Positions 1 through 48,683 of a stretch of DNA of 48,683 nucleotides are shown here, one piece after another. The notes beneath the pieces are model-generated. The model saw only the letters and a list, made by a program, of their open reading frames with translations. It had not been told where the DNA came from and made no database searches. A program made the position numbers and the translations under genes. Within the stretch, counting starts at the first letter, position 1, and each line of letters starts with the position of its first letter. Source of the DNA: Clostridia bacterium (GTDB lineage Bacteria; Bacillota; Clostridia; Christensenellales; QALW01); NCBI GenBank assembly GCA_017516345.1, contig JAFXDC010000007.1, positions 1 to 48,683 of the forward strand, in the 5' to 3' direction.

Positions 1-9
1 CACTCTCAA

Positions 10-59
10 ACAACCCCTCAGTCAGCTTCGCTGACAGCTCCCCTTACACAGGGGAGCCT
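10..59. repeat. Single arm of a dispersed palindromic repeat
   Basis: The run from ACAACCCCTCAG to GGGGAGCCT matches, with substitutions, the right arm of the repeat at 38912-38961. Both contain a small GTCAGC/GCTGAC- or GCC/GGC-type hairpin and a CTCCC...GGGAG hairpin. Only one arm lies inside the window, so the element may continue to the left. It lies beyond the 3' end of the first lipoprotein gene. Confidence 0.6.
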
Positions 60-100
60 ACCGCTGCGGCGGGACTCATCATCGGCAAAAGCCTCTTTGG

Positions 101-123
101 AACCACCAGCTTAGCTGGTGGTT
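101..123 (+). terminator. Hairpin, possible terminator of an upstream gene
   Basis: A perfect 10-bp stem (AACCACCAGC / GCTGGTGGTT) with a 3-nt loop is followed by TTTT-like sequence. It could end a plus-strand transcript entering from the left, but no plus-strand gene is visible in the window to prove this. Confidence 0.35.
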
Positions 124-138
124 TTCGGTAACCAATAA

Positions 139-166
139 AAAGCAGGTCGGTTACCCGACCTGCTTT
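139..166 (-). terminator. Rho-independent terminator of the first lipoprotein gene
   Basis: A 12-bp perfect stem (AAAGCAGGTCGG / CCGACCTGCTTT) with a 4-nt loop is followed on the minus strand by TTTTATTGG. It lies 14 bases past the stop codon of the minus-strand solute-binding lipoprotein. Confidence 0.75.
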
Positions 167-179
167 GCTTTCAGGCTTA

Positions 180-1616
180 TTAATTATCTACGTTTACCCT
201 GTATTTGTCTATTTCGTTATTATACGCATCCCTTACCGAAGCGTAGTAGATGGCGGGGGTGGTCTCGCCGCTTAAGAAGGAATCGGTGGCGCCCCACATG
301 TACTGCGCGGTGGTTCTGTTATAAAGCATCATCTTGGAGGGATAGACGTAATCAAGAGACTCGATGGCAAAGTCTACCGATGCCTGGTCACGAAGCCTTG
401 TGCTCAGCTCAGCCTGCATAAGCATAATGCTTTCCTGAGAGCTCATTGCATAAGGAGGACGGAAGAAGATGCTGCAGAATTCAACCGTTCCCTCGGGATT
501 TTCAATGTTATTAAACACGCAATAGGGCATAAACCAGTTCTGAGTGCAAACGTAGCTTTCCGCACCGGGTGCCTTGGGGATGGGGAGAATGCCGAAGAAG
601 TCGTCATCCTCAACCACCTCGTAGAAGGTATCCGCACGGTTAAGATAGGTCATCATCATGGCAGTTTTTCCGTTAAGGAAGAGATTGATCTCATTACCCA
701 TGGAGTTGGGGCGCACAAGACCCTGCTTGGCAAGATCAAGGAAGAAATCCCATGCCTCGATGGATTCGTTCTGCCATCCCGCAAAGCGGTCCACCTGCTC
801 GCCGTCAACCGTCTCGGTCTTGACAAAATCGCCACCGTTTGATGCCATAAGATTGTAAGCAAGACTGTTTTCCTGTGCGGTAATAAGGGCGTATACGTCC
901 TTGTCGGGATCGTTTACGGCAAGGGCGACCTGCTCAAAGTAATCCCACGTCCAATTGCCCTCCTTGGCTGTCTGAACAAGGGTCTCCGCGGAGTATCCCG
1001 CATCGCTTAAAAGTCTCTTGTTATAGAAGGTAAACTGATTAAGGTTTACCATGCTTTCGCCGATAAGACGGGTAACGAAGTAGTAAAGCTCACCGTTGTA
1101 GGTACACATCTGCTCCTGAGCTGAGGTGTCCCAGTATTCGTCATCGTCAAATTTGTAAACGTAGTCGTAATCGCTTAAGGAAATAATGGCGCTTCCGGGT
1201 ATACCGTTCCACATGTAGTGCTCCATCATAAGGTGAGGCCCGCCTGCAAACATCATGTCTGCCATGGGCTCGCCCGCAGCGGCGGAGTTGCAGTAATCGG
1301 TAAACCAGGAGCCGGTCTGGGTAAGGAACTTGATCTGGATGCCAAACTCGGTCTGCATCCTTTTGCCAAGCTCCAAGGAAAGCTGGTCGCGCGCCGTGGC
1401 AGAGGTGAAGACACCTTCAAGGCCGCAATCCTCAGCAAGATAGTAATAGAAAAGCTTGTAAGTGTCTCCGGGCTTCATATATTTGGCCTCAAAGGCCTCG
1501 CTGGGTGCGGGAGTGGGTGTGCCACCCTCGGTAGGCGTCGTTATGGGATCGGAGCAGGAGCATAATCCCAACATCAGAACGACAAGTAATAAGGGAATAA
1601 GTATTTTTTTGATCAA
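180..1616 (-). CDS. Extracellular solute-binding lipoprotein (family 1-like), orphan
   Basis: This is a 478-residue secreted lipoprotein. It has a short basic N-terminus, a hydrophobic core and a lipobox LCSC with the lipidated Cys at residue 21, then a Thr/Pro-rich linker. The mature part resembles carbohydrate ABC-transporter binding proteins: aromatic-rich, with a KEGNWTWDYF segment typical of family 1 binding proteins. It is clearly paralogous to the protein at 3907-5343 (same length; shared DYDYVYKFDD, FGILPIPKAPGAESYV-like and YAMSS blocks). The start codon is TTG, chosen because GGAGGTGAT sits 8 bases upstream and no ATG fits. No permease or ATPase gene is adjacent, so the ligand and the transporter are unknown. 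Transport or sensing are both possible. Confidence 0.85.
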   Translation of the reverse strand: MIKKILIPLLLVVLMLGLCSCSDPITTPTEGGTPTPAPSEAFEAKYMKPGDTYKLFYYYLAEDCGLEGVFTSATARDQLSLELGKRMQTEFGIQIKFLTQTGSWFTDYCNSAAAGEPMADMMFAGGPHLMMEHYMWNGIPGSAIISLSDYDYVYKFDDDEYWDTSAQEQMCTYNGELYYFVTRLIGESMVNLNQFTFYNKRLLSDAGYSAETLVQTAKEGNWTWDYFEQVALAVNDPDKDVYALITAQENSLAYNLMASNGGDFVKTETVDGEQVDRFAGWQNESIEAWDFFLDLAKQGLVRPNSMGNEINLFLNGKTAMMMTYLNRADTFYEVVEDDDFFGILPIPKAPGAESYVCTQNWFMPYCVFNNIENPEGTVEFCSIFFRPPYAMSSQESIMLMQAELSTRLRDQASVDFAIESLDYVYPSKMMLYNRTTAQYMWGATDSFLSGETTPAIYYASVRDAYNNEIDKYRVNVDN

Positions 1617-1645
1617 TCAGATCACCTCCATATATTTTCATTTTA

Positions 1646-1674
1646 ATCATAGCAAAAAACGGCCATTAATTCAA
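1646..1674 (-). promoter_or_regulatory. Sigma-A promoter for the first lipoprotein gene
   Basis: On the minus strand TTGAAT and TATGAT are separated by exactly 17 bases, about 30 bases upstream of the TTG start and its GGAGG site. Confidence 0.55.
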
Positions 1675-1810
1675 TAGGACAAAATTCACAAAATGTAGCA
1701 CAATATTGTACATTTGCATCAAAATTTTTCACATTATATTTCAAGCACGGGAATTTTTCCTGAATATTTATGAAAATATAATTATATGCTCAAAACTGCA
1801 AGGTTGGATA

Positions 1811-1839
1811 TTGCAAAATTGCCGCGAAGATGATACAAT
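1811..1839 (+). promoter_or_regulatory. Possible sigma-A promoter for hprK
   Basis: TTGCAA, a 17-base spacer and TACAAT lie about 60 bases upstream of the hprK start. A second TATAAT at 1851-1856 lacks a good -35 box. The choice between them is uncertain. Confidence 0.4.
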
Positions 1840-1896
1840 AGTATATAAGGTATAATATATAAATTATGAGGCTCACATCCAAATAAGGAGGTTTGT

Positions 1897-2808
1897 ATGG
1901 CAAAGATATCTATTGAAGAATTTAAAAGGGAGCTGGATTTTGAATTGCTCGAGGCGTCGGGCAGGGAGGATATAGAGCTTTATACCACAGAGGTTACAAG
2001 ACCGGGTCTTCAGCTTGCGGGCTTCTTTGATTATTTCCCTCATAACAGGGTTCAGGTCTTCGGAAACGTAGAGCGCGCCTATCTTGAGCAAATGGATCCC
2101 CGCGACCAGAAGGTGGCATTTGACAGACTGTTTACCTACGATATCCCCTGTGCCGTGGCAAGCTGTAAATTCAACCCCTCGGATATAATGCTTCAAAGCG
2201 CACGCGAGCACGGCAGAGTGGTGCTTAAGAGCAACAGCCTTGTTACCAGTAAGGTGGAGCACAACCTCATCAACTATTTAAGCGATTTTCTTGCTCCGCA
2301 GATAAGCATGCACGGAGTGCTTATGGACGTTTACGGTGTGGGCGTGCTGATAATGGGACAGTCGGGAATCGGAAAAAGCGAAACCGCACTTGAGCTTATA
2401 AAGCGCGGTCACAGGCTTGTTGCAGACGACGCTGTAATGGTAAAGCGTGTCAACGATAAAAGACTCGTTGGCGAGCCGCCGGCAATGCTCAGGCATCTTA
2501 TGGAGATACGCGGTGTGGGCATAATAAACGTAGAGCATATGTACGGTGTCGGCGCGGTAATTGCCAAAAAGAGTGTGGATATGGTGGTCCAGCTTGACAG
2601 ATGGGATGAAGGCAAGCGGTATGACCGTTTGGGCGACGAAAGCGACGTTGCCAATATTCTTGACGTAGAGGTGCCCAAGCTTCTTATTCCGGTAATGCCG
2701 GGCAGAAATATCGCCATTATAATAGAGGTGGCGGCGAGAAATCAGCGTCTTAAATCAATGGGCATCAGCGCTCTTGATGAGCTCAAAAAACGCGTTGATA
2801 TAATGTGA
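1897..2808 (+). CDS. hprK: HPr kinase/phosphorylase
   Basis: This 303-residue bifunctional enzyme phosphorylates and dephosphorylates Ser46 of the phosphocarrier HPr, the central switch of carbon catabolite control in Firmicutes. The P-loop GQSGIGKSE is at about residues 154-162, and the family signature LMEIRGVGIINV follows at about 201-212. Length and domain order (N-terminal domain about 1-130, C-terminal kinase domain 131-303) are normal. The ATG has an ideal AAGGAGG site 6 bases away. It is followed 33 bases later by a ROK kinase, so the two probably share a transcript, which fits a sugar-sensing and sugar-using locus. Assignment is secure. Confidence 0.96.
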   Translation: MAKISIEEFKRELDFELLEASGREDIELYTTEVTRPGLQLAGFFDYFPHNRVQVFGNVERAYLEQMDPRDQKVAFDRLFTYDIPCAVASCKFNPSDIMLQSAREHGRVVLKSNSLVTSKVEHNLINYLSDFLAPQISMHGVLMDVYGVGVLIMGQSGIGKSETALELIKRGHRLVADDAVMVKRVNDKRLVGEPPAMLRHLMEIRGVGIINVEHMYGVGAVIAKKSVDMVVQLDRWDEGKRYDRLGDESDVANILDVEVPKLLIPVMPGRNIAIIIEVAARNQRLKSMGISALDELKKRVDIM

Positions 2809-2841
2809 TCAATGCTTATTTCATAATTGGAGGAAAACAAA

Positions 2842-3768
2842 GTGTATAAAATAGGAGTGGATCTGGGTGGTACGCATATCGGGGTAGGACTTGTAAAGGA
2901 TAATAAAATACTTAGTACCTATTATACCGATACCCCAAAGGACAGGGACTTTGTTAAAACGGTTAAAGCCATGGCTGATGCCATAAACACGTTGCTTGAG
3001 AAAAATTCCGTCAAGCTCAGTCAATGTGACGGTATCGGAATAGGCTCGCCCGGAGTGGCAGAGGAAAAGACCGGGAATATTGTTTACAGTGCAAACTTTG
3101 GTTGGCATGATGCTCCATTAAGAAGCGAGCTTCAAAGGTATATCGATCTACCTGTGGCGATGGCTAACGATGCCGATGCCGCGGGTTGGGCAGAGTATCT
3201 GTTGGGCGCCGGAAGGGGTAGCCAAAGCTGTATCACCATTACCCTGGGCACGGGTATCGGCGGAGGTATGGTCATAAACGGCAAGCTGTTTTCGGGAGGA
3301 ATGAGTGGCGGCGGAGAGCTTGGTCACGTTACCCTTGTTGCCGACGGCAGAGAGTGCGGATGCGGCAAAAAAGGATGTGCAGAGGCGTATGCCTCAGCAA
3401 CCGCCATGGTAAAGATGGCATCCGAGCAGCTTGCGCAACATCCCGAAAGCATTCTCAATAAGGTGGAACAATTAAACGCCAAGGCGGTGGTAGATGCCTC
3501 AAGACAGGGTGACGAGCTTGCATCAAAGGTGTTTGCAGATTACGTAAACTATCTTGCACACTTAATTGCAAGCATCATTAATCTTATAGCTCCTCAGGTA
3601 ATAGCCCTCGGCGGCGGCGTTGCGGGGGCAGGTGAGTACCTGCTTGAGCCCCTTAACAAAAGGGTGGACCGGCTTATTTTAAATAAAAAACTGCCAAGAG
3701 CAAGGATAGTATGCGCCACCATGGGAAGTGACGCGGGCATTCTTGGTGCTGCTTTGCTTGAGCTCTAG
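2842..3768 (+). CDS. ROK-family glucokinase-like sugar kinase
   Basis: A 308-residue cytoplasmic kinase of the ROK family. The N-terminal phosphate-binding motif VDLGGTHIG is at residues 6-14. The probable catalytic Asp lies in MANDADAAG (D110). A GTGIGGG loop follows, then ELGH and CGCGKKGC, which supply the His/Cys zinc site typical of ROK sugar kinases. GTG is taken as start because GGAGG lies 8 bases before it; an in-frame TTG at 2827 overlaps that site and is less likely. Substrate is probably glucose, but N-acetylmannosamine or another hexose cannot be excluded. It appears cotranscribed with hprK. Confidence 0.9.
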   Translation: MYKIGVDLGGTHIGVGLVKDNKILSTYYTDTPKDRDFVKTVKAMADAINTLLEKNSVKLSQCDGIGIGSPGVAEEKTGNIVYSANFGWHDAPLRSELQRYIDLPVAMANDADAAGWAEYLLGAGRGSQSCITITLGTGIGGGMVINGKLFSGGMSGGGELGHVTLVADGRECGCGKKGCAEAYASATAMVKMASEQLAQHPESILNKVEQLNAKAVVDASRQGDELASKVFADYVNYLAHLIASIINLIAPQVIALGGGVAGAGEYLLEPLNKRVDRLILNKKLPRARIVCATMGSDAGILGAALLEL

Positions 3769-3906
3769 ACCTTCAAACGGGTAAAATCGGGTAAAAATAT
3801 TTTATTAAAGTACGAAATTGCTAGAATTAAAACCAAAAAAGCATATTAAGCCATCGTGATTTTTGTTATTATAAATATAATAGAAAAATTCAGGAAGGAT
3901 ATAAAT

Positions 3907-5343
3907 ATGAAAAGAATAAGCTTGATTTTGGCGGTTATTTTTCTTGCGCTTTCGCTCTGCGCCTGCACTCCGTCAAACACCGAAACTCCGGTTCCCTCAC
4001 CTACGGGCGGCTCGGGCACGGAGGATAAATTCGACCTTGAAACGGTCTATATGAAGCCGGGAGATACGTACAGAATATATATGTATAACCTGGAGAACGA
4101 GGAGACCCCCGAGGAGTACTATGTTCGAGGCCTCTTGCGCGATCAGCTCGATCTTGCGGATGCTCAGTATATACAGAAAACCTATGGAGTAACCATCAAG
4201 TATACCCCGTGGAAGGGCTCGTGGTTCACCGAGTACTGCGGAGCCGCCGCTTCGGGAGAGCCTCTTGCGGAGATGCTCTACACCGTCGGACCCCATACTC
4301 TCGGTCAGCTTTATATGTGGGACGGAATGGCGGGAAGCGCTATGCTCCCCATTTCGGATTACGACTATGTATATAAGTTTGATGATAGAGAGTACTGGGA
4401 CGTTGATGCTCAGAATGCCGTCTGCTATTACGGCGGTAAGCTGTATTACGTTATCCCCAGACTTATCGGAGATAACATGGTAAACCTTCATCAGTATACC
4501 TTCTATAATAAGAAGTACCTTTCTGCTGCAGGATATTCACCCGAGAGCCTTGTAAAGACCGCTAAGGAGGGTAATTGGACCTGGGATTACTTCAGACAGG
4601 TAGCCATGGCGGTAAATGACCCCGACAAGCAGGTGTACGCTCTTCTTACCGGGCAGGAAAACAGCCTTGTGTATAACCTTATGTTTTCAAACGGCGGCGA
4701 CTACGTTAAAAAGGAAACGGTAAACGGTCTTGAGGTGGATCGCTTCTCTGCCCATCAGAACGAATCTTTGGAGGCTTGGAGCTTCTATCTGGACCTTGAG
4801 AAGAACAATCTTGTAATGCCCAAGAGCATGGGTGGCGAGGATATCTGGTTCAGAAACGGTAAGGCAGCTATGATGCTTACCCATCTTAACAGAAGTGATA
4901 CTTATAGTAATTACCCCGAGCTCGAGTTCGGTATTCTGCCTATACCCAAGGCACCCGGCGCGGAAAGCTACGTAAGCGGACTTAACTGGTTTATGCCCTA
5001 CGGCATCTTTAAGAATATCAAAAACCCCGAGGGCGTGGTGCAGTTTATGAGCCTTTATTTCAGACCCGCATATGCAATGAGCTCCGAGGAGAATCTCATG
5101 CTGTTAGAGTCTGAGCTTTCGGTAAGGCTTCAGGATGAGGATTCCGTTCAGTTTGCGATAGATGCGCTTGATTATACCTATCCCTCCAATATGCTTATCT
5201 ATCAGAATACTTGCGCAGAATACATGTGGTATGCATCGGAGTCCTTCGTAAAGGGAGAGACCACTCCCGACGTTTACTTTGCATCGGTTGCCGATGCAGT
5301 CAATGCCAAAATAGATATCTATAACGGCTTGGCGGATTATTAA
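3907..5343 (+). CDS. Extracellular solute-binding lipoprotein (family 1-like), paralog
   Basis: 478-residue lipoprotein with signal peptide and lipobox LCAC (lipidated Cys at residue 20), followed by a Ser/Thr/Pro/Gly linker. It is a full-length paralog of the product at 180-1616, with matching aromatic-rich blocks along the whole length. ATG 3907 is chosen because AGGAAGG lies 6-12 bases upstream; the longer in-frame version would place the signal peptide internally. A TATAAT sits at 3876-3881 with only a weak -35. As with its paralog, no ABC permease is nearby. The two genes lie on either side of hprK and the ROK kinase, which suggests a carbohydrate ligand, but this is inference. Confidence 0.88.
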   Translation: MKRISLILAVIFLALSLCACTPSNTETPVPSPTGGSGTEDKFDLETVYMKPGDTYRIYMYNLENEETPEEYYVRGLLRDQLDLADAQYIQKTYGVTIKYTPWKGSWFTEYCGAAASGEPLAEMLYTVGPHTLGQLYMWDGMAGSAMLPISDYDYVYKFDDREYWDVDAQNAVCYYGGKLYYVIPRLIGDNMVNLHQYTFYNKKYLSAAGYSPESLVKTAKEGNWTWDYFRQVAMAVNDPDKQVYALLTGQENSLVYNLMFSNGGDYVKKETVNGLEVDRFSAHQNESLEAWSFYLDLEKNNLVMPKSMGGEDIWFRNGKAAMMLTHLNRSDTYSNYPELEFGILPIPKAPGAESYVSGLNWFMPYGIFKNIKNPEGVVQFMSLYFRPAYAMSSEENLMLLESELSVRLQDEDSVQFAIDALDYTYPSNMLIYQNTCAEYMWYASESFVKGETTPDVYFASVADAVNAKIDIYNGLADY

Positions 5344-5359
5344 GAGTTAAATACGGTAA

Positions 5360-5390
5360 AGATCGGAAGCAAGCCTTCCGATCTTTTTTT
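5360..5390 (+). terminator. Rho-independent terminator after the second lipoprotein gene
   Basis: A 10-bp perfect stem (AGATCGGAAG / CTTCCGATCT) with a 5-nt loop runs into seven T residues. It starts 16 bases after the stop codon and separates this gene from the convergent ZIP gene. Confidence 0.85.
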
Positions 5391-5413
5391 ATGCTCGTTT
5401 CCTCGGACGAGGA

Positions 5414-6163
5414 CTATCCAAGTGCGACGTCAAGCAGCATCATTATCAAAAATCCCAAAATAGTAAAAAATGAGGATACGGTTCTGCTTATTCCGTGACT
5501 CTCTGGAATGAGCTCGCTTATAACCACATATATCATGGCTCCCGATGCGAAGGAGAGAAAAAAAGGCATTAGCGGCATGCACTGAGCAACAAGAAGAGCG
5601 CCCAGGAAGCCGAATACGGGCTCCACTGCACCGGTAAGCTGCCCGACAAAAAACGCCTTACCTCTTGAATATCCGCCCGAGCAAAGAGGAAGGGATATTG
5701 CACTGCCCTCGGGGAGATTTTGCAGTCCAATGCCCAGTGCAAGCAGGCACGCGCTTGTGGGGTCTCCCGCACCGAATGCCACTCCCACTGCCATGCCCTC
5801 GGGAATGTTGTGAAGTGTCATGGACAGTATAAGAAGAAAGTTGCTTTTTTGTGTCTCTGCGCGACGTTGCATCAGAGCGTCCACAAGATATATCCCTATA
5901 CCCCCAAGGAAAAAACCTGCACCCAGCATAAGCCAGGCCGGCAGACCTTGAGCGTCGGCACTTACCAATGCGGGAGCAAGCAGAGAAAAATACGATGCTG
6001 CAAGCATTACTCCCGATGCAAGGCCGCCCATTGCGCAAAGAAGTCTATCGGTGCTTTTTTTAACAAGAAAAACGGGGGAGGCTCCAAACGCCGTTAATGC
6101 CCATGTAAATAAAGTGGCTATCAGTCCCTGCACGGGGGAAGAAAGCCGTAAAAACCAATTCAT
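5414..6163 (-). CDS. ZIP-family metal (zinc) transporter, GufA-like
   Basis: 249-residue polytopic membrane protein of the ZIP family, which imports Zn(II) or related divalent ions. The two metal-site helices are visible: HNIPEGMAVG in the first and LQNLPEGSAI in the second, about 30 residues later. About eight hydrophobic segments match the family. The cytoplasmic loop (DALMQRRAETQKS) is short and not His-rich. Translation starts at ATG with AAGGTGA upstream. It diverges from an ArsR repressor/HMA/P-type ATPase operon, so metal uptake and efflux are placed back to back. The metal is probably zinc, by context. Confidence 0.88.
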   Translation of the reverse strand: MNWFLRLSSPVQGLIATLFTWALTAFGASPVFLVKKSTDRLLCAMGGLASGVMLAASYFSLLAPALVSADAQGLPAWLMLGAGFFLGGIGIYLVDALMQRRAETQKSNFLLILSMTLHNIPEGMAVGVAFGAGDPTSACLLALGIGLQNLPEGSAISLPLCSGGYSRGKAFFVGQLTGAVEPVFGFLGALLVAQCMPLMPFFLSFASGAMIYVVISELIPESHGISRTVSSFFTILGFLIMMLLDVALG

Positions 6164-6266
6164 ATTATCACCTTGCAGGTCGTAGCTTTTTTTTTAAATA
6201 AAACACCCTGCAGTTGCAAAATATGACGGAATATTTATTTTGGTTACAAAATATATTGATATATAC

Positions 6267-6294
6267 TTGACATTACAATATTAAATGATATAAT
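6267..6294 (+). promoter_or_regulatory. Strong sigma-A promoter of the metal efflux operon
   Basis: A consensus TTGACA at 6267-6272 and TATAAT at 6289-6294 are 16 bases apart. The operator described next begins 3 bases after the -10 box, so a bound repressor would block initiation. Confidence 0.75.
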
Positions 6295-6297
6295 GAA

Positions 6298-6319
6298 CAT
6301 ATGAATAATCGTTCAAATG
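6298..6319 (+). promoter_or_regulatory. ArsR/SmtB-type operator (inverted repeat)
   Basis: CATATGAA-6-TTCAAATG is an 8-6-8 inverted repeat with one mismatched pair, covering the predicted transcription start. The GAA...TTC core is what SmtB/CadC/CzrA-type repressors recognise. The adjacent regulator is the obvious ligand, giving autoregulated, metal-induced expression. Confidence 0.65.
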
Positions 6320-6333
6320 TTGGGAGGAATATC

Positions 6334-6675
6334 ATGGAAAATACACCCTGTAAGCTTCATAAGGATGCGGTGGAGCAAATAAAACAAGCTATGCCGCCCG
6401 AGGATGTTACCACAAGACTTGGGGATTTTTATAAGATCTTCGGCGATAGCACCAGGATAAAGATACTCTATGTGCTTCTGCAAAGCCAGATGTGCGTTTG
6501 CGATATCTCTGCGGTGCTTGATATGAATCAGTCAGCAATAAGCCATCAATTAAAAATACTAAAGCATTCAAAGCTTGTAAAGTGCCGCAGAGAGGGTAAA
6601 AGCATGATCTACAGTCTTGCAGATAGCCACGTGGAGAGCATAGTAAACCAGGGAATGAAGCATATTTGTGAATAA
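6334..6675 (+). CDS. ArsR/SmtB-family metal-sensing repressor
   Basis: 113-residue winged-helix repressor. The recognition region reads CVCDISAVLDMNQSAISHQL, and the CVCD motif is shared with CadC-type sensors. The C-terminal helix has a D-x-H-x10-H pattern (from DSHVESI to KH), matching the alpha-5 zinc site of CzrA/SmtB. The second ATG (6334) is chosen because GGGAGG lies just upstream; the first ATG at 6301 falls inside the operator. It is the first gene of an operon with an HMA protein and a P1B ATPase. Metal release from DNA would induce efflux. Zn or Cd is the likely signal. Confidence 0.88.
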   Translation: MENTPCKLHKDAVEQIKQAMPPEDVTTRLGDFYKIFGDSTRIKILYVLLQSQMCVCDISAVLDMNQSAISHQLKILKHSKLVKCRREGKSMIYSLADSHVESIVNQGMKHICE

Positions 6676-6699
6676 AATACTAAACCGGCGGAGGAAAAT

Positions 6700-6909
6700 A
6701 TGAAAAGGACGTATACACTTATAGATCTTGACTGTGCGACCTGTGCCGCACTCATGGAGGAGAGCATAAGAAAAATAGAGGGAATAGACAGCGTTTCCAT
6801 AAGCTTTATGACAAGCCGTATGGTCATTGAAGGGCCCGATATCACGGCGTCTCTTTTGAATGAGGTCAGGAAACGCATCAAAAAGGTGAATCCCGACACT
6901 ACATTTTAA
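6700..6909 (+). CDS. Free-standing HMA (heavy-metal-associated) domain protein
   Basis: A 69-residue single HMA domain, ferredoxin-like fold, with the metal motif DLDCATC (Cys12 and Cys15). An acidic residue just before the CxxC is typical of Zn/Cd-type HMA domains of ZntA-like pumps rather than copper chaperones. A GGAGG site precedes the ATG. It sits 24 bases after the repressor and 18 bases before the ATPase, which itself lacks an N-terminal HMA domain. It probably acts as a detached metal-binding domain delivering ion to, or regulating, the pump. Confidence 0.85.
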   Translation: MKRTYTLIDLDCATCAALMEESIRKIEGIDSVSISFMTSRMVIEGPDITASLLNEVRKRIKKVNPDTTF

Positions 6910-6927
6910 TTTTCTTGGAGAGCGTAA

Positions 6928-8736
6928 ATGAAAAAACATCAAAAAACCCTACTAAGGATAATAATATCCCTTGTGCTTTTCACAGCGGGCTTGCTTGCGC
7001 CGCTAAGCGGCCATTGGAGGCTTATTTTATTTGTTCCGGCATATCTTACCGTAGGATACGACATCATAATTAAGGCCGCCGGCAATATAGTGCGCGGTAG
7101 CGTAATGGATGAAAATTTCCTTATGACCGTGGCAACCGTCGGCGCTTTTTTACTTGGTGAGTACGCCGAGGGCGTAGCCGTTATGCTGTTTTATCAGATA
7201 GGTGAGGGTTTTAATCACTATGCGGTGGAACGGTCAAGAAAAAGCATATCAGCTCTGCTTTCCCTAAGACCTGATTTTGCCCGTGTGCAACTTCCCGACG
7301 GCTCCACGCAGGAGCGGGATCCTTACGATGTAAGGGTGGGGGATATAATACTTGTTAAGGTAGGAGAGCGTGTACCTCTTGACGGTGAACTGGTAAGCGG
7401 CAAATGCGTGCTTGACACCTCCGCCCTTACCGGAGAGAGCATGCCCCGCGAGGTGGAGAGGGAGGTCTTAAGCGGCAGTATAAATCTTGATAGCGTTATC
7501 ACCCTGAGGGTGACGGGGGATTTTGAATCAAGCACGGTCAACCGTATACTGGAGATGGTGGAGAGCGCAAGCAATAAAAAGGCCAAGGCGGAGAATTTTA
7601 TAACAAAATTTGCCCGCTTTTATACCCCCATAGTGGTGTTTTCTGCGTTGGCACTTGCAGTAATTCCGAGCATAATAACCGGTCAGTGGACGGTTTGGAT
7701 ACAAAGAGCACTCGTTTTCCTGGTGGTATCATGCCCGTGCGCACTTGTAATAAGCGTGCCCCTTACCTTCTTTTCGGGCATCGGCGCATTTGCAAAAGCG
7801 GGGGTCATGGTAAAGGGCGGAAGCTCCTTTGACGTGCTGTCAAAAATACAGACCGTGGCACTTGACAAGACCGGCACCGTCACCAAGGGACGCTTTGATA
7901 TCGTTGATGCGGTGGGCATTACGGTTGATAAGCAGGAGCTTATATCCCTTGCGGCAAGTGCTGAGTACTACTCCACACACCCTATAGCGCGCTGCATCGT
8001 GGGAGCGGCAGAGCGTGCGACACCGCCTGAGAGCAATACCGAGCATGCGGGCGGCGGATGCGTTGCAACGGTAAAGGGCAAGGAGGTGGCGGTGGGCTCA
8101 TCAAGGCTTATGGCATCTCTCGGGGTTAACGCTGAGGGTGCGCGAGGAAGAATATTTGTAAGTGTTGATAAAGAGCTTGCGGGATATATCGATATAGCCG
8201 ATACCGTTAAGGAGGATAGCGTCAGGGCGATAGCCGAGCTTAACAAAATGGGTATAAGCACGGTGATGCTCACAGGTGATACCGAGGCGGTAGCTCAGGA
8301 TATAGCACAAAAGGTGGGCATAAAAAACCACTATAGCTCTCTTTTGCCCGATGAGAAGGTGGAAAGGATCGAGCAACTGCTTTCCGAGGGAAAATGCGCC
8401 TTCGTCGGAGACGGCATAAATGATGCCCCCGTGCTTGCAAGAGCCGACGTGGGTATATCAATGGGTAAAATAGGAAGTGATGCCGCAATAGAGGCGGCGG
8501 ATATCATCATCATGAACGATAGCCTTACCAAAATACCGCTTGCCATCAGACTGGCAAAAAGAATAATGAGGATATGCTCGCAGAATATCGTATTTTCCTT
8601 GGTAATAAAGATCGGAGTTCTTGTTCTTGGAGCGCTTGGATACGCCAATATGTGGCTTGCTGTATTTGCTGACGTGGGAGTATCGGTGCTCGCTGTGCTG
8701 AACGCTATGCGCGCAATGATCTGGAAGGAAAAATAA
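6928..8736 (+). CDS. zntA: P1B-type heavy-metal (Zn/Cd/Pb) translocating ATPase
   Basis: 602-residue metal-efflux ATPase. Visible motifs: TGES (168-171) in the actuator domain, the transmembrane metal site CPC (269-271), the phosphorylation site DKTGT (Asp313), the HP motif (STHPIAR, about 351), TGD and GDGINDAP. In the final helix FADVGVSVL carries the Asp typical of Zn/Cd/Pb pumps (P1B-2). It has no N-terminal HMA domain, starting almost directly with transmembrane helices, and the HMA function is encoded by the gene just upstream. It ends at a strong terminator. Metal specificity is inferred from the CPC and last-helix Asp; the symbol denotes this subgroup. Confidence 0.92.
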   Translation: MKKHQKTLLRIIISLVLFTAGLLAPLSGHWRLILFVPAYLTVGYDIIIKAAGNIVRGSVMDENFLMTVATVGAFLLGEYAEGVAVMLFYQIGEGFNHYAVERSRKSISALLSLRPDFARVQLPDGSTQERDPYDVRVGDIILVKVGERVPLDGELVSGKCVLDTSALTGESMPREVEREVLSGSINLDSVITLRVTGDFESSTVNRILEMVESASNKKAKAENFITKFARFYTPIVVFSALALAVIPSIITGQWTVWIQRALVFLVVSCPCALVISVPLTFFSGIGAFAKAGVMVKGGSSFDVLSKIQTVALDKTGTVTKGRFDIVDAVGITVDKQELISLAASAEYYSTHPIARCIVGAAERATPPESNTEHAGGGCVATVKGKEVAVGSSRLMASLGVNAEGARGRIFVSVDKELAGYIDIADTVKEDSVRAIAELNKMGISTVMLTGDTEAVAQDIAQKVGIKNHYSSLLPDEKVERIEQLLSEGKCAFVGDGINDAPVLARADVGISMGKIGSDAAIEAADIIIMNDSLTKIPLAIRLAKRIMRICSQNIVFSLVIKIGVLVLGALGYANMWLAVFADVGVSVLAVLNAMRAMIWKEK

Positions 8737-8740
8737 AAAT

Positions 8741-8775
8741 AAGATCGAGGCATCGTAAAGGTGCCTCGATCTTTT
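8741..8775. terminator. Bidirectional rho-independent terminator
   Basis: A 12-bp stem (AAGATCGAGGCA / TGCCTCGATCTT) is flanked by T-rich runs on both strands. It lies between the convergent ATPase and cysteine-rich genes and can serve both. Confidence 0.85.
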
Positions 8776-8788
8776 TATGGCAAAGTAA

Positions 8789-9481
8789 TTACAATACCGA
8801 ATCGCACTCGCAATCACAGGAGCAACCGCTTGTCAGCTCGGGCGGGAACAGGGGAAGAGAGAAGAATTCGTCGCACACCTCTGAGGCAAACTCTTCGCAT
8901 GGGGGAATGCGGCAAAAGCCGTATGTGGGAACAAGAAGCTCGACCTCTGCAACTACCTTAAGGATAACTGTGACGCACACGGTAAGGCGGAAGGTGTTGT
9001 CGCAAAGGTAACATCCCTGGACGCAGATGGCGCTTGCGATGCTCTCGATGCTAAATGGGATTATGGATTCGTCGGGAACAAACAGGATAACGTCCTTGTT
9101 TACGGTTATAACACCGTTTCCCTTGCCCTCGTTTGAGCAGGAATCGCAAAACAGGATCTCCACGGGGATATCCACCTTACAGCGTACGCGGGCAAAGTTG
9201 GGGCGGTCGCAAAGGCGCTCGATGCAAAGGTCGCGAACTCTTCCCTTGGTGGTGGTGGATCTGCAGCTTACAAAGGTGATGGGAGCATCAAATTTTACTC
9301 CGCAGGGACAGATATCGGTAATACGGACGTTTACCGAGTCAAGCTGCTGCTGTTGGATGCAGGAATCGTAGACCTTTTTAACCTGGATACATACCCTTTC
9401 GGTCAGACCGCGGGTACAGTCGCCGTTTATGCGCCCCGGGCAAACGTCGCCTGAGCCCTGTCTATATGAATAAAAAGACAT
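8789..9481 (-). CDS. Cysteine-rich conserved protein of unknown function
   Basis: 230 residues with about 26 cysteines spread throughout, no signal peptide and no clear transmembrane helix. Cysteines occur singly and in pairs (CPC, CSC, CDC, CEC), and the C-terminus ends with a Cys/Asp/Glu-rich tail. The central part alternates hydrophobic and polar residues like beta-strand protein, and two similar halves may exist (ITFVSCRS and VDIPVEILFCDSC). AGGAGG precedes the ATG. A CATAATATA element with AC 17 bases upstream resembles a sigma-K promoter, so a late-sporulation or spore-coat role is possible but unproven. No enzyme motif was recognised. Confidence 0.75.
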   Translation of the reverse strand: MSFYSYRQGSGDVCPGRINGDCTRGLTERVCIQVKKVYDSCIQQQQLDSVNVRITDICPCGVKFDAPITFVSCRSTTTKGRVRDLCIERLCDRPNFARVRCKVDIPVEILFCDSCSNEGKGNGVITVNKDVILFVPDESIIPFSIESIASAICVQGCYLCDNTFRLTVCVTVILKVVAEVELLVPTYGFCRIPPCEEFASEVCDEFFSLPLFPPELTSGCSCDCECDSVL

Positions 9482-9523
9482 TATTTTTCCTCCTTAACAT
9501 AAAATGTATTTACAGTTTCAATA

Positions 9524-9551
9524 TATATTATGCTTTAATTATATAATACGT
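9524..9551 (-). promoter_or_regulatory. Possible sigma-K-like promoter of the cysteine-rich gene
   Basis: On the minus strand AC, 17 bases, then CATAATATA fits the loose sigma-K pattern AC-N16/17-CATANNNTA. The pattern is short and the region is AT-rich, so chance occurrence is likely enough to keep confidence low. Confidence 0.25.
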
Positions 9552-9676
9552 GTTTGCCGCTTGCTTAATTACCAAAATCGTGATATATTAAACTCGCAGC
9601 AAACGGTATTACACTTATAAAATATGTCACGAAAAATATAAGGGTTACCGATATTAAAAATAAAGGATTGATCAAA

Positions 9677-10918
9677 ATGATAAATTGGGATAAGCTTGGT
9701 GTGCGACCTGCGGATATTCTTCTGCCTGAAACGAGAGATATAACAAGATGGGGCTGTGTTGCATGCGACCAATTCACCTCGGACGGTGAGTATTGGGATG
9801 CAATGGAGGATTACGTGGGTGATGCACCAAGTACCTTGCGAATCACCTTTCCCGAAATATATCTTGGTAAGGATGATGAAAAATACATCTCAAGTATTAA
9901 CGCTTGTATGAGGGATTACCTTGCAAGGGGCATTTTCAAGGAGTATAAGGGTGCTATTATAAAATGTGAGCGCACCTTGCGAAACGGAAGCGTCAGAAGC
10001 GGCCTTGTCATGGCGGTGGACCTTGAGGCGTACGACTACAGCGCCGGCTCGCAAAGCATGATCCGTGCCACCGAGGGCACCATAGTACACCGTCTGCCCC
10101 CCAGAATTGCCATAAGAAAGGATGCTCCTCTTGAGCTTCCTCATATTATGATACTTATCGACGATCCGAACAATACGGTAATTGGCAACGTAAGCGGAGC
10201 CGAGGTATACAATACTCCTCTTGCAATGAACGGCGGAAGCATTAAGGGTAGTCTTTTAAGTCCTGATGAGCACAAAACCGTGGCCGATGCACTTGCAAGG
10301 CTTGCCGATCAAAAGGATTTTGCAACCAAATACGGCCTTGATGAAAGCACCGCGCCCCTCGTATACGCCATGGGTGACGGTAACCACTCCCTTGCCTGCG
10401 CAAAGGCATGCTGGGAAAATCTTAAAAAGGAGCTTTCACCCGAGGAGCAGGCTAACCATCCCGCAAGATACGCTCTTGCAGAAATCGTAAACCTCTATGA
10501 CGAATCCTTACAGTTTGAGCCTATTCACCGCGTTGTTTTTGACGTTGATGCAGAAAAGCTCATCTCGGAAATATCTGTAAATGACGGCGTTAGCGTAACC
10601 GTAATAACTGAAAACGGCGAAAAAACCGTCACGGTTAAAAAGACAAACGAGCTTGCAGTAGGAAGCCTGCAGGATGCACTTGATGCATATATGGAGAAAA
10701 ACGGCGGCAGAATAGATTATATTCACGAGCCCGAAACAGTTGCAAAGCTTGGCTCTCAAGCAGGAAACGTGGGCTTCATTCTCCCTGAGTTTGATAAAAG
10801 TCAACTCTTTCCTGCGGTAATAAGCAGTGGTGCTCTACCCCGCAAAACCTTCTCCATGGGTGAGGGTTGCGATAAGAGATATTATTTTGAGGCGCGCAGA
10901 ATCAAATATGTTATCTGA
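9677..10918 (+). CDS. DUF1015-family protein
   Basis: 413-residue cytoplasmic protein of the DUF1015 family (COG4198). It opens with the family-typical RPADILLPETRDITRWGCVA-like block. A conserved GDGNHSLACAK motif follows near the middle, similar to the DGHHR-type catalytic motifs of ParB/Srx-fold proteins. ATG 9677 is preferred over the in-frame TTG at 9668, because AAAGGA is 9 bases upstream of the ATG. The biochemical role of the family is not established to my knowledge. The next gene starts 40 bases later, but its product is secreted, so a functional link is not implied. Confidence 0.85.
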   Translation: MINWDKLGVRPADILLPETRDITRWGCVACDQFTSDGEYWDAMEDYVGDAPSTLRITFPEIYLGKDDEKYISSINACMRDYLARGIFKEYKGAIIKCERTLRNGSVRSGLVMAVDLEAYDYSAGSQSMIRATEGTIVHRLPPRIAIRKDAPLELPHIMILIDDPNNTVIGNVSGAEVYNTPLAMNGGSIKGSLLSPDEHKTVADALARLADQKDFATKYGLDESTAPLVYAMGDGNHSLACAKACWENLKKELSPEEQANHPARYALAEIVNLYDESLQFEPIHRVVFDVDAEKLISEISVNDGVSVTVITENGEKTVTVKKTNELAVGSLQDALDAYMEKNGGRIDYIHEPETVAKLGSQAGNVGFILPEFDKSQLFPAVISSGALPRKTFSMGEGCDKRYYFEARRIKYVI

Positions 10919-10958
10919 GTAAATTGTGCAAATCATTGTATTGTAAAGGTTATAATCT

Positions 10959-12827
10959 ATGAAGAAAGCTGTGATTTTAATATTTAACCTATGTGTCATT
11001 CTTGTTCTGCTTACTTCCTGTACGGTTCAGCCCGTGGTTTCGCTTAAGCCAAGCGTAAGCGTCACCGAGGGTATTGATATGTATAGCGATCACACCGGTA
11101 TGGATCTGCTTGTGGGAATAGACGAGTTTGATCGCGTGCTTTCCCCGAGCACCGGTCGGCGCGAGGATAAAACCGTTGGCATGTTTTACTGGCTCTGGCA
11201 CGGCTCCTGGGTGGGTGATGAGGTCATAGACACAAGCAAAATAATTGAGCAGTACGGTCTTGATTATGCCCTGCACAACGTGCCCGAATATAATCCCAAC
11301 ATGTGGCCTCAATACTGGGGAGAGCCCCTTTATGGCTATTATGACAGTGATGATGAATACGTCATCCGCAAGCACCTTGAAATGCTTGCATATGCGGGGG
11401 TGGATTACATAATGTTTGATGCCACCAACACCCTTACCTATCCCGCCACGGTCCGTAAGATATGCGGCATCATCCTGGAGCTTCAAAGCGAGGGCTTTAA
11501 TCCGCCCCAAATAGCATATTACACTCATACCGCAAGCGTACAGACCGTGCGCCAAATATATAAAGAGATATATTCTTACGAGAAGTACCGCGACGCGTGG
11601 TTTCGCATGGACGGCAAGCCCTTTATGGTGGCGGTCTACGACTATGACGACGACGTAGCCCGCACAAGAGCCAACCCCGGCTTTGAAAACTACGATCCCG
11701 AGCCCCTTTCTGAGGAAATACTTAATTTCTTCACCTTCCGCGTCCCGGTCTGGGCGGGTCAGGCGGTGCAGGCAGACGGCTGGCCTTGGGTGGAATGGGC
11801 TTTCCCTCCAAGACAGTACGGTAACATGATATGCGTTTCTCCCGCGGTTCACAATTATTGTAAGTTCTCATGGGGCGCTACTCCCGAGAACGAGCGTCCG
11901 CATTTAACTTATTACGAGGATAAGGTAGCGTGGGGCAGAGGCTACGACGTCACATTAAAGCAGAATGTTTCCGAAAATGCCACCCAAGGTACATTTTATC
12001 AATCGGTGTGGAACAGCACATTGCTTCAGGACCCTCAGCACATCTTTATCGGCGGCTGGAACGAGTTTTTCATCGGTGTGGAATATAATGCCGAGTACGA
12101 TATCTACGAGACCTACGATTCCTTCAATATGGAGTTCTCCCGTGACCTTGAACCCATGAAGGGTGGCTATAACGATGCTTTCCTTATGCAGACCGCCATA
12201 AACGTTCGCAAATTTCTCTCGGATACAGAGTCGGACAGCAACGTCAAAATAAAGACCCCCGTTAAAAAGACAATTGATATTTTCGGTGATGCTTCCGTAT
12301 GGGACAACGTCGACGCCGTCTATCGCTTCTTCGGAAGCGACAACAGCGGACGCAAGTTCATGGGCGCAACGAGCAATCTGCGCTATACCGTGGATGCCGC
12401 AAAAAACGCTATGCAAACGGTAAAAATAACCGCAGACAGCAATAATATCTATATGCTTATAACCTGCTCAAACGACATTACATTAACTGCCGAAAACTCC
12501 ATGAATATATTCATCGGCACGGGCACACCTTCCCGCAAGGGCTGGGAGGGCTACGAGTACGTTATAAATCGCGAGCGCACCGCCAATACCGCGTCGGTTA
12601 TGTCTCTTGACGCGGACGGTAACACAAGCGCCGTGGGCAACGTCAAAATGAATGTAAGCGGCAACATCATGCAGGTGGAGATTCCCAAGTCCCTGCTTAA
12701 AATGCAAAGCGACACCTTCTATTTTAAGGTTGCCGATTCGGTAGAGAATATAACCGATATTATGGATTATTACGTAACGGGCAGAAGTATGCCGATGGGA
12801 CGGTTTTCCTACCAGTATTTAGGGTAG
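10959..12827 (+). CDS. Secreted GH99/WbsX-like lipoprotein with C-terminal beta-sandwich (copy 1)
   Basis: 622-residue lipoprotein (lipobox LTSC, Cys21). Residues about 60-420 look like a GH99/WbsX-type TIM barrel: VGMFYWLWHG, then EPLYGYYDSDD, AGVDYIMFDATN, YYTHT, and GGWNEF near the barrel end, where related enzymes carry the active site. Residues about 440-622 form a beta-rich module starting KKTIDIFGDASVWDNVD that resembles family 9-type carbohydrate-binding or DOMON modules. It probably attacks or binds an alpha-mannan-like or other glycan at the cell surface. The next gene is a paralog of equal length. An apparent TATAAT lies only a few bases before the ATG, so the promoter is unresolved. 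Confidence 0.78.
   Translation: MKKAVILIFNLCVILVLLTSCTVQPVVSLKPSVSVTEGIDMYSDHTGMDLLVGIDEFDRVLSPSTGRREDKTVGMFYWLWHGSWVGDEVIDTSKIIEQYGLDYALHNVPEYNPNMWPQYWGEPLYGYYDSDDEYVIRKHLEMLAYAGVDYIMFDATNTLTYPATVRKICGIILELQSEGFNPPQIAYYTHTASVQTVRQIYKEIYSYEKYRDAWFRMDGKPFMVAVYDYDDDVARTRANPGFENYDPEPLSEEILNFFTFRVPVWAGQAVQADGWPWVEWAFPPRQYGNMICVSPAVHNYCKFSWGATPENERPHLTYYEDKVAWGRGYDVTLKQNVSENATQGTFYQSVWNSTLLQDPQHIFIGGWNEFFIGVEYNAEYDIYETYDSFNMEFSRDLEPMKGGYNDAFLMQTAINVRKFLSDTESDSNVKIKTPVKKTIDIFGDASVWDNVDAVYRFFGSDNSGRKFMGATSNLRYTVDAAKNAMQTVKITADSNNIYMLITCSNDITLTAENSMNIFIGTGTPSRKGWEGYEYVINRERTANTASVMSLDADGNTSAVGNVKMNVSGNIMQVEIPKSLLKMQSDTFYFKVADSVENITDIMDYYVTGRSMPMGRFSYQYLG
12511..12748 (+). repeat. Near-identical tract shared by the two GH99-like genes (first copy)
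   Basis: These 238 bases align without gaps to 14610-14847, and I count five mismatches. The flanking coding sequence of the same two genes is much more diverged. The tract encodes part of the C-terminal beta-rich module. Recent gene conversion between the tandem paralogs is the simplest explanation. Confidence 0.75.
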
Positions 12828-12850
12828 TGCGGCGCGTGTGAGATTATACG

Positions 12851-12938
12851 ATCCCTTTGGGATTGATGATATGTATTCCTTCACAATGATGATATACAAT
12901 GTTTCGCGTTGATGGATACGCCTGCGGCGTGATGAAAT
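12851..12938 (+). repeat. Array of small hairpins joined by TGATGATAT linkers
   Basis: Between the two paralogs, four variable segments alternate with TGATGATAT-like linkers at about 12864, 12887, 12910 and 12930. Three of the segments are palindromic: ATCCC/GGGAT, CAATG/CGTTG and ACGCC/GGCGT. The period is about 20-23 bases. The linkers are constant and the stems vary, the opposite of a CRISPR array in scale, and no cas gene is present. The rest of this 233-base gap ends with the AAAGGAG site of the next gene. Confidence 0.6.
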
Positions 12939-13060
12939 GAGCGCGGCGGGCGAACGCAGGAGAGCCCGTAGGGTCGCTGAGGAAGGCTTATATTTGTTAT
13001 TGATAAGATAAATCAAAATATATAACAATATAAATCATAAAGTAACATAAAGGAGAAATT

Positions 13061-14926
13061 ATGAAGTTGTTTAAAGCAACACTCAGCATTATGCTTATAC
13101 TGCTTATGATGGCGGGCTGTACCCCCGACGTGACGGTATCACCATCGTCTCTGCCCTCGCAGACCCCCGAGGAATACGACGTTGACCTCTACTCCGACGG
13201 CACGGGCATGGATCTGCTTGTGGGAATCGACGAATTCGGCAGGGTGCTCTCGCCCAAAACGAGCGATCGCGCTGAAAAGCAGGTGGGTATGTTCTACTGG
13301 CCTTGGCATGGCGGCGGCCACTACAGCACCATTGTCAACACTAGTTCGATCATAGAACAATATGGCATAGAATATTCCCTCAAGAACGTTCACGAATACA
13401 ATCCTACAAATGATGCGCAATATTGGGGCGAGCCCCTTTATGGGTACTATCACAGCGGTGATCCCTACATCATCCGCAGACATCTTGAGCTTTTAACATA
13501 TTGCGGCGTGGATTTCATAGTATTTGACGCCACAAACTCCTTTACCTACCCTCAGGTAATAAGGAAGATATGCCAGATCATAATACAAATGCAAAACGAG
13601 GGCTTCAATCCGCCACGCATTGCATATTACACTCACACGGTAAGCATGCAGACCTTAAGGCAGGCGTACCGCGAGATATACATCAAGGAAGAACTACGTG
13701 ATGCGTGGTATCTTATGGACGGCAAGCCCTTGGCAATTGCCTACACCGATCCCGCCGACGATAAAGCGCGCAACGCTTCCTTTGAGTGGTACGATCCCAA
13801 GCCTTATTCTCAGGAAATACTTGACTTCTTCACCTTCCGCAAGCCCGCATGGGTGGGTCTTGATCCGGTTACCGACGACGGCTGGCCTTGGGTGGATTGG
13901 TCCTTCCCGCCCGCTGTTTACGGCAATGTTATGAGCGTATCTGTGGCAAGCCACCATTGGGCAAAGTTCTCTTGGGCGGTAATGGACGAGGACGAGCGCC
14001 CCGACGCCGTCTGGTCGGGCGGCAGGGTGTCCTGGGGCAGGGGCTACAGCTTTGCGCTTGACAAGAATCTGTCCGAGGATGCCACCAAGGGCACCTTTTA
14101 TCAGTCGGTGTGGAACAGCGCACACGCTCAGGATCCCGACTACGTTTTCATCGGCGGCTGGAACGAGTTCCTCTGCGGCATGGAATACAACGAGGAATAT
14201 CAAACATACGAGATCTACGATTCCTACAACATGGAGTTCTCCCGCGATATCGAAATGATAAAGGGCGGATATAACGACGCCTTCGTCATGCAGACCGCCA
14301 TCAACGTGCGCAAGTTCCTCTCAGAGAAAAACAGCGAGGACGCGGTTATAAAGACCCCAACCAAAAAGACCGTTGATATTTTCGGTGATGCTTCCGCATG
14401 GGACAACGTTGATGCCATCTACAGAATAATGGACTCCACCAACGAGGGAAGAGATTACCGCGGCGCGGTAAACGGGCTGAAATACGTTACCGCACCCGCC
14501 CAAAACGCCGTGCAGACAGTAAAGATCACTGCCGACAAGGACAACATCTATATGTATATTGTCTGCTCAAATGATATCACTCTTGTCGCTGAAAATTCCC
14601 TCAACATCTTCATCGGCACGGGCACACCTTCCCGCAAGGGCTGGGAGGGCTACGAGTACGTTATAAATCGCGAGCGCACCGCCAATACCGCGTCGGTTAT
14701 GTCTCTTGACACGGACGGCAACACAAGCGCCGTGGGCAACGTCAAAATGAATGTAAGCGGCAACATCATGCAGCTTGAGATTCCCAAGTCCCTGCTTAAA
14801 ATGCAAAGCGACACCTTCTATTTTAAGGTAGCCGATTCGGTAGAGAACGATACCGATATTATGGACTACTATGTAACCGGAAAGAGCATGCCGATGGGAC
14901 GGTTCTCTTATCAGTATCTGGGATAA
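13061..14926 (+). CDS. Secreted GH99/WbsX-like lipoprotein with C-terminal beta-sandwich (copy 2)
   Basis: 621-residue lipoprotein (lipobox MAGC, Cys20), full-length paralog of the gene before it. It has the same order of blocks: MDLLVGIDEF, VGMFYWPWHG, GEPLYGYYHSGD, CGVDFIVFDATN, YYTHT, GGWNEF, then the KKTVDIFGDASAWDNVD module. The catalytic-barrel half differs more than the C-terminal end, which is almost identical at the DNA level to copy 1. AAAGGAG lies 6 bases before the ATG. Both copies keep the conserved WNE, arguing that both are active. Substrate unknown; surface glycan processing is inferred. Confidence 0.78.
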   Translation: MKLFKATLSIMLILLMMAGCTPDVTVSPSSLPSQTPEEYDVDLYSDGTGMDLLVGIDEFGRVLSPKTSDRAEKQVGMFYWPWHGGGHYSTIVNTSSIIEQYGIEYSLKNVHEYNPTNDAQYWGEPLYGYYHSGDPYIIRRHLELLTYCGVDFIVFDATNSFTYPQVIRKICQIIIQMQNEGFNPPRIAYYTHTVSMQTLRQAYREIYIKEELRDAWYLMDGKPLAIAYTDPADDKARNASFEWYDPKPYSQEILDFFTFRKPAWVGLDPVTDDGWPWVDWSFPPAVYGNVMSVSVASHHWAKFSWAVMDEDERPDAVWSGGRVSWGRGYSFALDKNLSEDATKGTFYQSVWNSAHAQDPDYVFIGGWNEFLCGMEYNEEYQTYEIYDSYNMEFSRDIEMIKGGYNDAFVMQTAINVRKFLSEKNSEDAVIKTPTKKTVDIFGDASAWDNVDAIYRIMDSTNEGRDYRGAVNGLKYVTAPAQNAVQTVKITADKDNIYMYIVCSNDITLVAENSLNIFIGTGTPSRKGWEGYEYVINRERTANTASVMSLDTDGNTSAVGNVKMNVSGNIMQLEIPKSLLKMQSDTFYFKVADSVENDTDIMDYYVTGKSMPMGRFSYQYLG

Positions 14927-15028
14927 ATATGTTTAACGTGTAGAGAAGCTTTTTTGTCTGCGAGAATTTACTATCGCGGTGCGAGAATTAAAAAATTAAG
15001 CATGAGAGTATATTTTTTAATGATGCCG

Positions 15029-15057
15029 TTGACAAAAATCAAGCAATAAAATATAAT
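15029..15057 (+). promoter_or_regulatory. Consensus sigma-A promoter of the aspartate kinase gene
   Basis: TTGACA, 17 bases, TATAAT: both boxes are perfect. The leader is only about 55 bases and contains a GGGC/GCCC mini-hairpin, too short for a lysine riboswitch. Confidence 0.85.
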
Positions 15058-15118
15058 CTGTTTGCAAAAGATAAAAAACTACATTTTTAGGGCAAAGCCC
15101 GAAAGGTACGGTGTAAAT

Positions 15119-16435
15119 ATGGGTATAAAAGTAACAAAATTTGGCGGAAGCTCTCTTGCCGATGCCAATCAAATAAGAAAGGTACAGAATATTCTTGCAA
15201 GTGACCCCACTCGCAGATATATGGTGCCCAGCGCTCCCGGCAAGCGCTTTAAGGATGACGATAAAATTACCGATCTTCTTTATAAATGTCATGACATTGC
15301 CACAACCGGTAAGAAAATTGATTCTGTGTTCGAGCAGATACGCACACGCTATCTTCAGATTGCCGAGCAGCTTGGCGTGACCTTGGACGTAAGTGCCGAG
15401 CTTGACACCATCTACGAGCGCATTTCCGCAGGCGAGAAGAAGGACTATGCCGCCTCCCGCGGTGAGTATCTTAACGGTAAGATAATCGCCTCTGCCCTTG
15501 GCTGGGACTTTGTGGATGCCGCAGAGGTCATTCGCTTTAACCAAAAGGGCATCTTTGATGCCGAGCTTACGAATCAGCTTATGGCCGACGAGCTTGCAAA
15601 GCACGAGTACGCAATAATCCCCGGCTTCTACGGCTCCCGTCCCGACGGCACCATCAAGACCTTCTCCCGTGGCGGCTCGGATATCACCGGCTCCATCGTT
15701 GCCCGCGCCGTGGGTGCAGAGCTCTACGAGAACTGGACCGACGTTTCGGGATTTATGGTGGTGGATCCCAGAATCGTGGATGATCCCAAAACCATTCATA
15801 CAATTACCTACCGTGAGCTTCGTGAGCTTTCTTACATGGGCGCAACAGTTCTTCATGAGGATGCCATATTCCCCGTAAGCAGCTGCGGTATTCCGATAAA
15901 TATCAGAAACACCAACATCCCCGAGGCAGAGGGCACCATGATAGTCTCCAAGGTCAAGGAGAGCAGGAATTTAAGCAACGTGACAGGCATCGCGGGTAAG
16001 AAAAACTTTACCGTAATCCATCTGGAGAAGGATATGATGAACGTGGAGCGCGGCTTCGGCAGAAAGGTGCTTACAGTATTGGAGGAGAATAATATCTCCT
16101 TTGAGCATCTTCCTACGGGTATTGACAATATGAGCCTCGTGGTATCGGATAAGGAGCTTGACGGTAAGGCGGATAAGGTCATCGCCGACATCAAGGCAAG
16201 GGTCACTCCCGACATCGTGGAGCTGCAGACCGGTATGGCGCTTATTGCGGTGGTTGGCCGTGCAATGGTTCACTCCTTCGGTACTGCCGGTAAGGTGTTC
16301 AGCGCCCTTGGTGATGCCGGCATCAACGTCCGTATGATAGACCAGGGCTCGAGCGAGCTCAACATAATCGTTGGCGTGGATAACGATTGCTTCGAGAAGG
16401 CAATAAACGTTATTTACAACGCGTTCTTTAATTAA
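15119..16435 (+). CDS. lysC: Aspartate kinase
   Basis: 438-residue aspartokinase, first step of the lysine/threonine/methionine pathway. The N-terminal KFGGSSLA nucleotide-binding motif is at residues 6-13; the kinase domain includes GFYGS and SRGGSDITGS. Two ACT-type regulatory repeats follow from about residue 300, with feedback inhibition expected. ATG 15119 is chosen because the kinase motif must lie at the N-terminus; the upstream in-frame TTG would start inside the leader right after the promoter. It is transcribed alone, and homoserine dehydrogenase lies 25 kb away. Which amino acid inhibits it cannot be told from sequence alone. Confidence 0.93.
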   Translation: MGIKVTKFGGSSLADANQIRKVQNILASDPTRRYMVPSAPGKRFKDDDKITDLLYKCHDIATTGKKIDSVFEQIRTRYLQIAEQLGVTLDVSAELDTIYERISAGEKKDYAASRGEYLNGKIIASALGWDFVDAAEVIRFNQKGIFDAELTNQLMADELAKHEYAIIPGFYGSRPDGTIKTFSRGGSDITGSIVARAVGAELYENWTDVSGFMVVDPRIVDDPKTIHTITYRELRELSYMGATVLHEDAIFPVSSCGIPINIRNTNIPEAEGTMIVSKVKESRNLSNVTGIAGKKNFTVIHLEKDMMNVERGFGRKVLTVLEENNISFEHLPTGIDNMSLVVSDKELDGKADKVIADIKARVTPDIVELQTGMALIAVVGRAMVHSFGTAGKVFSALGDAGINVRMIDQGSSELNIIVGVDNDCFEKAINVIYNAFFN

Positions 16436-16451
16436 GTGATAAAGCTACTGC

Positions 16452-16475
16452 TTACCGAGCCTTTTGGCTCGGTAA
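16452..16475. other. Perfect 10-bp hairpin after lysC
   Basis: TTACCGAGCC / GGCTCGGTAA with a TTTT loop begins 16 bases after the lysC stop. No T-run follows, so it is at best a weak or factor-dependent terminator, and it ends 9 bases before the DUF1294 start codon, where it may also limit translation. Confidence 0.5.
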
Positions 16476-16484
16476 TGGTCTTAA

Positions 16485-16763
16485 ATGGGGCAAATTTGTT
16501 TTTTGCGGCGGTCCGTTATGAGTTTTGCGGCCTTTGTTGCCTTTGGGGCGGATAAGCTGCGGGCGATAAGACGTAAGCGCAGAGTGCCCGAGAGAAGCCT
16601 GCTGTGCCTCAGCTTGTTCCTCGGAGGCGTTGGCGGCATGCTTGCAATGCTTCTCTTTAGACATAAAACAAAAAAGCCGCTATTTAAGCTTGTGTATTTG
16701 TTTGGTGTCCTGCAGCTTGCACTTGCCTTATTTCTCTTGCTTAAGCCCGAGATATTTGGTTAA
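16485..16763 (+). CDS. DUF1294 family small membrane protein
   Basis: 92-residue protein with the DUF1294 pattern: an FAAFGADK-like start of the domain (here AFVAFGADK), RRKRRVPE, LGGVGGMLAMLLFRHKTKKP, and a final hydrophobic helix. Two to three membrane segments are expected. No strong ribosome binding site precedes ATG 16485, and an internal ATG at codon 12 is possible, but the longer form matches usual family length. Function of the family is unknown to me. It follows lysC after a hairpin and may be a separate unit. Confidence 0.75.
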   Translation: MGQICFLRRSVMSFAAFVAFGADKLRAIRRKRRVPERSLLCLSLFLGGVGGMLAMLLFRHKTKKPLFKLVYLFGVLQLALALFLLLKPEIFG

Positions 16764-16821
16764 AGTGAGCCTTTTTGTCAAGAATATTATGTATAATTGA
16801 AGAAAGGATACGGTGCTGTTT

Positions 16822-16911
16822 ATGGCAAAAAGTAAACAAAAGCAACAGAAAAAAGCAAGAAAGGAGGCAGAAGAATCATCCGCTAATAAAAGCGATGAGA
16901 TATTAAGATAA
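16822..16911 (+). CDS. Very small Lys/Gln/Glu-rich ORF
   Basis: A 29-codon ORF starts MAKSKQKQQKKARKEAEE and ends in a more acidic tail. It is strongly charged, with alternating basic and acidic residues, and would be helical and soluble. AAGGA lies about 12 bases upstream, longer than ideal. It ends 40 bases before the hemolysin III-like gene and might be translated from the same message. I do not recognise a family. It could be a non-coding stretch, so confidence is limited. Confidence 0.4.
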   Translation: MAKSKQKQQKKARKEAEESSANKSDEILR

Positions 16912-16951
16912 TATTAAGTGCGGCGTTTGCCGCATACATAAGGAGACAAAA

Positions 16952-17614
16952 ATGGAAAAAGTCAAGAAAAGCAGAATAGAAATACCCAAATATACTCTTG
17001 GCGAGGAGCTTGTCAGCGCAATATCCCACGGTATCGGTGCTGTTTTTGGGGTGGTTGGCCTTGTGCTGTGCCTTATAAAGGCCGTTTCGACAAATGATGC
17101 ACTAAGGATCACCTGCGCCGCAGTCTACGGTTCTACTCTGATAGTTTTGTATGCAATGAGCACCATGTATCACTCTCTTAAGGTCAATAGGGCCAAAAAG
17201 GTATTCAGGGTCATCGACCATTGCAGTATATATTTGCTCATTGCGGGTACCTACACTCCGTATTCCCTTATTACTCTTCAAGGATGGGTGGGATACGCCA
17301 TCTTTGCCGCGGTATGGATAACCGCCATCGTGGGCATCGTGTTTTCGGCTATAGACCTTAAAAAATTCCGAGCTTTTGCAATGACGGCTTACATAGCAAT
17401 GGGATGGGTCATCATCCTTGCCATCAAGCCGCTTATAGACTCCCTTGCAACGGCGGGACTTTGGCTGCTCTTTATCGGAGGAGTAGCGTATACCTTGGGC
17501 GTGCTTCCCTTTGCACTTGGCAAAAAGCACAAATATATGCATTCCATGTTCCACTTTTTCGTGCTTGCGGGCAGCATACTTCACTTTTTAAGCATTTATT
17601 TATACGTTTTATAA
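16952..17614 (+). CDS. Hemolysin III / PAQR family membrane protein
   Basis: 220-residue seven-helix membrane protein of the hemolysin III/YqfA type, related to adiponectin receptors. Conserved histidine signatures are visible: ISHGIGAV near the start, AMSTMYHS in the second helix, GTYTPYSL, and MHSMFHFFVLAGSILHF near the end, which together form the metal-binding site of PAQR proteins. AAGGAG precedes the ATG by 6 bases. These proteins have been linked to membrane-lipid homeostasis rather than true hemolysis. Downstream sequence begins with GCAGGTC, which may be half of a terminator split by the neighbouring element. Confidence 0.9.
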   Translation: MEKVKKSRIEIPKYTLGEELVSAISHGIGAVFGVVGLVLCLIKAVSTNDALRITCAAVYGSTLIVLYAMSTMYHSLKVNRAKKVFRVIDHCSIYLLIAGTYTPYSLITLQGWVGYAIFAAVWITAIVGIVFSAIDLKKFRAFAMTAYIAMGWVIILAIKPLIDSLATAGLWLLFIGGVAYTLGVLPFALGKKHKYMHSMFHFFVLAGSILHFLSIYLYVL

Positions 17615-17634
17615 ACGAAAGTAAAAAAATAAAA

Positions 17635-17771
17635 GCAGGTCGAAGGCTACGTACTCTTAAGGACAGTTTTGCGGCAAATTACCTGCCGTAAAACAGACAA
17701 AAGACAATGTTTCTATTTTCAGAGTAGCATATCGAATTTCGCCCGAAAGGGCGAGCAGACCTGCAGAGGTC
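17635..17771 (+). ncRNA. Candidate structured RNA or element end (riboswitch-like fold)
   Basis: Hand folding gives: P1 GCAGGTC (17635-17641) with GACCTGC (17758-17764); P2 GCTAC (17646-17650) with GTAGC (17724-17728), extended by TCT/AGA; P3 GTTTTGCGGCA (17666-17676) with TGCCGTAAAAC (17684-17694), including one G-U pair; P4 TCGCCC-GAAA-GGGCGA (17739-17754). AGGTC at 17767-17771 could pair with GACCT and compete with P1, as in a switch. The nearest promoter (17830-17858) starts downstream, so this RNA would need its own or read-through transcription. It matches no RNA class I recognise. It overlaps the left inverted repeat of the unit, so a DNA role is an alternative. Confidence 0.35.
17636..17671. 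repeat. Left inverted repeat of unit 1
   Basis: These 36 bases match the reverse complement of 19455-19490 at 25 positions with no gaps. The inner 22 bases (CGTAC...AAGGACAGTTTTG) match at 19. Together they bound a 1,855-bp segment holding one gene. Confidence 0.65.
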
Positions 17772-17792
17772 AATATGTAAGGTTTCCTAACA

Positions 17793-17832
17793 AAATAGGG
17801 CGGTTTGAGCGAAAGTTCAAGTCGTCCTATTT
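17793..17832. other. 18-bp hairpin with GAAA tetraloop
   Basis: The arms 17793-17810 and 17815-17832 pair along all 18 positions, including four G-U pairs, and close a GNRA-type GAAA loop. G-U pairs preserve an RNA stem but not a DNA palindrome, which hints at an RNA role. The 3' arm touches the -35 box of the next promoter. It could be a terminator of an upstream RNA, although the following T-run is short. Confidence 0.55.
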
Positions 17833-17858
17833 ACTTTTAGGCGGATTTATGATATAAT
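17830..17858 (+). promoter_or_regulatory. Sigma-A promoter of the unit 1 membrane-protein gene
   Basis: TTTACT, 17 bases, TATAAT, ending 43 bases before the ATG at 17902. Confidence 0.6.
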
Positions 17859-17901
17859 GATTATGTTACCGGTACAGCAATGTGTTTTAGGAGGTGGCGT
17901 T

Positions 17902-19284
17902 ATGCAAAACAATCCCGAGGTTATTCAAAAAGCGAAACGATATGTAAGAAGATATAAAATTTGGTGTACTGTATTTGCCATGTGCATTGTTTTGGGATAT
18001 TGCTTGGTTGCTTTGCAGGGCAACATATTTGCTACGCTTGCAGCATTAGTTGTATTCCTTTTGATGATTCTAATAGGTAGTCCGATTGTATTCAACAAGT
18101 GCATACTGTCAATATTGAATAAAAAACTGGATGCCGATACGTATCTTGCCACCGTATATCAAGGAAAATTTGATACACCTGCGGCTTTATGGCAATTATA
18201 TGGTGAATATTTTTGCGGCCATTATCAAAATGTAATAAGTATCTGCAAAATGAAATTAGATGATCCTAAAACGGCTACTCGCTATAAATATCACTATCTT
18301 ACATATCTTGCTAATGTGTATTTTGATATTGGTGATGACGATAATCTCCGAAGCGTATGTGAGCAATATGAAATTGCATTAGCTAAGGAAAAAACGAGTA
18401 AACAGGAAAATTTCCGCAAACGCTTCCCCCGAATGACTTTTTACGATCTCTATTTGAAGCAAAATATTGATGCTTGTATTACGTGGGTCAATACGCCTAC
18501 GCCTGTAATACTCAACCAATATCACCGTAAACTTTGCAAAGCAAGACTCGCTCTTATGCAGGGGAATGAAGAAGAAGCTAACGAATATTATGAGGTATTA
18601 GCAAAAGAAGTCGCCCATTTGAATTATGGTAAATTGTCGATAAAGCAGTTAGCCGAGCAAAAGAATCAAGAAGTTGATGATTCCTTACAAAAATTAAGCG
18701 TCTCGGATGAATCAGCAGATGTTACTCTATATCCTGCAAACAAACGTAAGTTTAGAAAGGCACTCGGGATTTGCTTGATTGCGTTCGTCGTGATTTATTC
18801 TGCTATAGGGATTTTAAGAGTTATAAACTCGAATAAGAGCTCCGACAGCAAGACAGATGCTTATCATGCTTATCTTGAGAATGTTCGCGTGCTTGTAGAA
18901 GAAGATTATGATAACGTAGTTATGCTGGAAGCCTTCAATCTGAAAAACGGTGAAGAAAATATTGATGCGATGTTTGTCTGCCGCACAGATGAAAAGATTA
19001 TCGTTGGATGCCTATATACATACGATGGTGACTCGCAACAATATTATGAAAAGATGACCGATATATCCATAGCATCACTGTCTGAAGATCGCTCTCCTCT
19101 TTGGTATTGTTCTTTTCCGTCAAAGACTTCTCATAATCAGATAGAAAGTTACTTTTATACAGTAGAAGCAGATGTCCCTGCGGATTATGTGCACTTATCA
19201 ACCTTTGAGATAAGTGGACAGAAAGTATATTATGTGATAACAGAGATTGTTCCGGGGATAGTAATAACTATGCCGGCAGAATAA
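17902..19284 (+). CDS. Membrane protein with helical-repeat middle region, unknown function
   Basis: 460 residues. Two adjacent transmembrane helices (about 20-38 and 41-60) are followed by about 220 mostly helical, soluble residues that resemble TPR-like repeats (YLANVYFDIGDDDNL, MQGNEEEANEYYEVLAKE). A third helix (about 288-308) leads to a C-terminal domain of about 150 residues rich in beta-strand and acidic residues. ATG 17902 is chosen for the AGGAGG 8 bases upstream. Codon use is visibly AT-richer than in neighbouring genes. It is the sole gene between the two inverted repeats of unit 1. No enzymatic motif recognised; a sensor or stress-linked role is only a guess. Confidence 0.8.
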   Translation: MQNNPEVIQKAKRYVRRYKIWCTVFAMCIVLGYCLVALQGNIFATLAALVVFLLMILIGSPIVFNKCILSILNKKLDADTYLATVYQGKFDTPAALWQLYGEYFCGHYQNVISICKMKLDDPKTATRYKYHYLTYLANVYFDIGDDDNLRSVCEQYEIALAKEKTSKQENFRKRFPRMTFYDLYLKQNIDACITWVNTPTPVILNQYHRKLCKARLALMQGNEEEANEYYEVLAKEVAHLNYGKLSIKQLAEQKNQEVDDSLQKLSVSDESADVTLYPANKRKFRKALGICLIAFVVIYSAIGILRVINSNKSSDSKTDAYHAYLENVRVLVEEDYDNVVMLEAFNLKNGEENIDAMFVCRTDEKIIVGCLYTYDGDSQQYYEKMTDISIASLSEDRSPLWYCSFPSKTSHNQIESYFYTVEADVPADYVHLSTFEISGQKVYYVITEIVPGIVITMPAE

Positions 19285-19298
19285 GAATTATTGATTAG

Positions 19299-19326
19299 CC
19301 ACGGCTCACAGCGAGCCGTGGTTTTT
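19299..19326 (+). terminator. Rho-independent terminator of the unit 1 gene
   Basis: A 9-bp stem (CCACGGCTC / GAGCCGTGG) with a 5-nt loop is followed by TTTTT. A second small palindrome (TTTTGCTA / TAGCAAAA) overlaps its T-run. Confidence 0.85.
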
Positions 19327-19340
19327 GCTATGTATAGCAA

Positions 19341-19413
19341 AAGGGAGCCTTTTTTTGTTCATCTGTGACTTGTCAATTTTCCTGACAAGCACTGCATTTG
19401 TGGACACAAATGC
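19341..19413 (+). repeat. Two-hairpin repeat module, copy 1
   Basis: It starts AAGGGAGCCTTT and contains two hairpins: CTTGTCA/TGACAAG (19369-19389) and GCATTTGT-GGAC-ACAAATGC (19394-19413). The second copy is at 38952-39026. The first hairpin is identical in both. In the second hairpin the third base pair is A-T here and T-A in the other copy, so pairing is kept by a double change. In this unit the module lies downstream of the gene. Confidence 0.75.
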
Positions 19414-19416
19414 AAT

Positions 19417-19450
19417 AATACGGCATACCTCTTTCGAGATATGCCGTATT
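19417..19450. other. Hairpin next to the right end of unit 1
   Basis: An 11-bp perfect stem (AATACGGCATA / TATGCCGTATT) with a 12-nt loop lies just inside the right inverted repeat. No T-run follows. Confidence 0.55.
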
Positions 19451-19454
19451 CTTA

Positions 19455-19490
19455 CAAAACTGTCCTTTATGGTACGCTCCTAAGGATCTG
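19455..19490. repeat. Right inverted repeat of unit 1
   Basis: Reverse complement of the left repeat at 17636-17671 (25 of 36 positions; CAAAACTGTCCTT is the most conserved part). Beyond it a T-rich run precedes the next promoter. Confidence 0.65.
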
Positions 19491-19516
19491 TTTTTTGTTT
19501 TTAATATTAATATAAG

Positions 19517-19545
19517 TTGTCAAAAAACTTTTGGTATGCTATGAT
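19517..19545 (+). promoter_or_regulatory. Sigma-A promoter
   Basis: TTGTCA, 17 bases, TATGAT, ending 23 bases before the ATG of the next membrane protein. Confidence 0.6.
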
Positions 19546-19568
19546 GCTTATAAGGAGGCAGAGGGCTT

Positions 19569-20090
19569 ATGGAATTTTGCGCACATAATAACTATCAGCC
19601 GTTTATAACGCAGTATTTTGGTATCGATCTTAATATTGCATGGCCATTATGGCTTGCGATAACGATATCATTGGAGCTCTTTCTTTGCTTTTTCATGGCC
19701 CGTCCCAATAAAGCCTTACTTGAAAAGCTTGGTTACAGAGGCAAACACGGTACCCCCATCTATACACGCAGAATGCTCTACAAGCATTTCTGGCAGCAGA
19801 GATGGTATTGGTTTTTTGATTTTTACATTTCGGTATTCGGGTATACCGTGGCAATTCTTGTGCTTGCGCTAAAACTTGATTATGCCTATATCGACCTTAT
19901 ATTTGCGCTGTGTGTGATAATAGCATTCTTGCGTATATGGGCAGGAGTATCCCTTATAATAAGAATGGGCAACGCCTTTTGCAAAAGCACGGGGTATATA
20001 GTCGGTATGATACTCCTTCCCACCGTATTTTATACAAGACTTGCACTCAGCGACCAAGTCCCTGTATTTATAAGCAATTACGATGAATGA
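19569..20090 (+). CDS. Polytopic membrane protein of unknown function
   Basis: 173 residues with about four hydrophobic segments. The first is around residues 24-42 (WPLWLAITISLELFLCFFMA). After a basic loop (KLGYRGKHGTPIYTRRML) and a Trp/Phe-rich patch (FWQQRWYWFFDFY), three more helices follow. GGAGG lies 10 bases before the ATG. I do not recognise a family. It starts just outside the right repeat of unit 1 and has its own promoter, so it is likely resident. A 59-base gap separates it from the flavoprotein gene. Confidence 0.75.
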   Translation: MEFCAHNNYQPFITQYFGIDLNIAWPLWLAITISLELFLCFFMARPNKALLEKLGYRGKHGTPIYTRRMLYKHFWQQRWYWFFDFYISVFGYTVAILVLALKLDYAYIDLIFALCVIIAFLRIWAGVSLIIRMGNAFCKSTGYIVGMILLPTVFYTRLALSDQVPVFISNYDE

Positions 20091-20149
20091 CCAAAATGCG
20101 CACAAAGCGTAACGATACATTGATCATCTGATCATACGAAGGAGCAGAA

Positions 20150-21505
20150 ATGAAGATACTTGTTATTAACGGAAGCCCAAAGGGCGACCAAAGCATCACC
20201 CTGCAAACGGTCAATTTTCTTAAGATCAAATTTCCCGAGCACGATTTTTCCGTGCTGAACGCCGCGCAGAGGATCAAAAAGCTTAAAAAGGATTTTACAG
20301 AGGCGGCAGATGCCATAAAAAACGCCGAGCTTTTGCTCTTTTCCTATCCGGTATATACCTTTATCGCTCCGTGCCAGCTGCACGAATTTATTGGCCTTTT
20401 AAAGGACGCGGGACTGGACCTTAGCCAAAAGTATGCCTCACAGATAACCACCTCCAAGCATTTTTACGACGTTACTGCACACAGATACGTTAAAGACAAT
20501 TGCTCGGATCTGGGGATCAGATATATCGACGGCTTGTCTGCCGATATGGAGGATATAACCACCAAAAAGGGCAGAGAGCAGGCGGAGGCCTTCCTTTCCC
20601 ACCTTGTTTGGAGCATTGAAAACGGTATTTATCATAAGCCCGAGCCCGCAGGGCATACCGAGCTTTTCTCCGCAACCTTGCCCGAGCCGACCGAAAAGGG
20701 GGAGGGCGATATCGTAATAGTTGCAGACCTTGCACGTGACGATGTCCGCCTTAAAAGCATGATAGACCGCTTTGTGGCGGTAATGCCAATTAAAGTAAGG
20801 GTGATAAATATCGCAGAGTATCCCTTTTCGGGAGGATGTCTTGGTTGCTTTGATTGCGCCGCAACGGGTAAGTGCATTTATAAGGACGGCTTTGATGATT
20901 TCTTACGCAACCGGATCCAGACAGCGCAGGCGACCGTGTACGCATTTAGCGTTAAGGACCACTCCATGGGGGTCAATTTTAAGACCTATGATGACCGTCA
21001 GTTCTGCAACGGACACCGCACCGTAACCATGGGCGCTCCGGTAGGCTACCTTGTAAACGGAGATCTTACGCGCGAGGAGAACCTGCGCATGATAATAAAT
21101 GGCAGGGCGAGCGTTGGCGGTAACTATTTAGCGGGCGTGGCTACAAACGAGACTCAGCCCGACGAGGCGATAGACAAGCTTGCCTTGGAGCTTGAGTATG
21201 CAGTAAAAAATAAATACCTTCAGCCATCGGATTTTTACGGTGTCGGGGGAATGAAGATATTCAGGGACCTCATCTGGCAAATGCAGGGGCTTATGCGCGC
21301 CGACCATAAATTCTTTAAAAAGCACGGTCAATACGATTTCCCCCAAAAGCAAAGAGGTAAAATGCTTGCCATGTATGCCGTGGGTGCGTTGATGAACAAT
21401 AAAAAGCTTAAGCGTAAAATGGGCGGCAGGATCACCGAGGGCATGCTTATGCCGTATAACAAGATGCTGGATGATGTAAAAAAGGAAAATAATAAAAATG
21501 CATAA
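20150..21505 (+). CDS. Two-domain flavodoxin-like iron-sulfur flavoprotein / NAD(P)H-dependent reductase
   Basis: 451 residues holding two flavodoxin-like halves. The first starts ILVINGSPKGDQS, the FMN phosphate loop, at residues 3-15. The second, from about 187 (DIVIVADLARDD), carries C230-x2-C233-x2-C236-x5-C242, the compact cysteine cluster of iron-sulfur flavoproteins. Most relatives have a single domain, so this is a fused or duplicated form; the second half lacks the GSP-type loop. The last 100 residues are basic. A redox role with FMN and a 4Fe-4S cluster is likely, with partners unknown. It overlaps the next gene by 8 bases, implying coupled translation. Confidence 0.82.
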   Translation: MKILVINGSPKGDQSITLQTVNFLKIKFPEHDFSVLNAAQRIKKLKKDFTEAADAIKNAELLLFSYPVYTFIAPCQLHEFIGLLKDAGLDLSQKYASQITTSKHFYDVTAHRYVKDNCSDLGIRYIDGLSADMEDITTKKGREQAEAFLSHLVWSIENGIYHKPEPAGHTELFSATLPEPTEKGEGDIVIVADLARDDVRLKSMIDRFVAVMPIKVRVINIAEYPFSGGCLGCFDCAATGKCIYKDGFDDFLRNRIQTAQATVYAFSVKDHSMGVNFKTYDDRQFCNGHRTVTMGAPVGYLVNGDLTREENLRMIINGRASVGGNYLAGVATNETQPDEAIDKLALELEYAVKNKYLQPSDFYGVGGMKIFRDLIWQMQGLMRADHKFFKKHGQYDFPQKQRGKMLAMYAVGALMNNKKLKRKMGGRITEGMLMPYNKMLDDVKKENNKNA

Positions 21506-22232
21506 CTGCGCATTTGAACATAATATATGCAATAACGCGGCAAATTTAGAGATCGAAATAGAAAACGATTTCTTTAATATGCGGGATGAAAAGTACAAGG
21601 ACTTTACCGCCTCGCTTATTCCGACGGTGAAGCAACGGATCATAGGGGTGCGCACTCCGCAGATAAGAGCTTATGCCCGCACCATGGGAGATGCGGAGGA
21701 TGATAAAAGCGCGGCGCGTCTGTTTTTGCAAAATAAACACAGGTACTACGAGCTTGACAATCTGCATGCCGTCATCATAAGCTCGGTAAGGGATACTGAG
21801 TGCGGCATCATGCTGCTTAACGATTTTTTGCCGCGGGTGGATAACTGGGCGACCTGCGATATGCTCCGTCCAAGGTGCTTTAAGAAAAACAAGGAGGAGC
21901 TGCTTTTGTGTATAAGACAGTGGCTTGAGTCAAAGCACACCTTCACAGTGCGCTTCGGCATCGAAATGCTGATGTGCCATTTTCTTGAGGAGGATTTTTC
22001 CATCGAGCAAATGTATATGGCGATGGGCACTCCCGAGGGGGAATACTACGTGGATATGATGGTGGCGTGGTATATGGCGACCGCCCTTGCAAAGCAGTGG
22101 GATGAGGCGGTGAAGGTGCTCGAGAATAGGGTGCTTTCGCCATGGCGGCACAATAAGACCGTGCAAAAGGCTTGTGAAAGCCTCAGAATAAGCAAGGAGA
22201 AGAAGATATATCTTAAGGGAATGAGGGTATGA
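21498..22232 (+). CDS. AlkD-like DNA alkylation repair protein
   Basis: 244 residues, all-helical HEAT-repeat protein of the AlkC/AlkD superfamily, which excises alkylated bases such as 3- and 7-methylpurines. Family marks: IIGVRTPQIRAYAR, ELDNLHAVIIS, VDNWATCDML with the conserved Trp-Asp region, and the final repeat MVAWYMATALAKQWD. ATG 21498 lies inside the end of the upstream gene, with AAGGA about 11 bases earlier. The first 20 residues are not conserved and a later start is possible. Activity is predicted from the family; some members bind DNA without excision. Confidence 0.85.
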   Translation: MHNCAFEHNICNNAANLEIEIENDFFNMRDEKYKDFTASLIPTVKQRIIGVRTPQIRAYARTMGDAEDDKSAARLFLQNKHRYYELDNLHAVIISSVRDTECGIMLLNDFLPRVDNWATCDMLRPRCFKKNKEELLLCIRQWLESKHTFTVRFGIEMLMCHFLEEDFSIEQMYMAMGTPEGEYYVDMMVAWYMATALAKQWDEAVKVLENRVLSPWRHNKTVQKACESLRISKEKKIYLKGMRV

Positions 22233-22236
22233 TATT

Positions 22237-23223
22237 ATGAGGATATTAAAAAGGATAGGCAAGATTTTGTTGATATTGTTGATCGTCATCGCGGTGCTTT
22301 TGGGAGGCTTTGCACTTGCTCAGCCTATTATCTACTCGGATTATTATGCCGGAGCAAGATGTGAGTTTGAGGCGGCGGGGCTCGGTGCGGGCATGGTGCC
22401 GCAGGGGCTTGCTTACGATAACGGTCTGTTCTACCAATGCGGATATATGGCAGATAATAAGAGCCCAAGCAGGATATATATCACAGATGATAACAGCGAG
22501 CGCTACGTTGAGCTTCTTGATAAGGACGGAGGCAGCTATTGTGGCCATACGGGCGGCATTGCAGTTGGAGAAAGGTACGTTTGGCTGTCAAACGACGGTG
22601 ATACGGCAGAGGATAACTGCGTTTGGGTAATTAATAAGGCGGAGCTGCTTGACCCCGCCACAAAGCAGATAAGGCTTGATAAGAGATTTCACCCCGAGGT
22701 AAGGGGTGCCACCTGCTACGTAGCGGACGGCCTTTTGTACGTGGGTGAATACTATGACGGAGGAAGGTACTCCACCAAGGAGAGCCATCGCTTTAACACG
22801 CCTGACGGAGAGCATAACGCTCTTATCTGCGCATATACCGTGGATGAGACCGCGGAATACGGAATAGTCTCAGAGGTTCCCGTTAAGGCATATTCGGTGC
22901 GCGATAATCTTCAGGGCGTGGCTATAGGGGATAGCGGGGAGATCATACTTTCCTGCTCCCGCGCCATAATGAGCTCCAAGCTTGAGTTTTATTTGCCCAA
23001 TGATCAGCCCGATGCCACGCTTGATATAAGCGGCTCGCAGGTGCCGATCTATTTCCTTGATTCGAGAAACCTCACCCACGAGGTGAGCATGCCTCCCATG
23101 AGTGAGGGAATAGTAAACAAGGACGGCAGAGTATACGTTCTTTACGAATCCGCATGCACAAAGTATATATACGGTATCCTTACTCGCGGTAAGGACGTAT
23201 ATAGCTATAAGCCAATATACTAA
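22237..23223 (+). CDS. Membrane-anchored extracytoplasmic protein, probable beta-propeller
   Basis: 328 residues. One N-terminal transmembrane anchor (about residues 9-30) leads to a large outside domain. Repeating strands such as VPQGLAYDNGLFYQCGY, HTGGIAVGERYVWLSND, GATCYVADGLLYVGEYY and LQGVAIGDSGEIILSCS look like blades of a beta-propeller. It begins 4 bases after the AlkD-like gene with GAGGG upstream, so the two are in one operon. No catalytic motif was recognised. A surface sensor or binding role is a guess from fold alone. Confidence 0.78.
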   Translation: MRILKRIGKILLILLIVIAVLLGGFALAQPIIYSDYYAGARCEFEAAGLGAGMVPQGLAYDNGLFYQCGYMADNKSPSRIYITDDNSERYVELLDKDGGSYCGHTGGIAVGERYVWLSNDGDTAEDNCVWVINKAELLDPATKQIRLDKRFHPEVRGATCYVADGLLYVGEYYDGGRYSTKESHRFNTPDGEHNALICAYTVDETAEYGIVSEVPVKAYSVRDNLQGVAIGDSGEIILSCSRAIMSSKLEFYLPNDQPDATLDISGSQVPIYFLDSRNLTHEVSMPPMSEGIVNKDGRVYVLYESACTKYIYGILTRGKDVYSYKPIY

Positions 23224-23337
23224 GTGTAAAATAAGGCGGTGATCCGTGTTATTTTTTGTCAGAAAACGAAATATATGCTGTCTTATATTATGTGAACACC
23301 GTTTTACGTTAAAAATATACGGTCAAAGGAGATCAAT

Positions 23338-25515
23338 ATGAAAAGAAAGGTAAAAATAATAACCGTATCGGTACTGTTTTTGTTAATGCTGCTTGAAACT
23401 GCACTTGCCACAACCATGGCGCCATCACCTACTCCAACTCGTCCTGCGGCGTGGAACGGAGCCGTGGCATCTGAATTTGCGGGGGGAAGCGGAACTCAAA
23501 TCGATCCGTTTTTAATAACCAATGCCGAACAGCTTGCTTATTTGGAGACCTGGAGCAATAATAATCCTCATCCAGATAGAAGCTATTATTTTAAGGTGTC
23601 ATCCTTGGGCATTACATTTAACGATATTACTACCGGCTTTAACAGTGATACAGGTCTTATAAGTGTTTACGTTATAAGCACGCGCAAGACGTATTATCTT
23701 GGAACGGGTATAAAGGGTGAGGATTGCGGAAATCAATACGATCTGTTTGACAACGTGCCCTCAGAGAGAGGAGCTTGGTATGCTTCAAAAACCAGCACCG
23801 AGAAGATATCCGCTCCCTCCGAGATAAAATACTGGAAGCCTATAGAGTTTGGGCCAAAGGACGAAAATGCACCCAAGATGTATATTAATCTTACGTGCTA
23901 TCACGGGCTTGTGGGTCTGTTTGTCAGCGGTGAGGATAACTGCGGCCTATTTTCACGACTTGATGGAACAGAGCTGAAGCTCGGTAGTATAACCAGCTCG
24001 GTAATCATTGGGCGTGACAACGTAGGTGCGATTGCGGGTAGCGGACGCAGCTATATATATAACGGATACAACGGAAATTACAACGGAAATAACGGAAGAC
24101 TTAACTGTATGGTATTGGGACGCAAAAACGTCGGCGGAGTAATAGGCTTGGCACATCCTATAAAAAAGGATGCCAAGTTTAAGGGATATGAATATGATAA
24201 GTTATATCCGTCTGTTTCGGGAATTAACAGCTTTGGAATGGTTATTGGAGAGGAAAACGTCGGCGGTGTTGCGGGAAGCGCAGGATATATATTCGACGTT
24301 CCCTTTGGAAGTTGTGAAGTGGTGCCTCCGAGAGGCTTAATAACAGGAAGGGTACACGGTGAGCAAAATGTCGGCGGCATTGTGGGCGTTTGCTCAAACG
24401 GTGTGGTCCGTAATTGCATATCGGGCGTGCAGATAACGGGTAAGAATAATGTTGGCGGTGTTGTGGGAAGCTTGGATAACGCCTATGTCTACAACTGCGA
24501 ATTCAGGGTGGACAATACCTTTTACAGATATGGAGGAGAGAAAAACGTCGGCGGTATTGCCGGATATGCGCTTGACAGTATTATTGAGTACTGCTCCACC
24601 ACGTTTGCAAAGCATAACTACGGCGATCAATACGGTATGTCTATGTTTAAGGGCAAAGAAAACCTGGGCGGAATAGTAGGCTTGCTTGAGCGCTCGGGTG
24701 CACCCGGAGCTTACATAGCTCAAATAAGCAACTGCGCCTGCGTGGATTATATCAAGGGCGATACAAACGTAGGAGGTATCGTAGGAAAGGTGTCCTATTG
24801 GGGTCACATTCCCGAAAAAACCATTATACCTGCCGTCTCGACGTGTCTTGGAGGCTGCTTCCGTAATCTTCAAAGCGGCATAGCAGGATACCTTGCGCTT
24901 AAAGAGGATATTGAAAACTGCGTATGCTATTGCGCTATTGACGGATGCGAGCAAAAGCATGTGGGTAATATGAATATTACCGTTACCAAAATAAGCAAGC
25001 TTGATCAACTGTCAACGACCAACAATAATGATGGATTTGTCTACGATAAAGATAAATGGTATTTTGACGGGCTAAGATGGGAGCCCTTCTTGCTTGTAAG
25101 AGCGCACGTTCATACTCCCGTAGGGGAATGGCAGGCAAACCAAGCGCATCACTGGGTATTATGCTCGTGCGGTGCAAGAGCTATATTGGGAGCTCACACA
25201 AGCGGAAGCTGCAGTGTTTGCGGGTTTGAATCGGATGATCACGGTATTTATCCCGTGGTAACTCCGTCAAACGATCCGATAGGTCAAACGTCTACGCCCA
25301 CACCCTCTCCGTCACCGACCAAGCCAAACGAAACTGTAACGGCACCGTCACAGACCCAAAGCAATGTGACGCAGACCGTAGTGACGTATTATTTCGGTAT
25401 TCCCCAAGAGTATTATGTTGTAGGGCTGGTTATAGTTGCGCTTGCGGCGCTTATCGTTGTTGCGACGGTTATTACTGCGGTAATTATTATAACGGTAAAG
25501 CTTAAAAGAAAATAA
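23338..25515 (+). CDS. GLUG-repeat cell-surface protein with C-terminal membrane anchor
   Basis: 725 residues. An N-terminal signal peptide (cleavage near ALAT, residue 24) is followed by a Pro/Thr stretch. The body holds eight GLUG-type repeats (NVGGIAGYA, NVGGVVGS, NLGGIVGL and similar), a beta-rich fold common in surface adhesins and peptidase-associated proteins. Near residues 595-640 is a HTPVGEW...HHWVLCSCG...CSVCGFES segment with paired Cys/His that could bind zinc. A Thr/Ser/Pro linker and a final transmembrane helix ending KLKRK follow. AAGGAG precedes the ATG. Likely an exposed adhesin or structural protein; ligand unknown. Confidence 0.85.
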   Translation: MKRKVKIITVSVLFLLMLLETALATTMAPSPTPTRPAAWNGAVASEFAGGSGTQIDPFLITNAEQLAYLETWSNNNPHPDRSYYFKVSSLGITFNDITTGFNSDTGLISVYVISTRKTYYLGTGIKGEDCGNQYDLFDNVPSERGAWYASKTSTEKISAPSEIKYWKPIEFGPKDENAPKMYINLTCYHGLVGLFVSGEDNCGLFSRLDGTELKLGSITSSVIIGRDNVGAIAGSGRSYIYNGYNGNYNGNNGRLNCMVLGRKNVGGVIGLAHPIKKDAKFKGYEYDKLYPSVSGINSFGMVIGEENVGGVAGSAGYIFDVPFGSCEVVPPRGLITGRVHGEQNVGGIVGVCSNGVVRNCISGVQITGKNNVGGVVGSLDNAYVYNCEFRVDNTFYRYGGEKNVGGIAGYALDSIIEYCSTTFAKHNYGDQYGMSMFKGKENLGGIVGLLERSGAPGAYIAQISNCACVDYIKGDTNVGGIVGKVSYWGHIPEKTIIPAVSTCLGGCFRNLQSGIAGYLALKEDIENCVCYCAIDGCEQKHVGNMNITVTKISKLDQLSTTNNNDGFVYDKDKWYFDGLRWEPFLLVRAHVHTPVGEWQANQAHHWVLCSCGARAILGAHTSGSCSVCGFESDDHGIYPVVTPSNDPIGQTSTPTPSPSPTKPNETVTAPSQTQSNVTQTVVTYYFGIPQEYYVVGLVIVALAALIVVATVITAVIIITVKLKRK

Positions 25516-25525
25516 ATGAATATAG

Positions 25526-25558
25526 AAAAAGCAGGATGAAGAGCGCATCCTGCTTTTT
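25526..25558. terminator. Bidirectional rho-independent terminator
   Basis: A 13-bp stem (AAAAAGCAGGATG / CATCCTGCTTTTT) with a 7-nt loop lies between the convergent GLUG protein and spoIVA genes. Confidence 0.9.
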
Positions 25559-25580
25559 ATCTTTAAAAGTATGCACAAGC

Positions 25581-27056
25581 CTATAAAAGTATGCAGATAA
25601 GCCCTCCGCCGCCCTCGTTTACTATGCGCTCCACGGTCATCTGCATCTTTTTTTGTGCCTCTGCGGGCATGCGCACAAGCTTACCCGAAAGCCCCTCCTG
25701 CACAAGCTCGTGCAAGCTTTTGCCGAAAAGATTGCTCTCCCATATCTTTGAGGTGTCACTCTCAAAGCCCTTGAGCATGTATTTTACCATCTCCTCGCTC
25801 TGCTGCTCGCTTCCCACAAGGGGATTTACCTCGGTCTTTATATCCGCTCTTATAAGATGCAGACTCGGCGCGCTTGCCTTAAGCCGTACACCGCATTTGC
25901 TGCCCTGCTTTACAAGCTCGGGCTCCTCAAGCACCATATCCTCCATGCTTGGCATAACAACACCGTAGCCCGTGCTTTGCGCCGCAGCAAGAGCCGGCGC
26001 GATACGGTCGTATTCGCTCTTTGCGCGGGCAAGCTCGCGCATCATGCTCATAAGATGAAAATCGTCCTTTATCTCGCATCCGCACTGCTCACCCAGCACA
26101 CGGTAGAAAAGGGAGCTGTCAAGGGCAAGCTCGTAGATTATGCGTCCCGAGCCGGGCAGTACACGGCTTATCTCAAAGCTCTTTACAAAATCAAGCTCGG
26201 AAAAGGCGTCTGCAAGAAGGGGATAGTCGCACATCTTTTTTTGCTCGGGTGCGCTTGCAAGTGCCTGCAAAAGTGAGCCCACAAGGGGATGATCCTTATC
26301 AAGGGCCTGAACCCATGCGGGAATGTCGATCTGTACCGTGCGCAAGGGGAATTCGTAAAGCACTCGCTCAAGAAGTGAGGATATATCCTCCACCGTCATA
26401 TTAAGTACGTCCATACCTATGACAGGCACGCCGTACTTTTCCTCGAGCTCAAGCACCAGACGTTGGGTCTCTATACTGTAAAGATCAGTGGTATTAAGCA
26501 CCACCGTAAAGGGCTTGCCAAGCTCCTTAAGCTCCCGTACAGCGCGCTCCTCGCTTTCGGTATAGGCACTTCTGGGCATACCGGTAACGCTTCCGTCGGT
26601 GGTGACCACAAGTCCGATGGTGGAGTGCTCGCATATTACCTTGCGCGTGCCCATCTCTGCCGCCTGCTCAAAGGGCATCTCGCTCTCGCTCCACGGCGTG
26701 CGCACCATGCGGGGAACGTCGTTTTCAAGATGACCTATAACACCCTGCGCAAGATATCCCACACAGTCCACGAGCCGTACGCTCAGCACGGTCTTATCTC
26801 CAAGCTCAAGCCGTACAGCCTCGCTTGGTACGAATTTGGGTTGAGTTGTCATTATCGTGCGACCCGAGCCGCTTTGGGGAAGCTCATCTATTGCACGGTT
26901 CTTAATGAATTCGTTTTCTATATTGGGCAGGACCAAAAGATCCATGAACCTCTTTATAAAGGTGGATTTTCCCGTCCTTACCGGTCCTACCACCCCAATG
27001 TATATATCTCCTCCGGTTCTTTGTGCTATATCCTTGTAAAGATCAAAACCCTCCAT
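25581..27056 (-). CDS. spoIVA: Stage IV sporulation protein A (spore coat morphogenetic ATPase)
   Basis: 491 residues, the usual SpoIVA length. SpoIVA polymerises with ATP hydrolysis on the forespore surface and forms the basement layer of the spore coat. The Walker A motif GPVRTGKST is at residues 24-32, followed by the SpoIVA-specific DELPQSGSGRTIMTTQPKFV and VDCVGYLAQG blocks. The C-terminus ends GGGLICILL, as in typical SpoIVA. GGAGG is 6 bases before the ATG. It is monocistronic. This gene alone shows that the organism belongs to an endospore-forming lineage. Confidence 0.96.
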   Translation of the reverse strand: MEGFDLYKDIAQRTGGDIYIGVVGPVRTGKSTFIKRFMDLLVLPNIENEFIKNRAIDELPQSGSGRTIMTTQPKFVPSEAVRLELGDKTVLSVRLVDCVGYLAQGVIGHLENDVPRMVRTPWSESEMPFEQAAEMGTRKVICEHSTIGLVVTTDGSVTGMPRSAYTESEERAVRELKELGKPFTVVLNTTDLYSIETQRLVLELEEKYGVPVIGMDVLNMTVEDISSLLERVLYEFPLRTVQIDIPAWVQALDKDHPLVGSLLQALASAPEQKKMCDYPLLADAFSELDFVKSFEISRVLPGSGRIIYELALDSSLFYRVLGEQCGCEIKDDFHLMSMMRELARAKSEYDRIAPALAAAQSTGYGVVMPSMEDMVLEEPELVKQGSKCGVRLKASAPSLHLIRADIKTEVNPLVGSEQQSEEMVKYMLKGFESDTSKIWESNLFGKSLHELVQEGLSGKLVRMPAEAQKKMQMTVERIVNEGGGGLICILL

Positions 27057-27195
27057 GTCAATCCTCCAGATCAGTCAGTTTGCTTTTTGTATACTCTATG
27101 AGGCGCTTTTGCCCATTATTACTCTTTTGTAAAACGTAAATTGTAAAATTATTTTGAAATTTTAACATAACATTGTGCGCTTGCCCGCGCAAGAG

Positions 27196-27224
27196 TTGAC
27201 ATTAATAAAGAAAAAGCGTATATT
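27196..27224 (+). promoter_or_regulatory. Sigma-A promoter of the ABC exporter operon
   Basis: TTGACA, 17 bases, TATATT, about 48 bases before the first start codon. Confidence 0.6.
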
Positions 27225-27272
27225 TATATTGGTTATTTTTATATATAATAGGGATAGTAGGAATCGTATTAA

Positions 27273-28982
27273 ATGAAACACATTTTTCGTTACATGCGCC
27301 CGTATGCGGGGCGTATGTCGTTTGGTCTTGTGATCAAAATAGTGGGAACACTAATGGACCTTGCTCTGCCCTGGATGCTTGCCACCATGCTTGACGAGGT
27401 GGTGCCCACGGGGGATAAGGTGGCCATAGTTGCCCTTGGCATCGCCATGCTCATAGCGGCGCTTATCGGCTTCTTCGGCAACGTAATAGCAAACAGAATA
27501 GCCGCCGCCGTGGCACGGGATACCACTCGCGGCATCCGTAGGGATCTTTTCAGGAAAAGCATGTATCTGTCCTGCTCTCAGGTGGAGCAGGTAAGCGTTG
27601 CAAGCCTTGAAACAAGGCTTACAAGCGATACGTATAATATCCATCAGATGGTGGGAATGATGCAACGAATGGGCGTGCGTGCTCCCATATTGCTTGTGGG
27701 CGGCATAGCCTGCGCATTTATTATGGAGGCGCGACTTGCCCTTGTCATGCTTGGGGTCCTGCCATTTATAAGCGTCGCGGTGTATTTTATCGGTAAGCGC
27801 GGCAGAAGGCTCTACCATCAGGTGCAGAGCGCGACCGACCGCCTTGTGCGAAAGGTCAGACAGATCAGCAAGGGAATAAGGGTAATAAAAGCCTTTTCCA
27901 CACAAAAGACCGAGAACGAGGGCTTTGAAAAGCTCAATGTGGGTCTTTCCAACGCCGAGAAGAGGGCGGGCATGACCATGGGCGCAAGCAACCCCATCAT
28001 GACCATACTGTTAAACCTCGGACTTACCTGCGTTATCCTGGTGGGCGCATTTTTGGTACACGACGGTGTGACCGGCGCGGGCAAAATAGTGGCGTTTATG
28101 AACTACTTTACCATCATCGCAAACGCCATGCTGGTGGTAACGAGAATATTTATGATGTACTCCAAAAGTGCCGCAAGCGCTCAGCGTATCAGCAGCATCA
28201 TGGATATGCAGACCGATCAGCCCGTGCTTGATGATGCTACTGTCTACGACTCTCACGCCGTGTGCTTTAACGACGTCTGCTTTTCCTACAATCAAAAGGA
28301 TAAGGATTGCCTGAGCAATATCAGCTTTACCCTTGATAAAGGACGGACCCTCGGCATCGTCGGAGCGACGGGGAGCGGAAAAAGCACCGTGCTTCGCCTG
28401 CTTTTAAGACTTTATGATGCCACACAGGGCAAAATTACCGTCTTTGGTAAGGACGTTCGTTCATATGAGCCCGAGCAACTCCACCAAAGCTTTGCGGCGG
28501 TAATGCAGAACGATTTCGTCTTTAGCGGCAGCGTATACCAAAACGTAGCCTTTGGTAGGGATATCTCCCCTGAACAGGCGGAGCGCGCACTGCGTATGGC
28601 AAAGGCGGATTACGTTTTTGACGATCCCGACCGCCTTGAAAAGCACATAACCACCAAGGGCACCAATATAAGCGGAGGTCAGCGTCAGCGCTTGCTCATA
28701 GCCCGAGCCATCGCCTGCAACCCGCAGATATTAATTCTGGATGACTCCTCAAGCGCCCTGGACTATAAGACCGACGCAGCAATACGTAAGGACCTTGCAG
28801 AGCTTGATATAACAAAGATGATCATAGCACAGCGCATCAGCTCGGTGATGAGCGCGGATAAGATCCTGGTCATGGATAAGGGCAGGATAGTGGCATCGGG
28901 AACTCACGACGAGCTTTTGAAAGAGTGCGAGCTGTATAAGGAAATAAGCCTTTCACAGATAGGGGGTGCTATGCTTGAATAA
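27273..28982 (+). CDS. ABC exporter half-transporter, degenerate-site subunit
   Basis: 569 residues: an N-terminal six-helix type I exporter domain (about 1-300) fused to an ATPase domain (about 320-569). Walker A is GATGSGKST, the signature is ISGGQRQR, and Walker B reads ILILDD, with Asp where the catalytic Glu is normal. The partner encoded next has the complementary pattern, so this is the subunit that contributes the inactive ATP site of a heterodimer. Such pairs export drugs, lipids or peptides; the substrate cannot be told. It overlaps the partner by 8 bases. Confidence 0.92.
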   Translation: MKHIFRYMRPYAGRMSFGLVIKIVGTLMDLALPWMLATMLDEVVPTGDKVAIVALGIAMLIAALIGFFGNVIANRIAAAVARDTTRGIRRDLFRKSMYLSCSQVEQVSVASLETRLTSDTYNIHQMVGMMQRMGVRAPILLVGGIACAFIMEARLALVMLGVLPFISVAVYFIGKRGRRLYHQVQSATDRLVRKVRQISKGIRVIKAFSTQKTENEGFEKLNVGLSNAEKRAGMTMGASNPIMTILLNLGLTCVILVGAFLVHDGVTGAGKIVAFMNYFTIIANAMLVVTRIFMMYSKSAASAQRISSIMDMQTDQPVLDDATVYDSHAVCFNDVCFSYNQKDKDCLSNISFTLDKGRTLGIVGATGSGKSTVLRLLLRLYDATQGKITVFGKDVRSYEPEQLHQSFAAVMQNDFVFSGSVYQNVAFGRDISPEQAERALRMAKADYVFDDPDRLEKHITTKGTNISGGQRQRLLIARAIACNPQILILDDSSSALDYKTDAAIRKDLAELDITKMIIAQRISSVMSADKILVMDKGRIVASGTHDELLKECELYKEISLSQIGGAMLE

Positions 28983-30747
28983 TATCAACACCTCCAAAAG
29001 GGACGGCGCAAGCAAAACCAAGCGTATGGGTACGGTAAAAAGACTTGCGGGGTATCTGCTTAAGCGTAAGTGGCTCATGCTTTGCGCACTTGTTATGATG
29101 CTTGTGGCAAACCTCCTTGCATTGATAGGCCCCAAAATATCGGGCAGCGCCATTGACGCCATCGCCGAGGGCGCTACGGATTTTGACAAGGTATTCTTCT
29201 ATTGCGCACTTATGGCGGGGTTCTATATACTCTCCGCTGCGTTTTCCTACGTTCTTTCGGTACTTATGATAAAGCTCTCCCAAAGCATAGTTAAAAGTAT
29301 GCGCCGAGAGGTCATGGACCGCCTGCTTACCCTTCCGGTAAGCTACTTTGACAACCATCCCGCAGGGGATATCATCAGTCGTATCTCCTATGATATTGAT
29401 ACGGTAAATACCTCTCTTTCGGGTGATGTGCTTGCAATACTGGCATCATTTATTACCGTTGTTGGCTCATTTGTTATGATGGTGTCCATATCCCCCGTGA
29501 TGCTGCTCGTGTTTTTGATAACCATTCCCGCATCCCTGCTCTTTACGGCATATAAAACCAAAAAGATACAGCCCTATTTCCGTAAGCGCTCGGGTAAGCT
29601 GGGTGAGCTTAACGGCTACGCGGAGGAGATGCTCAGCGGACATAGCTCCATCAAGGCGGGAAGCAGAGAGGAGCACGTAATAGACTCCTTTGCCAAGCGT
29701 AACGAAAACGCCGTAACTGCATATTATGATGCGGATTACCACGGCTGTATCGTAGGCCCATCGGTAAACTTTATAAACAATCTTTCCCTTGCCCTCATCA
29801 GTATCCTTGGAGGATTTCTGTTCCTTGGCGGAGGTATCACGCTTGGAAATCTCTCCTCCTTTGTGCTTTATTCAAGACGCTTTGCCGGCCCGATAAACGA
29901 GATGGCAAGCGTGCTTACCGAGCTTCAGTCGGCAATGGCGGCGGCAGAAAGGGTGTTCAGGCTACTTGATGAGGCGCCCGAGACCCCCGATAAGCCAAAC
30001 GCCCACGTGTTTGATTCGGTAAATGGTGATATCAGCTTTAAAAACGTTGATTTCGGCTATAATGAAAAGGGACTGACCCTTAAGGATATCACAATGCACG
30101 CCGCTAAGGGCAAGACCGTTGCCATAGTCGGACCTACGGGTGCGGGAAAGACCACCATCATAAATCTGCTTATGCGCTTTTACGATATCAACAGCGGCGC
30201 CATAGAGCTTGACGGTGTGGAGACTCGCGACGCGGCAAGGGATTCCCTCAGAAGCGGCTTTTCCATGGTGCTTCAGGATACCTGGCTCTTTGACGGTACG
30301 GTCAGGGAAAATATCGCCTACGGTAACGGCGAGGTAACAAGCGAGCAGGTGGAGCAGGCGGCAAAGGCGGCACATATCCACGATTATATAATGTCCCTTG
30401 AAAAGGGCTACGATACAGTGCTCAGCGATGAGGGCGGCGGTATCTCAAAGGGTCAACAGCAGCTTATAACCATTGCACGCGCAATGCTTTCCGATGCCTC
30501 TGTTTTGATACTTGACGAGGCCACCAGCAACGTCGATTCAAGGACCGAGGAGCTCATTCAAAGGGCAATGCTATCCCTTATGAAGGATAAGACCTGTATA
30601 ATAATCGCCCATAGACTCTCCACCGTCAAAAATGCCGATACCGTGCTGGTGCTTAAGGACGGCGCAATACTGCAGCAGGGAACTCACGAGACCCTCGTAA
30701 GCACGCCCGGCTTCTATCACGATCTTTATTATGCGCAGTTTGAATAG
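28975..30747 (+). CDS. ABC exporter half-transporter, catalytic-Glu subunit
   Basis: 590 residues, six-helix domain plus ATPase. Walker A GPTGAGKTT and Walker B VLILDE with the catalytic Glu are intact, but the signature is altered (ISKGQQQ instead of LSGGQ). Since each ATP site uses one subunit's Walker motifs and the other's signature, this gives one normal and one degenerate site. TTG 28975 is favoured because AGGGGGTG lies 7 bases upstream; GTG 28966 overlaps that site, and ATG 29026 would shorten the protein by 17 residues. It is followed 30 bases later by rqcP. Confidence 0.92.
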   Translation: MNNINTSKRDGASKTKRMGTVKRLAGYLLKRKWLMLCALVMMLVANLLALIGPKISGSAIDAIAEGATDFDKVFFYCALMAGFYILSAAFSYVLSVLMIKLSQSIVKSMRREVMDRLLTLPVSYFDNHPAGDIISRISYDIDTVNTSLSGDVLAILASFITVVGSFVMMVSISPVMLLVFLITIPASLLFTAYKTKKIQPYFRKRSGKLGELNGYAEEMLSGHSSIKAGSREEHVIDSFAKRNENAVTAYYDADYHGCIVGPSVNFINNLSLALISILGGFLFLGGGITLGNLSSFVLYSRRFAGPINEMASVLTELQSAMAAAERVFRLLDEAPETPDKPNAHVFDSVNGDISFKNVDFGYNEKGLTLKDITMHAAKGKTVAIVGPTGAGKTTIINLLMRFYDINSGAIELDGVETRDAARDSLRSGFSMVLQDTWLFDGTVRENIAYGNGEVTSEQVEQAAKAAHIHDYIMSLEKGYDTVLSDEGGGISKGQQQLITIARAMLSDASVLILDEATSNVDSRTEELIQRAMLSLMKDKTCIIIAHRLSTVKNADTVLVLKDGAILQQGTHETLVSTPGFYHDLYYAQFE

Positions 30748-30777
30748 TGGGAAAATATATATAATAAGAAGGTTAAT

Positions 30778-31020
30778 ATGAGAATAGATAAATACCTTAA
30801 GGTAAGCAGAATAATTAAAAGAAGGACCGTGGCAAACGAGGCCTGCGATGCGGGAAGAGTAAGCGTAAACGGCAAGGTGGCAAAGGCAGGCTATGAGGTC
30901 AAGATAGGGGACGTGATCTCCATCCGCTTCGGAGAAAAGACCTCAAGCTTCGAGGTGCTCAGCCTTGATGAGCACGTGCTCAAATCCCAAGCGCAGGGTA
31001 TGTATAAGGTGGTAACATGA
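30778..31020 (+). CDS. rqcP: S4-domain RNA-binding protein RqcP
   Basis: 80 residues, a single S4 domain (MRIDKYLKVSRIIKRRTVA, then AGRVSVNGKVAKAGYEVKIGD-like core) of the RqcP/YabO type. RqcP works with RqcH in bacterial ribosome-associated quality control, moving tRNA during C-terminal alanine tailing on stalled 50S subunits. Length and motif order match the family. Its stop overlaps the start of ispDF (ATGA), so translation is coupled. The other S4 candidates (Hsp15-like heat shock protein) are the main alternative. Confidence 0.88.
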   Translation: MRIDKYLKVSRIIKRRTVANEACDAGRVSVNGKVAKAGYEVKIGDVISIRFGEKTSSFEVLSLDEHVLKSQAQGMYKVVT

Positions 31021-32132
31021 GGGTAGGAGTAATAATCGCCGCGGCGGGCTCGTCCAGCAGAATGGGCTTTGATAAGCTGCTTATGCCCCTTTGCGGCAAA
31101 AGCGTCATAAGACGCTCGGTGGAGGCTTTTCTGCCCTTTGCCGATAAGATGACCGTGGTGTGCTCCAAGGGTAATATCCATCTGCTTAAGCAGGAGCTTG
31201 ATGGCTGCAGTTGCAGCTTTTGTCTTGGCGGCAAGGAGCGCTATCAGAGCGTGCAAAGGGCACTGGGAAGCCTTGAGGGCGTGGATATAGTGCTTGTCCA
31301 CGACGGAGCGCGCCCCCTTATAAAGGGCAAAATAATAAAAAAATGCATAGAGCAGACCGCGCGTCTGGGTAGCGCCGTGGTGGGAGTCAAGGCAAAGGAT
31401 ACCGTAAAGTACTGCGACGGCAACGAGGTGGTGCGCACCCCCGACAGAAGCCGTATCTGGCAGGTGCAGACCCCTCAGGGCTTTAACTATAAAAATCTCG
31501 TGCTTGCATATAAGGACGTATCCGACGGGGTCACCGACGACGCACAGGTATACGAAAATGCCGGCAATGCCGTGTATATGCTGGAGGGAGATTACAGTAA
31601 CATTAAGCTCACCACCGCAGATGATATCGTTGCGGCAAGGGCTTTCTTAGGGGAGGCAAAAATGCGAATAGGAAGCGGATTTGACGTCCACGCCTTTGCG
31701 GATAACAGAAGGCTTATCCTTTGCGGTGTGGAGATACCAAGCGATAGGGGCTTGCTCGGGCATTCCGATGCCGACGTTGCGGTTCACGCGCTGATGGACG
31801 CCATGCTCGGTGCCGCAGGTATGAGGGATATAGGCTACTATTTCCCCGATACCGACCCCGAGTATAAGGGTGCGGATTCGGTCACCCTTTTAAAAAGGGT
31901 GAATAAAATGATCAATGATGCGGGATATAAGCTTGGCAATGCAGATATCACAGTGATCGCGCAGGCGCCTAAGCTCAGCCCATATATCGATCGGATGCGT
32001 AAGTGCATAGCCGACGCGCTTGATACGTGCGAGAATAATATCTGCATAAAGGCAACCACCACCGAGCGACTTGGCTTTACGGGCAGAAAAGAGGGCATCG
32101 CGGCGCAGGCGGTGGTACTGCTTGAGGTATAA
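31017..32132 (+). CDS. ispDF: Bifunctional IspD/IspF, MEP isoprenoid pathway
   Basis: 371 residues, fusion of two enzymes of the MEP pathway. Residues 1 to about 215 are IspD (AAAGSSSRMGFDKLL nucleotide loop, LVHDGARPL, DDAQVYE), making CDP-methylerythritol. From MRIGSGFDVHAF onward is IspF, with the metal ligands in FDVHAF and the LLGHSDADV and FPDTDPEYKGADS blocks, making the cyclodiphosphate. IspE, the step between, is not in the window. The start ATGA overlaps the rqcP stop. No frameshift or missing key residue seen. Confidence 0.95.
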   Translation: MRVGVIIAAAGSSSRMGFDKLLMPLCGKSVIRRSVEAFLPFADKMTVVCSKGNIHLLKQELDGCSCSFCLGGKERYQSVQRALGSLEGVDIVLVHDGARPLIKGKIIKKCIEQTARLGSAVVGVKAKDTVKYCDGNEVVRTPDRSRIWQVQTPQGFNYKNLVLAYKDVSDGVTDDAQVYENAGNAVYMLEGDYSNIKLTTADDIVAARAFLGEAKMRIGSGFDVHAFADNRRLILCGVEIPSDRGLLGHSDADVAVHALMDAMLGAAGMRDIGYYFPDTDPEYKGADSVTLLKRVNKMINDAGYKLGNADITVIAQAPKLSPYIDRMRKCIADALDTCENNICIKATTTERLGFTGRKEGIAAQAVVLLEV

Positions 32133-32174
32133 AAGCGATACCGACCGAAATAATTTTTAAAGGAACGGATAATA

Positions 32175-33536
32175 ATGGCTAAGCAAAGCAGTGTACATAT
32201 TTGTCAAAGCTGTGGCTACGAAAGCGTCAAGTGGTTGGGCAGATGCCCAAGCTGTCAGGAGTGGAATACCTTCAAGGAGCAATTGGTGCAAAAGGAGCCC
32301 GCCCGAAGGTCAAACGCAGAGCGTGCCTCAAGCGTCAAGGCGGTGCCCTTCAGCAGACTTGAGGACGAAAGCTTCGAGCGCTTTTGCAGCGGCATCAAGG
32401 AGCTTGACAGCGTGCTGGGAGGGGGAATAGTTCCCGCATCCCTCGTGCTTCTCGGGGGAGACCCGGGAATCGGCAAAAGTACACTGCTTCTTCAGCTTGC
32501 GGGTAATCTGTCAAAGCACCATAGGGTGGTGTATGCCTCTGCCGAGGAGTCGGCTCAGCAGGTAAAGCTTAGGGCAAAGAGACTCGGCCTTGCGGATAAC
32601 GACAACCTTTTGATGCTTGCGCAGACCGAGCTTGGCGGGATAATTGCCGAGCTTGAGGCGGTAAAGCCAAGGCTGGCGATAGTTGATTCCATACAGACCG
32701 TCTACGACGAGACGGCTTCGGGCGCGCAGGGAAGCGTAAGTCAGGTGCGCGAGTGCACCGCAAGCCTTATGCGCTTTGCTAAAAGCAGTGGAATATCCAT
32801 AATCCTTGTGGGTCACGTTACCAAGGAGGGGGCGATAGCGGGGCCCAAGGTGCTTGAGCATCTTGTGGACACAGTGCTTTACTTCGAGGGGGAGAAAAAC
32901 GGAGTGTTCCGTATACTCCGCGCGGTCAAAAACAGATTCGGTGCAAGCAACGAGATAGGCATTTTTGAAATGACCTCAAGCGGCATGCAGGGTGTGGAAA
33001 ATCCAAGCGAGCGTCTGCTCAACAGGGATAATACCGCACCGGGCAACGCCGTGCTCTGCTCCTTGGAGGGCACCCGCCCCATACTCTGCGACGTTCAGGC
33101 GCTTGTGTGCAGAACTGCGTTTGCCCTGCCAAAAAGGTCAAGTAACGGCTTTGACTATAACCGTCTTTCAATGCTTCTTGCCGTGCTTGAAAAGCGGTGC
33201 GGATATCTCCTCTTTGATAAGGATGTTTATCTTAACGTCGCCGGAGGCATGAGGGTGGACGAGCCCGCGGCGGATCTTCCCGTGCTTGCCGCAGTGGCAA
33301 GCGCATGCAAAAATAAGGAGATCAGAAGCAATATCGCACTTATCGGCGAGGTGGGACTCACGGGAGAGATACGCGCAGTAAGCAATATCTCCTCAAGGGT
33401 GAGCGAATGCATAAATATGGGGATAAATACCGTAATTGTTCCCTCTGCGTGCAAGAAGGGATTGCATACTTTCAAGGATGCTGATATAATCTTCGTAAGC
33501 ACTCTCGAGGCGGCGCTAAAGGCATGCTTCGACTAA
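32175..33536 (+). CDS. radA: DNA repair protein RadA (Sms)
   Basis: 453 residues, normal for RadA, a RecA-like helicase that promotes branch migration. The N-terminal zinc finger is C-x2-C...C-x2-C (CQSCGY, CPSCQEW). Walker A is GGDPGIGKST, and the RadA-specific KNRFG motif (VKNRFGASNE) follows. The C-terminal third is the Lon-like domain with GGMRVDEPAADLPVLAAVAS and GEVGLTGEIRAV. AAAGGAA precedes the ATG. It lies between ispDF and yacL; in many Firmicutes disA sits between radA and yacL, but not here. Confidence 0.96.
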   Translation: MAKQSSVHICQSCGYESVKWLGRCPSCQEWNTFKEQLVQKEPARRSNAERASSVKAVPFSRLEDESFERFCSGIKELDSVLGGGIVPASLVLLGGDPGIGKSTLLLQLAGNLSKHHRVVYASAEESAQQVKLRAKRLGLADNDNLLMLAQTELGGIIAELEAVKPRLAIVDSIQTVYDETASGAQGSVSQVRECTASLMRFAKSSGISIILVGHVTKEGAIAGPKVLEHLVDTVLYFEGEKNGVFRILRAVKNRFGASNEIGIFEMTSSGMQGVENPSERLLNRDNTAPGNAVLCSLEGTRPILCDVQALVCRTAFALPKRSSNGFDYNRLSMLLAVLEKRCGYLLFDKDVYLNVAGGMRVDEPAADLPVLAAVASACKNKEIRSNIALIGEVGLTGEIRAVSNISSRVSECINMGINTVIVPSACKKGLHTFKDADIIFVSTLEAALKACFD

Positions 33537-33574
33537 AATATTTTAACAAGATTTTTTGAAAGGCTAATATTATT

Positions 33575-34621
33575 ATGTGGCAAAAAATAGCTAAGGGTCT
33601 GTCCTTCCCGTTGGGAATACTTTTCGGAATAGGTGTCGTTCAGGCGTTTGAAGGCATCGTTATAAAGCATCCCGAGTGGGGTATAACGCTTACCCCCCTC
33701 ATCACGGGAGTCATATACGGCGCCTCCGCCGTGGTGTTTGGCGCTCTGTTCTTTCTTTTGAGCACTCGCTTTCTTGCGTGGATAAGTAAGACCGTGTCGG
33801 GTGTGGAAAAGGGTCTGTCAAAAATGCCCATCAAGGAGCTTCTGCTTTGTATCGGCGGCGCTCTTGTGGGTTTATTGATCGCATTTCTGGTCTCTCTGCC
33901 CTTGCTTCTCTTCTTTGATAATGCATTTATCAATCTCTCCATCAGCTTGGCGCTCTACGTTCTGCTTGGCATGACGGGTGCTCGCGTGGCTCGCTCTAAA
34001 TACGGAGATATCAACGCAAGCGACAAGGTAAAAGTAAGTAAGTACGTGCTTGACAGCTCGGTCATAATAGACGGACGCGTGGTGGATATCATAGAGCTTG
34101 GCTTCCTTGGCGGAGAAATAGTGGTAAGCTCCCTGGTCCTTTCCGAGATAAGGCGCATTGCCGACAGCGAGGACGTCTTAAAGCGCGCCCGCGGCCGTCG
34201 AGGTCTTGATATGCTTGCCCGCCTTCAGGAGATGAAGGTTGCGCTGACTGTGGATGAATCCACCACCGATGAGGACGTTGATTCCGCACTTGTTAAGCTT
34301 GCCTATAAGCTTGATGCAAGGCTTATTACCAACGATTTCAACCTTAGCCGCATCGGTAAGATGCAGGGAGTAACCGTGCTTAGCATCAATGAGCTGTCCA
34401 ACGCCGTAAAGCCCATACTCCTTCCGGGCGAGGAAATGTGCCTGCAGATAGTAAAGGAGGGCAAGGAGCTCGGTCAGGGGGTCGCCTATCTTGAGGACGG
34501 CACCATGATAGTTGTGGAGGGCGGCAGACGGTATATCGGCCAACAGACCGATTGCATAGTTACAAGCGTCCTTCAGACAAGTGCCGGCAGAATGATCTTT
34601 GCCAAGGTCAAGGAATATTAA
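33575..34621 (+). CDS. yacL: PIN/TRAM-domain membrane protein YacL
   Basis: 348 residues. Four N-terminal transmembrane helices (about 1-150) are followed by a PIN nuclease-like domain (YVLDSSVIIDGRVVDI with the first acidic residue, LVLSEIRRIADSED, and LITNDFNLSRI with the last Asp), then a TRAM domain from about 290 (GKELGQGVAYLEDGTMIVVE). This is the YacL family, conserved beside radA in Firmicutes; RNA or nucleic-acid cleavage is presumed but its substrate is not established. GAAAGG is upstream. It is the last gene before a terminator. Confidence 0.92.
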   Translation: MWQKIAKGLSFPLGILFGIGVVQAFEGIVIKHPEWGITLTPLITGVIYGASAVVFGALFFLLSTRFLAWISKTVSGVEKGLSKMPIKELLLCIGGALVGLLIAFLVSLPLLLFFDNAFINLSISLALYVLLGMTGARVARSKYGDINASDKVKVSKYVLDSSVIIDGRVVDIIELGFLGGEIVVSSLVLSEIRRIADSEDVLKRARGRRGLDMLARLQEMKVALTVDESTTDEDVDSALVKLAYKLDARLITNDFNLSRIGKMQGVTVLSINELSNAVKPILLPGEEMCLQIVKEGKELGQGVAYLEDGTMIVVEGGRRYIGQQTDCIVTSVLQTSAGRMIFAKVKEY

Positions 34622-34628
34622 AAGCATC

Positions 34629-34657
34629 ACGGCTCCGAGAAACCTCGGAGCCGTTTT
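34629..34657 (+). terminator. Rho-independent terminator after yacL
   Basis: An 11-bp stem (ACGGCTCCGAG / CTCGGAGCCGT) with a 4-nt loop and TTTT tail begins 8 bases after the yacL stop, and ends the ABC-rqcP-ispDF-radA-yacL block. Confidence 0.9.
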
Positions 34658-34747
34658 ATTTTACCTTTTCAGCAAATTAACCCCTCTTATTTTACTGAAC
34701 TTATTATTTATTTTTTTTGATCATTGATGTAAAATAAGACCGTAAAG

Positions 34748-34768
34748 AAGGAGGAGACAAAAATGTAG
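34748..34768 (+). other. Ribosome binding site followed by ATG-TAG (start-stop)
   Basis: AAGGAGGAG is followed at normal spacing by ATG and immediately by TAG. No other frame continues. It could be a dead gene start, or a minimal ORF that parks a ribosome. It lies just upstream of the promoter at 34779, so that promoter's transcript would not contain it. Confidence 0.4.
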
Positions 34769-34778
34769 GATTTGGGTA

Positions 34779-34807
34779 TTGTTTTTTTAGAGAGAGCATG
34801 ATATAAT
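34779..34807 (+). promoter_or_regulatory. Sigma-A promoter of the stomatin-like gene
   Basis: TTGTTT, 17 bases, TATAAT, ending 25 bases before the ATG. Confidence 0.6.
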
Positions 34808-34832
34808 ATAAAAAAAGTAAAGGAGAAAAATT

Positions 34833-35777
34833 ATGCCATATTTGATCGGAGCAGCAGTGCTCATCGTACTTATTTTGTTAGGCGGAATAAAGATAGTTCC
34901 GCAGGCACAGGAATACGTAATAGAGTTTTTAGGTAAATATAAATGCACCTGGGGTGCGGGTATCCACTTCCTCGTTCCCTTCTTTGAGCGCATCGTAAAG
35001 CGCATCACCTTGAAGGAGCAGGTAATGGACTCGCCGCCCCAAGCGGTCATCACAAAGGATAACGTAACCATGCAGATCGACACCGTGGTCTACTTTAAGG
35101 TGCACAACTCCAACCTCTATACCTACGGTGCGGTAAACCCCATCAGCGCACTAGAAAACCTTACCGCCACCACACTTCGTAATATCGTAGGTGAATTGGA
35201 GCTTGACGGCACCCTTACCAGCCGCGATACCATCAACGGTAAAATGACCGAGATCCTCGATGAGGCCACCGATCAGTGGGGTATCAAGGTAAACCGTGTG
35301 GAGCTTAAGAACATAATTCCTCCTCGCGAGATACAGGCAGCCATGGAAAAGCAGATGAAGGCTGAGCGCGACCGCCGTGAGACCCTGCTTCAGGCAGAGG
35401 GACACAGAGCCGCCGCCATCACAAGGGCCGAGGGCGATAAGCAGGCAATGATCCTTGAGGCAGAGGGTGAGCGTGACGCTCGAATCGCTCGCGCCGAGGG
35501 TGAGGCAAAGGCCATCTATCTGCAAAAGAAGGCGGAGGCGGACGGCCTGCGCGCTCTTAAGGAGGCGGGAGTGGACAACGCCGTACTGGAGCTTAAGAAG
35601 TATGAGGCACTGGTCAAGCTTGCCGACGGTAAGGCCGCAAAGCTTATCATACCCACAGACGCCGTAGAGGCGGTAAAAAACAGCGTGGTCTTTAACGAGA
35701 CCGCAGGTATCGGAAGCGTTACCAAGTCGGCTCCCGAGGAAAAGAAGGCTGTAAAGCCCGACCCCTGCTGCGACTAA
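34833..35777 (+). CDS. SPFH/band 7 (stomatin/QmcA-like) membrane protein
   Basis: 314 residues. An N-terminal membrane segment (about 3-20) precedes the SPFH domain (IVPQAQEYVIEFLGKYK, the stomatin signature region). A long Ala/Glu/Arg-rich coiled coil follows (RDRRETLLQAEG, EAEGERDARIARAEGEAK), then a short tail ending CC. Such proteins oligomerise in membrane microdomains and often regulate FtsH-type proteases. There is no NfeD partner gene next to it. AAAGGAG precedes the ATG. It forms a single-gene unit with its own promoter and terminator. Confidence 0.92.
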   Translation: MPYLIGAAVLIVLILLGGIKIVPQAQEYVIEFLGKYKCTWGAGIHFLVPFFERIVKRITLKEQVMDSPPQAVITKDNVTMQIDTVVYFKVHNSNLYTYGAVNPISALENLTATTLRNIVGELELDGTLTSRDTINGKMTEILDEATDQWGIKVNRVELKNIIPPREIQAAMEKQMKAERDRRETLLQAEGHRAAAITRAEGDKQAMILEAEGERDARIARAEGEAKAIYLQKKAEADGLRALKEAGVDNAVLELKKYEALVKLADGKAAKLIIPTDAVEAVKNSVVFNETAGIGSVTKSAPEEKKAVKPDPCCD

Positions 35778-35791
35778 AATATAATAACTAA

Positions 35792-35822
35792 AAAGGCGTT
35801 ACGAAAAGCTCGTAACGCCTTT
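35792..35822. terminator. Bidirectional rho-independent terminator
   Basis: A 12-bp stem (AAAGGCGTTACG / CGTAACGCCTTT) with a 7-nt loop lies between two convergent genes and has T-rich flanks on both strands. Confidence 0.85.
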
Positions 35823-35839
35823 TGATTTTTATTATGATC

Positions 35840-37513
35840 TTATTTTTCGTCAGCAAAAAAATTTCTGAAGACTCGCATATCACGGGGAAAAGGAGCGTAT
35901 TTAACAAGAGCGGGAACATGCTGCGGAGTAAAATCATCCCCCTCAAGGGTGATGAGGGTCCCTCCAAGCTGACCGGCCATGTGATAATCATACTGTGCGG
36001 TCTTAAGCCCAAACACGAAGCGCACTCCGTCGTGCCTGATGCAGGTGTTGTTTTTGTGGCAATGTCCAACAAATACACCGTCTACACCGCAAGCCTTCAT
36101 ATCGGTAAGGAAGCTCTCGGGGGTGGAAATAAAGGAGTATTTTTCGTGTTTCATGCCAAAATCGTCATCCCTTTGGCAAACGTCTACCCCTATAACGTAC
36201 ATTTTATCCATATTCTCGGCATAGCCTCTTGCAAGCTCTGCGCGCCAAAAATCCTCTGTGGGTATGTGATATGCCATAAATGCGGGTATTTGCTTGTGCT
36301 GAGATGCACGTATGCGCTCCGCGCGATCCTTTATAAACGACACTTGGTCAGGATATATCCCGGGCCTTTTAATAACCTCGGGATGGTTGCTTGCACCGCA
36401 TCCGTTGCTGTCAAGCATATAAAGCACGCGCACAAGCTCATCTCCGCAGGCTAAACCAACGGTATAGTTGCTGTTTCCGGAAACCGTGCCGCGCTTAAAT
36501 AAGCAGTAGCGGGAGCTTTCAAACAGCTCGCATTGCCACTTCACTCCCATCGCGCTTTCGTTGTCATGATTCCCAAACACGGGCGCCCACGGAATACCGA
36601 AAGAGTCCATAAAGGAGCAGAACCAACTTAATACCGAGCCGTTGTCATCAAATTCGCCGTAAATGATATCTCCCGTGATAAAAATTACGTCGGGTCTTGT
36701 CTGGGCTATTAATGACCGTATGTGATCTCCACCCTGAGCATCGTAATTCTTTGGGCTCCAGGCGATTATCTCATCTTTGCCAAGTCTGTCGGGAGTGCGG
36801 CGTTGGGTGGCGTCGATAAATTGCATATCGGTTATCTGTAATAGCCTGATCTTTGTGCCCTTGCGCTCACGGCCAAGCTGAACCACGGTGTCACAGCCGT
36901 CAAATTTTTTAATATGCCTTGGTCGTATCATGCTGATACCTTTTTGACACCAACTTTGTTTCAGAAGGGCGCTTGCATCAATAATGGCCTTAGCCACCTT
37001 TTGTGCGCACGCCTCCACGCCATCGGGGGATAGATGAAGCCTGTCCTGAGAGATAAATCTGTCGGGATCGGCGGCAACCACCGAATAAAGGTCGTTGATA
37101 AGTAACCCCTTTTCCTTAAGTCGGGGCACCAGCAACTCGTTAAAGCGTATTATATCCTCTGCATGGTGATAAGGATTGGTTATTTCCGCAGGGGTTATGG
37201 TGGCAAAAATAACTATCTCGTATCTTTTCTTAAGGATATCGGCAATTCGCAGCATGTTATTTAAAAACTCTTCGTCAGAGGTGAAGGGACCGTCATCAAA
37301 AAGACGGGCGGTGTCCCATATTCCGTTATTCCAATGCACTATACGGCTGCCCTCCATATCGGGAGCCCAATCAAATATACCGCGAAGAGTGTATTTTGCA
37401 AATCTGCAATTATCATTTGGTGAAAAAACGGTAAAATTCTCCCCCAAAAGCTCTGTAACTCTTGGTGTATACTGAACTCTTATTGAATCTCCCAGACAGG
37501 TTACCTTTGTCAT
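35840..37513 (-). CDS. SGNH hydrolase fused to calcineurin-like phosphoesterase
   Basis: 557 residues with two enzymatic parts. Residues 1-185 form an SGNH/GDSL-type hydrolase: CLGDSIR (Ser10), WNNGIWD (Asn63) and QDRLHLSPDG (Asp157, His160). From about 222 (LLQITDMQF) a metallophosphoesterase follows, with ITGDIIYGEFDD, FGNHDNE, a MAYHIP His and GHCHKN, the usual dinuclear metal ligands, though the first motif has DMQF where DxH is normal. It lacks a signal peptide, so it is cytoplasmic. The pairing suggests removal of an ester and a phosphate from one substrate, perhaps a lipid or sugar phosphate; this is inference. AGGTAAG precedes the ATG. Confidence 0.82.
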   Translation of the reverse strand: MTKVTCLGDSIRVQYTPRVTELLGENFTVFSPNDNCRFAKYTLRGIFDWAPDMEGSRIVHWNNGIWDTARLFDDGPFTSDEEFLNNMLRIADILKKRYEIVIFATITPAEITNPYHHAEDIIRFNELLVPRLKEKGLLINDLYSVVAADPDRFISQDRLHLSPDGVEACAQKVAKAIIDASALLKQSWCQKGISMIRPRHIKKFDGCDTVVQLGRERKGTKIRLLQITDMQFIDATQRRTPDRLGKDEIIAWSPKNYDAQGGDHIRSLIAQTRPDVIFITGDIIYGEFDDNGSVLSWFCSFMDSFGIPWAPVFGNHDNESAMGVKWQCELFESSRYCLFKRGTVSGNSNYTVGLACGDELVRVLYMLDSNGCGASNHPEVIKRPGIYPDQVSFIKDRAERIRASQHKQIPAFMAYHIPTEDFWRAELARGYAENMDKMYVIGVDVCQRDDDFGMKHEKYSFISTPESFLTDMKACGVDGVFVGHCHKNNTCIRHDGVRFVFGLKTAQYDYHMAGQLGGTLITLEGDDFTPQHVPALVKYAPFPRDMRVFRNFFADEK

Positions 37514-37550
37514 AGCTTACCTCCAAGCAAACTGTTTTAATGATGTCTAA

Positions 37551-37579
37551 ATTATATCATGGCAAAGAACAAAAGTCAA
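37551..37579 (-). promoter_or_regulatory. Sigma-A promoter of the SGNH-phosphoesterase gene
   Basis: On the minus strand TTGACT, 17 bases, TATAAT, ending 37 bases before the start codon. Confidence 0.7.
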
Positions 37580-37646
37580 TGTTGTATTTCTGTATTTGAA
37601 AGGGACATGGAACTAAGGACTCCGTCCCTAACGTTTAAAGGAAGCG

Positions 37647-38648
37647 TTACATCTGTTCCTCTCTTTTGTATACCTCGTTGCCGCTTTGGTCATAGCCGGT
37701 CAAAACGTAGGTGATCTTTGTTACAAGACCGTCTTGACCGTAGGTGTAAACAAAGCTTTCGGACTGGCTTGCGCATCCGTCAAGATAGGTATCGTTCGAG
37801 ATCTTTTTATATTTGACCACCTTGTCACCCTCGTAGGTGAACTCCTCGCGTTCTTGATTCTCGCCCTCGCCCGTCACGGTGGATATCAGCTTATCACCAA
37901 GGTATTCCATTTTATATGCTCTTTTGTTGGCGTATAAGCTGTTGGTGCATTTTCCGTCCGTGTAGGTGTATGTTATGGTCTCGCTGTCCGCGCAAAGGGA
38001 TAGGGGATTACCCGCATTGTCCACCGTAACAGAATATGTCACGATCTCTGCACCCGAGGAATCGGTAAGCTTTATGGAAATATTGTTGCCGTCATAAATG
38101 TGGGTGGTAGTGAATTGCTGGCCCGATGAGTTTATTGTGCTGATTATTCTGCCTTGGTCATCATATAGGTATTGATAATAGCTGTCGCCTGCGCTTGGTG
38201 AATATTTCTCGCTGATGATAATGTTGTTTTGATTGAATTTTAACTCAAGCACCGTTTCCTCCGAACCGTTTACCGTTACACCCGTGGCGGTGAGACCGTC
38301 ATCCGAATACGTCATTTCAAATATCCCGCCGCGATTTATCCATACGCGGGAAATCTTGCCCTCGGAGTAGATGAATACTCTGTCCATCTTTCGTGTCTCG
38401 TATAAAAGAGGTGCCAACGTGAAGGGGGATATAGTGGTTACCGAGGTAAGCTGACCGTTTTGGTTATATTCGTACCTTCCAAACTGCCCCCATTGCCCGT
38501 CGATCATGCCGTATCTGACCGTCACTCCTGCGCCCGCATTTGCCGTCGGCTCTGCCGTCTGCTCGGGCGGGGCGTTGCATGCGCTGAGGCAAATTGAAAT
38601 AATTAACGGGAGGATAATAAAAAATACCCTTGATGCTCTTTTTTTCAT
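37647..38648 (-). CDS. Lipoprotein with YD/RHS-like beta repeats
   Basis: 333-residue lipoprotein with lipobox LSAC (Cys24). The mature part has a series of short beta-hairpin repeats of the YD type (YEYNQNGQLTSVT, YLYDDQGRIISTI, THIYDGNNISIKL, YTYTDGKCTN, FTYEGDKVVKYK), as found in RHS and wall-associated proteins. The second ATG is chosen as start because AAAGGAAG lies about 8 bases upstream; the longer form adds six residues before the signal peptide. It has its own promoter. Function unknown; a surface carbohydrate- or protein-binding role is plausible. Confidence 0.82.
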   Translation of the reverse strand: MKKRASRVFFIILPLIISICLSACNAPPEQTAEPTANAGAGVTVRYGMIDGQWGQFGRYEYNQNGQLTSVTTISPFTLAPLLYETRKMDRVFIYSEGKISRVWINRGGIFEMTYSDDGLTATGVTVNGSEETVLELKFNQNNIIISEKYSPSAGDSYYQYLYDDQGRIISTINSSGQQFTTTHIYDGNNISIKLTDSSGAEIVTYSVTVDNAGNPLSLCADSETITYTYTDGKCTNSLYANKRAYKMEYLGDKLISTVTGEGENQEREEFTYEGDKVVKYKKISNDTYLDGCASQSESFVYTYGQDGLVTKITYVLTGYDQSGNEVYKREEQM

Positions 38649-38681
38649 TTTGATGCTTCCTTTCACCGATCATTCAACATA

Positions 38682-38710
38682 AGTATATCACCATTGACTG
38701 CAAAAAACAA
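38682..38710 (-). promoter_or_regulatory. Sigma-A promoter of the YD-repeat lipoprotein
   Basis: On the minus strand TTGTTT, 17 bases, TATACT, ending 33 bases before the start codon. Confidence 0.55.
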
Positions 38711-38727
38711 TACCTATTTTGTTAAAA

Positions 38728-38763
38728 AAGACACCCCAAGGGATGCCTGCTATAAAGCAGGTT
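38728..38763. repeat. Left inverted repeat of unit 2
   Basis: The reverse complement of these 36 bases matches 40866-40901 at 30 positions without gaps. Each end holds two hairpins: CCTGC...GCAGG and a longer GGCAYCCC/GGTGYC-type stem. On the minus strand this end is followed by six T residues, so it could also act as a terminator. Confidence 0.65.
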
Positions 38764-38779
38764 TACTTGCCGAAAAATC

Positions 38780-38816
38780 AAAAGGAGTACGAGCAATTTT
38801 GTTCGTACTCCTTTTT
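38780..38816. other. 13-bp hairpin inside unit 2
   Basis: AAAAGGAGTACGA / TCGTACTCCTTTT with T/A-rich flanks looks like a bidirectional terminator, but no gene ends here. It may insulate unit 2 from transcription outside. Confidence 0.55.
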
Positions 38817-38836
38817 GTTACTATCGGGCGGTAATA

Positions 38837-38961
38837 AGCCTCCCTTGTGTAAAGGGAGGTGGCTCGCGCAAGCGAGACGGAGGGATTGTAAAAACAAAAT
38901 ATCATCGTAAAACAATCCCTCAGCCGCCTTCGGCGTCAGCTCCCTTTGCACAAGGGAGCCT
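38837..38961. repeat. MITE-like palindromic repeat
   Basis: Left arm 38837-38889 (AGCCTCCCTTGTG ... GGATTGT) is an imperfect reverse complement of right arm 38912-38961 (ACAATCCCTCAG ... GGGAGCCT), with a 22-base centre. Each arm has its own small GC-rich hairpin. A third arm lies at the left edge of the window (10-59). No ORF with coding character lies inside. Confidence 0.7.
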
Positions 38962-39026
38962 TTCTTTATGTTCATCTATAACTTGTCAATTTTCCTGACA
39001 AGCACTGCTTTTGTGGATACAAAAGC
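38952..39026 (+). repeat. Two-hairpin repeat module, copy 2
   Basis: Second copy of the module at 19341-19413, directly abutting and overlapping the MITE-like repeat. Hairpins: CTTGTCA/TGACAAG (38982-39002) and GCTTTTGT-GGAT-ACAAAAGC (39007-39026). Here it precedes the gene, while in unit 1 it follows the gene, both times on the plus strand. Confidence 0.75.
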
Positions 39027-39045
39027 GAAACATATACTCATTGAG

Positions 39046-39074
39046 TTGAACAATTCACAAATTTATGATATAAA
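39046..39074 (+). promoter_or_regulatory. Sigma-A promoter of the extended sigma factor
   Basis: TTGAAC, 17 bases, TATAAA; the leader to the ATG at 39171 is about 90 bases. It begins 20 bases after the two-hairpin module. Confidence 0.55.
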
Positions 39075-39170
39075 TAATTATAAAAATCTCATTTCAAGAT
39101 TGAACCGAAATCAAATCTTTACGACTATATGGGTGAACGTTCAAAAGCATTCCGGAAAGCAGGTAAATTT

Positions 39171-40799
39171 ATGACAAATGAGGAAATCATTCAATATTAT
39201 GATTATCTGATAAGACTTGCGACATCAAAATGCAACTCGCAAAATGATGCCGAAGATCTTGTAGGAGACACAATGCTTGCGGCTTTTGCCTACATGCACC
39301 GCGGAGGGGTAATAGAGCATCCAAAAACTTGGCTTACCAATACGCTCTGCCATAAGCATAACGATAACCTTAGAAAAAAATATCGCTCACCCGTTACAGT
39401 ATGTTTAGACGAAAGCGCCGAGGTTGCGGAAGACGAGGATGAAGAATATTTAACCTCCAAAGAAGCATCCAAGGTACGTAAGGAGCTAAATCATCTAAGC
39501 TTTATTACACGTGAGGTTCTGATACGCTTTTATTTTGGAAATCAAAGTGTTTCGGATATTGCCGAGGGTCTTGGTATCCCCGAAGGAACGGTAAAAAGCC
39601 GATTGTCAGCAGGTCGTAATCAGATGAAGAAAGGACTTGAAACTATGGAAACAAGAGAAAACTATTTGCCCGGCGAGATGTGTCTGTCTTTCGGCGGCTC
39701 GGAAGGATTAAAGGGGGAACCAATGTCGCTTGTTGAGGGCGATCTCATCGCAACGAATCTTTTGATTCTTGCATATGACAAGCCTATTACGATCAGTGAT
39801 CTTTCCAAAGCAATCGGCATTCCTGCCGCATATATTGAGCCGATCATCAAAAAGCTTTTAGATGGTGAGCTGATGGTGCAGATGGATGGCGGCAAAGTAT
39901 ATACGGATTTTATCATTACAAGACCGCAAAACTCGCTCAATAACTTCAAGCCGCAGCTTGAATTTACTCATAAGCACTTTGAAACAATATGGAAAATTAT
40001 CGAAAGAATGTCCGATAAGATTTTAAAAATGTCTTTCGTGCAAGAAATGAGTACCGAGGAAAGAACAAAGCTTGATAGATATGCCGTTTTGAAAGCATTA
40101 CAAGACTTTCAGCATTTTGGCACAGGCAAGATTGAAGCACCAAAGTTTCCGAAACGAAAGGACGGCGGTTGGTGGTTTGCTCAAGCCACCGTATTTGATG
40201 CGGGATACAATACGAAGGAGTATAACGAAGCATCCGAATATTGCATTCACGGCGGTCACCGCACATCAGAAGCAAAAGCAGTAGGACGAACCAAGCGTAT
40301 CCGTTTCTATGAATTTGACACTACGTTGTGGGATAGCCCTCATCGTTACGGTGGCGCGTATGAACTGTATTTTAAGCATATCATTCCGCTACTGTGGAGC
40401 ATCTACGACAGTATTTCACTTGAAACCTCAGATATTCCCAATGAGTTTATCTCCTATATTCCAACTCTTGAACGCTTGGGTGTAATTGGGCATACAGAGG
40501 ATAAATTGTGTGTTACGATCCCAGTATTAAAGAAAGCGGAATATGATGAAATGTGCGTGGTAATTAAAAATGCGACCGAAGAAATAAAGACGGCTATAGG
40601 AGAAGAATTCACAACCTTTATTGCTTCTATGAAAACGCCTATTCCTAAGCACCTCACATCCGTTCCCAATCTTTTCAGATATCACGAAGCGACGAAATAT
40701 TTTGTTATGTCTGTCGTCAGGGAAGCATATGACAAAGGATTGCATCTGAAGGACGTTGATTACTGCTGTCCGCCCGTGGTGTTGGTGTACGAATATTAA
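39171..40799 (+). CDS. ECF-type sigma factor with large C-terminal extension
   Basis: 542 residues. Residues 5-72 are sigma region 2 (NDAEDLVGDTMLAAF, HPKTWLTNTLCHKHND) and 103-157 region 4, ending in the helix-turn-helix SVSDIAEGLGIPEGTVKSRL. Typical ECF factors stop near 180. Here a Gly-rich link leads to a predicted winged helix (about 190-246, ITISDLSKAIGIPAAYIEPI) and then about 290 residues of unknown fold with aromatic and acidic patches. ATG 39171 is chosen because region 2 starts directly after it. No anti-sigma gene is adjacent, so the extension probably controls or senses. The gene is the only cargo of unit 2. Confidence 0.87.
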   Translation: MTNEEIIQYYDYLIRLATSKCNSQNDAEDLVGDTMLAAFAYMHRGGVIEHPKTWLTNTLCHKHNDNLRKKYRSPVTVCLDESAEVAEDEDEEYLTSKEASKVRKELNHLSFITREVLIRFYFGNQSVSDIAEGLGIPEGTVKSRLSAGRNQMKKGLETMETRENYLPGEMCLSFGGSEGLKGEPMSLVEGDLIATNLLILAYDKPITISDLSKAIGIPAAYIEPIIKKLLDGELMVQMDGGKVYTDFIITRPQNSLNNFKPQLEFTHKHFETIWKIIERMSDKILKMSFVQEMSTEERTKLDRYAVLKALQDFQHFGTGKIEAPKFPKRKDGGWWFAQATVFDAGYNTKEYNEASEYCIHGGHRTSEAKAVGRTKRIRFYEFDTTLWDSPHRYGGAYELYFKHIIPLLWSIYDSISLETSDIPNEFISYIPTLERLGVIGHTEDKLCVTIPVLKKAEYDEMCVVIKNATEEIKTAIGEEFTTFIASMKTPIPKHLTSVPNLFRYHEATKYFVMSVVREAYDKGLHLKDVDYCCPPVVLVYEY

Positions 40800-40812
40800 A
40801 TTCCAAGAAGAA

Positions 40813-40848
40813 ACCGCCGAGAGCTACCATTTGTTCGCTCTCGGCGGT
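40813..40848 (+). terminator. Hairpin after the sigma-factor gene
   Basis: A 12-bp perfect stem (ACCGCCGAGAGC / GCTCTCGGCGGT) with a 12-nt loop begins 13 bases after the stop codon. The following ATTGTTG is a poor T-run, so termination may be weak. Confidence 0.55.
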
Positions 40849-40865
40849 ATTGTTGTAAGCTTTAC

Positions 40866-40901
40866 AACCTGCTTTATCGCAGGCACCCCAAGAGGTGCCT
40901 T
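40866..40901. repeat. Right inverted repeat of unit 2
   Basis: AACCTGCTTTATCGCAGG and the following GGCACCCC/GGTGCC-type hairpin match the reverse complement of the left end at 38728-38763 (30 of 36). The unit so bounded is 2,174 bp. Confidence 0.65.
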
Positions 40902-40955
40902 TATGATGCTGTTTTTATTAAGATACGCGAGTTTAAAAGGTATCAAGAAGTGCAA

Positions 40956-42122
40956 TTAAATGCGCGCAAAGAATACTCCGCTTATATCCTTAAGGGCGCT
41001 GTGGAGTCTTGCGGTAGCAACCTCCTTAACGGTGAAGGCGCCGCTTGCCCCCTCAATTGCCTCGGGACTGAAGGATTCAAGAGCGCTAAGCACGCTCTGC
41101 TCCGCGCCCTTTGGAGCACGAACGTAATACGAGCCCACAAGCAGCTCCTCGTCATAGGTAAGCTCGGAGGTGAAGCTCTCGCTCAGCATGGAGCGATCGT
41201 CGGTAAGAATATCTATAATATCCTGAACGATGGCGTTTGCGGTGGGATATCTTCCTGCGCCCTGGCCGATAAACTTCAGCTCGCCAATGGTTGCGCCGTT
41301 TAACGAGAAGATATTGAAGTTGCTCAAGGTGGCGGCCTGAGCGGTGTTTTTATCAAACAACGTGGGCTCTATTCTGCAGGCGTATTTATTGCCCGATCTT
41401 AACGAATCTGCATAAAGTCTTATAGATTTACCTATTGAAGCAAAATAATCAAGATCATCAAGGGTTATGCTTCTTATGCCCATCGTGGGGATGTTCTCAA
41501 AGGGTACGTAGGTGGAGTAAGCAAGGGAGGAGCTTATCAAAAGCTTGTTGCGAACGTCAATGCCGTCTATGTCGGCACTGGGGTTGGCCTCGGCGTATCC
41601 CTTTTGCTGAGCGTCGTGCAGACATACGTCAAAGTCTATATGCTCAGCCTCCATGGTGGAGAGGATGTAGTTGGTGGTGCCGTTCATAATGCCGCCAATG
41701 CTTGTTATTTGGTCTATGCGCATGGCCTGGCGAAGTGCCTTTATCCACGGAATGCCGCCGCCCACGCTTGCCTCATACTTAAAGCTTACACCGTGCTCTG
41801 CCGCAAGGGTAACGAATTCCTCGTAATGTGCCGCAACCACGGCCTTGTTGGCGGTAACCACGTTCTTGCCGTTTTTCATGGCGGTGGTGATGAATTCGTA
41901 CGCAGGATGTATCCCGCCCATTACCTCAACCACGGTATCGATCTCATCATTAGCTATGATGGAATCAACGTCGTTGGTCATAAAGTCCATGGTGATCTCC
42001 TCAGGGGTCTTTACAAGAGCCTTTACCACCTCAAGATCCTTGCAGAAAGCAAAATCCCCGTTATTTATAATATCGTAAACGCCGTAGCCGATTACTCCGC
42101 ATCCCAATAAACCGATCTTCAT
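40956..42122 (-). CDS. hom: Homoserine dehydrogenase
   Basis: 388 residues. Converts aspartate semialdehyde to homoserine for threonine and methionine synthesis. The NAD(P) motif GLLGCGVIG is at residues 4-12; the substrate region VTANKAVVAAHYEE and EASVGGGIPWIKALRQ, and the family block GGIMNGTTNYILSTM are intact. The C-terminal regulatory part is short. ATG 42122 is used because AAAGGA lies 6 bases upstream; an in-frame TTG nine codons earlier sits too close to its AAGGAGGA. It stands apart from lysC and no other threonine genes are beside it. Confidence 0.93.
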   Translation of the reverse strand: MKIGLLGCGVIGYGVYDIINNGDFAFCKDLEVVKALVKTPEEITMDFMTNDVDSIIANDEIDTVVEVMGGIHPAYEFITTAMKNGKNVVTANKAVVAAHYEEFVTLAAEHGVSFKYEASVGGGIPWIKALRQAMRIDQITSIGGIMNGTTNYILSTMEAEHIDFDVCLHDAQQKGYAEANPSADIDGIDVRNKLLISSSLAYSTYVPFENIPTMGIRSITLDDLDYFASIGKSIRLYADSLRSGNKYACRIEPTLFDKNTAQAATLSNFNIFSLNGATIGELKFIGQGAGRYPTANAIVQDIIDILTDDRSMLSESFTSELTYDEELLVGSYYVRAPKGAEQSVLSALESFSPEAIEGASGAFTVKEVATARLHSALKDISGVFFARI

Positions 42123-42229
42123 ATATTCCTTTGCCCGAGACTCGGACAATTCCTCCTTACCGTAGCACGCGCTCTTGTCTTAAGCGATAACCGCAACAGC
42201 CCAAGAGCCACCGTTAAATATTGCATCAT

Positions 42230-42258
42230 ATTATAATGCATTTATGCAAAAAAATCAA
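42230..42258 (-). promoter_or_regulatory. Sigma-A promoter and leader of hom
   Basis: On the minus strand TTGATT, 17 bases, TATAAT. The leader of about 100 bases has a GCTCTTG/CAAGAGC stem (42171-42208), a CCGAGACTCGG palindrome (42134-42144) and an extra AAGGAGGA not matched to a good start codon. I see no T-box or riboswitch consensus. The rest of 42259-42431 holds only AT-rich sequence and the terminator described next. Confidence 0.6.
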
Positions 42259-42365
42259 CATAAAATGCACTATAACCATATAAAACCGATAAAAAGTGTA
42301 TAATTTATTCATAAAACGAAAATTTATAAATTTTACGCATTCTCAGCATCTTGTGCCACCCCAAA

Positions 42366-42392
42366 ACGAAAAAAGACTTCCCAAAGGAAGCC
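42366..42392 (-). terminator. Rho-independent terminator of the small minus-strand gene
   Basis: On the minus strand a GGCTTCC / GGAAGTC stem is followed by TTTTTTCG. It lies about 40 bases past the stop codon of the FxLYD-like ORF and resembles the hairpins at the ends of unit 2. Confidence 0.7.
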
Positions 42393-42431
42393 TTTTATGA
42401 TGTTGGTATTATTTAATGCTACTATGTTGTC

Positions 42432-42767
42432 TTATTCGTGCAATTTGCCGCCGTAATATGAGTTTGAGTGCCAATACTTGCCGGTGCAATTGATTATTTT
42501 TGTTGTTCCATCGACATATTGAATTTCTATTTTTTTAGGTTGAATAACAGCAGTGGCTGAATTATAAATAATGGCATTCCAATAGCTTGTCTTGGGTTTT
42601 TGGGGTTTAATAGGGCCTGTTGCTTTTAAGCGTTGGATGGAAGTATCTTTAATGTCGCATAAGGCAGGATGACCCATTCTGTCATAAAACTTAACAGTAA
42701 AGTGAATATAAGCGATATCTTTGTTAACATGATTTGTTATAGTGCCGTTAAAAGTATTTGAATCCAT
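42432..42767 (-). CDS. Small FxLYD-like protein, probably a 5'-truncated remnant
   Basis: 111 codons from the first ATG. The sequence NTFNGTITNHVNKDIAYIHFTVKFYD is typical of the beta-rich FxLYD domain found in secreted and membrane proteins. No signal peptide, membrane anchor or ribosome binding site precedes the ATG, and the ATG lies inside the promoter of the divergent gene. The likely reading is the C-terminal domain of a longer protein whose front was lost when the neighbouring gene arrived. It keeps a good terminator. It might still be expressed as a small cytoplasmic protein. Confidence 0.5.
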   Translation of the reverse strand: MDSNTFNGTITNHVNKDIAYIHFTVKFYDRMGHPALCDIKDTSIQRLKATGPIKPQKPKTSYWNAIIYNSATAVIQPKKIEIQYVDGTTKIINCTGKYWHSNSYYGGKLHE

Positions 42768-42786
42768 ATGGTGATTATGATATAAT
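42758..42786 (+). promoter_or_regulatory. Sigma-A promoter of the HEPN-like gene
   Basis: TTGAAT, 17 bases, TATAAT, ending 29 bases before the ATG at 42816. Confidence 0.7.
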
Positions 42787-42815
42787 GATACAGAAAGCTG
42801 TTGAGAGGAGTTTTT

Positions 42816-44471
42816 ATGGGAATTTATCAGACAATAAAAGAAAACAACATATATATCACTATGGATTGCAGACCCTTAAAGGATGAATATTTGTATTTGG
42901 ACTTAAGCGAAGCAATTACCCACTCAGAAAAAATATTATGTGGTATTTTACAAACTGTACCGGATGTTACATGCTTGGATGATTTGCTGGATTATTTTGC
43001 AATCAAAAGAATTGAATCTTTTGCCGAATCACTTACGACAATAACTGATGAAGCTAATCGAGAGACAATTCGGAAATTAACTGATGCGGCAGGAGAAGTG
43101 GCAAAAAAATATTCCACTGGTACCATCATAAAATATATTAACGGCGAATATGAGTCTCTCTTTGGAAAAAGTGAAGACGATTCAACTGAATTTTTGGAAG
43201 ATGTGCAGACCGTATTTTTTCCACTTGTAGAATTTTGCATAACATATCAAACGGGAATCTCTGATCAGGTATTCTTGTTTTTAGCTGAAAATAGATGGTT
43301 TATTTACATTAGCTATTATGATGAACTGAAAAAGAAATTGCTTGCCTCATGCGAACTCTTTGATAAGGTCTTTTCTCAAGACAATGTATTAAATTTAGTT
43401 CGTTCGCGTTGCAAGGAACTTTTAGAAATAGCGAAATCTATTAGAGAATCTTCGGCAGACAAAAAAACCAAAAGTGCTATTAACGAACGTATTTTTAATA
43501 GCGTTATGGATATTATGAACACAGTTGAAGAACGAGATGTGATTGTTTATTGTGATAATGTTCGTCGTATTAGACGTTATTTTTCAGAAATAAGTTTTGA
43601 TCAAGAAAAATTGGCTCGATTTGAAGAAACACATGATCAATTTAATCAAAAGTTAAACGATTGGATGGACGAGAATGGTAATGTTTTTTCACAAAGCGCT
43701 CCCTCAGATATGGCTGACAGAATATTTGGCTCAAAGGCTGAATGGATAACAAAACTTTTATCATGCACTCATAATCTTAAAAAAGGAAAAATTGTAAGTC
43801 AATTCACTCACGATCCTCCTAAACAAACACCTCTTGTCGACTTTGCATCTCATAACATTGATACCGATGAGTATTTTACATACATCAAGCAACAGCAAAT
43901 ACAAATATTGGGTGGCGTGGGAGCCGCATTGGTGTTACAAACCTATGCTAATGAACAGTACTTAAACAATTTAACCGACTGGATTTGCTATGTCTTGAGC
44001 ACCATTGCAAAACATTTGAAATTTGATGTGGATGATTTGATTGCTGATTTTTCAGCAATCATTCAATCTATACAGTTCGTTTATGAGGCGAGAAAAACAC
44101 CAAGGGATGGGTACGGAACTTGCTTGATATATGGTTCATGTGTACTCATAATTGCTAGTATTGAAAAGTTGCTGCGCTTGGTATATAAGTTTGAAAAACA
44201 AATCGTTTTATCAGATGAACTTATACAACTCAAAGGGCTTTTAAGTGATCCTATAATTTCAAAAGTGCTTACAGAAGATCTTGTGAAAGGTGTCGGATTT
44301 TATTTATCTAAATATGGCTATGTGGGACTGAATTATCGAAACCGTCTTGCTCATATGTCTGATATTAAGATGGATGAGATATCTGATGCTTTGCCGTATA
44401 CACTTTTCTATTTGTATATGTGTGTTGTTAATGGCGTTTTTATATATTATCTCACAGATTCAAACAAATAA
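42816..44471 (+). CDS. HEPN/DUF4209-like protein, candidate defence factor
   Basis: 551 residues, mostly helical, no signal peptide. Near the C-terminus LNYRNRLAHM carries R508-N-x3-H513, the RNxxxH pattern of HEPN-type and DUF4209 domains, where Arg and His often form an RNase active site. It is followed by a hydrophobic helix (YTLFYLYMCVVNGVFIYYL). The first 480 residues show no recognised motif. GAGAGGAG precedes the ATG. The gene is much AT-richer than its neighbours, has its own promoter, and lies between a truncated gene and a recombinase remnant. That context is typical of an acquired anti-phage or abortive-infection gene, but the function is inferred. Confidence 0.72.
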   Translation: MGIYQTIKENNIYITMDCRPLKDEYLYLDLSEAITHSEKILCGILQTVPDVTCLDDLLDYFAIKRIESFAESLTTITDEANRETIRKLTDAAGEVAKKYSTGTIIKYINGEYESLFGKSEDDSTEFLEDVQTVFFPLVEFCITYQTGISDQVFLFLAENRWFIYISYYDELKKKLLASCELFDKVFSQDNVLNLVRSRCKELLEIAKSIRESSADKKTKSAINERIFNSVMDIMNTVEERDVIVYCDNVRRIRRYFSEISFDQEKLARFEETHDQFNQKLNDWMDENGNVFSQSAPSDMADRIFGSKAEWITKLLSCTHNLKKGKIVSQFTHDPPKQTPLVDFASHNIDTDEYFTYIKQQQIQILGGVGAALVLQTYANEQYLNNLTDWICYVLSTIAKHLKFDVDDLIADFSAIIQSIQFVYEARKTPRDGYGTCLIYGSCVLIIASIEKLLRLVYKFEKQIVLSDELIQLKGLLSDPIISKVLTEDLVKGVGFYLSKYGYVGLNYRNRLAHMSDIKMDEISDALPYTLFYLYMCVVNGVFIYYLTDSNK

Positions 44472-44515
44472 AATATAGCAATGGATGTGCAAATGAGTCT
44501 CTTTGTTTGTTGCCA

Positions 44516-44662
44516 TTATCCTCTATAGACGTTTTTGGTCAAAGCATGATTGTTATAACTTTGTCGATAATGCTCTATCGTTCCTTCTTTCAAATTCATA
44601 TGGCTACAATTCTCCCAATACTTGTTGCAACTTTCCTCAAAAGTGAGCGTTACGCCTTTTGC
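44516..44662 (-). pseudogene. Degenerate tyrosine-recombinase N-terminal fragment
   Basis: Read on the minus strand, 48 codons give GVTLTFEESCNKYWENC, a short link, then LKEGTIEHYRQSYNNH. This is the usual look of the SAM-like core-binding domain of phage-type integrases (a TIxxY motif). The frame ends in a stop after VYRG and is preceded by an in-frame stop near a poly-A run; no catalytic domain follows. It therefore appears to be the decayed end of an integrase gene. The rest of 44472-44817 contains the hairpin described next and otherwise AT-rich sequence with no gene. Confidence 0.45.
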
Positions 44663-44705
44663 TATTTTTTTGCTTTTTCACATTGAAAATCCACCTAAAA
44701 AATAT

Positions 44706-44743
44706 AGACACATCACGATGGAAAACTCCAAAATGATGTGTCT
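44706..44743. other. Perfect 10-bp inverted repeat at the island edge
   Basis: AGACACATCA / TGATGTGTCT with an 18-nt loop, and T-rich sequence on both strands outside. It could be a bidirectional terminator or the end of the acquired segment. Confidence 0.45.
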
Positions 44744-44817
44744 AACTTTTTAAATGCTAAATTCAGATAATAGATCTCTTACAATTGCAAGAAAGCCTCA
44801 AAAGCCTCATAAAAAGC

Positions 44818-45816
44818 TTATTTTGCGTTCTCTTCAACAGCAACTGCAACAGCAACGGTCATACCAACCATGGGGTTGTTACCTGCGCCGATAAGACCCA
44901 TCATCTCAACGTGAGCGGGAACCGAGGAGGAGCCTGCGAACTGAGCGTCACCGTGCATTCTGCCCATGGTGTCGGTCAGGCCGTAGGAAGCGGGACCTGC
45001 GGCAACGTTGTCGGGGTGGAGGGTACGTCCGGTACCGCCGCCCGAAGCAACGGAGAAGTACTTCTTGCCGTTCTCAAGAGCCCACTTCTTGTAGGTTCCT
45101 GCAACGGGGTGCTGGAAGCGGGTGGGGTTGGTGGAGTTACCGGTAATGGAAACGTCAACGCCCTCGTGGATCATAACTGCTACGCCCTCGGAAACGTCAT
45201 CGGAGCCGTAAACCTTAACCTTGGCGCGCTCGCCGTTGGAGAAGGCCTTCTCGCTCAGGATGTTGAGCTTGCCGGTGGTGTAGTCGTACTTGGTCTCAAC
45301 GAAGGTGAAGCCGTTGATACGGCTGATGATATAAGCGGCATCCTTACCGAGACCGTTAAGGATAACGCGAAGGGGAGCCTTACGAACCTTGTTAGCGGTT
45401 CTTGCAATACCGATAGCGCCCTCAGCAGCGGCGAAGGACTCGTGACCTGCAAGGAATGCAAAGCAAGCGGTCTCCTCTCTTAAAAGCATGGCGGCAAGGT
45501 TGCCGTGACCAAGACCAACTGCACGCTGGTCGGCAACGCTTCCGGGAATGCAGAATGCCTGCAGACCGATACCGATGGCCTCAGCGGCGTCAGCGGCGTT
45601 TTTGCAGCCTTTCTTAATAGCGATAGCGGCACCAAGGGTGTATGCCCAAACAGCGTTCTCAAAAGCGATGGGCTGAATGGAGCGAACGATGGCGTCTGCA
45701 TCTACGCCGTTTTCCAGGGTATAAGCCTTAGCCTGATCAAGATCGGTAAAGCCGTACTCCTTAAGGCAGGCGTTAATTTTATCAATTCTTCTTTCGTAAC
45801 CTTCAAAAGTAGCCAT
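44818..45816 (-). CDS. GGGtGRT protein
   Basis: 332 residues. The diagnostic segment is SGGGTGRTLHPDNVAAGPAS near residue 265, preceded by a long conserved region (GLGHGNLAAMLLREETACFAFLAGHESF) and followed by a Gly/Met-rich C-terminus. This family occurs in anaerobic bacteria, and I know of no established function. ATG 45816 is preferred to TTG 45822, because the GGAGG site is 10 bases from the ATG but only 4 from the TTG. It begins 17 bases after the NifU-like gene, so the two are cotranscribed. A link to iron-sulfur or redox chemistry is inferred from that partner. Confidence 0.9.
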   Translation of the reverse strand: MATFEGYERRIDKINACLKEYGFTDLDQAKAYTLENGVDADAIVRSIQPIAFENAVWAYTLGAAIAIKKGCKNAADAAEAIGIGLQAFCIPGSVADQRAVGLGHGNLAAMLLREETACFAFLAGHESFAAAEGAIGIARTANKVRKAPLRVILNGLGKDAAYIISRINGFTFVETKYDYTTGKLNILSEKAFSNGERAKVKVYGSDDVSEGVAVMIHEGVDVSITGNSTNPTRFQHPVAGTYKKWALENGKKYFSVASGGGTGRTLHPDNVAAGPASYGLTDTMGRMHGDAQFAGSSSVPAHVEMMGLIGAGNNPMVGMTVAVAVAVEENAK

Positions 45817-45833
45817 TTTCAATACACCTCCGA

Positions 45834-46526
45834 TTACTGCTTTCTGGGATCGATGACCGTAACTGCTTCGTCGAAGCGGCCGTAGGTACCGATGAATTTG
45901 TTATAAGCCTCTGTGGGATCAACACCCTTGCGGATGGCCTCCATCATTTTGCCGAGATGTACGAACTTGTAGCCGATGACCTCGTTGTTGGCGTCCAGAC
46001 CGATGTTAAGAACGTAGCCCTCAGCCATCTCAAGATAACGTACGCCCTTAGCGCGGGTGGAGAACATGGTTCCAACCTGAGAACGAAGACCTTTACCAAG
46101 ATCCTCAAGACCTGCACCTACAGGAAGACCGTTCTCGGAGAAGGCGGTCTGGGTGCGGCCGTAAACTATCTGCAGGAAAAGCTCTCTCATTGCTACGTTG
46201 ATGGCGTCGCACACCAGGTCGGTGTTAAGAGCCTCTAAGATGGTCTTGCCGGGAAGGATCTCGCTTGCCATAGCGGCAGAGTGGGTCATACCCGAGCAGC
46301 CGAGGGTCTCAACAAGAGCCTCCTCAATGATGCCCTTCTTAACGTTCAGGGTGAGCTTACATGCTCCCTGCTGGGGAGCACACCAGCCTACACCGTGGGT
46401 AAGACCGGAAATGTCGGTGATTTCTTTTGCGCCGAGCCACAGACCCTCCTGGGGAATGGGAGCAGGCTCGTGCTTTGCGCCTTTTGCAACGCAAAGCATT
46501 TGTTCAACCTCGTGAGAGTATTGCAT
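45834..46526 (-). CDS. Iron-sulfur cluster assembly scaffold protein (NifU/IscU-like)
   Basis: 230 residues. The IscU-type core is seen in TLGCSGMTHSAAMASEILPGKTI, the equivalent of the GCGSAIASS block of IscU, with other cysteines in GWCAPQQGACKL and LVCDAI. The C-terminal 100 residues are extra relative to IscU and rather basic. It is not next to a cysteine desulfurase, unlike ordinary isc or suf operons. GGAGG precedes the ATG. It is the first gene of a two-gene operon with the GGGtGRT protein, so it is probably a dedicated scaffold or carrier. Confidence 0.88.
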   Translation of the reverse strand: MQYSHEVEQMLCVAKGAKHEPAPIPQEGLWLGAKEITDISGLTHGVGWCAPQQGACKLTLNVKKGIIEEALVETLGCSGMTHSAAMASEILPGKTILEALNTDLVCDAINVAMRELFLQIVYGRTQTAFSENGLPVGAGLEDLGKGLRSQVGTMFSTRAKGVRYLEMAEGYVLNIGLDANNEVIGYKFVHLGKMMEAIRKGVDPTEAYNKFIGTYGRFDEAVTVIDPRKQ

Positions 46527-46567
46527 ATACGGTTGCCTCCTTAAAAATAATCATTTGTTACTTAACT

Positions 46568-46596
46568 ATTATACACTTTTTTTATAATCTCGACAA
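46568..46596 (-). promoter_or_regulatory. Sigma-A promoter of the NifU-like/GGGtGRT operon
   Basis: On the minus strand TTGTCG, 17 bases, TATAAT, ending 41 bases before the start codon. Confidence 0.65.
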
Positions 46597-46688
46597 CCAA
46601 AATAATACTTTTTTTAAAAATCATATGATGATATTATGATTTTGTTGCGAAATTTGTTAGAAAATTTCTATTATATACAAACTTTTGC

Positions 46689-46717
46689 TTGAATTTTAGC
46701 ACTAAGTTTTGTATAAT
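46689..46717 (+). promoter_or_regulatory. Sigma-A promoter of the DegV operon
   Basis: TTGAAT, 17 bases, TATAAT, ending 51 bases before the DegV start. It diverges from the scaffold operon promoter. Confidence 0.7.
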
Positions 46718-46768
46718 ATATCTTGTAATCATATATTCTTTTAAGCTATATATAACGGAGGATTAATT

Positions 46769-47638
46769 ATGTATCAGCTTTTTTGCGATTCTAATTGTGA
46801 AATACCGTATTGGTTTGCCAACGAAAACGGCTTGGGCGTTGTAAGAATGCCCTACGTTATTTGCGATCAGGAGTATTACTATGATCTTGGCGAGAATACC
46901 GATTTTATCGATTTCTTTAATAAAGAGCGTGAGGGCAATATGCCCACCACCGCCGCACTTAACTGCCAGAACTATGTAGAGATCTACGAGCCCACCCTTG
47001 CCGCGGGAAAGGATATTCTTATGATATCCTTCTCTGAAGCCCTTTCGGGTACTCACGCAATGTTAGAGCAGGCACGTCAGGAGCTTCTTGCCAAGTATCC
47101 CGAGCGCTCCTTTGATGTTGTAAACACCCTCAGCATCTCCATGGGTGCGGGCCTGCTTGTGTATTATGCCACCAAGATGTGGAAGGAAGGCGCATCTCAG
47201 CAGGAGATCATCAAGTACGTAGAGGATAACCGTATGCGGGTTCATCATTGGTTCTCGGTTGACGATCTGCACCACCTTAAAAGAGGCGGCAGACTTTCAA
47301 GCGCCGCGGCGTTTATGGGCACCATGCTTGAGCTTAAGCCGGTCATTACGGTCAACCGCGAGGGCAGACTGGTGGTCACCGAGAAGGCAAAGGGCAGAAA
47401 GCGTGCGCTTAAGACAATGCTTGAAAAAATAGAGCAGAACGTGGAGAAGCCGGAGGAGCAGCTCATGGTGGTGCTTCATGCCGATGCGCCCGAGGATGCT
47501 AAATATCTTGAGGATAAGATCCGCGAAAAATATAATCCCAAGGAGCTTTGGGTAAACTACGTAGGACCGGTCATCGGCACTCATTGCGGACCGGGCACCA
47601 TTGCGGTCCTGTTCATGGGTAAGGAAAGAGCTCAATGA
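46769..47638 (+). CDS. DegV-family fatty-acid-binding protein
   Basis: 289 residues of the DegV (FakB-like) family, which binds a fatty acid and presents it to a fatty-acid kinase. Visible family marks: the start FCDSNCEIP (usually DSxxDIP), MPTTAALN for the TSQPS/TTA loop, ISFSEALSGTHAM for the SGT loop, and the RGGRLS motif in HHLKRGGRLSSAAA. GGAGG precedes the ATG. Its stop overlaps the next start (ATGA). No fatty-acid kinase gene is next to it. Which lipid it binds is unknown. Confidence 0.92.
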   Translation: MYQLFCDSNCEIPYWFANENGLGVVRMPYVICDQEYYYDLGENTDFIDFFNKEREGNMPTTAALNCQNYVEIYEPTLAAGKDILMISFSEALSGTHAMLEQARQELLAKYPERSFDVVNTLSISMGAGLLVYYATKMWKEGASQQEIIKYVEDNRMRVHHWFSVDDLHHLKRGGRLSSAAAFMGTMLELKPVITVNREGRLVVTEKAKGRKRALKTMLEKIEQNVEKPEEQLMVVLHADAPEDAKYLEDKIREKYNPKELWVNYVGPVIGTHCGPGTIAVLFMGKERAQ

Positions 47639-48417
47639 GGTTAGGTATAAGCGTTTCTGCGGTATCCCTTAAGAGCGTTGACAGGGTGCTTGAAATGTTC
47701 CCCGATGTTACCCATATTCAGGTAAAAATACCTGCGCAGAGGGACGAGCGCTTGCATTTGGAGGATAATTTGGCGGCGATAAGGGAAAAATATCCTTATA
47801 TCGAGCTTTCTGTGCACGCCTTTAGCAATATAAACCTTGCAGAGCCCATAGAGGCTGTGCGTGAGGCTCACGTTGCCCTTGCGGAGGATGCGATGAGGCT
47901 TACCGCGGATATAGGGGGGAGCTTTACCGTATTTCATGCCGGAAGCCTTCAAGGAAGAAGCCCCGCCGCTTTGAGAACCAACGGGATAAACACCCTTTGC
48001 GATTCGGTGGAGCGGCTGCTTGATACAGTGCATGCCATCGGTGGAGAGATACATCTTGAAAATATCTATCCCGCGCCCTTTAGAAGCGAGCTTGTAAGAC
48101 TGCTTGACAGGGTCTCGGACTACCGACGCTTTGATTCACTTTTGCAGGATGATAAGCTTAAATATTGCTTTGATTTCGGTCACGCTATGATAGACGACCG
48201 TGGGCTTGATATACTTGATGAGTGTATGGACCGACTTGGTAGCATCCATGTGCACGAAAACGATAGGATAAACGATCTCCATCTTGCTCCGACGGGCTTG
48301 TTTGAGTGGGAGAGGTATTTTTGTAAGCTTTCCCGCTTTGACGGTGTGGTAATAGCCGAAACCAAGCTTGAGGACATCCCCAATGCCATAACCGAAATAT
48401 CACAATATATATATTAA
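47635..48417 (+). CDS. Sugar isomerase/endonuclease-type TIM-barrel protein
   Basis: 260 residues of the AP-endonuclease-2/xylose-isomerase-like TIM-barrel superfamily. Metal-ligand positions appear in ELSVHAF, FTVFHAGS, EIHLENIYP, CFDFGHAM and SIHVHEND, then the final Glu in VIAETKLED. It may be a sugar-phosphate isomerase or epimerase rather than a DNA repair enzyme, since short members of this group usually are. It is translationally coupled to DegV by an ATGA overlap. The substrate cannot be read from sequence. Confidence 0.87.
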   Translation: MRLGISVSAVSLKSVDRVLEMFPDVTHIQVKIPAQRDERLHLEDNLAAIREKYPYIELSVHAFSNINLAEPIEAVREAHVALAEDAMRLTADIGGSFTVFHAGSLQGRSPAALRTNGINTLCDSVERLLDTVHAIGGEIHLENIYPAPFRSELVRLLDRVSDYRRFDSLLQDDKLKYCFDFGHAMIDDRGLDILDECMDRLGSIHVHENDRINDLHLAPTGLFEWERYFCKLSRFDGVVIAETKLEDIPNAITEISQYIY

Positions 48418-48431
48418 AAAAGAGGTATAAA

Positions 48432-48629
48432 ATGGGCCATATTCTAATGATTTTATGTGTATTATTCTGTATCGGAGTTCTTGTCTTCGTGCTCAGCACC
48501 GATTCCAAAAACGTTATTGTGGATGAGGATGGCGTTATTACCGTAGAGAAAAACGATGAAGGCTTGTTGCATGCCGAGCCCGCCGATGACGGCGCCGGAC
48601 AGCCCGAGCAAGCAAATATTAAACAGTAA
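48432..48629 (+). CDS. Small single-pass membrane protein
   Basis: 65 residues. A transmembrane helix (about 3-21, ILMILCVLFCIGVLVFVL) is followed by a short acidic, Ala/Pro-rich soluble tail. AGAGG lies about 7 bases before the ATG, and the gene starts 14 bases after the TIM-barrel gene, so it is the third member of the operon. It ends at a clear terminator. No family recognised. Confidence 0.65.
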   Translation: MGHILMILCVLFCIGVLVFVLSTDSKNVIVDEDGVITVEKNDEGLLHAEPADDGAGQPEQANIKQ

Positions 48630-48640
48630 AGCATTAATTT

Positions 48641-48680
48641 AAATGCCGCATTCAGCACTATGCTTGAATGCGGCATTTTT
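48641..48680 (+). terminator. Rho-independent terminator of the DegV operon
   Basis: A 14-bp perfect stem (AAATGCCGCATTCA / TGAATGCGGCATTT) with a 10-nt loop runs into a T-run at the window edge. Confidence 0.9.
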
Positions 48681-48683
48681 TGG

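Follow-up and report, generated by a model that had tools for sequence, protein, structure and literature searches.

The 1,839-bp unit that follows the hemolysin III gene (hlyIII) in the window, the whole 48,683-nucleotide stretch of Clostridia bacterium DNA analysed here (contig JAFXDC010000007.1), is very likely (probability about 0.88) a non-autonomous cassette bounded by attL and attR. On this reading it sits in the hlyIII terminator and is bordered by attP half-sites that belong to a TnpX-like, multi-targeting large serine recombinase of the DUF4368 type; the role of the recombinase and mobilisation in trans are inferred.

The ends of the unit form an inverted repeat with 25 of 36 matching bases on recount, 19 of 22 in the inner part, and its arms lie about 1.8 kb apart with one open reading frame between them. 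When the region was shuffled 60 times, one shuffle reached an ungapped 19/22 repeat, which makes the repeat by itself borderline and barely above chance. The hairpins of the flanks are far above chance (z of -8.8 on the right and -5.6 on the left), and no known RNA family scored above its gathering threshold on either flank. The G+C content of the unit is 38.2%, against 46.9% for the window, and no transposase is encoded within it. At its outermost portions the repeat is made up of the hlyIII terminator, split into two halves, and its remainder consists of recombinase half-sites. The element is bounded by two AA dinucleotides, at 17643-17644 and 19482-19483; positions 17636-17642 and 19484-19490 belong to the host terminator and lie outside it. 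Rejoining the flanks at the dinucleotide yields the window attB, the hlyIII terminator AAAAGCAGGTCGAAGGATCTGTTTTTTG, and the predicted attP at the circular junction reads AAAACTGTCCTTTATGGTACGCTCCT-AA-GGCTACGTACTCTTAAGGACAGTTTT. The uninserted sequence downstream of hlyIII is predicted to read ...GCAGGTCGAAGGATCTGTTTTTT..., an inference from sequence alone for which no natural empty site was found. The features are as follows.

17619-17642, plus strand: A-tract and 5' stem that form the B arm, the left half of the interrupted hlyIII terminator, pairing with 19484-19507
17643-17644, unstranded: attL central (crossover) dinucleotide AA, of the kind shared by the two ends of 27 out of 29 units
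17645-17670, unstranded: 26-nt attP half-site P' (GGCTACGTACTCTTAAGGACAGTTTT), from the consensus of 165 ends
17667-17693, plus strand: hairpin at the left end, which may act as a replacement terminator for hlyIII (inferred from hairpin analysis)
17830-17858, plus strand: extended -10 promoter-like site (TTTACT-17-TATAAT) preceding the cargo gene, consensus match only
17902-19284, plus strand: cargo gene, 460 aa, with GGAGG at 17890-17894; the longest open reading frame starts at 17857 (475 aa)
19297-19323, plus strand: cargo-gene terminator, also found decayed with a 3' gene fragment at G000:C32:7840-7973
19338-19413, unstranded: hairpin repeat module common to several other places in the genome (sequence search)
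19411-19455, plus strand: hairpin region about 90% identical to sequence just 3' of the large serine recombinase stop codon in loci L061, L063, L093 and L179
19456-19481, unstranded: 26-nt attP half-site P, inverted relative to P' (half-site consensus and dinucleotide alignment)
19482-19483, unstranded: attR central dinucleotide AA, on the same basis as that of attL
19484-19507, plus strand: 3' stem and T-tract that form the B' arm, the right half of the hlyIII terminator (rejoined-flank folding)

The left-end hairpin may substitute for the split terminator of hlyIII, a possibility that is inferred only. The original prediction had described a unit from 17636 to 19490. Its repeat counts were reproduced exactly, and its claims of a higher A+T content (measured here as unit against window), of several hairpins and of a missing transposase all held. 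The same is true of its remark that half of a terminator seems to follow hemolysin III, which proved the key to the present reading. Its boundaries held only in part and are corrected to the two dinucleotides.

A search of the source genome with the unit revealed a second unit on contig C24, which has the same ends and a different cargo, namely a methyltransferase-like open reading frame and a DUF559 open reading frame. Its right 140 bp are 89% identical to those of the window unit, and its left end carries the same core. The outermost parts of the repeat differ between the two units, yet are self-complementary within each and end in A- and T-tracts, resembling the two halves of a terminator. 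These statements rest on sequence searches in a metagenome-assembled genome (MAG) that is 70.5% complete. Beyond this genome, other families of the order have genomes in which the right end recurs with 84-90% identity. An exact-pattern scan of one genome per species returned at least 117 loci with this end. All of these come from Clostridia, Clostridiales or Oscillospiraceae MAGs of gut origin, many or most of them ruminant. Because the scan used a single exact end pattern, the family size is a lower bound and the sampling is biased toward that end type; most loci are MAG contigs, many of which stop inside or near elements. Pairing of ends gave 42 units, including that of the window, most of them 0.3-1.9 kb long. 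Nearly every outer stem in these units matches its own partner and differs from those of other units. Short units of about 330-370 bp contain no clear gene; in four of them (L112:1221, L143:2635, L159:5582 and L180:1318) the opposite end belongs to a variant type (in L180, TATGCGTAGTGCCCTTAAGGACACTACGC), and a sequence similar to this variant end lies near position 31,920 of contig C23 of the source genome.

The central dinucleotide and the stems were examined in 29 units paired by the end core alone, without regard to stems. An A/T dinucleotide 8 and 7 bases outside the end cores is identical at both ends in 27 of these units, against 0-8 matches at other offsets; the permutation mean is 8.9, and none of 20,000 permutations reached 27. 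The two exceptions resemble shifts of one or two bases when judged by eye. The dinucleotide varies among units (AA, TT, AT or TA), the window having AA at both ends. When flanks are rejoined at this position, their mean folding energy is -17.0 kcal/mol, compared with -5.3 kcal/mol for mixed halves; 25 of the 29 rejoined flanks fold below the 5% level of mixed halves, and the stem match exceeds the 99% level of mismatched pairs in 21. Folding was computed as RNA and does not separate recognition of a hairpin by the enzyme from recognition of a merely symmetrical sequence. Across 163 distinct arms, stem positions 2-9 are G+C-rich and the A/T tract starts sharply at positions 11-12, with A at 87-95% at positions 12-15. 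A gene 3' end lies within 150 bp on at least one side in 39 of 41 sites. The terminator targets are thereby shown from sequence, as are the boundaries, the 2-bp core and the 26-nt half-sites.

The identical dinucleotide and the rejoined terminator hairpin fit the crossover of a serine recombinase, with 26-nt attP half-sites around a 2-bp core and a terminator as attB. Two criteria for integration by large serine recombinases are satisfied: attL and attR have the same 2-bp core, always in one position, and attP is imperfectly palindromic with 26-nt half-sites. The attP half-site of the A118 integrase is 25 bp (PMC3783163). That the window holds an ordinary chromosomal gene between chance or terminator-derived inverted repeats, with no element at all, is all but excluded. 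The near-chance level of the repeat alone speaks for this explanation, but it is contradicted by the C24 unit, the at least 117 related loci, the shared central dinucleotide and the rejoined terminators.

Four loci (L086, L095, L113 and L127) have outer stems that do not match, which probably reflects rearrangement or the presence of two separate elements. In L086, L095 and L113 the outer stems come from different terminators and the central dinucleotide is still common to both ends, a pattern that recombination between two integrated units would be expected to leave and that may have arisen in this way. L127, with sugar-kinase and SIS-type genes, was considered as a large autonomous unit and rejected, its outer stems not matching. 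Separately, window positions 38730-38775 and locus L007 (G000:C64, about 960-1045) contain ends that seem to belong to a second family of elements embedded in terminators, whose half-site (ATAAAGCAGGTTTTGCTTG) is different. These ends adjoin half-terminators such as AAAAAAGACACCCC-AA and AAAAAAGCGCCCCG-AA; for the end at 38730-38775, no partner stem was found downstream.

The recombinase beside the same ends in relatives is also shown. The protein encoded beside this end in L061 is a large serine recombinase of 565 aa, in which Resolvase, Recombinase, zinc-ribbon and DUF4368 domains were identified. Further in, the locus encodes a ParB-domain protein and, downstream of the recombinase, a relaxase domain. 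The recombinase gene sits just inside the same end in five loci, the recombinase C-termini in L063, L093, L179 and, more diverged, L173 being equally distant from the end. Window positions 19408-19483 share 89-94% identity with the sequence that follows the stop codon of the recombinase gene in L061, L063, L093 and L179. The best match of the recombinase among solved structures in the PDB is TnpX (E 1.6e-35). Related recombinases at 55-64% identity are located in other families, and several adjoin end-like sequences followed by T-tracts. Two of these loci, L221 (4.9 kb, recombinase 64% identical) and L225 (3.7 kb, 55% identical), have diverged ends with both terminator halves found. The L221 open reading frame lacks the first 43 residues; its product has the same four domains, so that it and L061 meet the domain criterion of the TnpX/TndX clade. 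The recombinase gene therefore lies next to an att site in seven loci and is absent from the window unit itself. No close relative was found in the 70.5% complete source MAG at the strict cut-off used, and none of the four loci with a recombinase close to the window type has both ends on one contig. That this clade catalyses integration at these sites is inferred from the position of its gene beside the same ends, without recombination data.

A MITE-like or cargo-carrying transposon would offer a different account, in which an unknown DDE transposase acts on terminal inverted repeats of about 26 bp, makes a 2-bp target duplication and prefers terminators. The inverted-repeat ends and the cargo-free copies of about 330-370 bp are compatible with it, and the shared dinucleotide can be read as a 2-bp duplication. 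However, the dinucleotide varies, whereas Tc1/IS630-type elements have a fixed TA. Furthermore, the recombinase within the same ends is a large serine recombinase, and related recombinases with diverged ends also lie in terminators. No DDE transposase was noticed among the cargo in the Pfam scans, of which the pooled ones showed only the 25 most frequent families. This account is considered very unlikely.

Movement of whole units, as the attL/attR-bounded cassette reading supposes, is shown by recurring copies. L084, in another genome and at another terminator, matches the C24 unit from end to end with 94.5% identity over 1.3 kb; a tRNA-like sequence adjoins L084. Likewise, L112 and L180 are 97% identical over 0.34 kb, and the same cargo occurs in L057 and L058, which come from different families. 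Identity of recurring units stops at or close to the inferred boundary dinucleotide. The presence of small units, nearly unchanged, at different sites and in different genomes indicates that units of this size moved as units. Excision and re-integration by a recombinase supplied in trans from another element are inferred only. According to a review, the Tn4451 recombinase recombines sequences with 2 bp of identity without an excision factor (PMC5704250), so such mobilisation would be simple.

Searches for empty sites found no natural one. At the hlyIII locus of another genome of the genus, the upstream genes are conserved and the unit is absent, but the downstream gene is different. For C24 and L058, flanks in relatives were too diverged, and the only locus with both flank genes of L084, L126, has a solo end remnant in place of an empty site. 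The original prediction of a non-autonomous mobile element with cargo is supported, with a large serine recombinase rather than a transposase as the implied enzyme. Of the checks it had proposed, finding the same ends around other genes in the same genome was positive (C24), and no natural empty site was found. Its refuting condition, that every relative carries this gene in this position, was not observed: searches of 100 other genomes did not turn up the cargo gene, nor is it present at the hlyIII locus of the only further genome found in the genus.

The units could instead be decayed, immobile remnants of larger integrative mobilizable elements (CIME-like), with accessory genes left between attL and attR. 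In favour of this, the right end keeps the region that follows the recombinase gene, L061 carries a relaxase and a ParB-domain protein, and many fragments in the source genome are decayed. Against it stands the recurrence of small units nearly unchanged at different sites (94.5% over 1.3 kb and 97% over 0.34 kb), which makes this explanation unlikely.

The window cargo protein has predicted helical membrane segments, a helical-repeat-like middle and a beta C-terminal part in a low-confidence model. It matches no Pfam or NCBIfam family, and the structure model (pLDDT 49) was too poor for a structure search. No relative was found in 100 other related genomes or in viral contigs; the only trace is the decayed gene 3' end with its terminator on contig C32 (L003), 78% identical to the window. 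Pfam matches among the cargo of paired units include DUF559, methyltransferase, Nudix, endonuclease/exonuclease/phosphatase, MatE, AbiU2-like HEPN, HTH and DUF4932, and many cargo proteins have no family at all. DUF559 open reading frames or bare pairs are found between inverted hairpin repeats nested in units (L024:2870-3315; L057, L079, L084, L091, L102, L128 and L134), the repeats being GCCTCCCTTGTGTAAAGGGAGG... and ...CAATCCCTCAGTCAGC...GGGAGCC. In L024 the last DUF559 residues (QSLSQLR) are encoded by the hairpin repeat. The open reading frame and its repeats may represent a separate small mobile element. In addition, Type I restriction specificity and N6-methylase genes start just inside a unit end at L106:5397-7999, where the other end was not found.

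The proposed mechanism begins with a circular form whose attP would consist of 26-nt half-sites on either side of an A/T dinucleotide. The recombinase would join this circle to an attB that is an intrinsic terminator hairpin, whose A- and T-tracts lie 12-15 nt away from the loop dinucleotide; for the window, the target would have been the hlyIII terminator. The cassette would retain the end of the autonomous element, including the region 3' of the recombinase gene, and carry a different gene, equipped with a promoter-like site and a terminator of its own. Small cassettes would be excised and re-integrated by recombinase supplied from another element. A bolder reading is that the clade uses intrinsic terminators as a general landing site and serves a pool of single-gene cassettes shared among gut Clostridia. 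Each cassette would land after a gene without breaking it and bring a promoter and terminators, amounting to integron-like exchange built on a serine recombinase. This joint claim is tentative and falls a little short of even odds.

Multi-targeting is a known property of DUF4368 recombinases. The sites preferred by Cp36 have an A-rich region, an AA core and a T-rich region (PMC10083194), which fits terminators. The word "terminator" is absent from that paper and from the review of PMC5704250, and no work combining DUF4368 with terminators was found in the open-access literature searched, subscription papers lying outside the search. No report of terminators as a DUF4368 target or of single-gene cassette swarms was found, and novelty is provisional. 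If true, the reading explains what multi-targeting DUF4368 recombinases seek, namely terminator hairpins that supply an A-tract, an A/T core and a T-tract, and why their insertions are tolerated. It would also reveal cassette-like exchange among herbivore-gut Clostridia of nucleases, methyltransferases, Nudix hydrolases, MatE-family, AbiU2-like and many unknown proteins. Recombinases with a defined attP and many attB sites are potentially useful tools.

Among known systems, Tn4451/Tn4453 and Tn5397 (TnpX/TndX) are alike in recombinase sequence, 2-bp core, loose target choice and occurrence in Clostridia; integration specificity of Tn4451 is described as low (PMC5704250). The window unit differs in having neither recombinase nor mobilisation gene and in its terminator-hairpin target. 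Cp36-type recombinases share the DUF4368 domain, the many targets and the A-rich, AA-core, T-rich site, but the study describing them deals with recombinases and not with non-autonomous cassettes. The relaxase criterion of an IME is not met by the window unit, which has one gene and no relaxase, whereas L061 has a relaxase domain. CIMEs of ICEs and IMEs are likewise bounded by attL and attR without integrase or transfer genes, a criterion the window unit meets. However, they are described as decayed and as moving when they accrete with an element that arrives at a specific site, whereas the present units are small, carry genes and occupy many sites. MITEs resemble them in inverted-repeat ends and short cargo-free copies, but here the ends are read as recombinase att half-sites rather than as bearing a transposase-type duplication; a 2-bp identity at the ends exists, and no related transposase was noticed in the Pfam scans. 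Integron cassettes are also small exchangeable units, mostly of one or two genes, with a recombinase supplied elsewhere. The present units differ from them in having serine rather than tyrosine recombinase half-sites at both ends, a different att architecture, no array, their own promoter-like site and a host terminator as target.

Follow-up and report, generated by a model that had tools for sequence, protein, structure and literature searches.

An AT-rich gene with an RNxxxH motif in its C-terminal region raises the question of whether it encodes a new anti-phage factor, as a sequence-only reading of the DNA had proposed. The window, by which we mean the whole stretch of 48,683 nucleotides analyzed, is one entire contig of a Clostridia bacterium genome of 1.6 Mb that is 70% complete. 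The gene occupies positions 42,816–44,471 of the plus strand and, based on its open reading frame and an 11-sequence family alignment, encodes a 551-residue protein composed of a helical N-terminus and a C-terminal HEPN-like domain; the frame is intact, from an ATG at 42,816 to a stop codon ending at 44,471. An alternative in-frame TTG start lies at 42,801, 15 bp 5' of the ATG, but it is the ATG that is preceded, at 5 nt, by a probable ribosome-binding site read from the sequence (GAGAGGAG, 42,803–42,810, plus strand). The composition is as claimed, with a GC content of 33.9% in a contig of 47% and a third-position GC (GC3) of 28%, against 50–61% in five coding neighbors. The claim that the gene has its own promoter is plausible for one sigma-70-like site (TTGAAT-17-TATAAT, 42,758–42,786, plus strand), which scores 10/12, has the TG of an extended −10 element and lies 30 bp upstream of the gene; however, promoter-like sites across the low-GC stretch number 11 against the 11.8 expected from shuffles and are thus not above chance.

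HEPN proteins are defined by an R-x4-6-H motif with a polar residue after the arginine and by an upstream E-x3-[KR] motif (PMC3710099), and the C-terminal region of the window protein contains both. RNRLAH, the only RNxxxH in the protein, lies at exactly residues 508–513 (44,337–44,354, plus strand) and provides the predicted catalytic R-x4-H, with N509 as the polar residue, while EKLLR at residues 450–454 (44,163–44,177, plus strand) provides E450 and a basic residue at position 454 that is arginine in 10 and lysine in one of the 11 aligned sequences. Members of this alignment (A3) share 18–50% identity with the window protein, and E450, K451, G504, N506, R508, N509, A512, and H513 are invariant, so that every sequence retains GxNxRNxxAH and, upstream of it, E-x3-R/K. 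Given that RNxxxH appears in 1.2% of 20,000 shuffles of the window protein, the motif alone is a mild surprise and weak evidence. Moreover, the pattern used for our genome-wide profile scan, which returned 11 loci, contained the motif, and loci from that scan therefore keep it by construction; the homologs L002–L005 and L013 were recovered by motif-free whole-protein searches, and all five keep RNxxAH.

The expected fit to the HEPN family DUF4209 (Pfam: PF13910) was borne out by profile–profile comparison but not by the Pfam model itself. Relative to the curated cut-off of 22.3 bits, the C-terminal 121 residues of the window protein score 13.2 bits, L002 12.7 bits, and L005 14.0 bits, with the match at the same place in all three, and a Pfam scan of the whole window protein does not list DUF4209. 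An hhalign comparison with seven DUF4209 proteins yields a probability of 95.6 (E 1.1e-8) and brings the two motifs into register, whereas 60 column-shuffled and two reversed control alignments give probabilities of 0.2 or less, supporting homology of the C-terminal region to DUF4209.

Structure prediction points to the same assignment. Residues 350–551, the last 202 of the protein, were modeled without templates (pLDDT 87.2, pTM 0.88), and the model contains an all-helical HEPN-like domain starting near residue 400 (codons 400–551, 44,013–44,468, plus strand), the region that includes the match to the DUF4209 profile. When this model is compared with PDB chains, the best 14 entries by Z score are all HEPN proteins (Z 10.2 to 7.5), among them HEPN-MNT toxins, sacsin, and Csm6, and unrelated helical bundles appear from Z 7.0 down; the top match, 7ae9, has a Z score of 10.2 and an rmsd of 3.8 over 139 residues of a 142-residue chain, although the comparison tool warns that a Z score of about 10 for a helical bundle may reflect a generic arrangement. 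The ranking thus favors a HEPN fold, whereas a Foldseek search of the PDB with the same model gives no significant E-value, the best being 0.65 for a designed protein. Upstream, AlphaFold2 models residues 1 to approximately 287 (42,816–43,676, plus strand) as tandem helices forming a predicted α-solenoid, the presumed sensor or regulator, and the structures that match this region are solenoids of a generic kind, including karyopherins and designed repeats. Foldseek searches of the PDB and of viral protein models with the whole protein returned generic helical repeats and no significant match, and a sequence search of the PDB was likewise without a significant match (best E 0.21, aBAK). The earlier statement that the first 480 residues have no recognized domain consequently holds for Pfam but not for the models, in which the HEPN-like fold begins near residue 400 and the solenoid covers the first 287 residues. 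Mean pairwise identity is 29% for residues 400–551 and 21% for residues 1–287, figures that omit L024, because of its frameshifted N-terminus, and the partial L031. A conserved C-terminus and a variable N-terminus are as expected for a fixed effector joined to a changing sensor, a pattern that falls short of proof of sensing. Based on motif, profile, and predicted fold, we conclude that the window protein belongs to the HEPN superfamily, an assignment that is carried by the agreement of these three lines.

Proteins of the DUF4209/C6orf70 type resemble the window protein in length (approximately 550–620 residues), in having a C-terminal HEPN domain and in the E-x3-R and GxNxRNxxAH motifs, which are in register. 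However, the alignment with the window protein is confined to approximately 105 C-terminal columns and does not extend to the N-terminal halves, and a glycine directly following AH is invariant in the DUF4209 set and absent from the window protein. PADLOC lists DUF4209 proteins as the defense candidate PDC-S39, which is mentioned in PMC11878078, and all three DUF4209 proteins that we scanned match it; with the window protein, PADLOC returns no family up to an E-value of 10, PDC-S39 included, and NCBIfam gives no match. Judged by sequence, the protein is therefore outside PF13910 and PDC-S39 by their own criteria, yet its C-terminus is homologous to DUF4209, and its family is best called a sister family of the DUF4209-type HEPN proteins that is unnamed in Pfam, NCBIfam, and PADLOC.

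Members of this family are rare and patchily distributed across Clostridia, Geobacillus, Fibrobacter, and UBP6. A search of 396 genomes at the order level gave seven matches including the window protein, of which L002–L004 are full length and L005 is a C-terminal fragment; two weak rows (L006 and L007) were set aside, and L006, at −2.5 bits, was taken as a chance match on account of its score and the sequence matched. A profile search of 398 genomes at the phylum level added one homolog, L013, and L014, whose 11.9-bit match covers another part of the protein in a frame of 1089 residues, was attributed to chance on the same grounds. Four of the 11 loci from the profile scan of genome contigs (84,980 species genomes) are repeats (L021 is L003, L025 is L004, L026 is L013, and L027 is L002), and seven were found by the scan only: L022, L023, its partial near-copy L028, L024 (Fibrobacter), L029, L030 (Geobacillus zalihae NBRC 101842, NZ_BCPV01000096.1), and L031 (UBP6). 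With L005, the total outside the window is 12 loci. The nearest relative, L029, is 50% identical to the window protein, and synonymous sites between the two genes are saturated. A frameshift close to the N-terminus interrupts the Fibrobacter homolog (L024, 9,935–11,644), reflecting either an assembly error or a pseudogene. Plasmid and phage collections searched with the window protein and L003, and viral contigs searched with alignments A2 and A3, contained no family member; a single-sequence scan of genome contigs and viral contigs found nothing.

Restriction-modification loci of type I, II, or III enclose or adjoin most of the homologs. In L023 and L028, the stop codon of the homolog overlaps the start of a type III methylase gene by 4 bp and a type III restriction enzyme gene follows; a SNF2/DrmD-like helicase is encoded upstream of the homolog in L023 and is visible only there because L028 begins inside the homolog. 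The type III operons that enclose the HEPN gene in these separately named metagenome-assembled contigs (L023, 7,383–17,406; L028, 1–6,164) are near-identical, which suggests recent transfer or near relatives. L025 encodes, in order, a SNF2-like helicase, two smaller proteins, the homolog, a type III methylase, and a type III restriction enzyme. Type I systems are represented by L027 and L030, where the homolog adjoins hsdR, hsdM, and hsdS, and by L026, where integrase pieces lie upstream and type I genes downstream. At locus L015, a type I restriction locus is separated from a homolog by the gene for a 1065-residue protein without a PADLOC match (7,555–10,752), possibly another uncharacterized defense protein. 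In L024, the homolog lies between genes for a C5 methylase and an MmeI-like type IIG enzyme, and an Mrr-type nuclease is also encoded. In L029, the homolog is followed after 93 bp by a gene for a 1048-residue SIR2-Argonaute (PADLOC pAgo, 1332.6 bits) and then by a further gene that is Orf5/HEC-06-like according to PADLOC and that we take to be DUF262-like; the region past the homolog (1,982–9,129) is a dense defense island with SIR2-Argonaute, Orf5/HEC-06-like, and PDC-S31-like genes. The remaining neighborhoods include an integrase fragment near L021 and a mobilization-type gene near L005, both named by eye, and a serine recombinase gene adjoining L022; we found nothing telling around L031.

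Overall, the homolog directly adjoins a restriction-modification or Argonaute gene on the same strand in six of the 12 loci (L023, L028, L025, L027, L030, and L029). A DNA methyltransferase gene occurs within approximately 10 kb in six of ten loci (L023–L027 and L030) against 0.56 expected (binomial p ~5e-6), the expectation deriving from 35 PF02384 and 15 PF01555 matches in the ten host genomes, or approximately 2.6 per Mb and 0.056 per 21.6 kb, a rough control given its rounded genome sizes, its use of genomes chosen for carrying the gene, and contigs that in some cases end within the 10-kb flank. The four loci without a nearby methyltransferase are L021, L022, L029, and L031, of which only L029 adjoins another defense gene. 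Homologs are thus enriched beside defense genes, mostly restriction-modification genes and in one case a SIR2-Argonaute gene, with recombinases and integrase remnants nearby, and are mostly not in stable housekeeping contexts. A HEPN match together with these contexts, both contrary to what would have refuted the earlier proposal, supports the reading of the window gene as a possible anti-phage factor, a role that we infer.

Around the window gene itself, the evidence concerns mobility. The gene lies in a stretch of 34–35% GC (42,111–44,817) in the 47% GC contig, between hom and a minus-strand gene at 44,818–45,822. The predicted integrase remnant is present at 44,516–44,677 on the minus strand, where approximately 50 residues match the N-terminal SAM-like domain of tyrosine integrases (Phage_int_SAM_3, E 1.5e-4) at 22.4 bits, just below the cut-off of 22.6. 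A truncated gene on the other side is plausible but unproven: the 111-residue ORF at 42,432–42,767 on the minus strand, of the same low-GC stretch, has a weak DUF3426 match (Pfam, E 0.023) and one weak match among 100 relatives (E 0.002), and is probably a truncated DUF3426-like gene. The window gene is absent from all 60 relatives searched, including the four of the same genus or family. Low GC content, a GC3 of 28%, the integrase remnant, and absence from relatives mark this stretch as an acquired island, as proposed. No convincing direct repeats flank it; the repeats that we found are short and chance-like, and we rejected them as att sites. Given that no defense gene neighbors the gene within the window, its local context argues for mobility only; a search of its own genome for a SIR2-Argonaute was also negative. 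The gene would, we envisage, have arrived on an element that carried an integrase and later decayed, leaving it alone with its own promoter. Two other regions of the contig deserve mention: across hom from the island, a gene at 39,171–40,796 (plus strand, 42% GC) encodes a 542-residue protein with N-terminal sigma-70 regions 2 and 4 (Pfam) and a long unrecognized C-terminus, and a second low-GC stretch (17,500–20,000, GC 37–39%) encodes an apparently membrane-bound protein of 475 residues (17,857–19,284).

Several characterized systems offer parallels. AbiA of Lactococcus is described as having a helical α-solenoid, a loop, and a dimerizing C-terminal HEPN domain with an RN...H motif (PMC11077055), and thus the combination of solenoid and C-terminal HEPN domain predicted here; however, it has an N-terminal reverse-transcriptase domain, of which Pfam finds no match in the window protein, and its spacing is R-x6-H rather than R-x4-H. 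An RNase assay of the AbiA HEPN domain is described in the same source, and a HEPN motif may not guarantee RNase activity. Tha, encoded by a single gene in Staphylococcus aureus prophages, has a C-terminal HEPN domain with an RNSIMH motif and is reported to be a phage-triggered, non-specific RNase with an abortive-infection-like outcome (PMC11087260). Like the window protein, it is the product of a lone gene with a featureless N-terminus and a C-terminal HEPN domain, but it has 301 rather than 551 residues and is prophage-borne, whereas our searches of phage and viral collections did not find the window family. PrrC adjoins restriction-modification genes and has a C-terminal HEPN nuclease domain (PMC3710099), and DUF4209 proteins are themselves reported in restriction-modification-related operons (Table 1 of the same source). 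The anticodon nucleases PrrC and RloC share with the window protein a C-terminal HEPN domain, predicted in the latter, and differ in their ABC-ATPase N-termini, which have no Pfam match in the window protein. By analogy, the nearest anatomy is that of AbiA, the nearest demonstrated behavior that of Tha, and the nearest genetic setting that of PrrC.

Given that its distant relatives lie within anti-virus gene clusters, the window gene is, in our view, most probably a dormant anti-phage switch for self-sacrifice. More specifically, sequence comparison, modeling, and homolog context make it probable that the protein is a solenoid-regulated, latent, metal-independent HEPN RNase acting in abortive infection, present here as a stand-alone copy. 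Two subunits would pair via their C-terminal HEPN domains, with R508 and H513 presumably lining a composite active site, and the N-terminal solenoid would hold this site silent and sense infection. We speculate that the trigger would be a phage protein or the loss or activation of a neighboring restriction or Argonaute system. The released HEPN dimer would cut cellular RNA, either tRNA or bulk RNA, stopping growth and thereby blocking phage release. Elsewhere, the same protein would be an add-on of restriction-modification systems.

That add-on role could also be obligatory. In this case, the protein would be a second-line guard that depends on a host restriction-modification or Argonaute system in the way that PrrC depends on its type Ic system (PMC3710099), and the window copy would be stranded and perhaps idle. 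This possibility would account for the six directly adjoining same-strand pairs and the stop–start overlaps of L023 and L028; however, the partners vary among types I, II, and III and Argonaute, which indicates that no single partner is required, the copies in the window, L021, and L022 are without a partner, and the window ORF is intact with its conserved motifs kept. We regard an obligate partnership as possible but doubtful. It is appreciably harder to credit that the protein binds RNA without cutting and only regulates neighboring defense genes: some HEPN families are indeed non-catalytic (PMC3710099) and RNase activity is a prediction for the window protein, but non-catalytic families usually lose R-x4-6-H, whereas R508, N509, and H513 are invariant in all 11 sequences here.

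Two further readings have very little probability. We rejected a toxin–antitoxin pair with the 111-residue ORF as antitoxin, despite its divergent orientation and its end 48 bp before the HEPN start codon, as it has no relative at any other homolog locus examined and resembles a truncated DUF3426-like protein; we judge this arrangement highly improbable. A chance motif in a helical protein of some other function is, in our opinion, hardly credible and was already disfavored. It could draw on the frequency of RNxxxH in shuffles and on the lack of any library match above its cut-off, but both motifs are invariant in sequences as little as 18% identical to the window protein, the profile match far exceeds the shuffled controls, and HEPN proteins are the best 14 fold matches.

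The abortive-infection RNase that we favor would add to the likely HEPN defense effectors a family unnamed in Pfam, NCBIfam, and PADLOC, found via a motif in raw sequence. A bolder extension, to which we attach only a small probability, is that one solenoid–HEPN module serves as a portable "dead-man switch" that docks on type I, II, and III restriction systems and on SIR2-Argonaute, is set off when a phage engages or disables the host system, and can also live alone, as in the window. If this is true, the locus shared with Argonaute would combine guided sensing, an NAD-depleting SIR2, and an RNA-cleaving HEPN domain. With this module found next to defense systems of four kinds, one can ask whether HEPN nucleases are interchangeable second-line guards.
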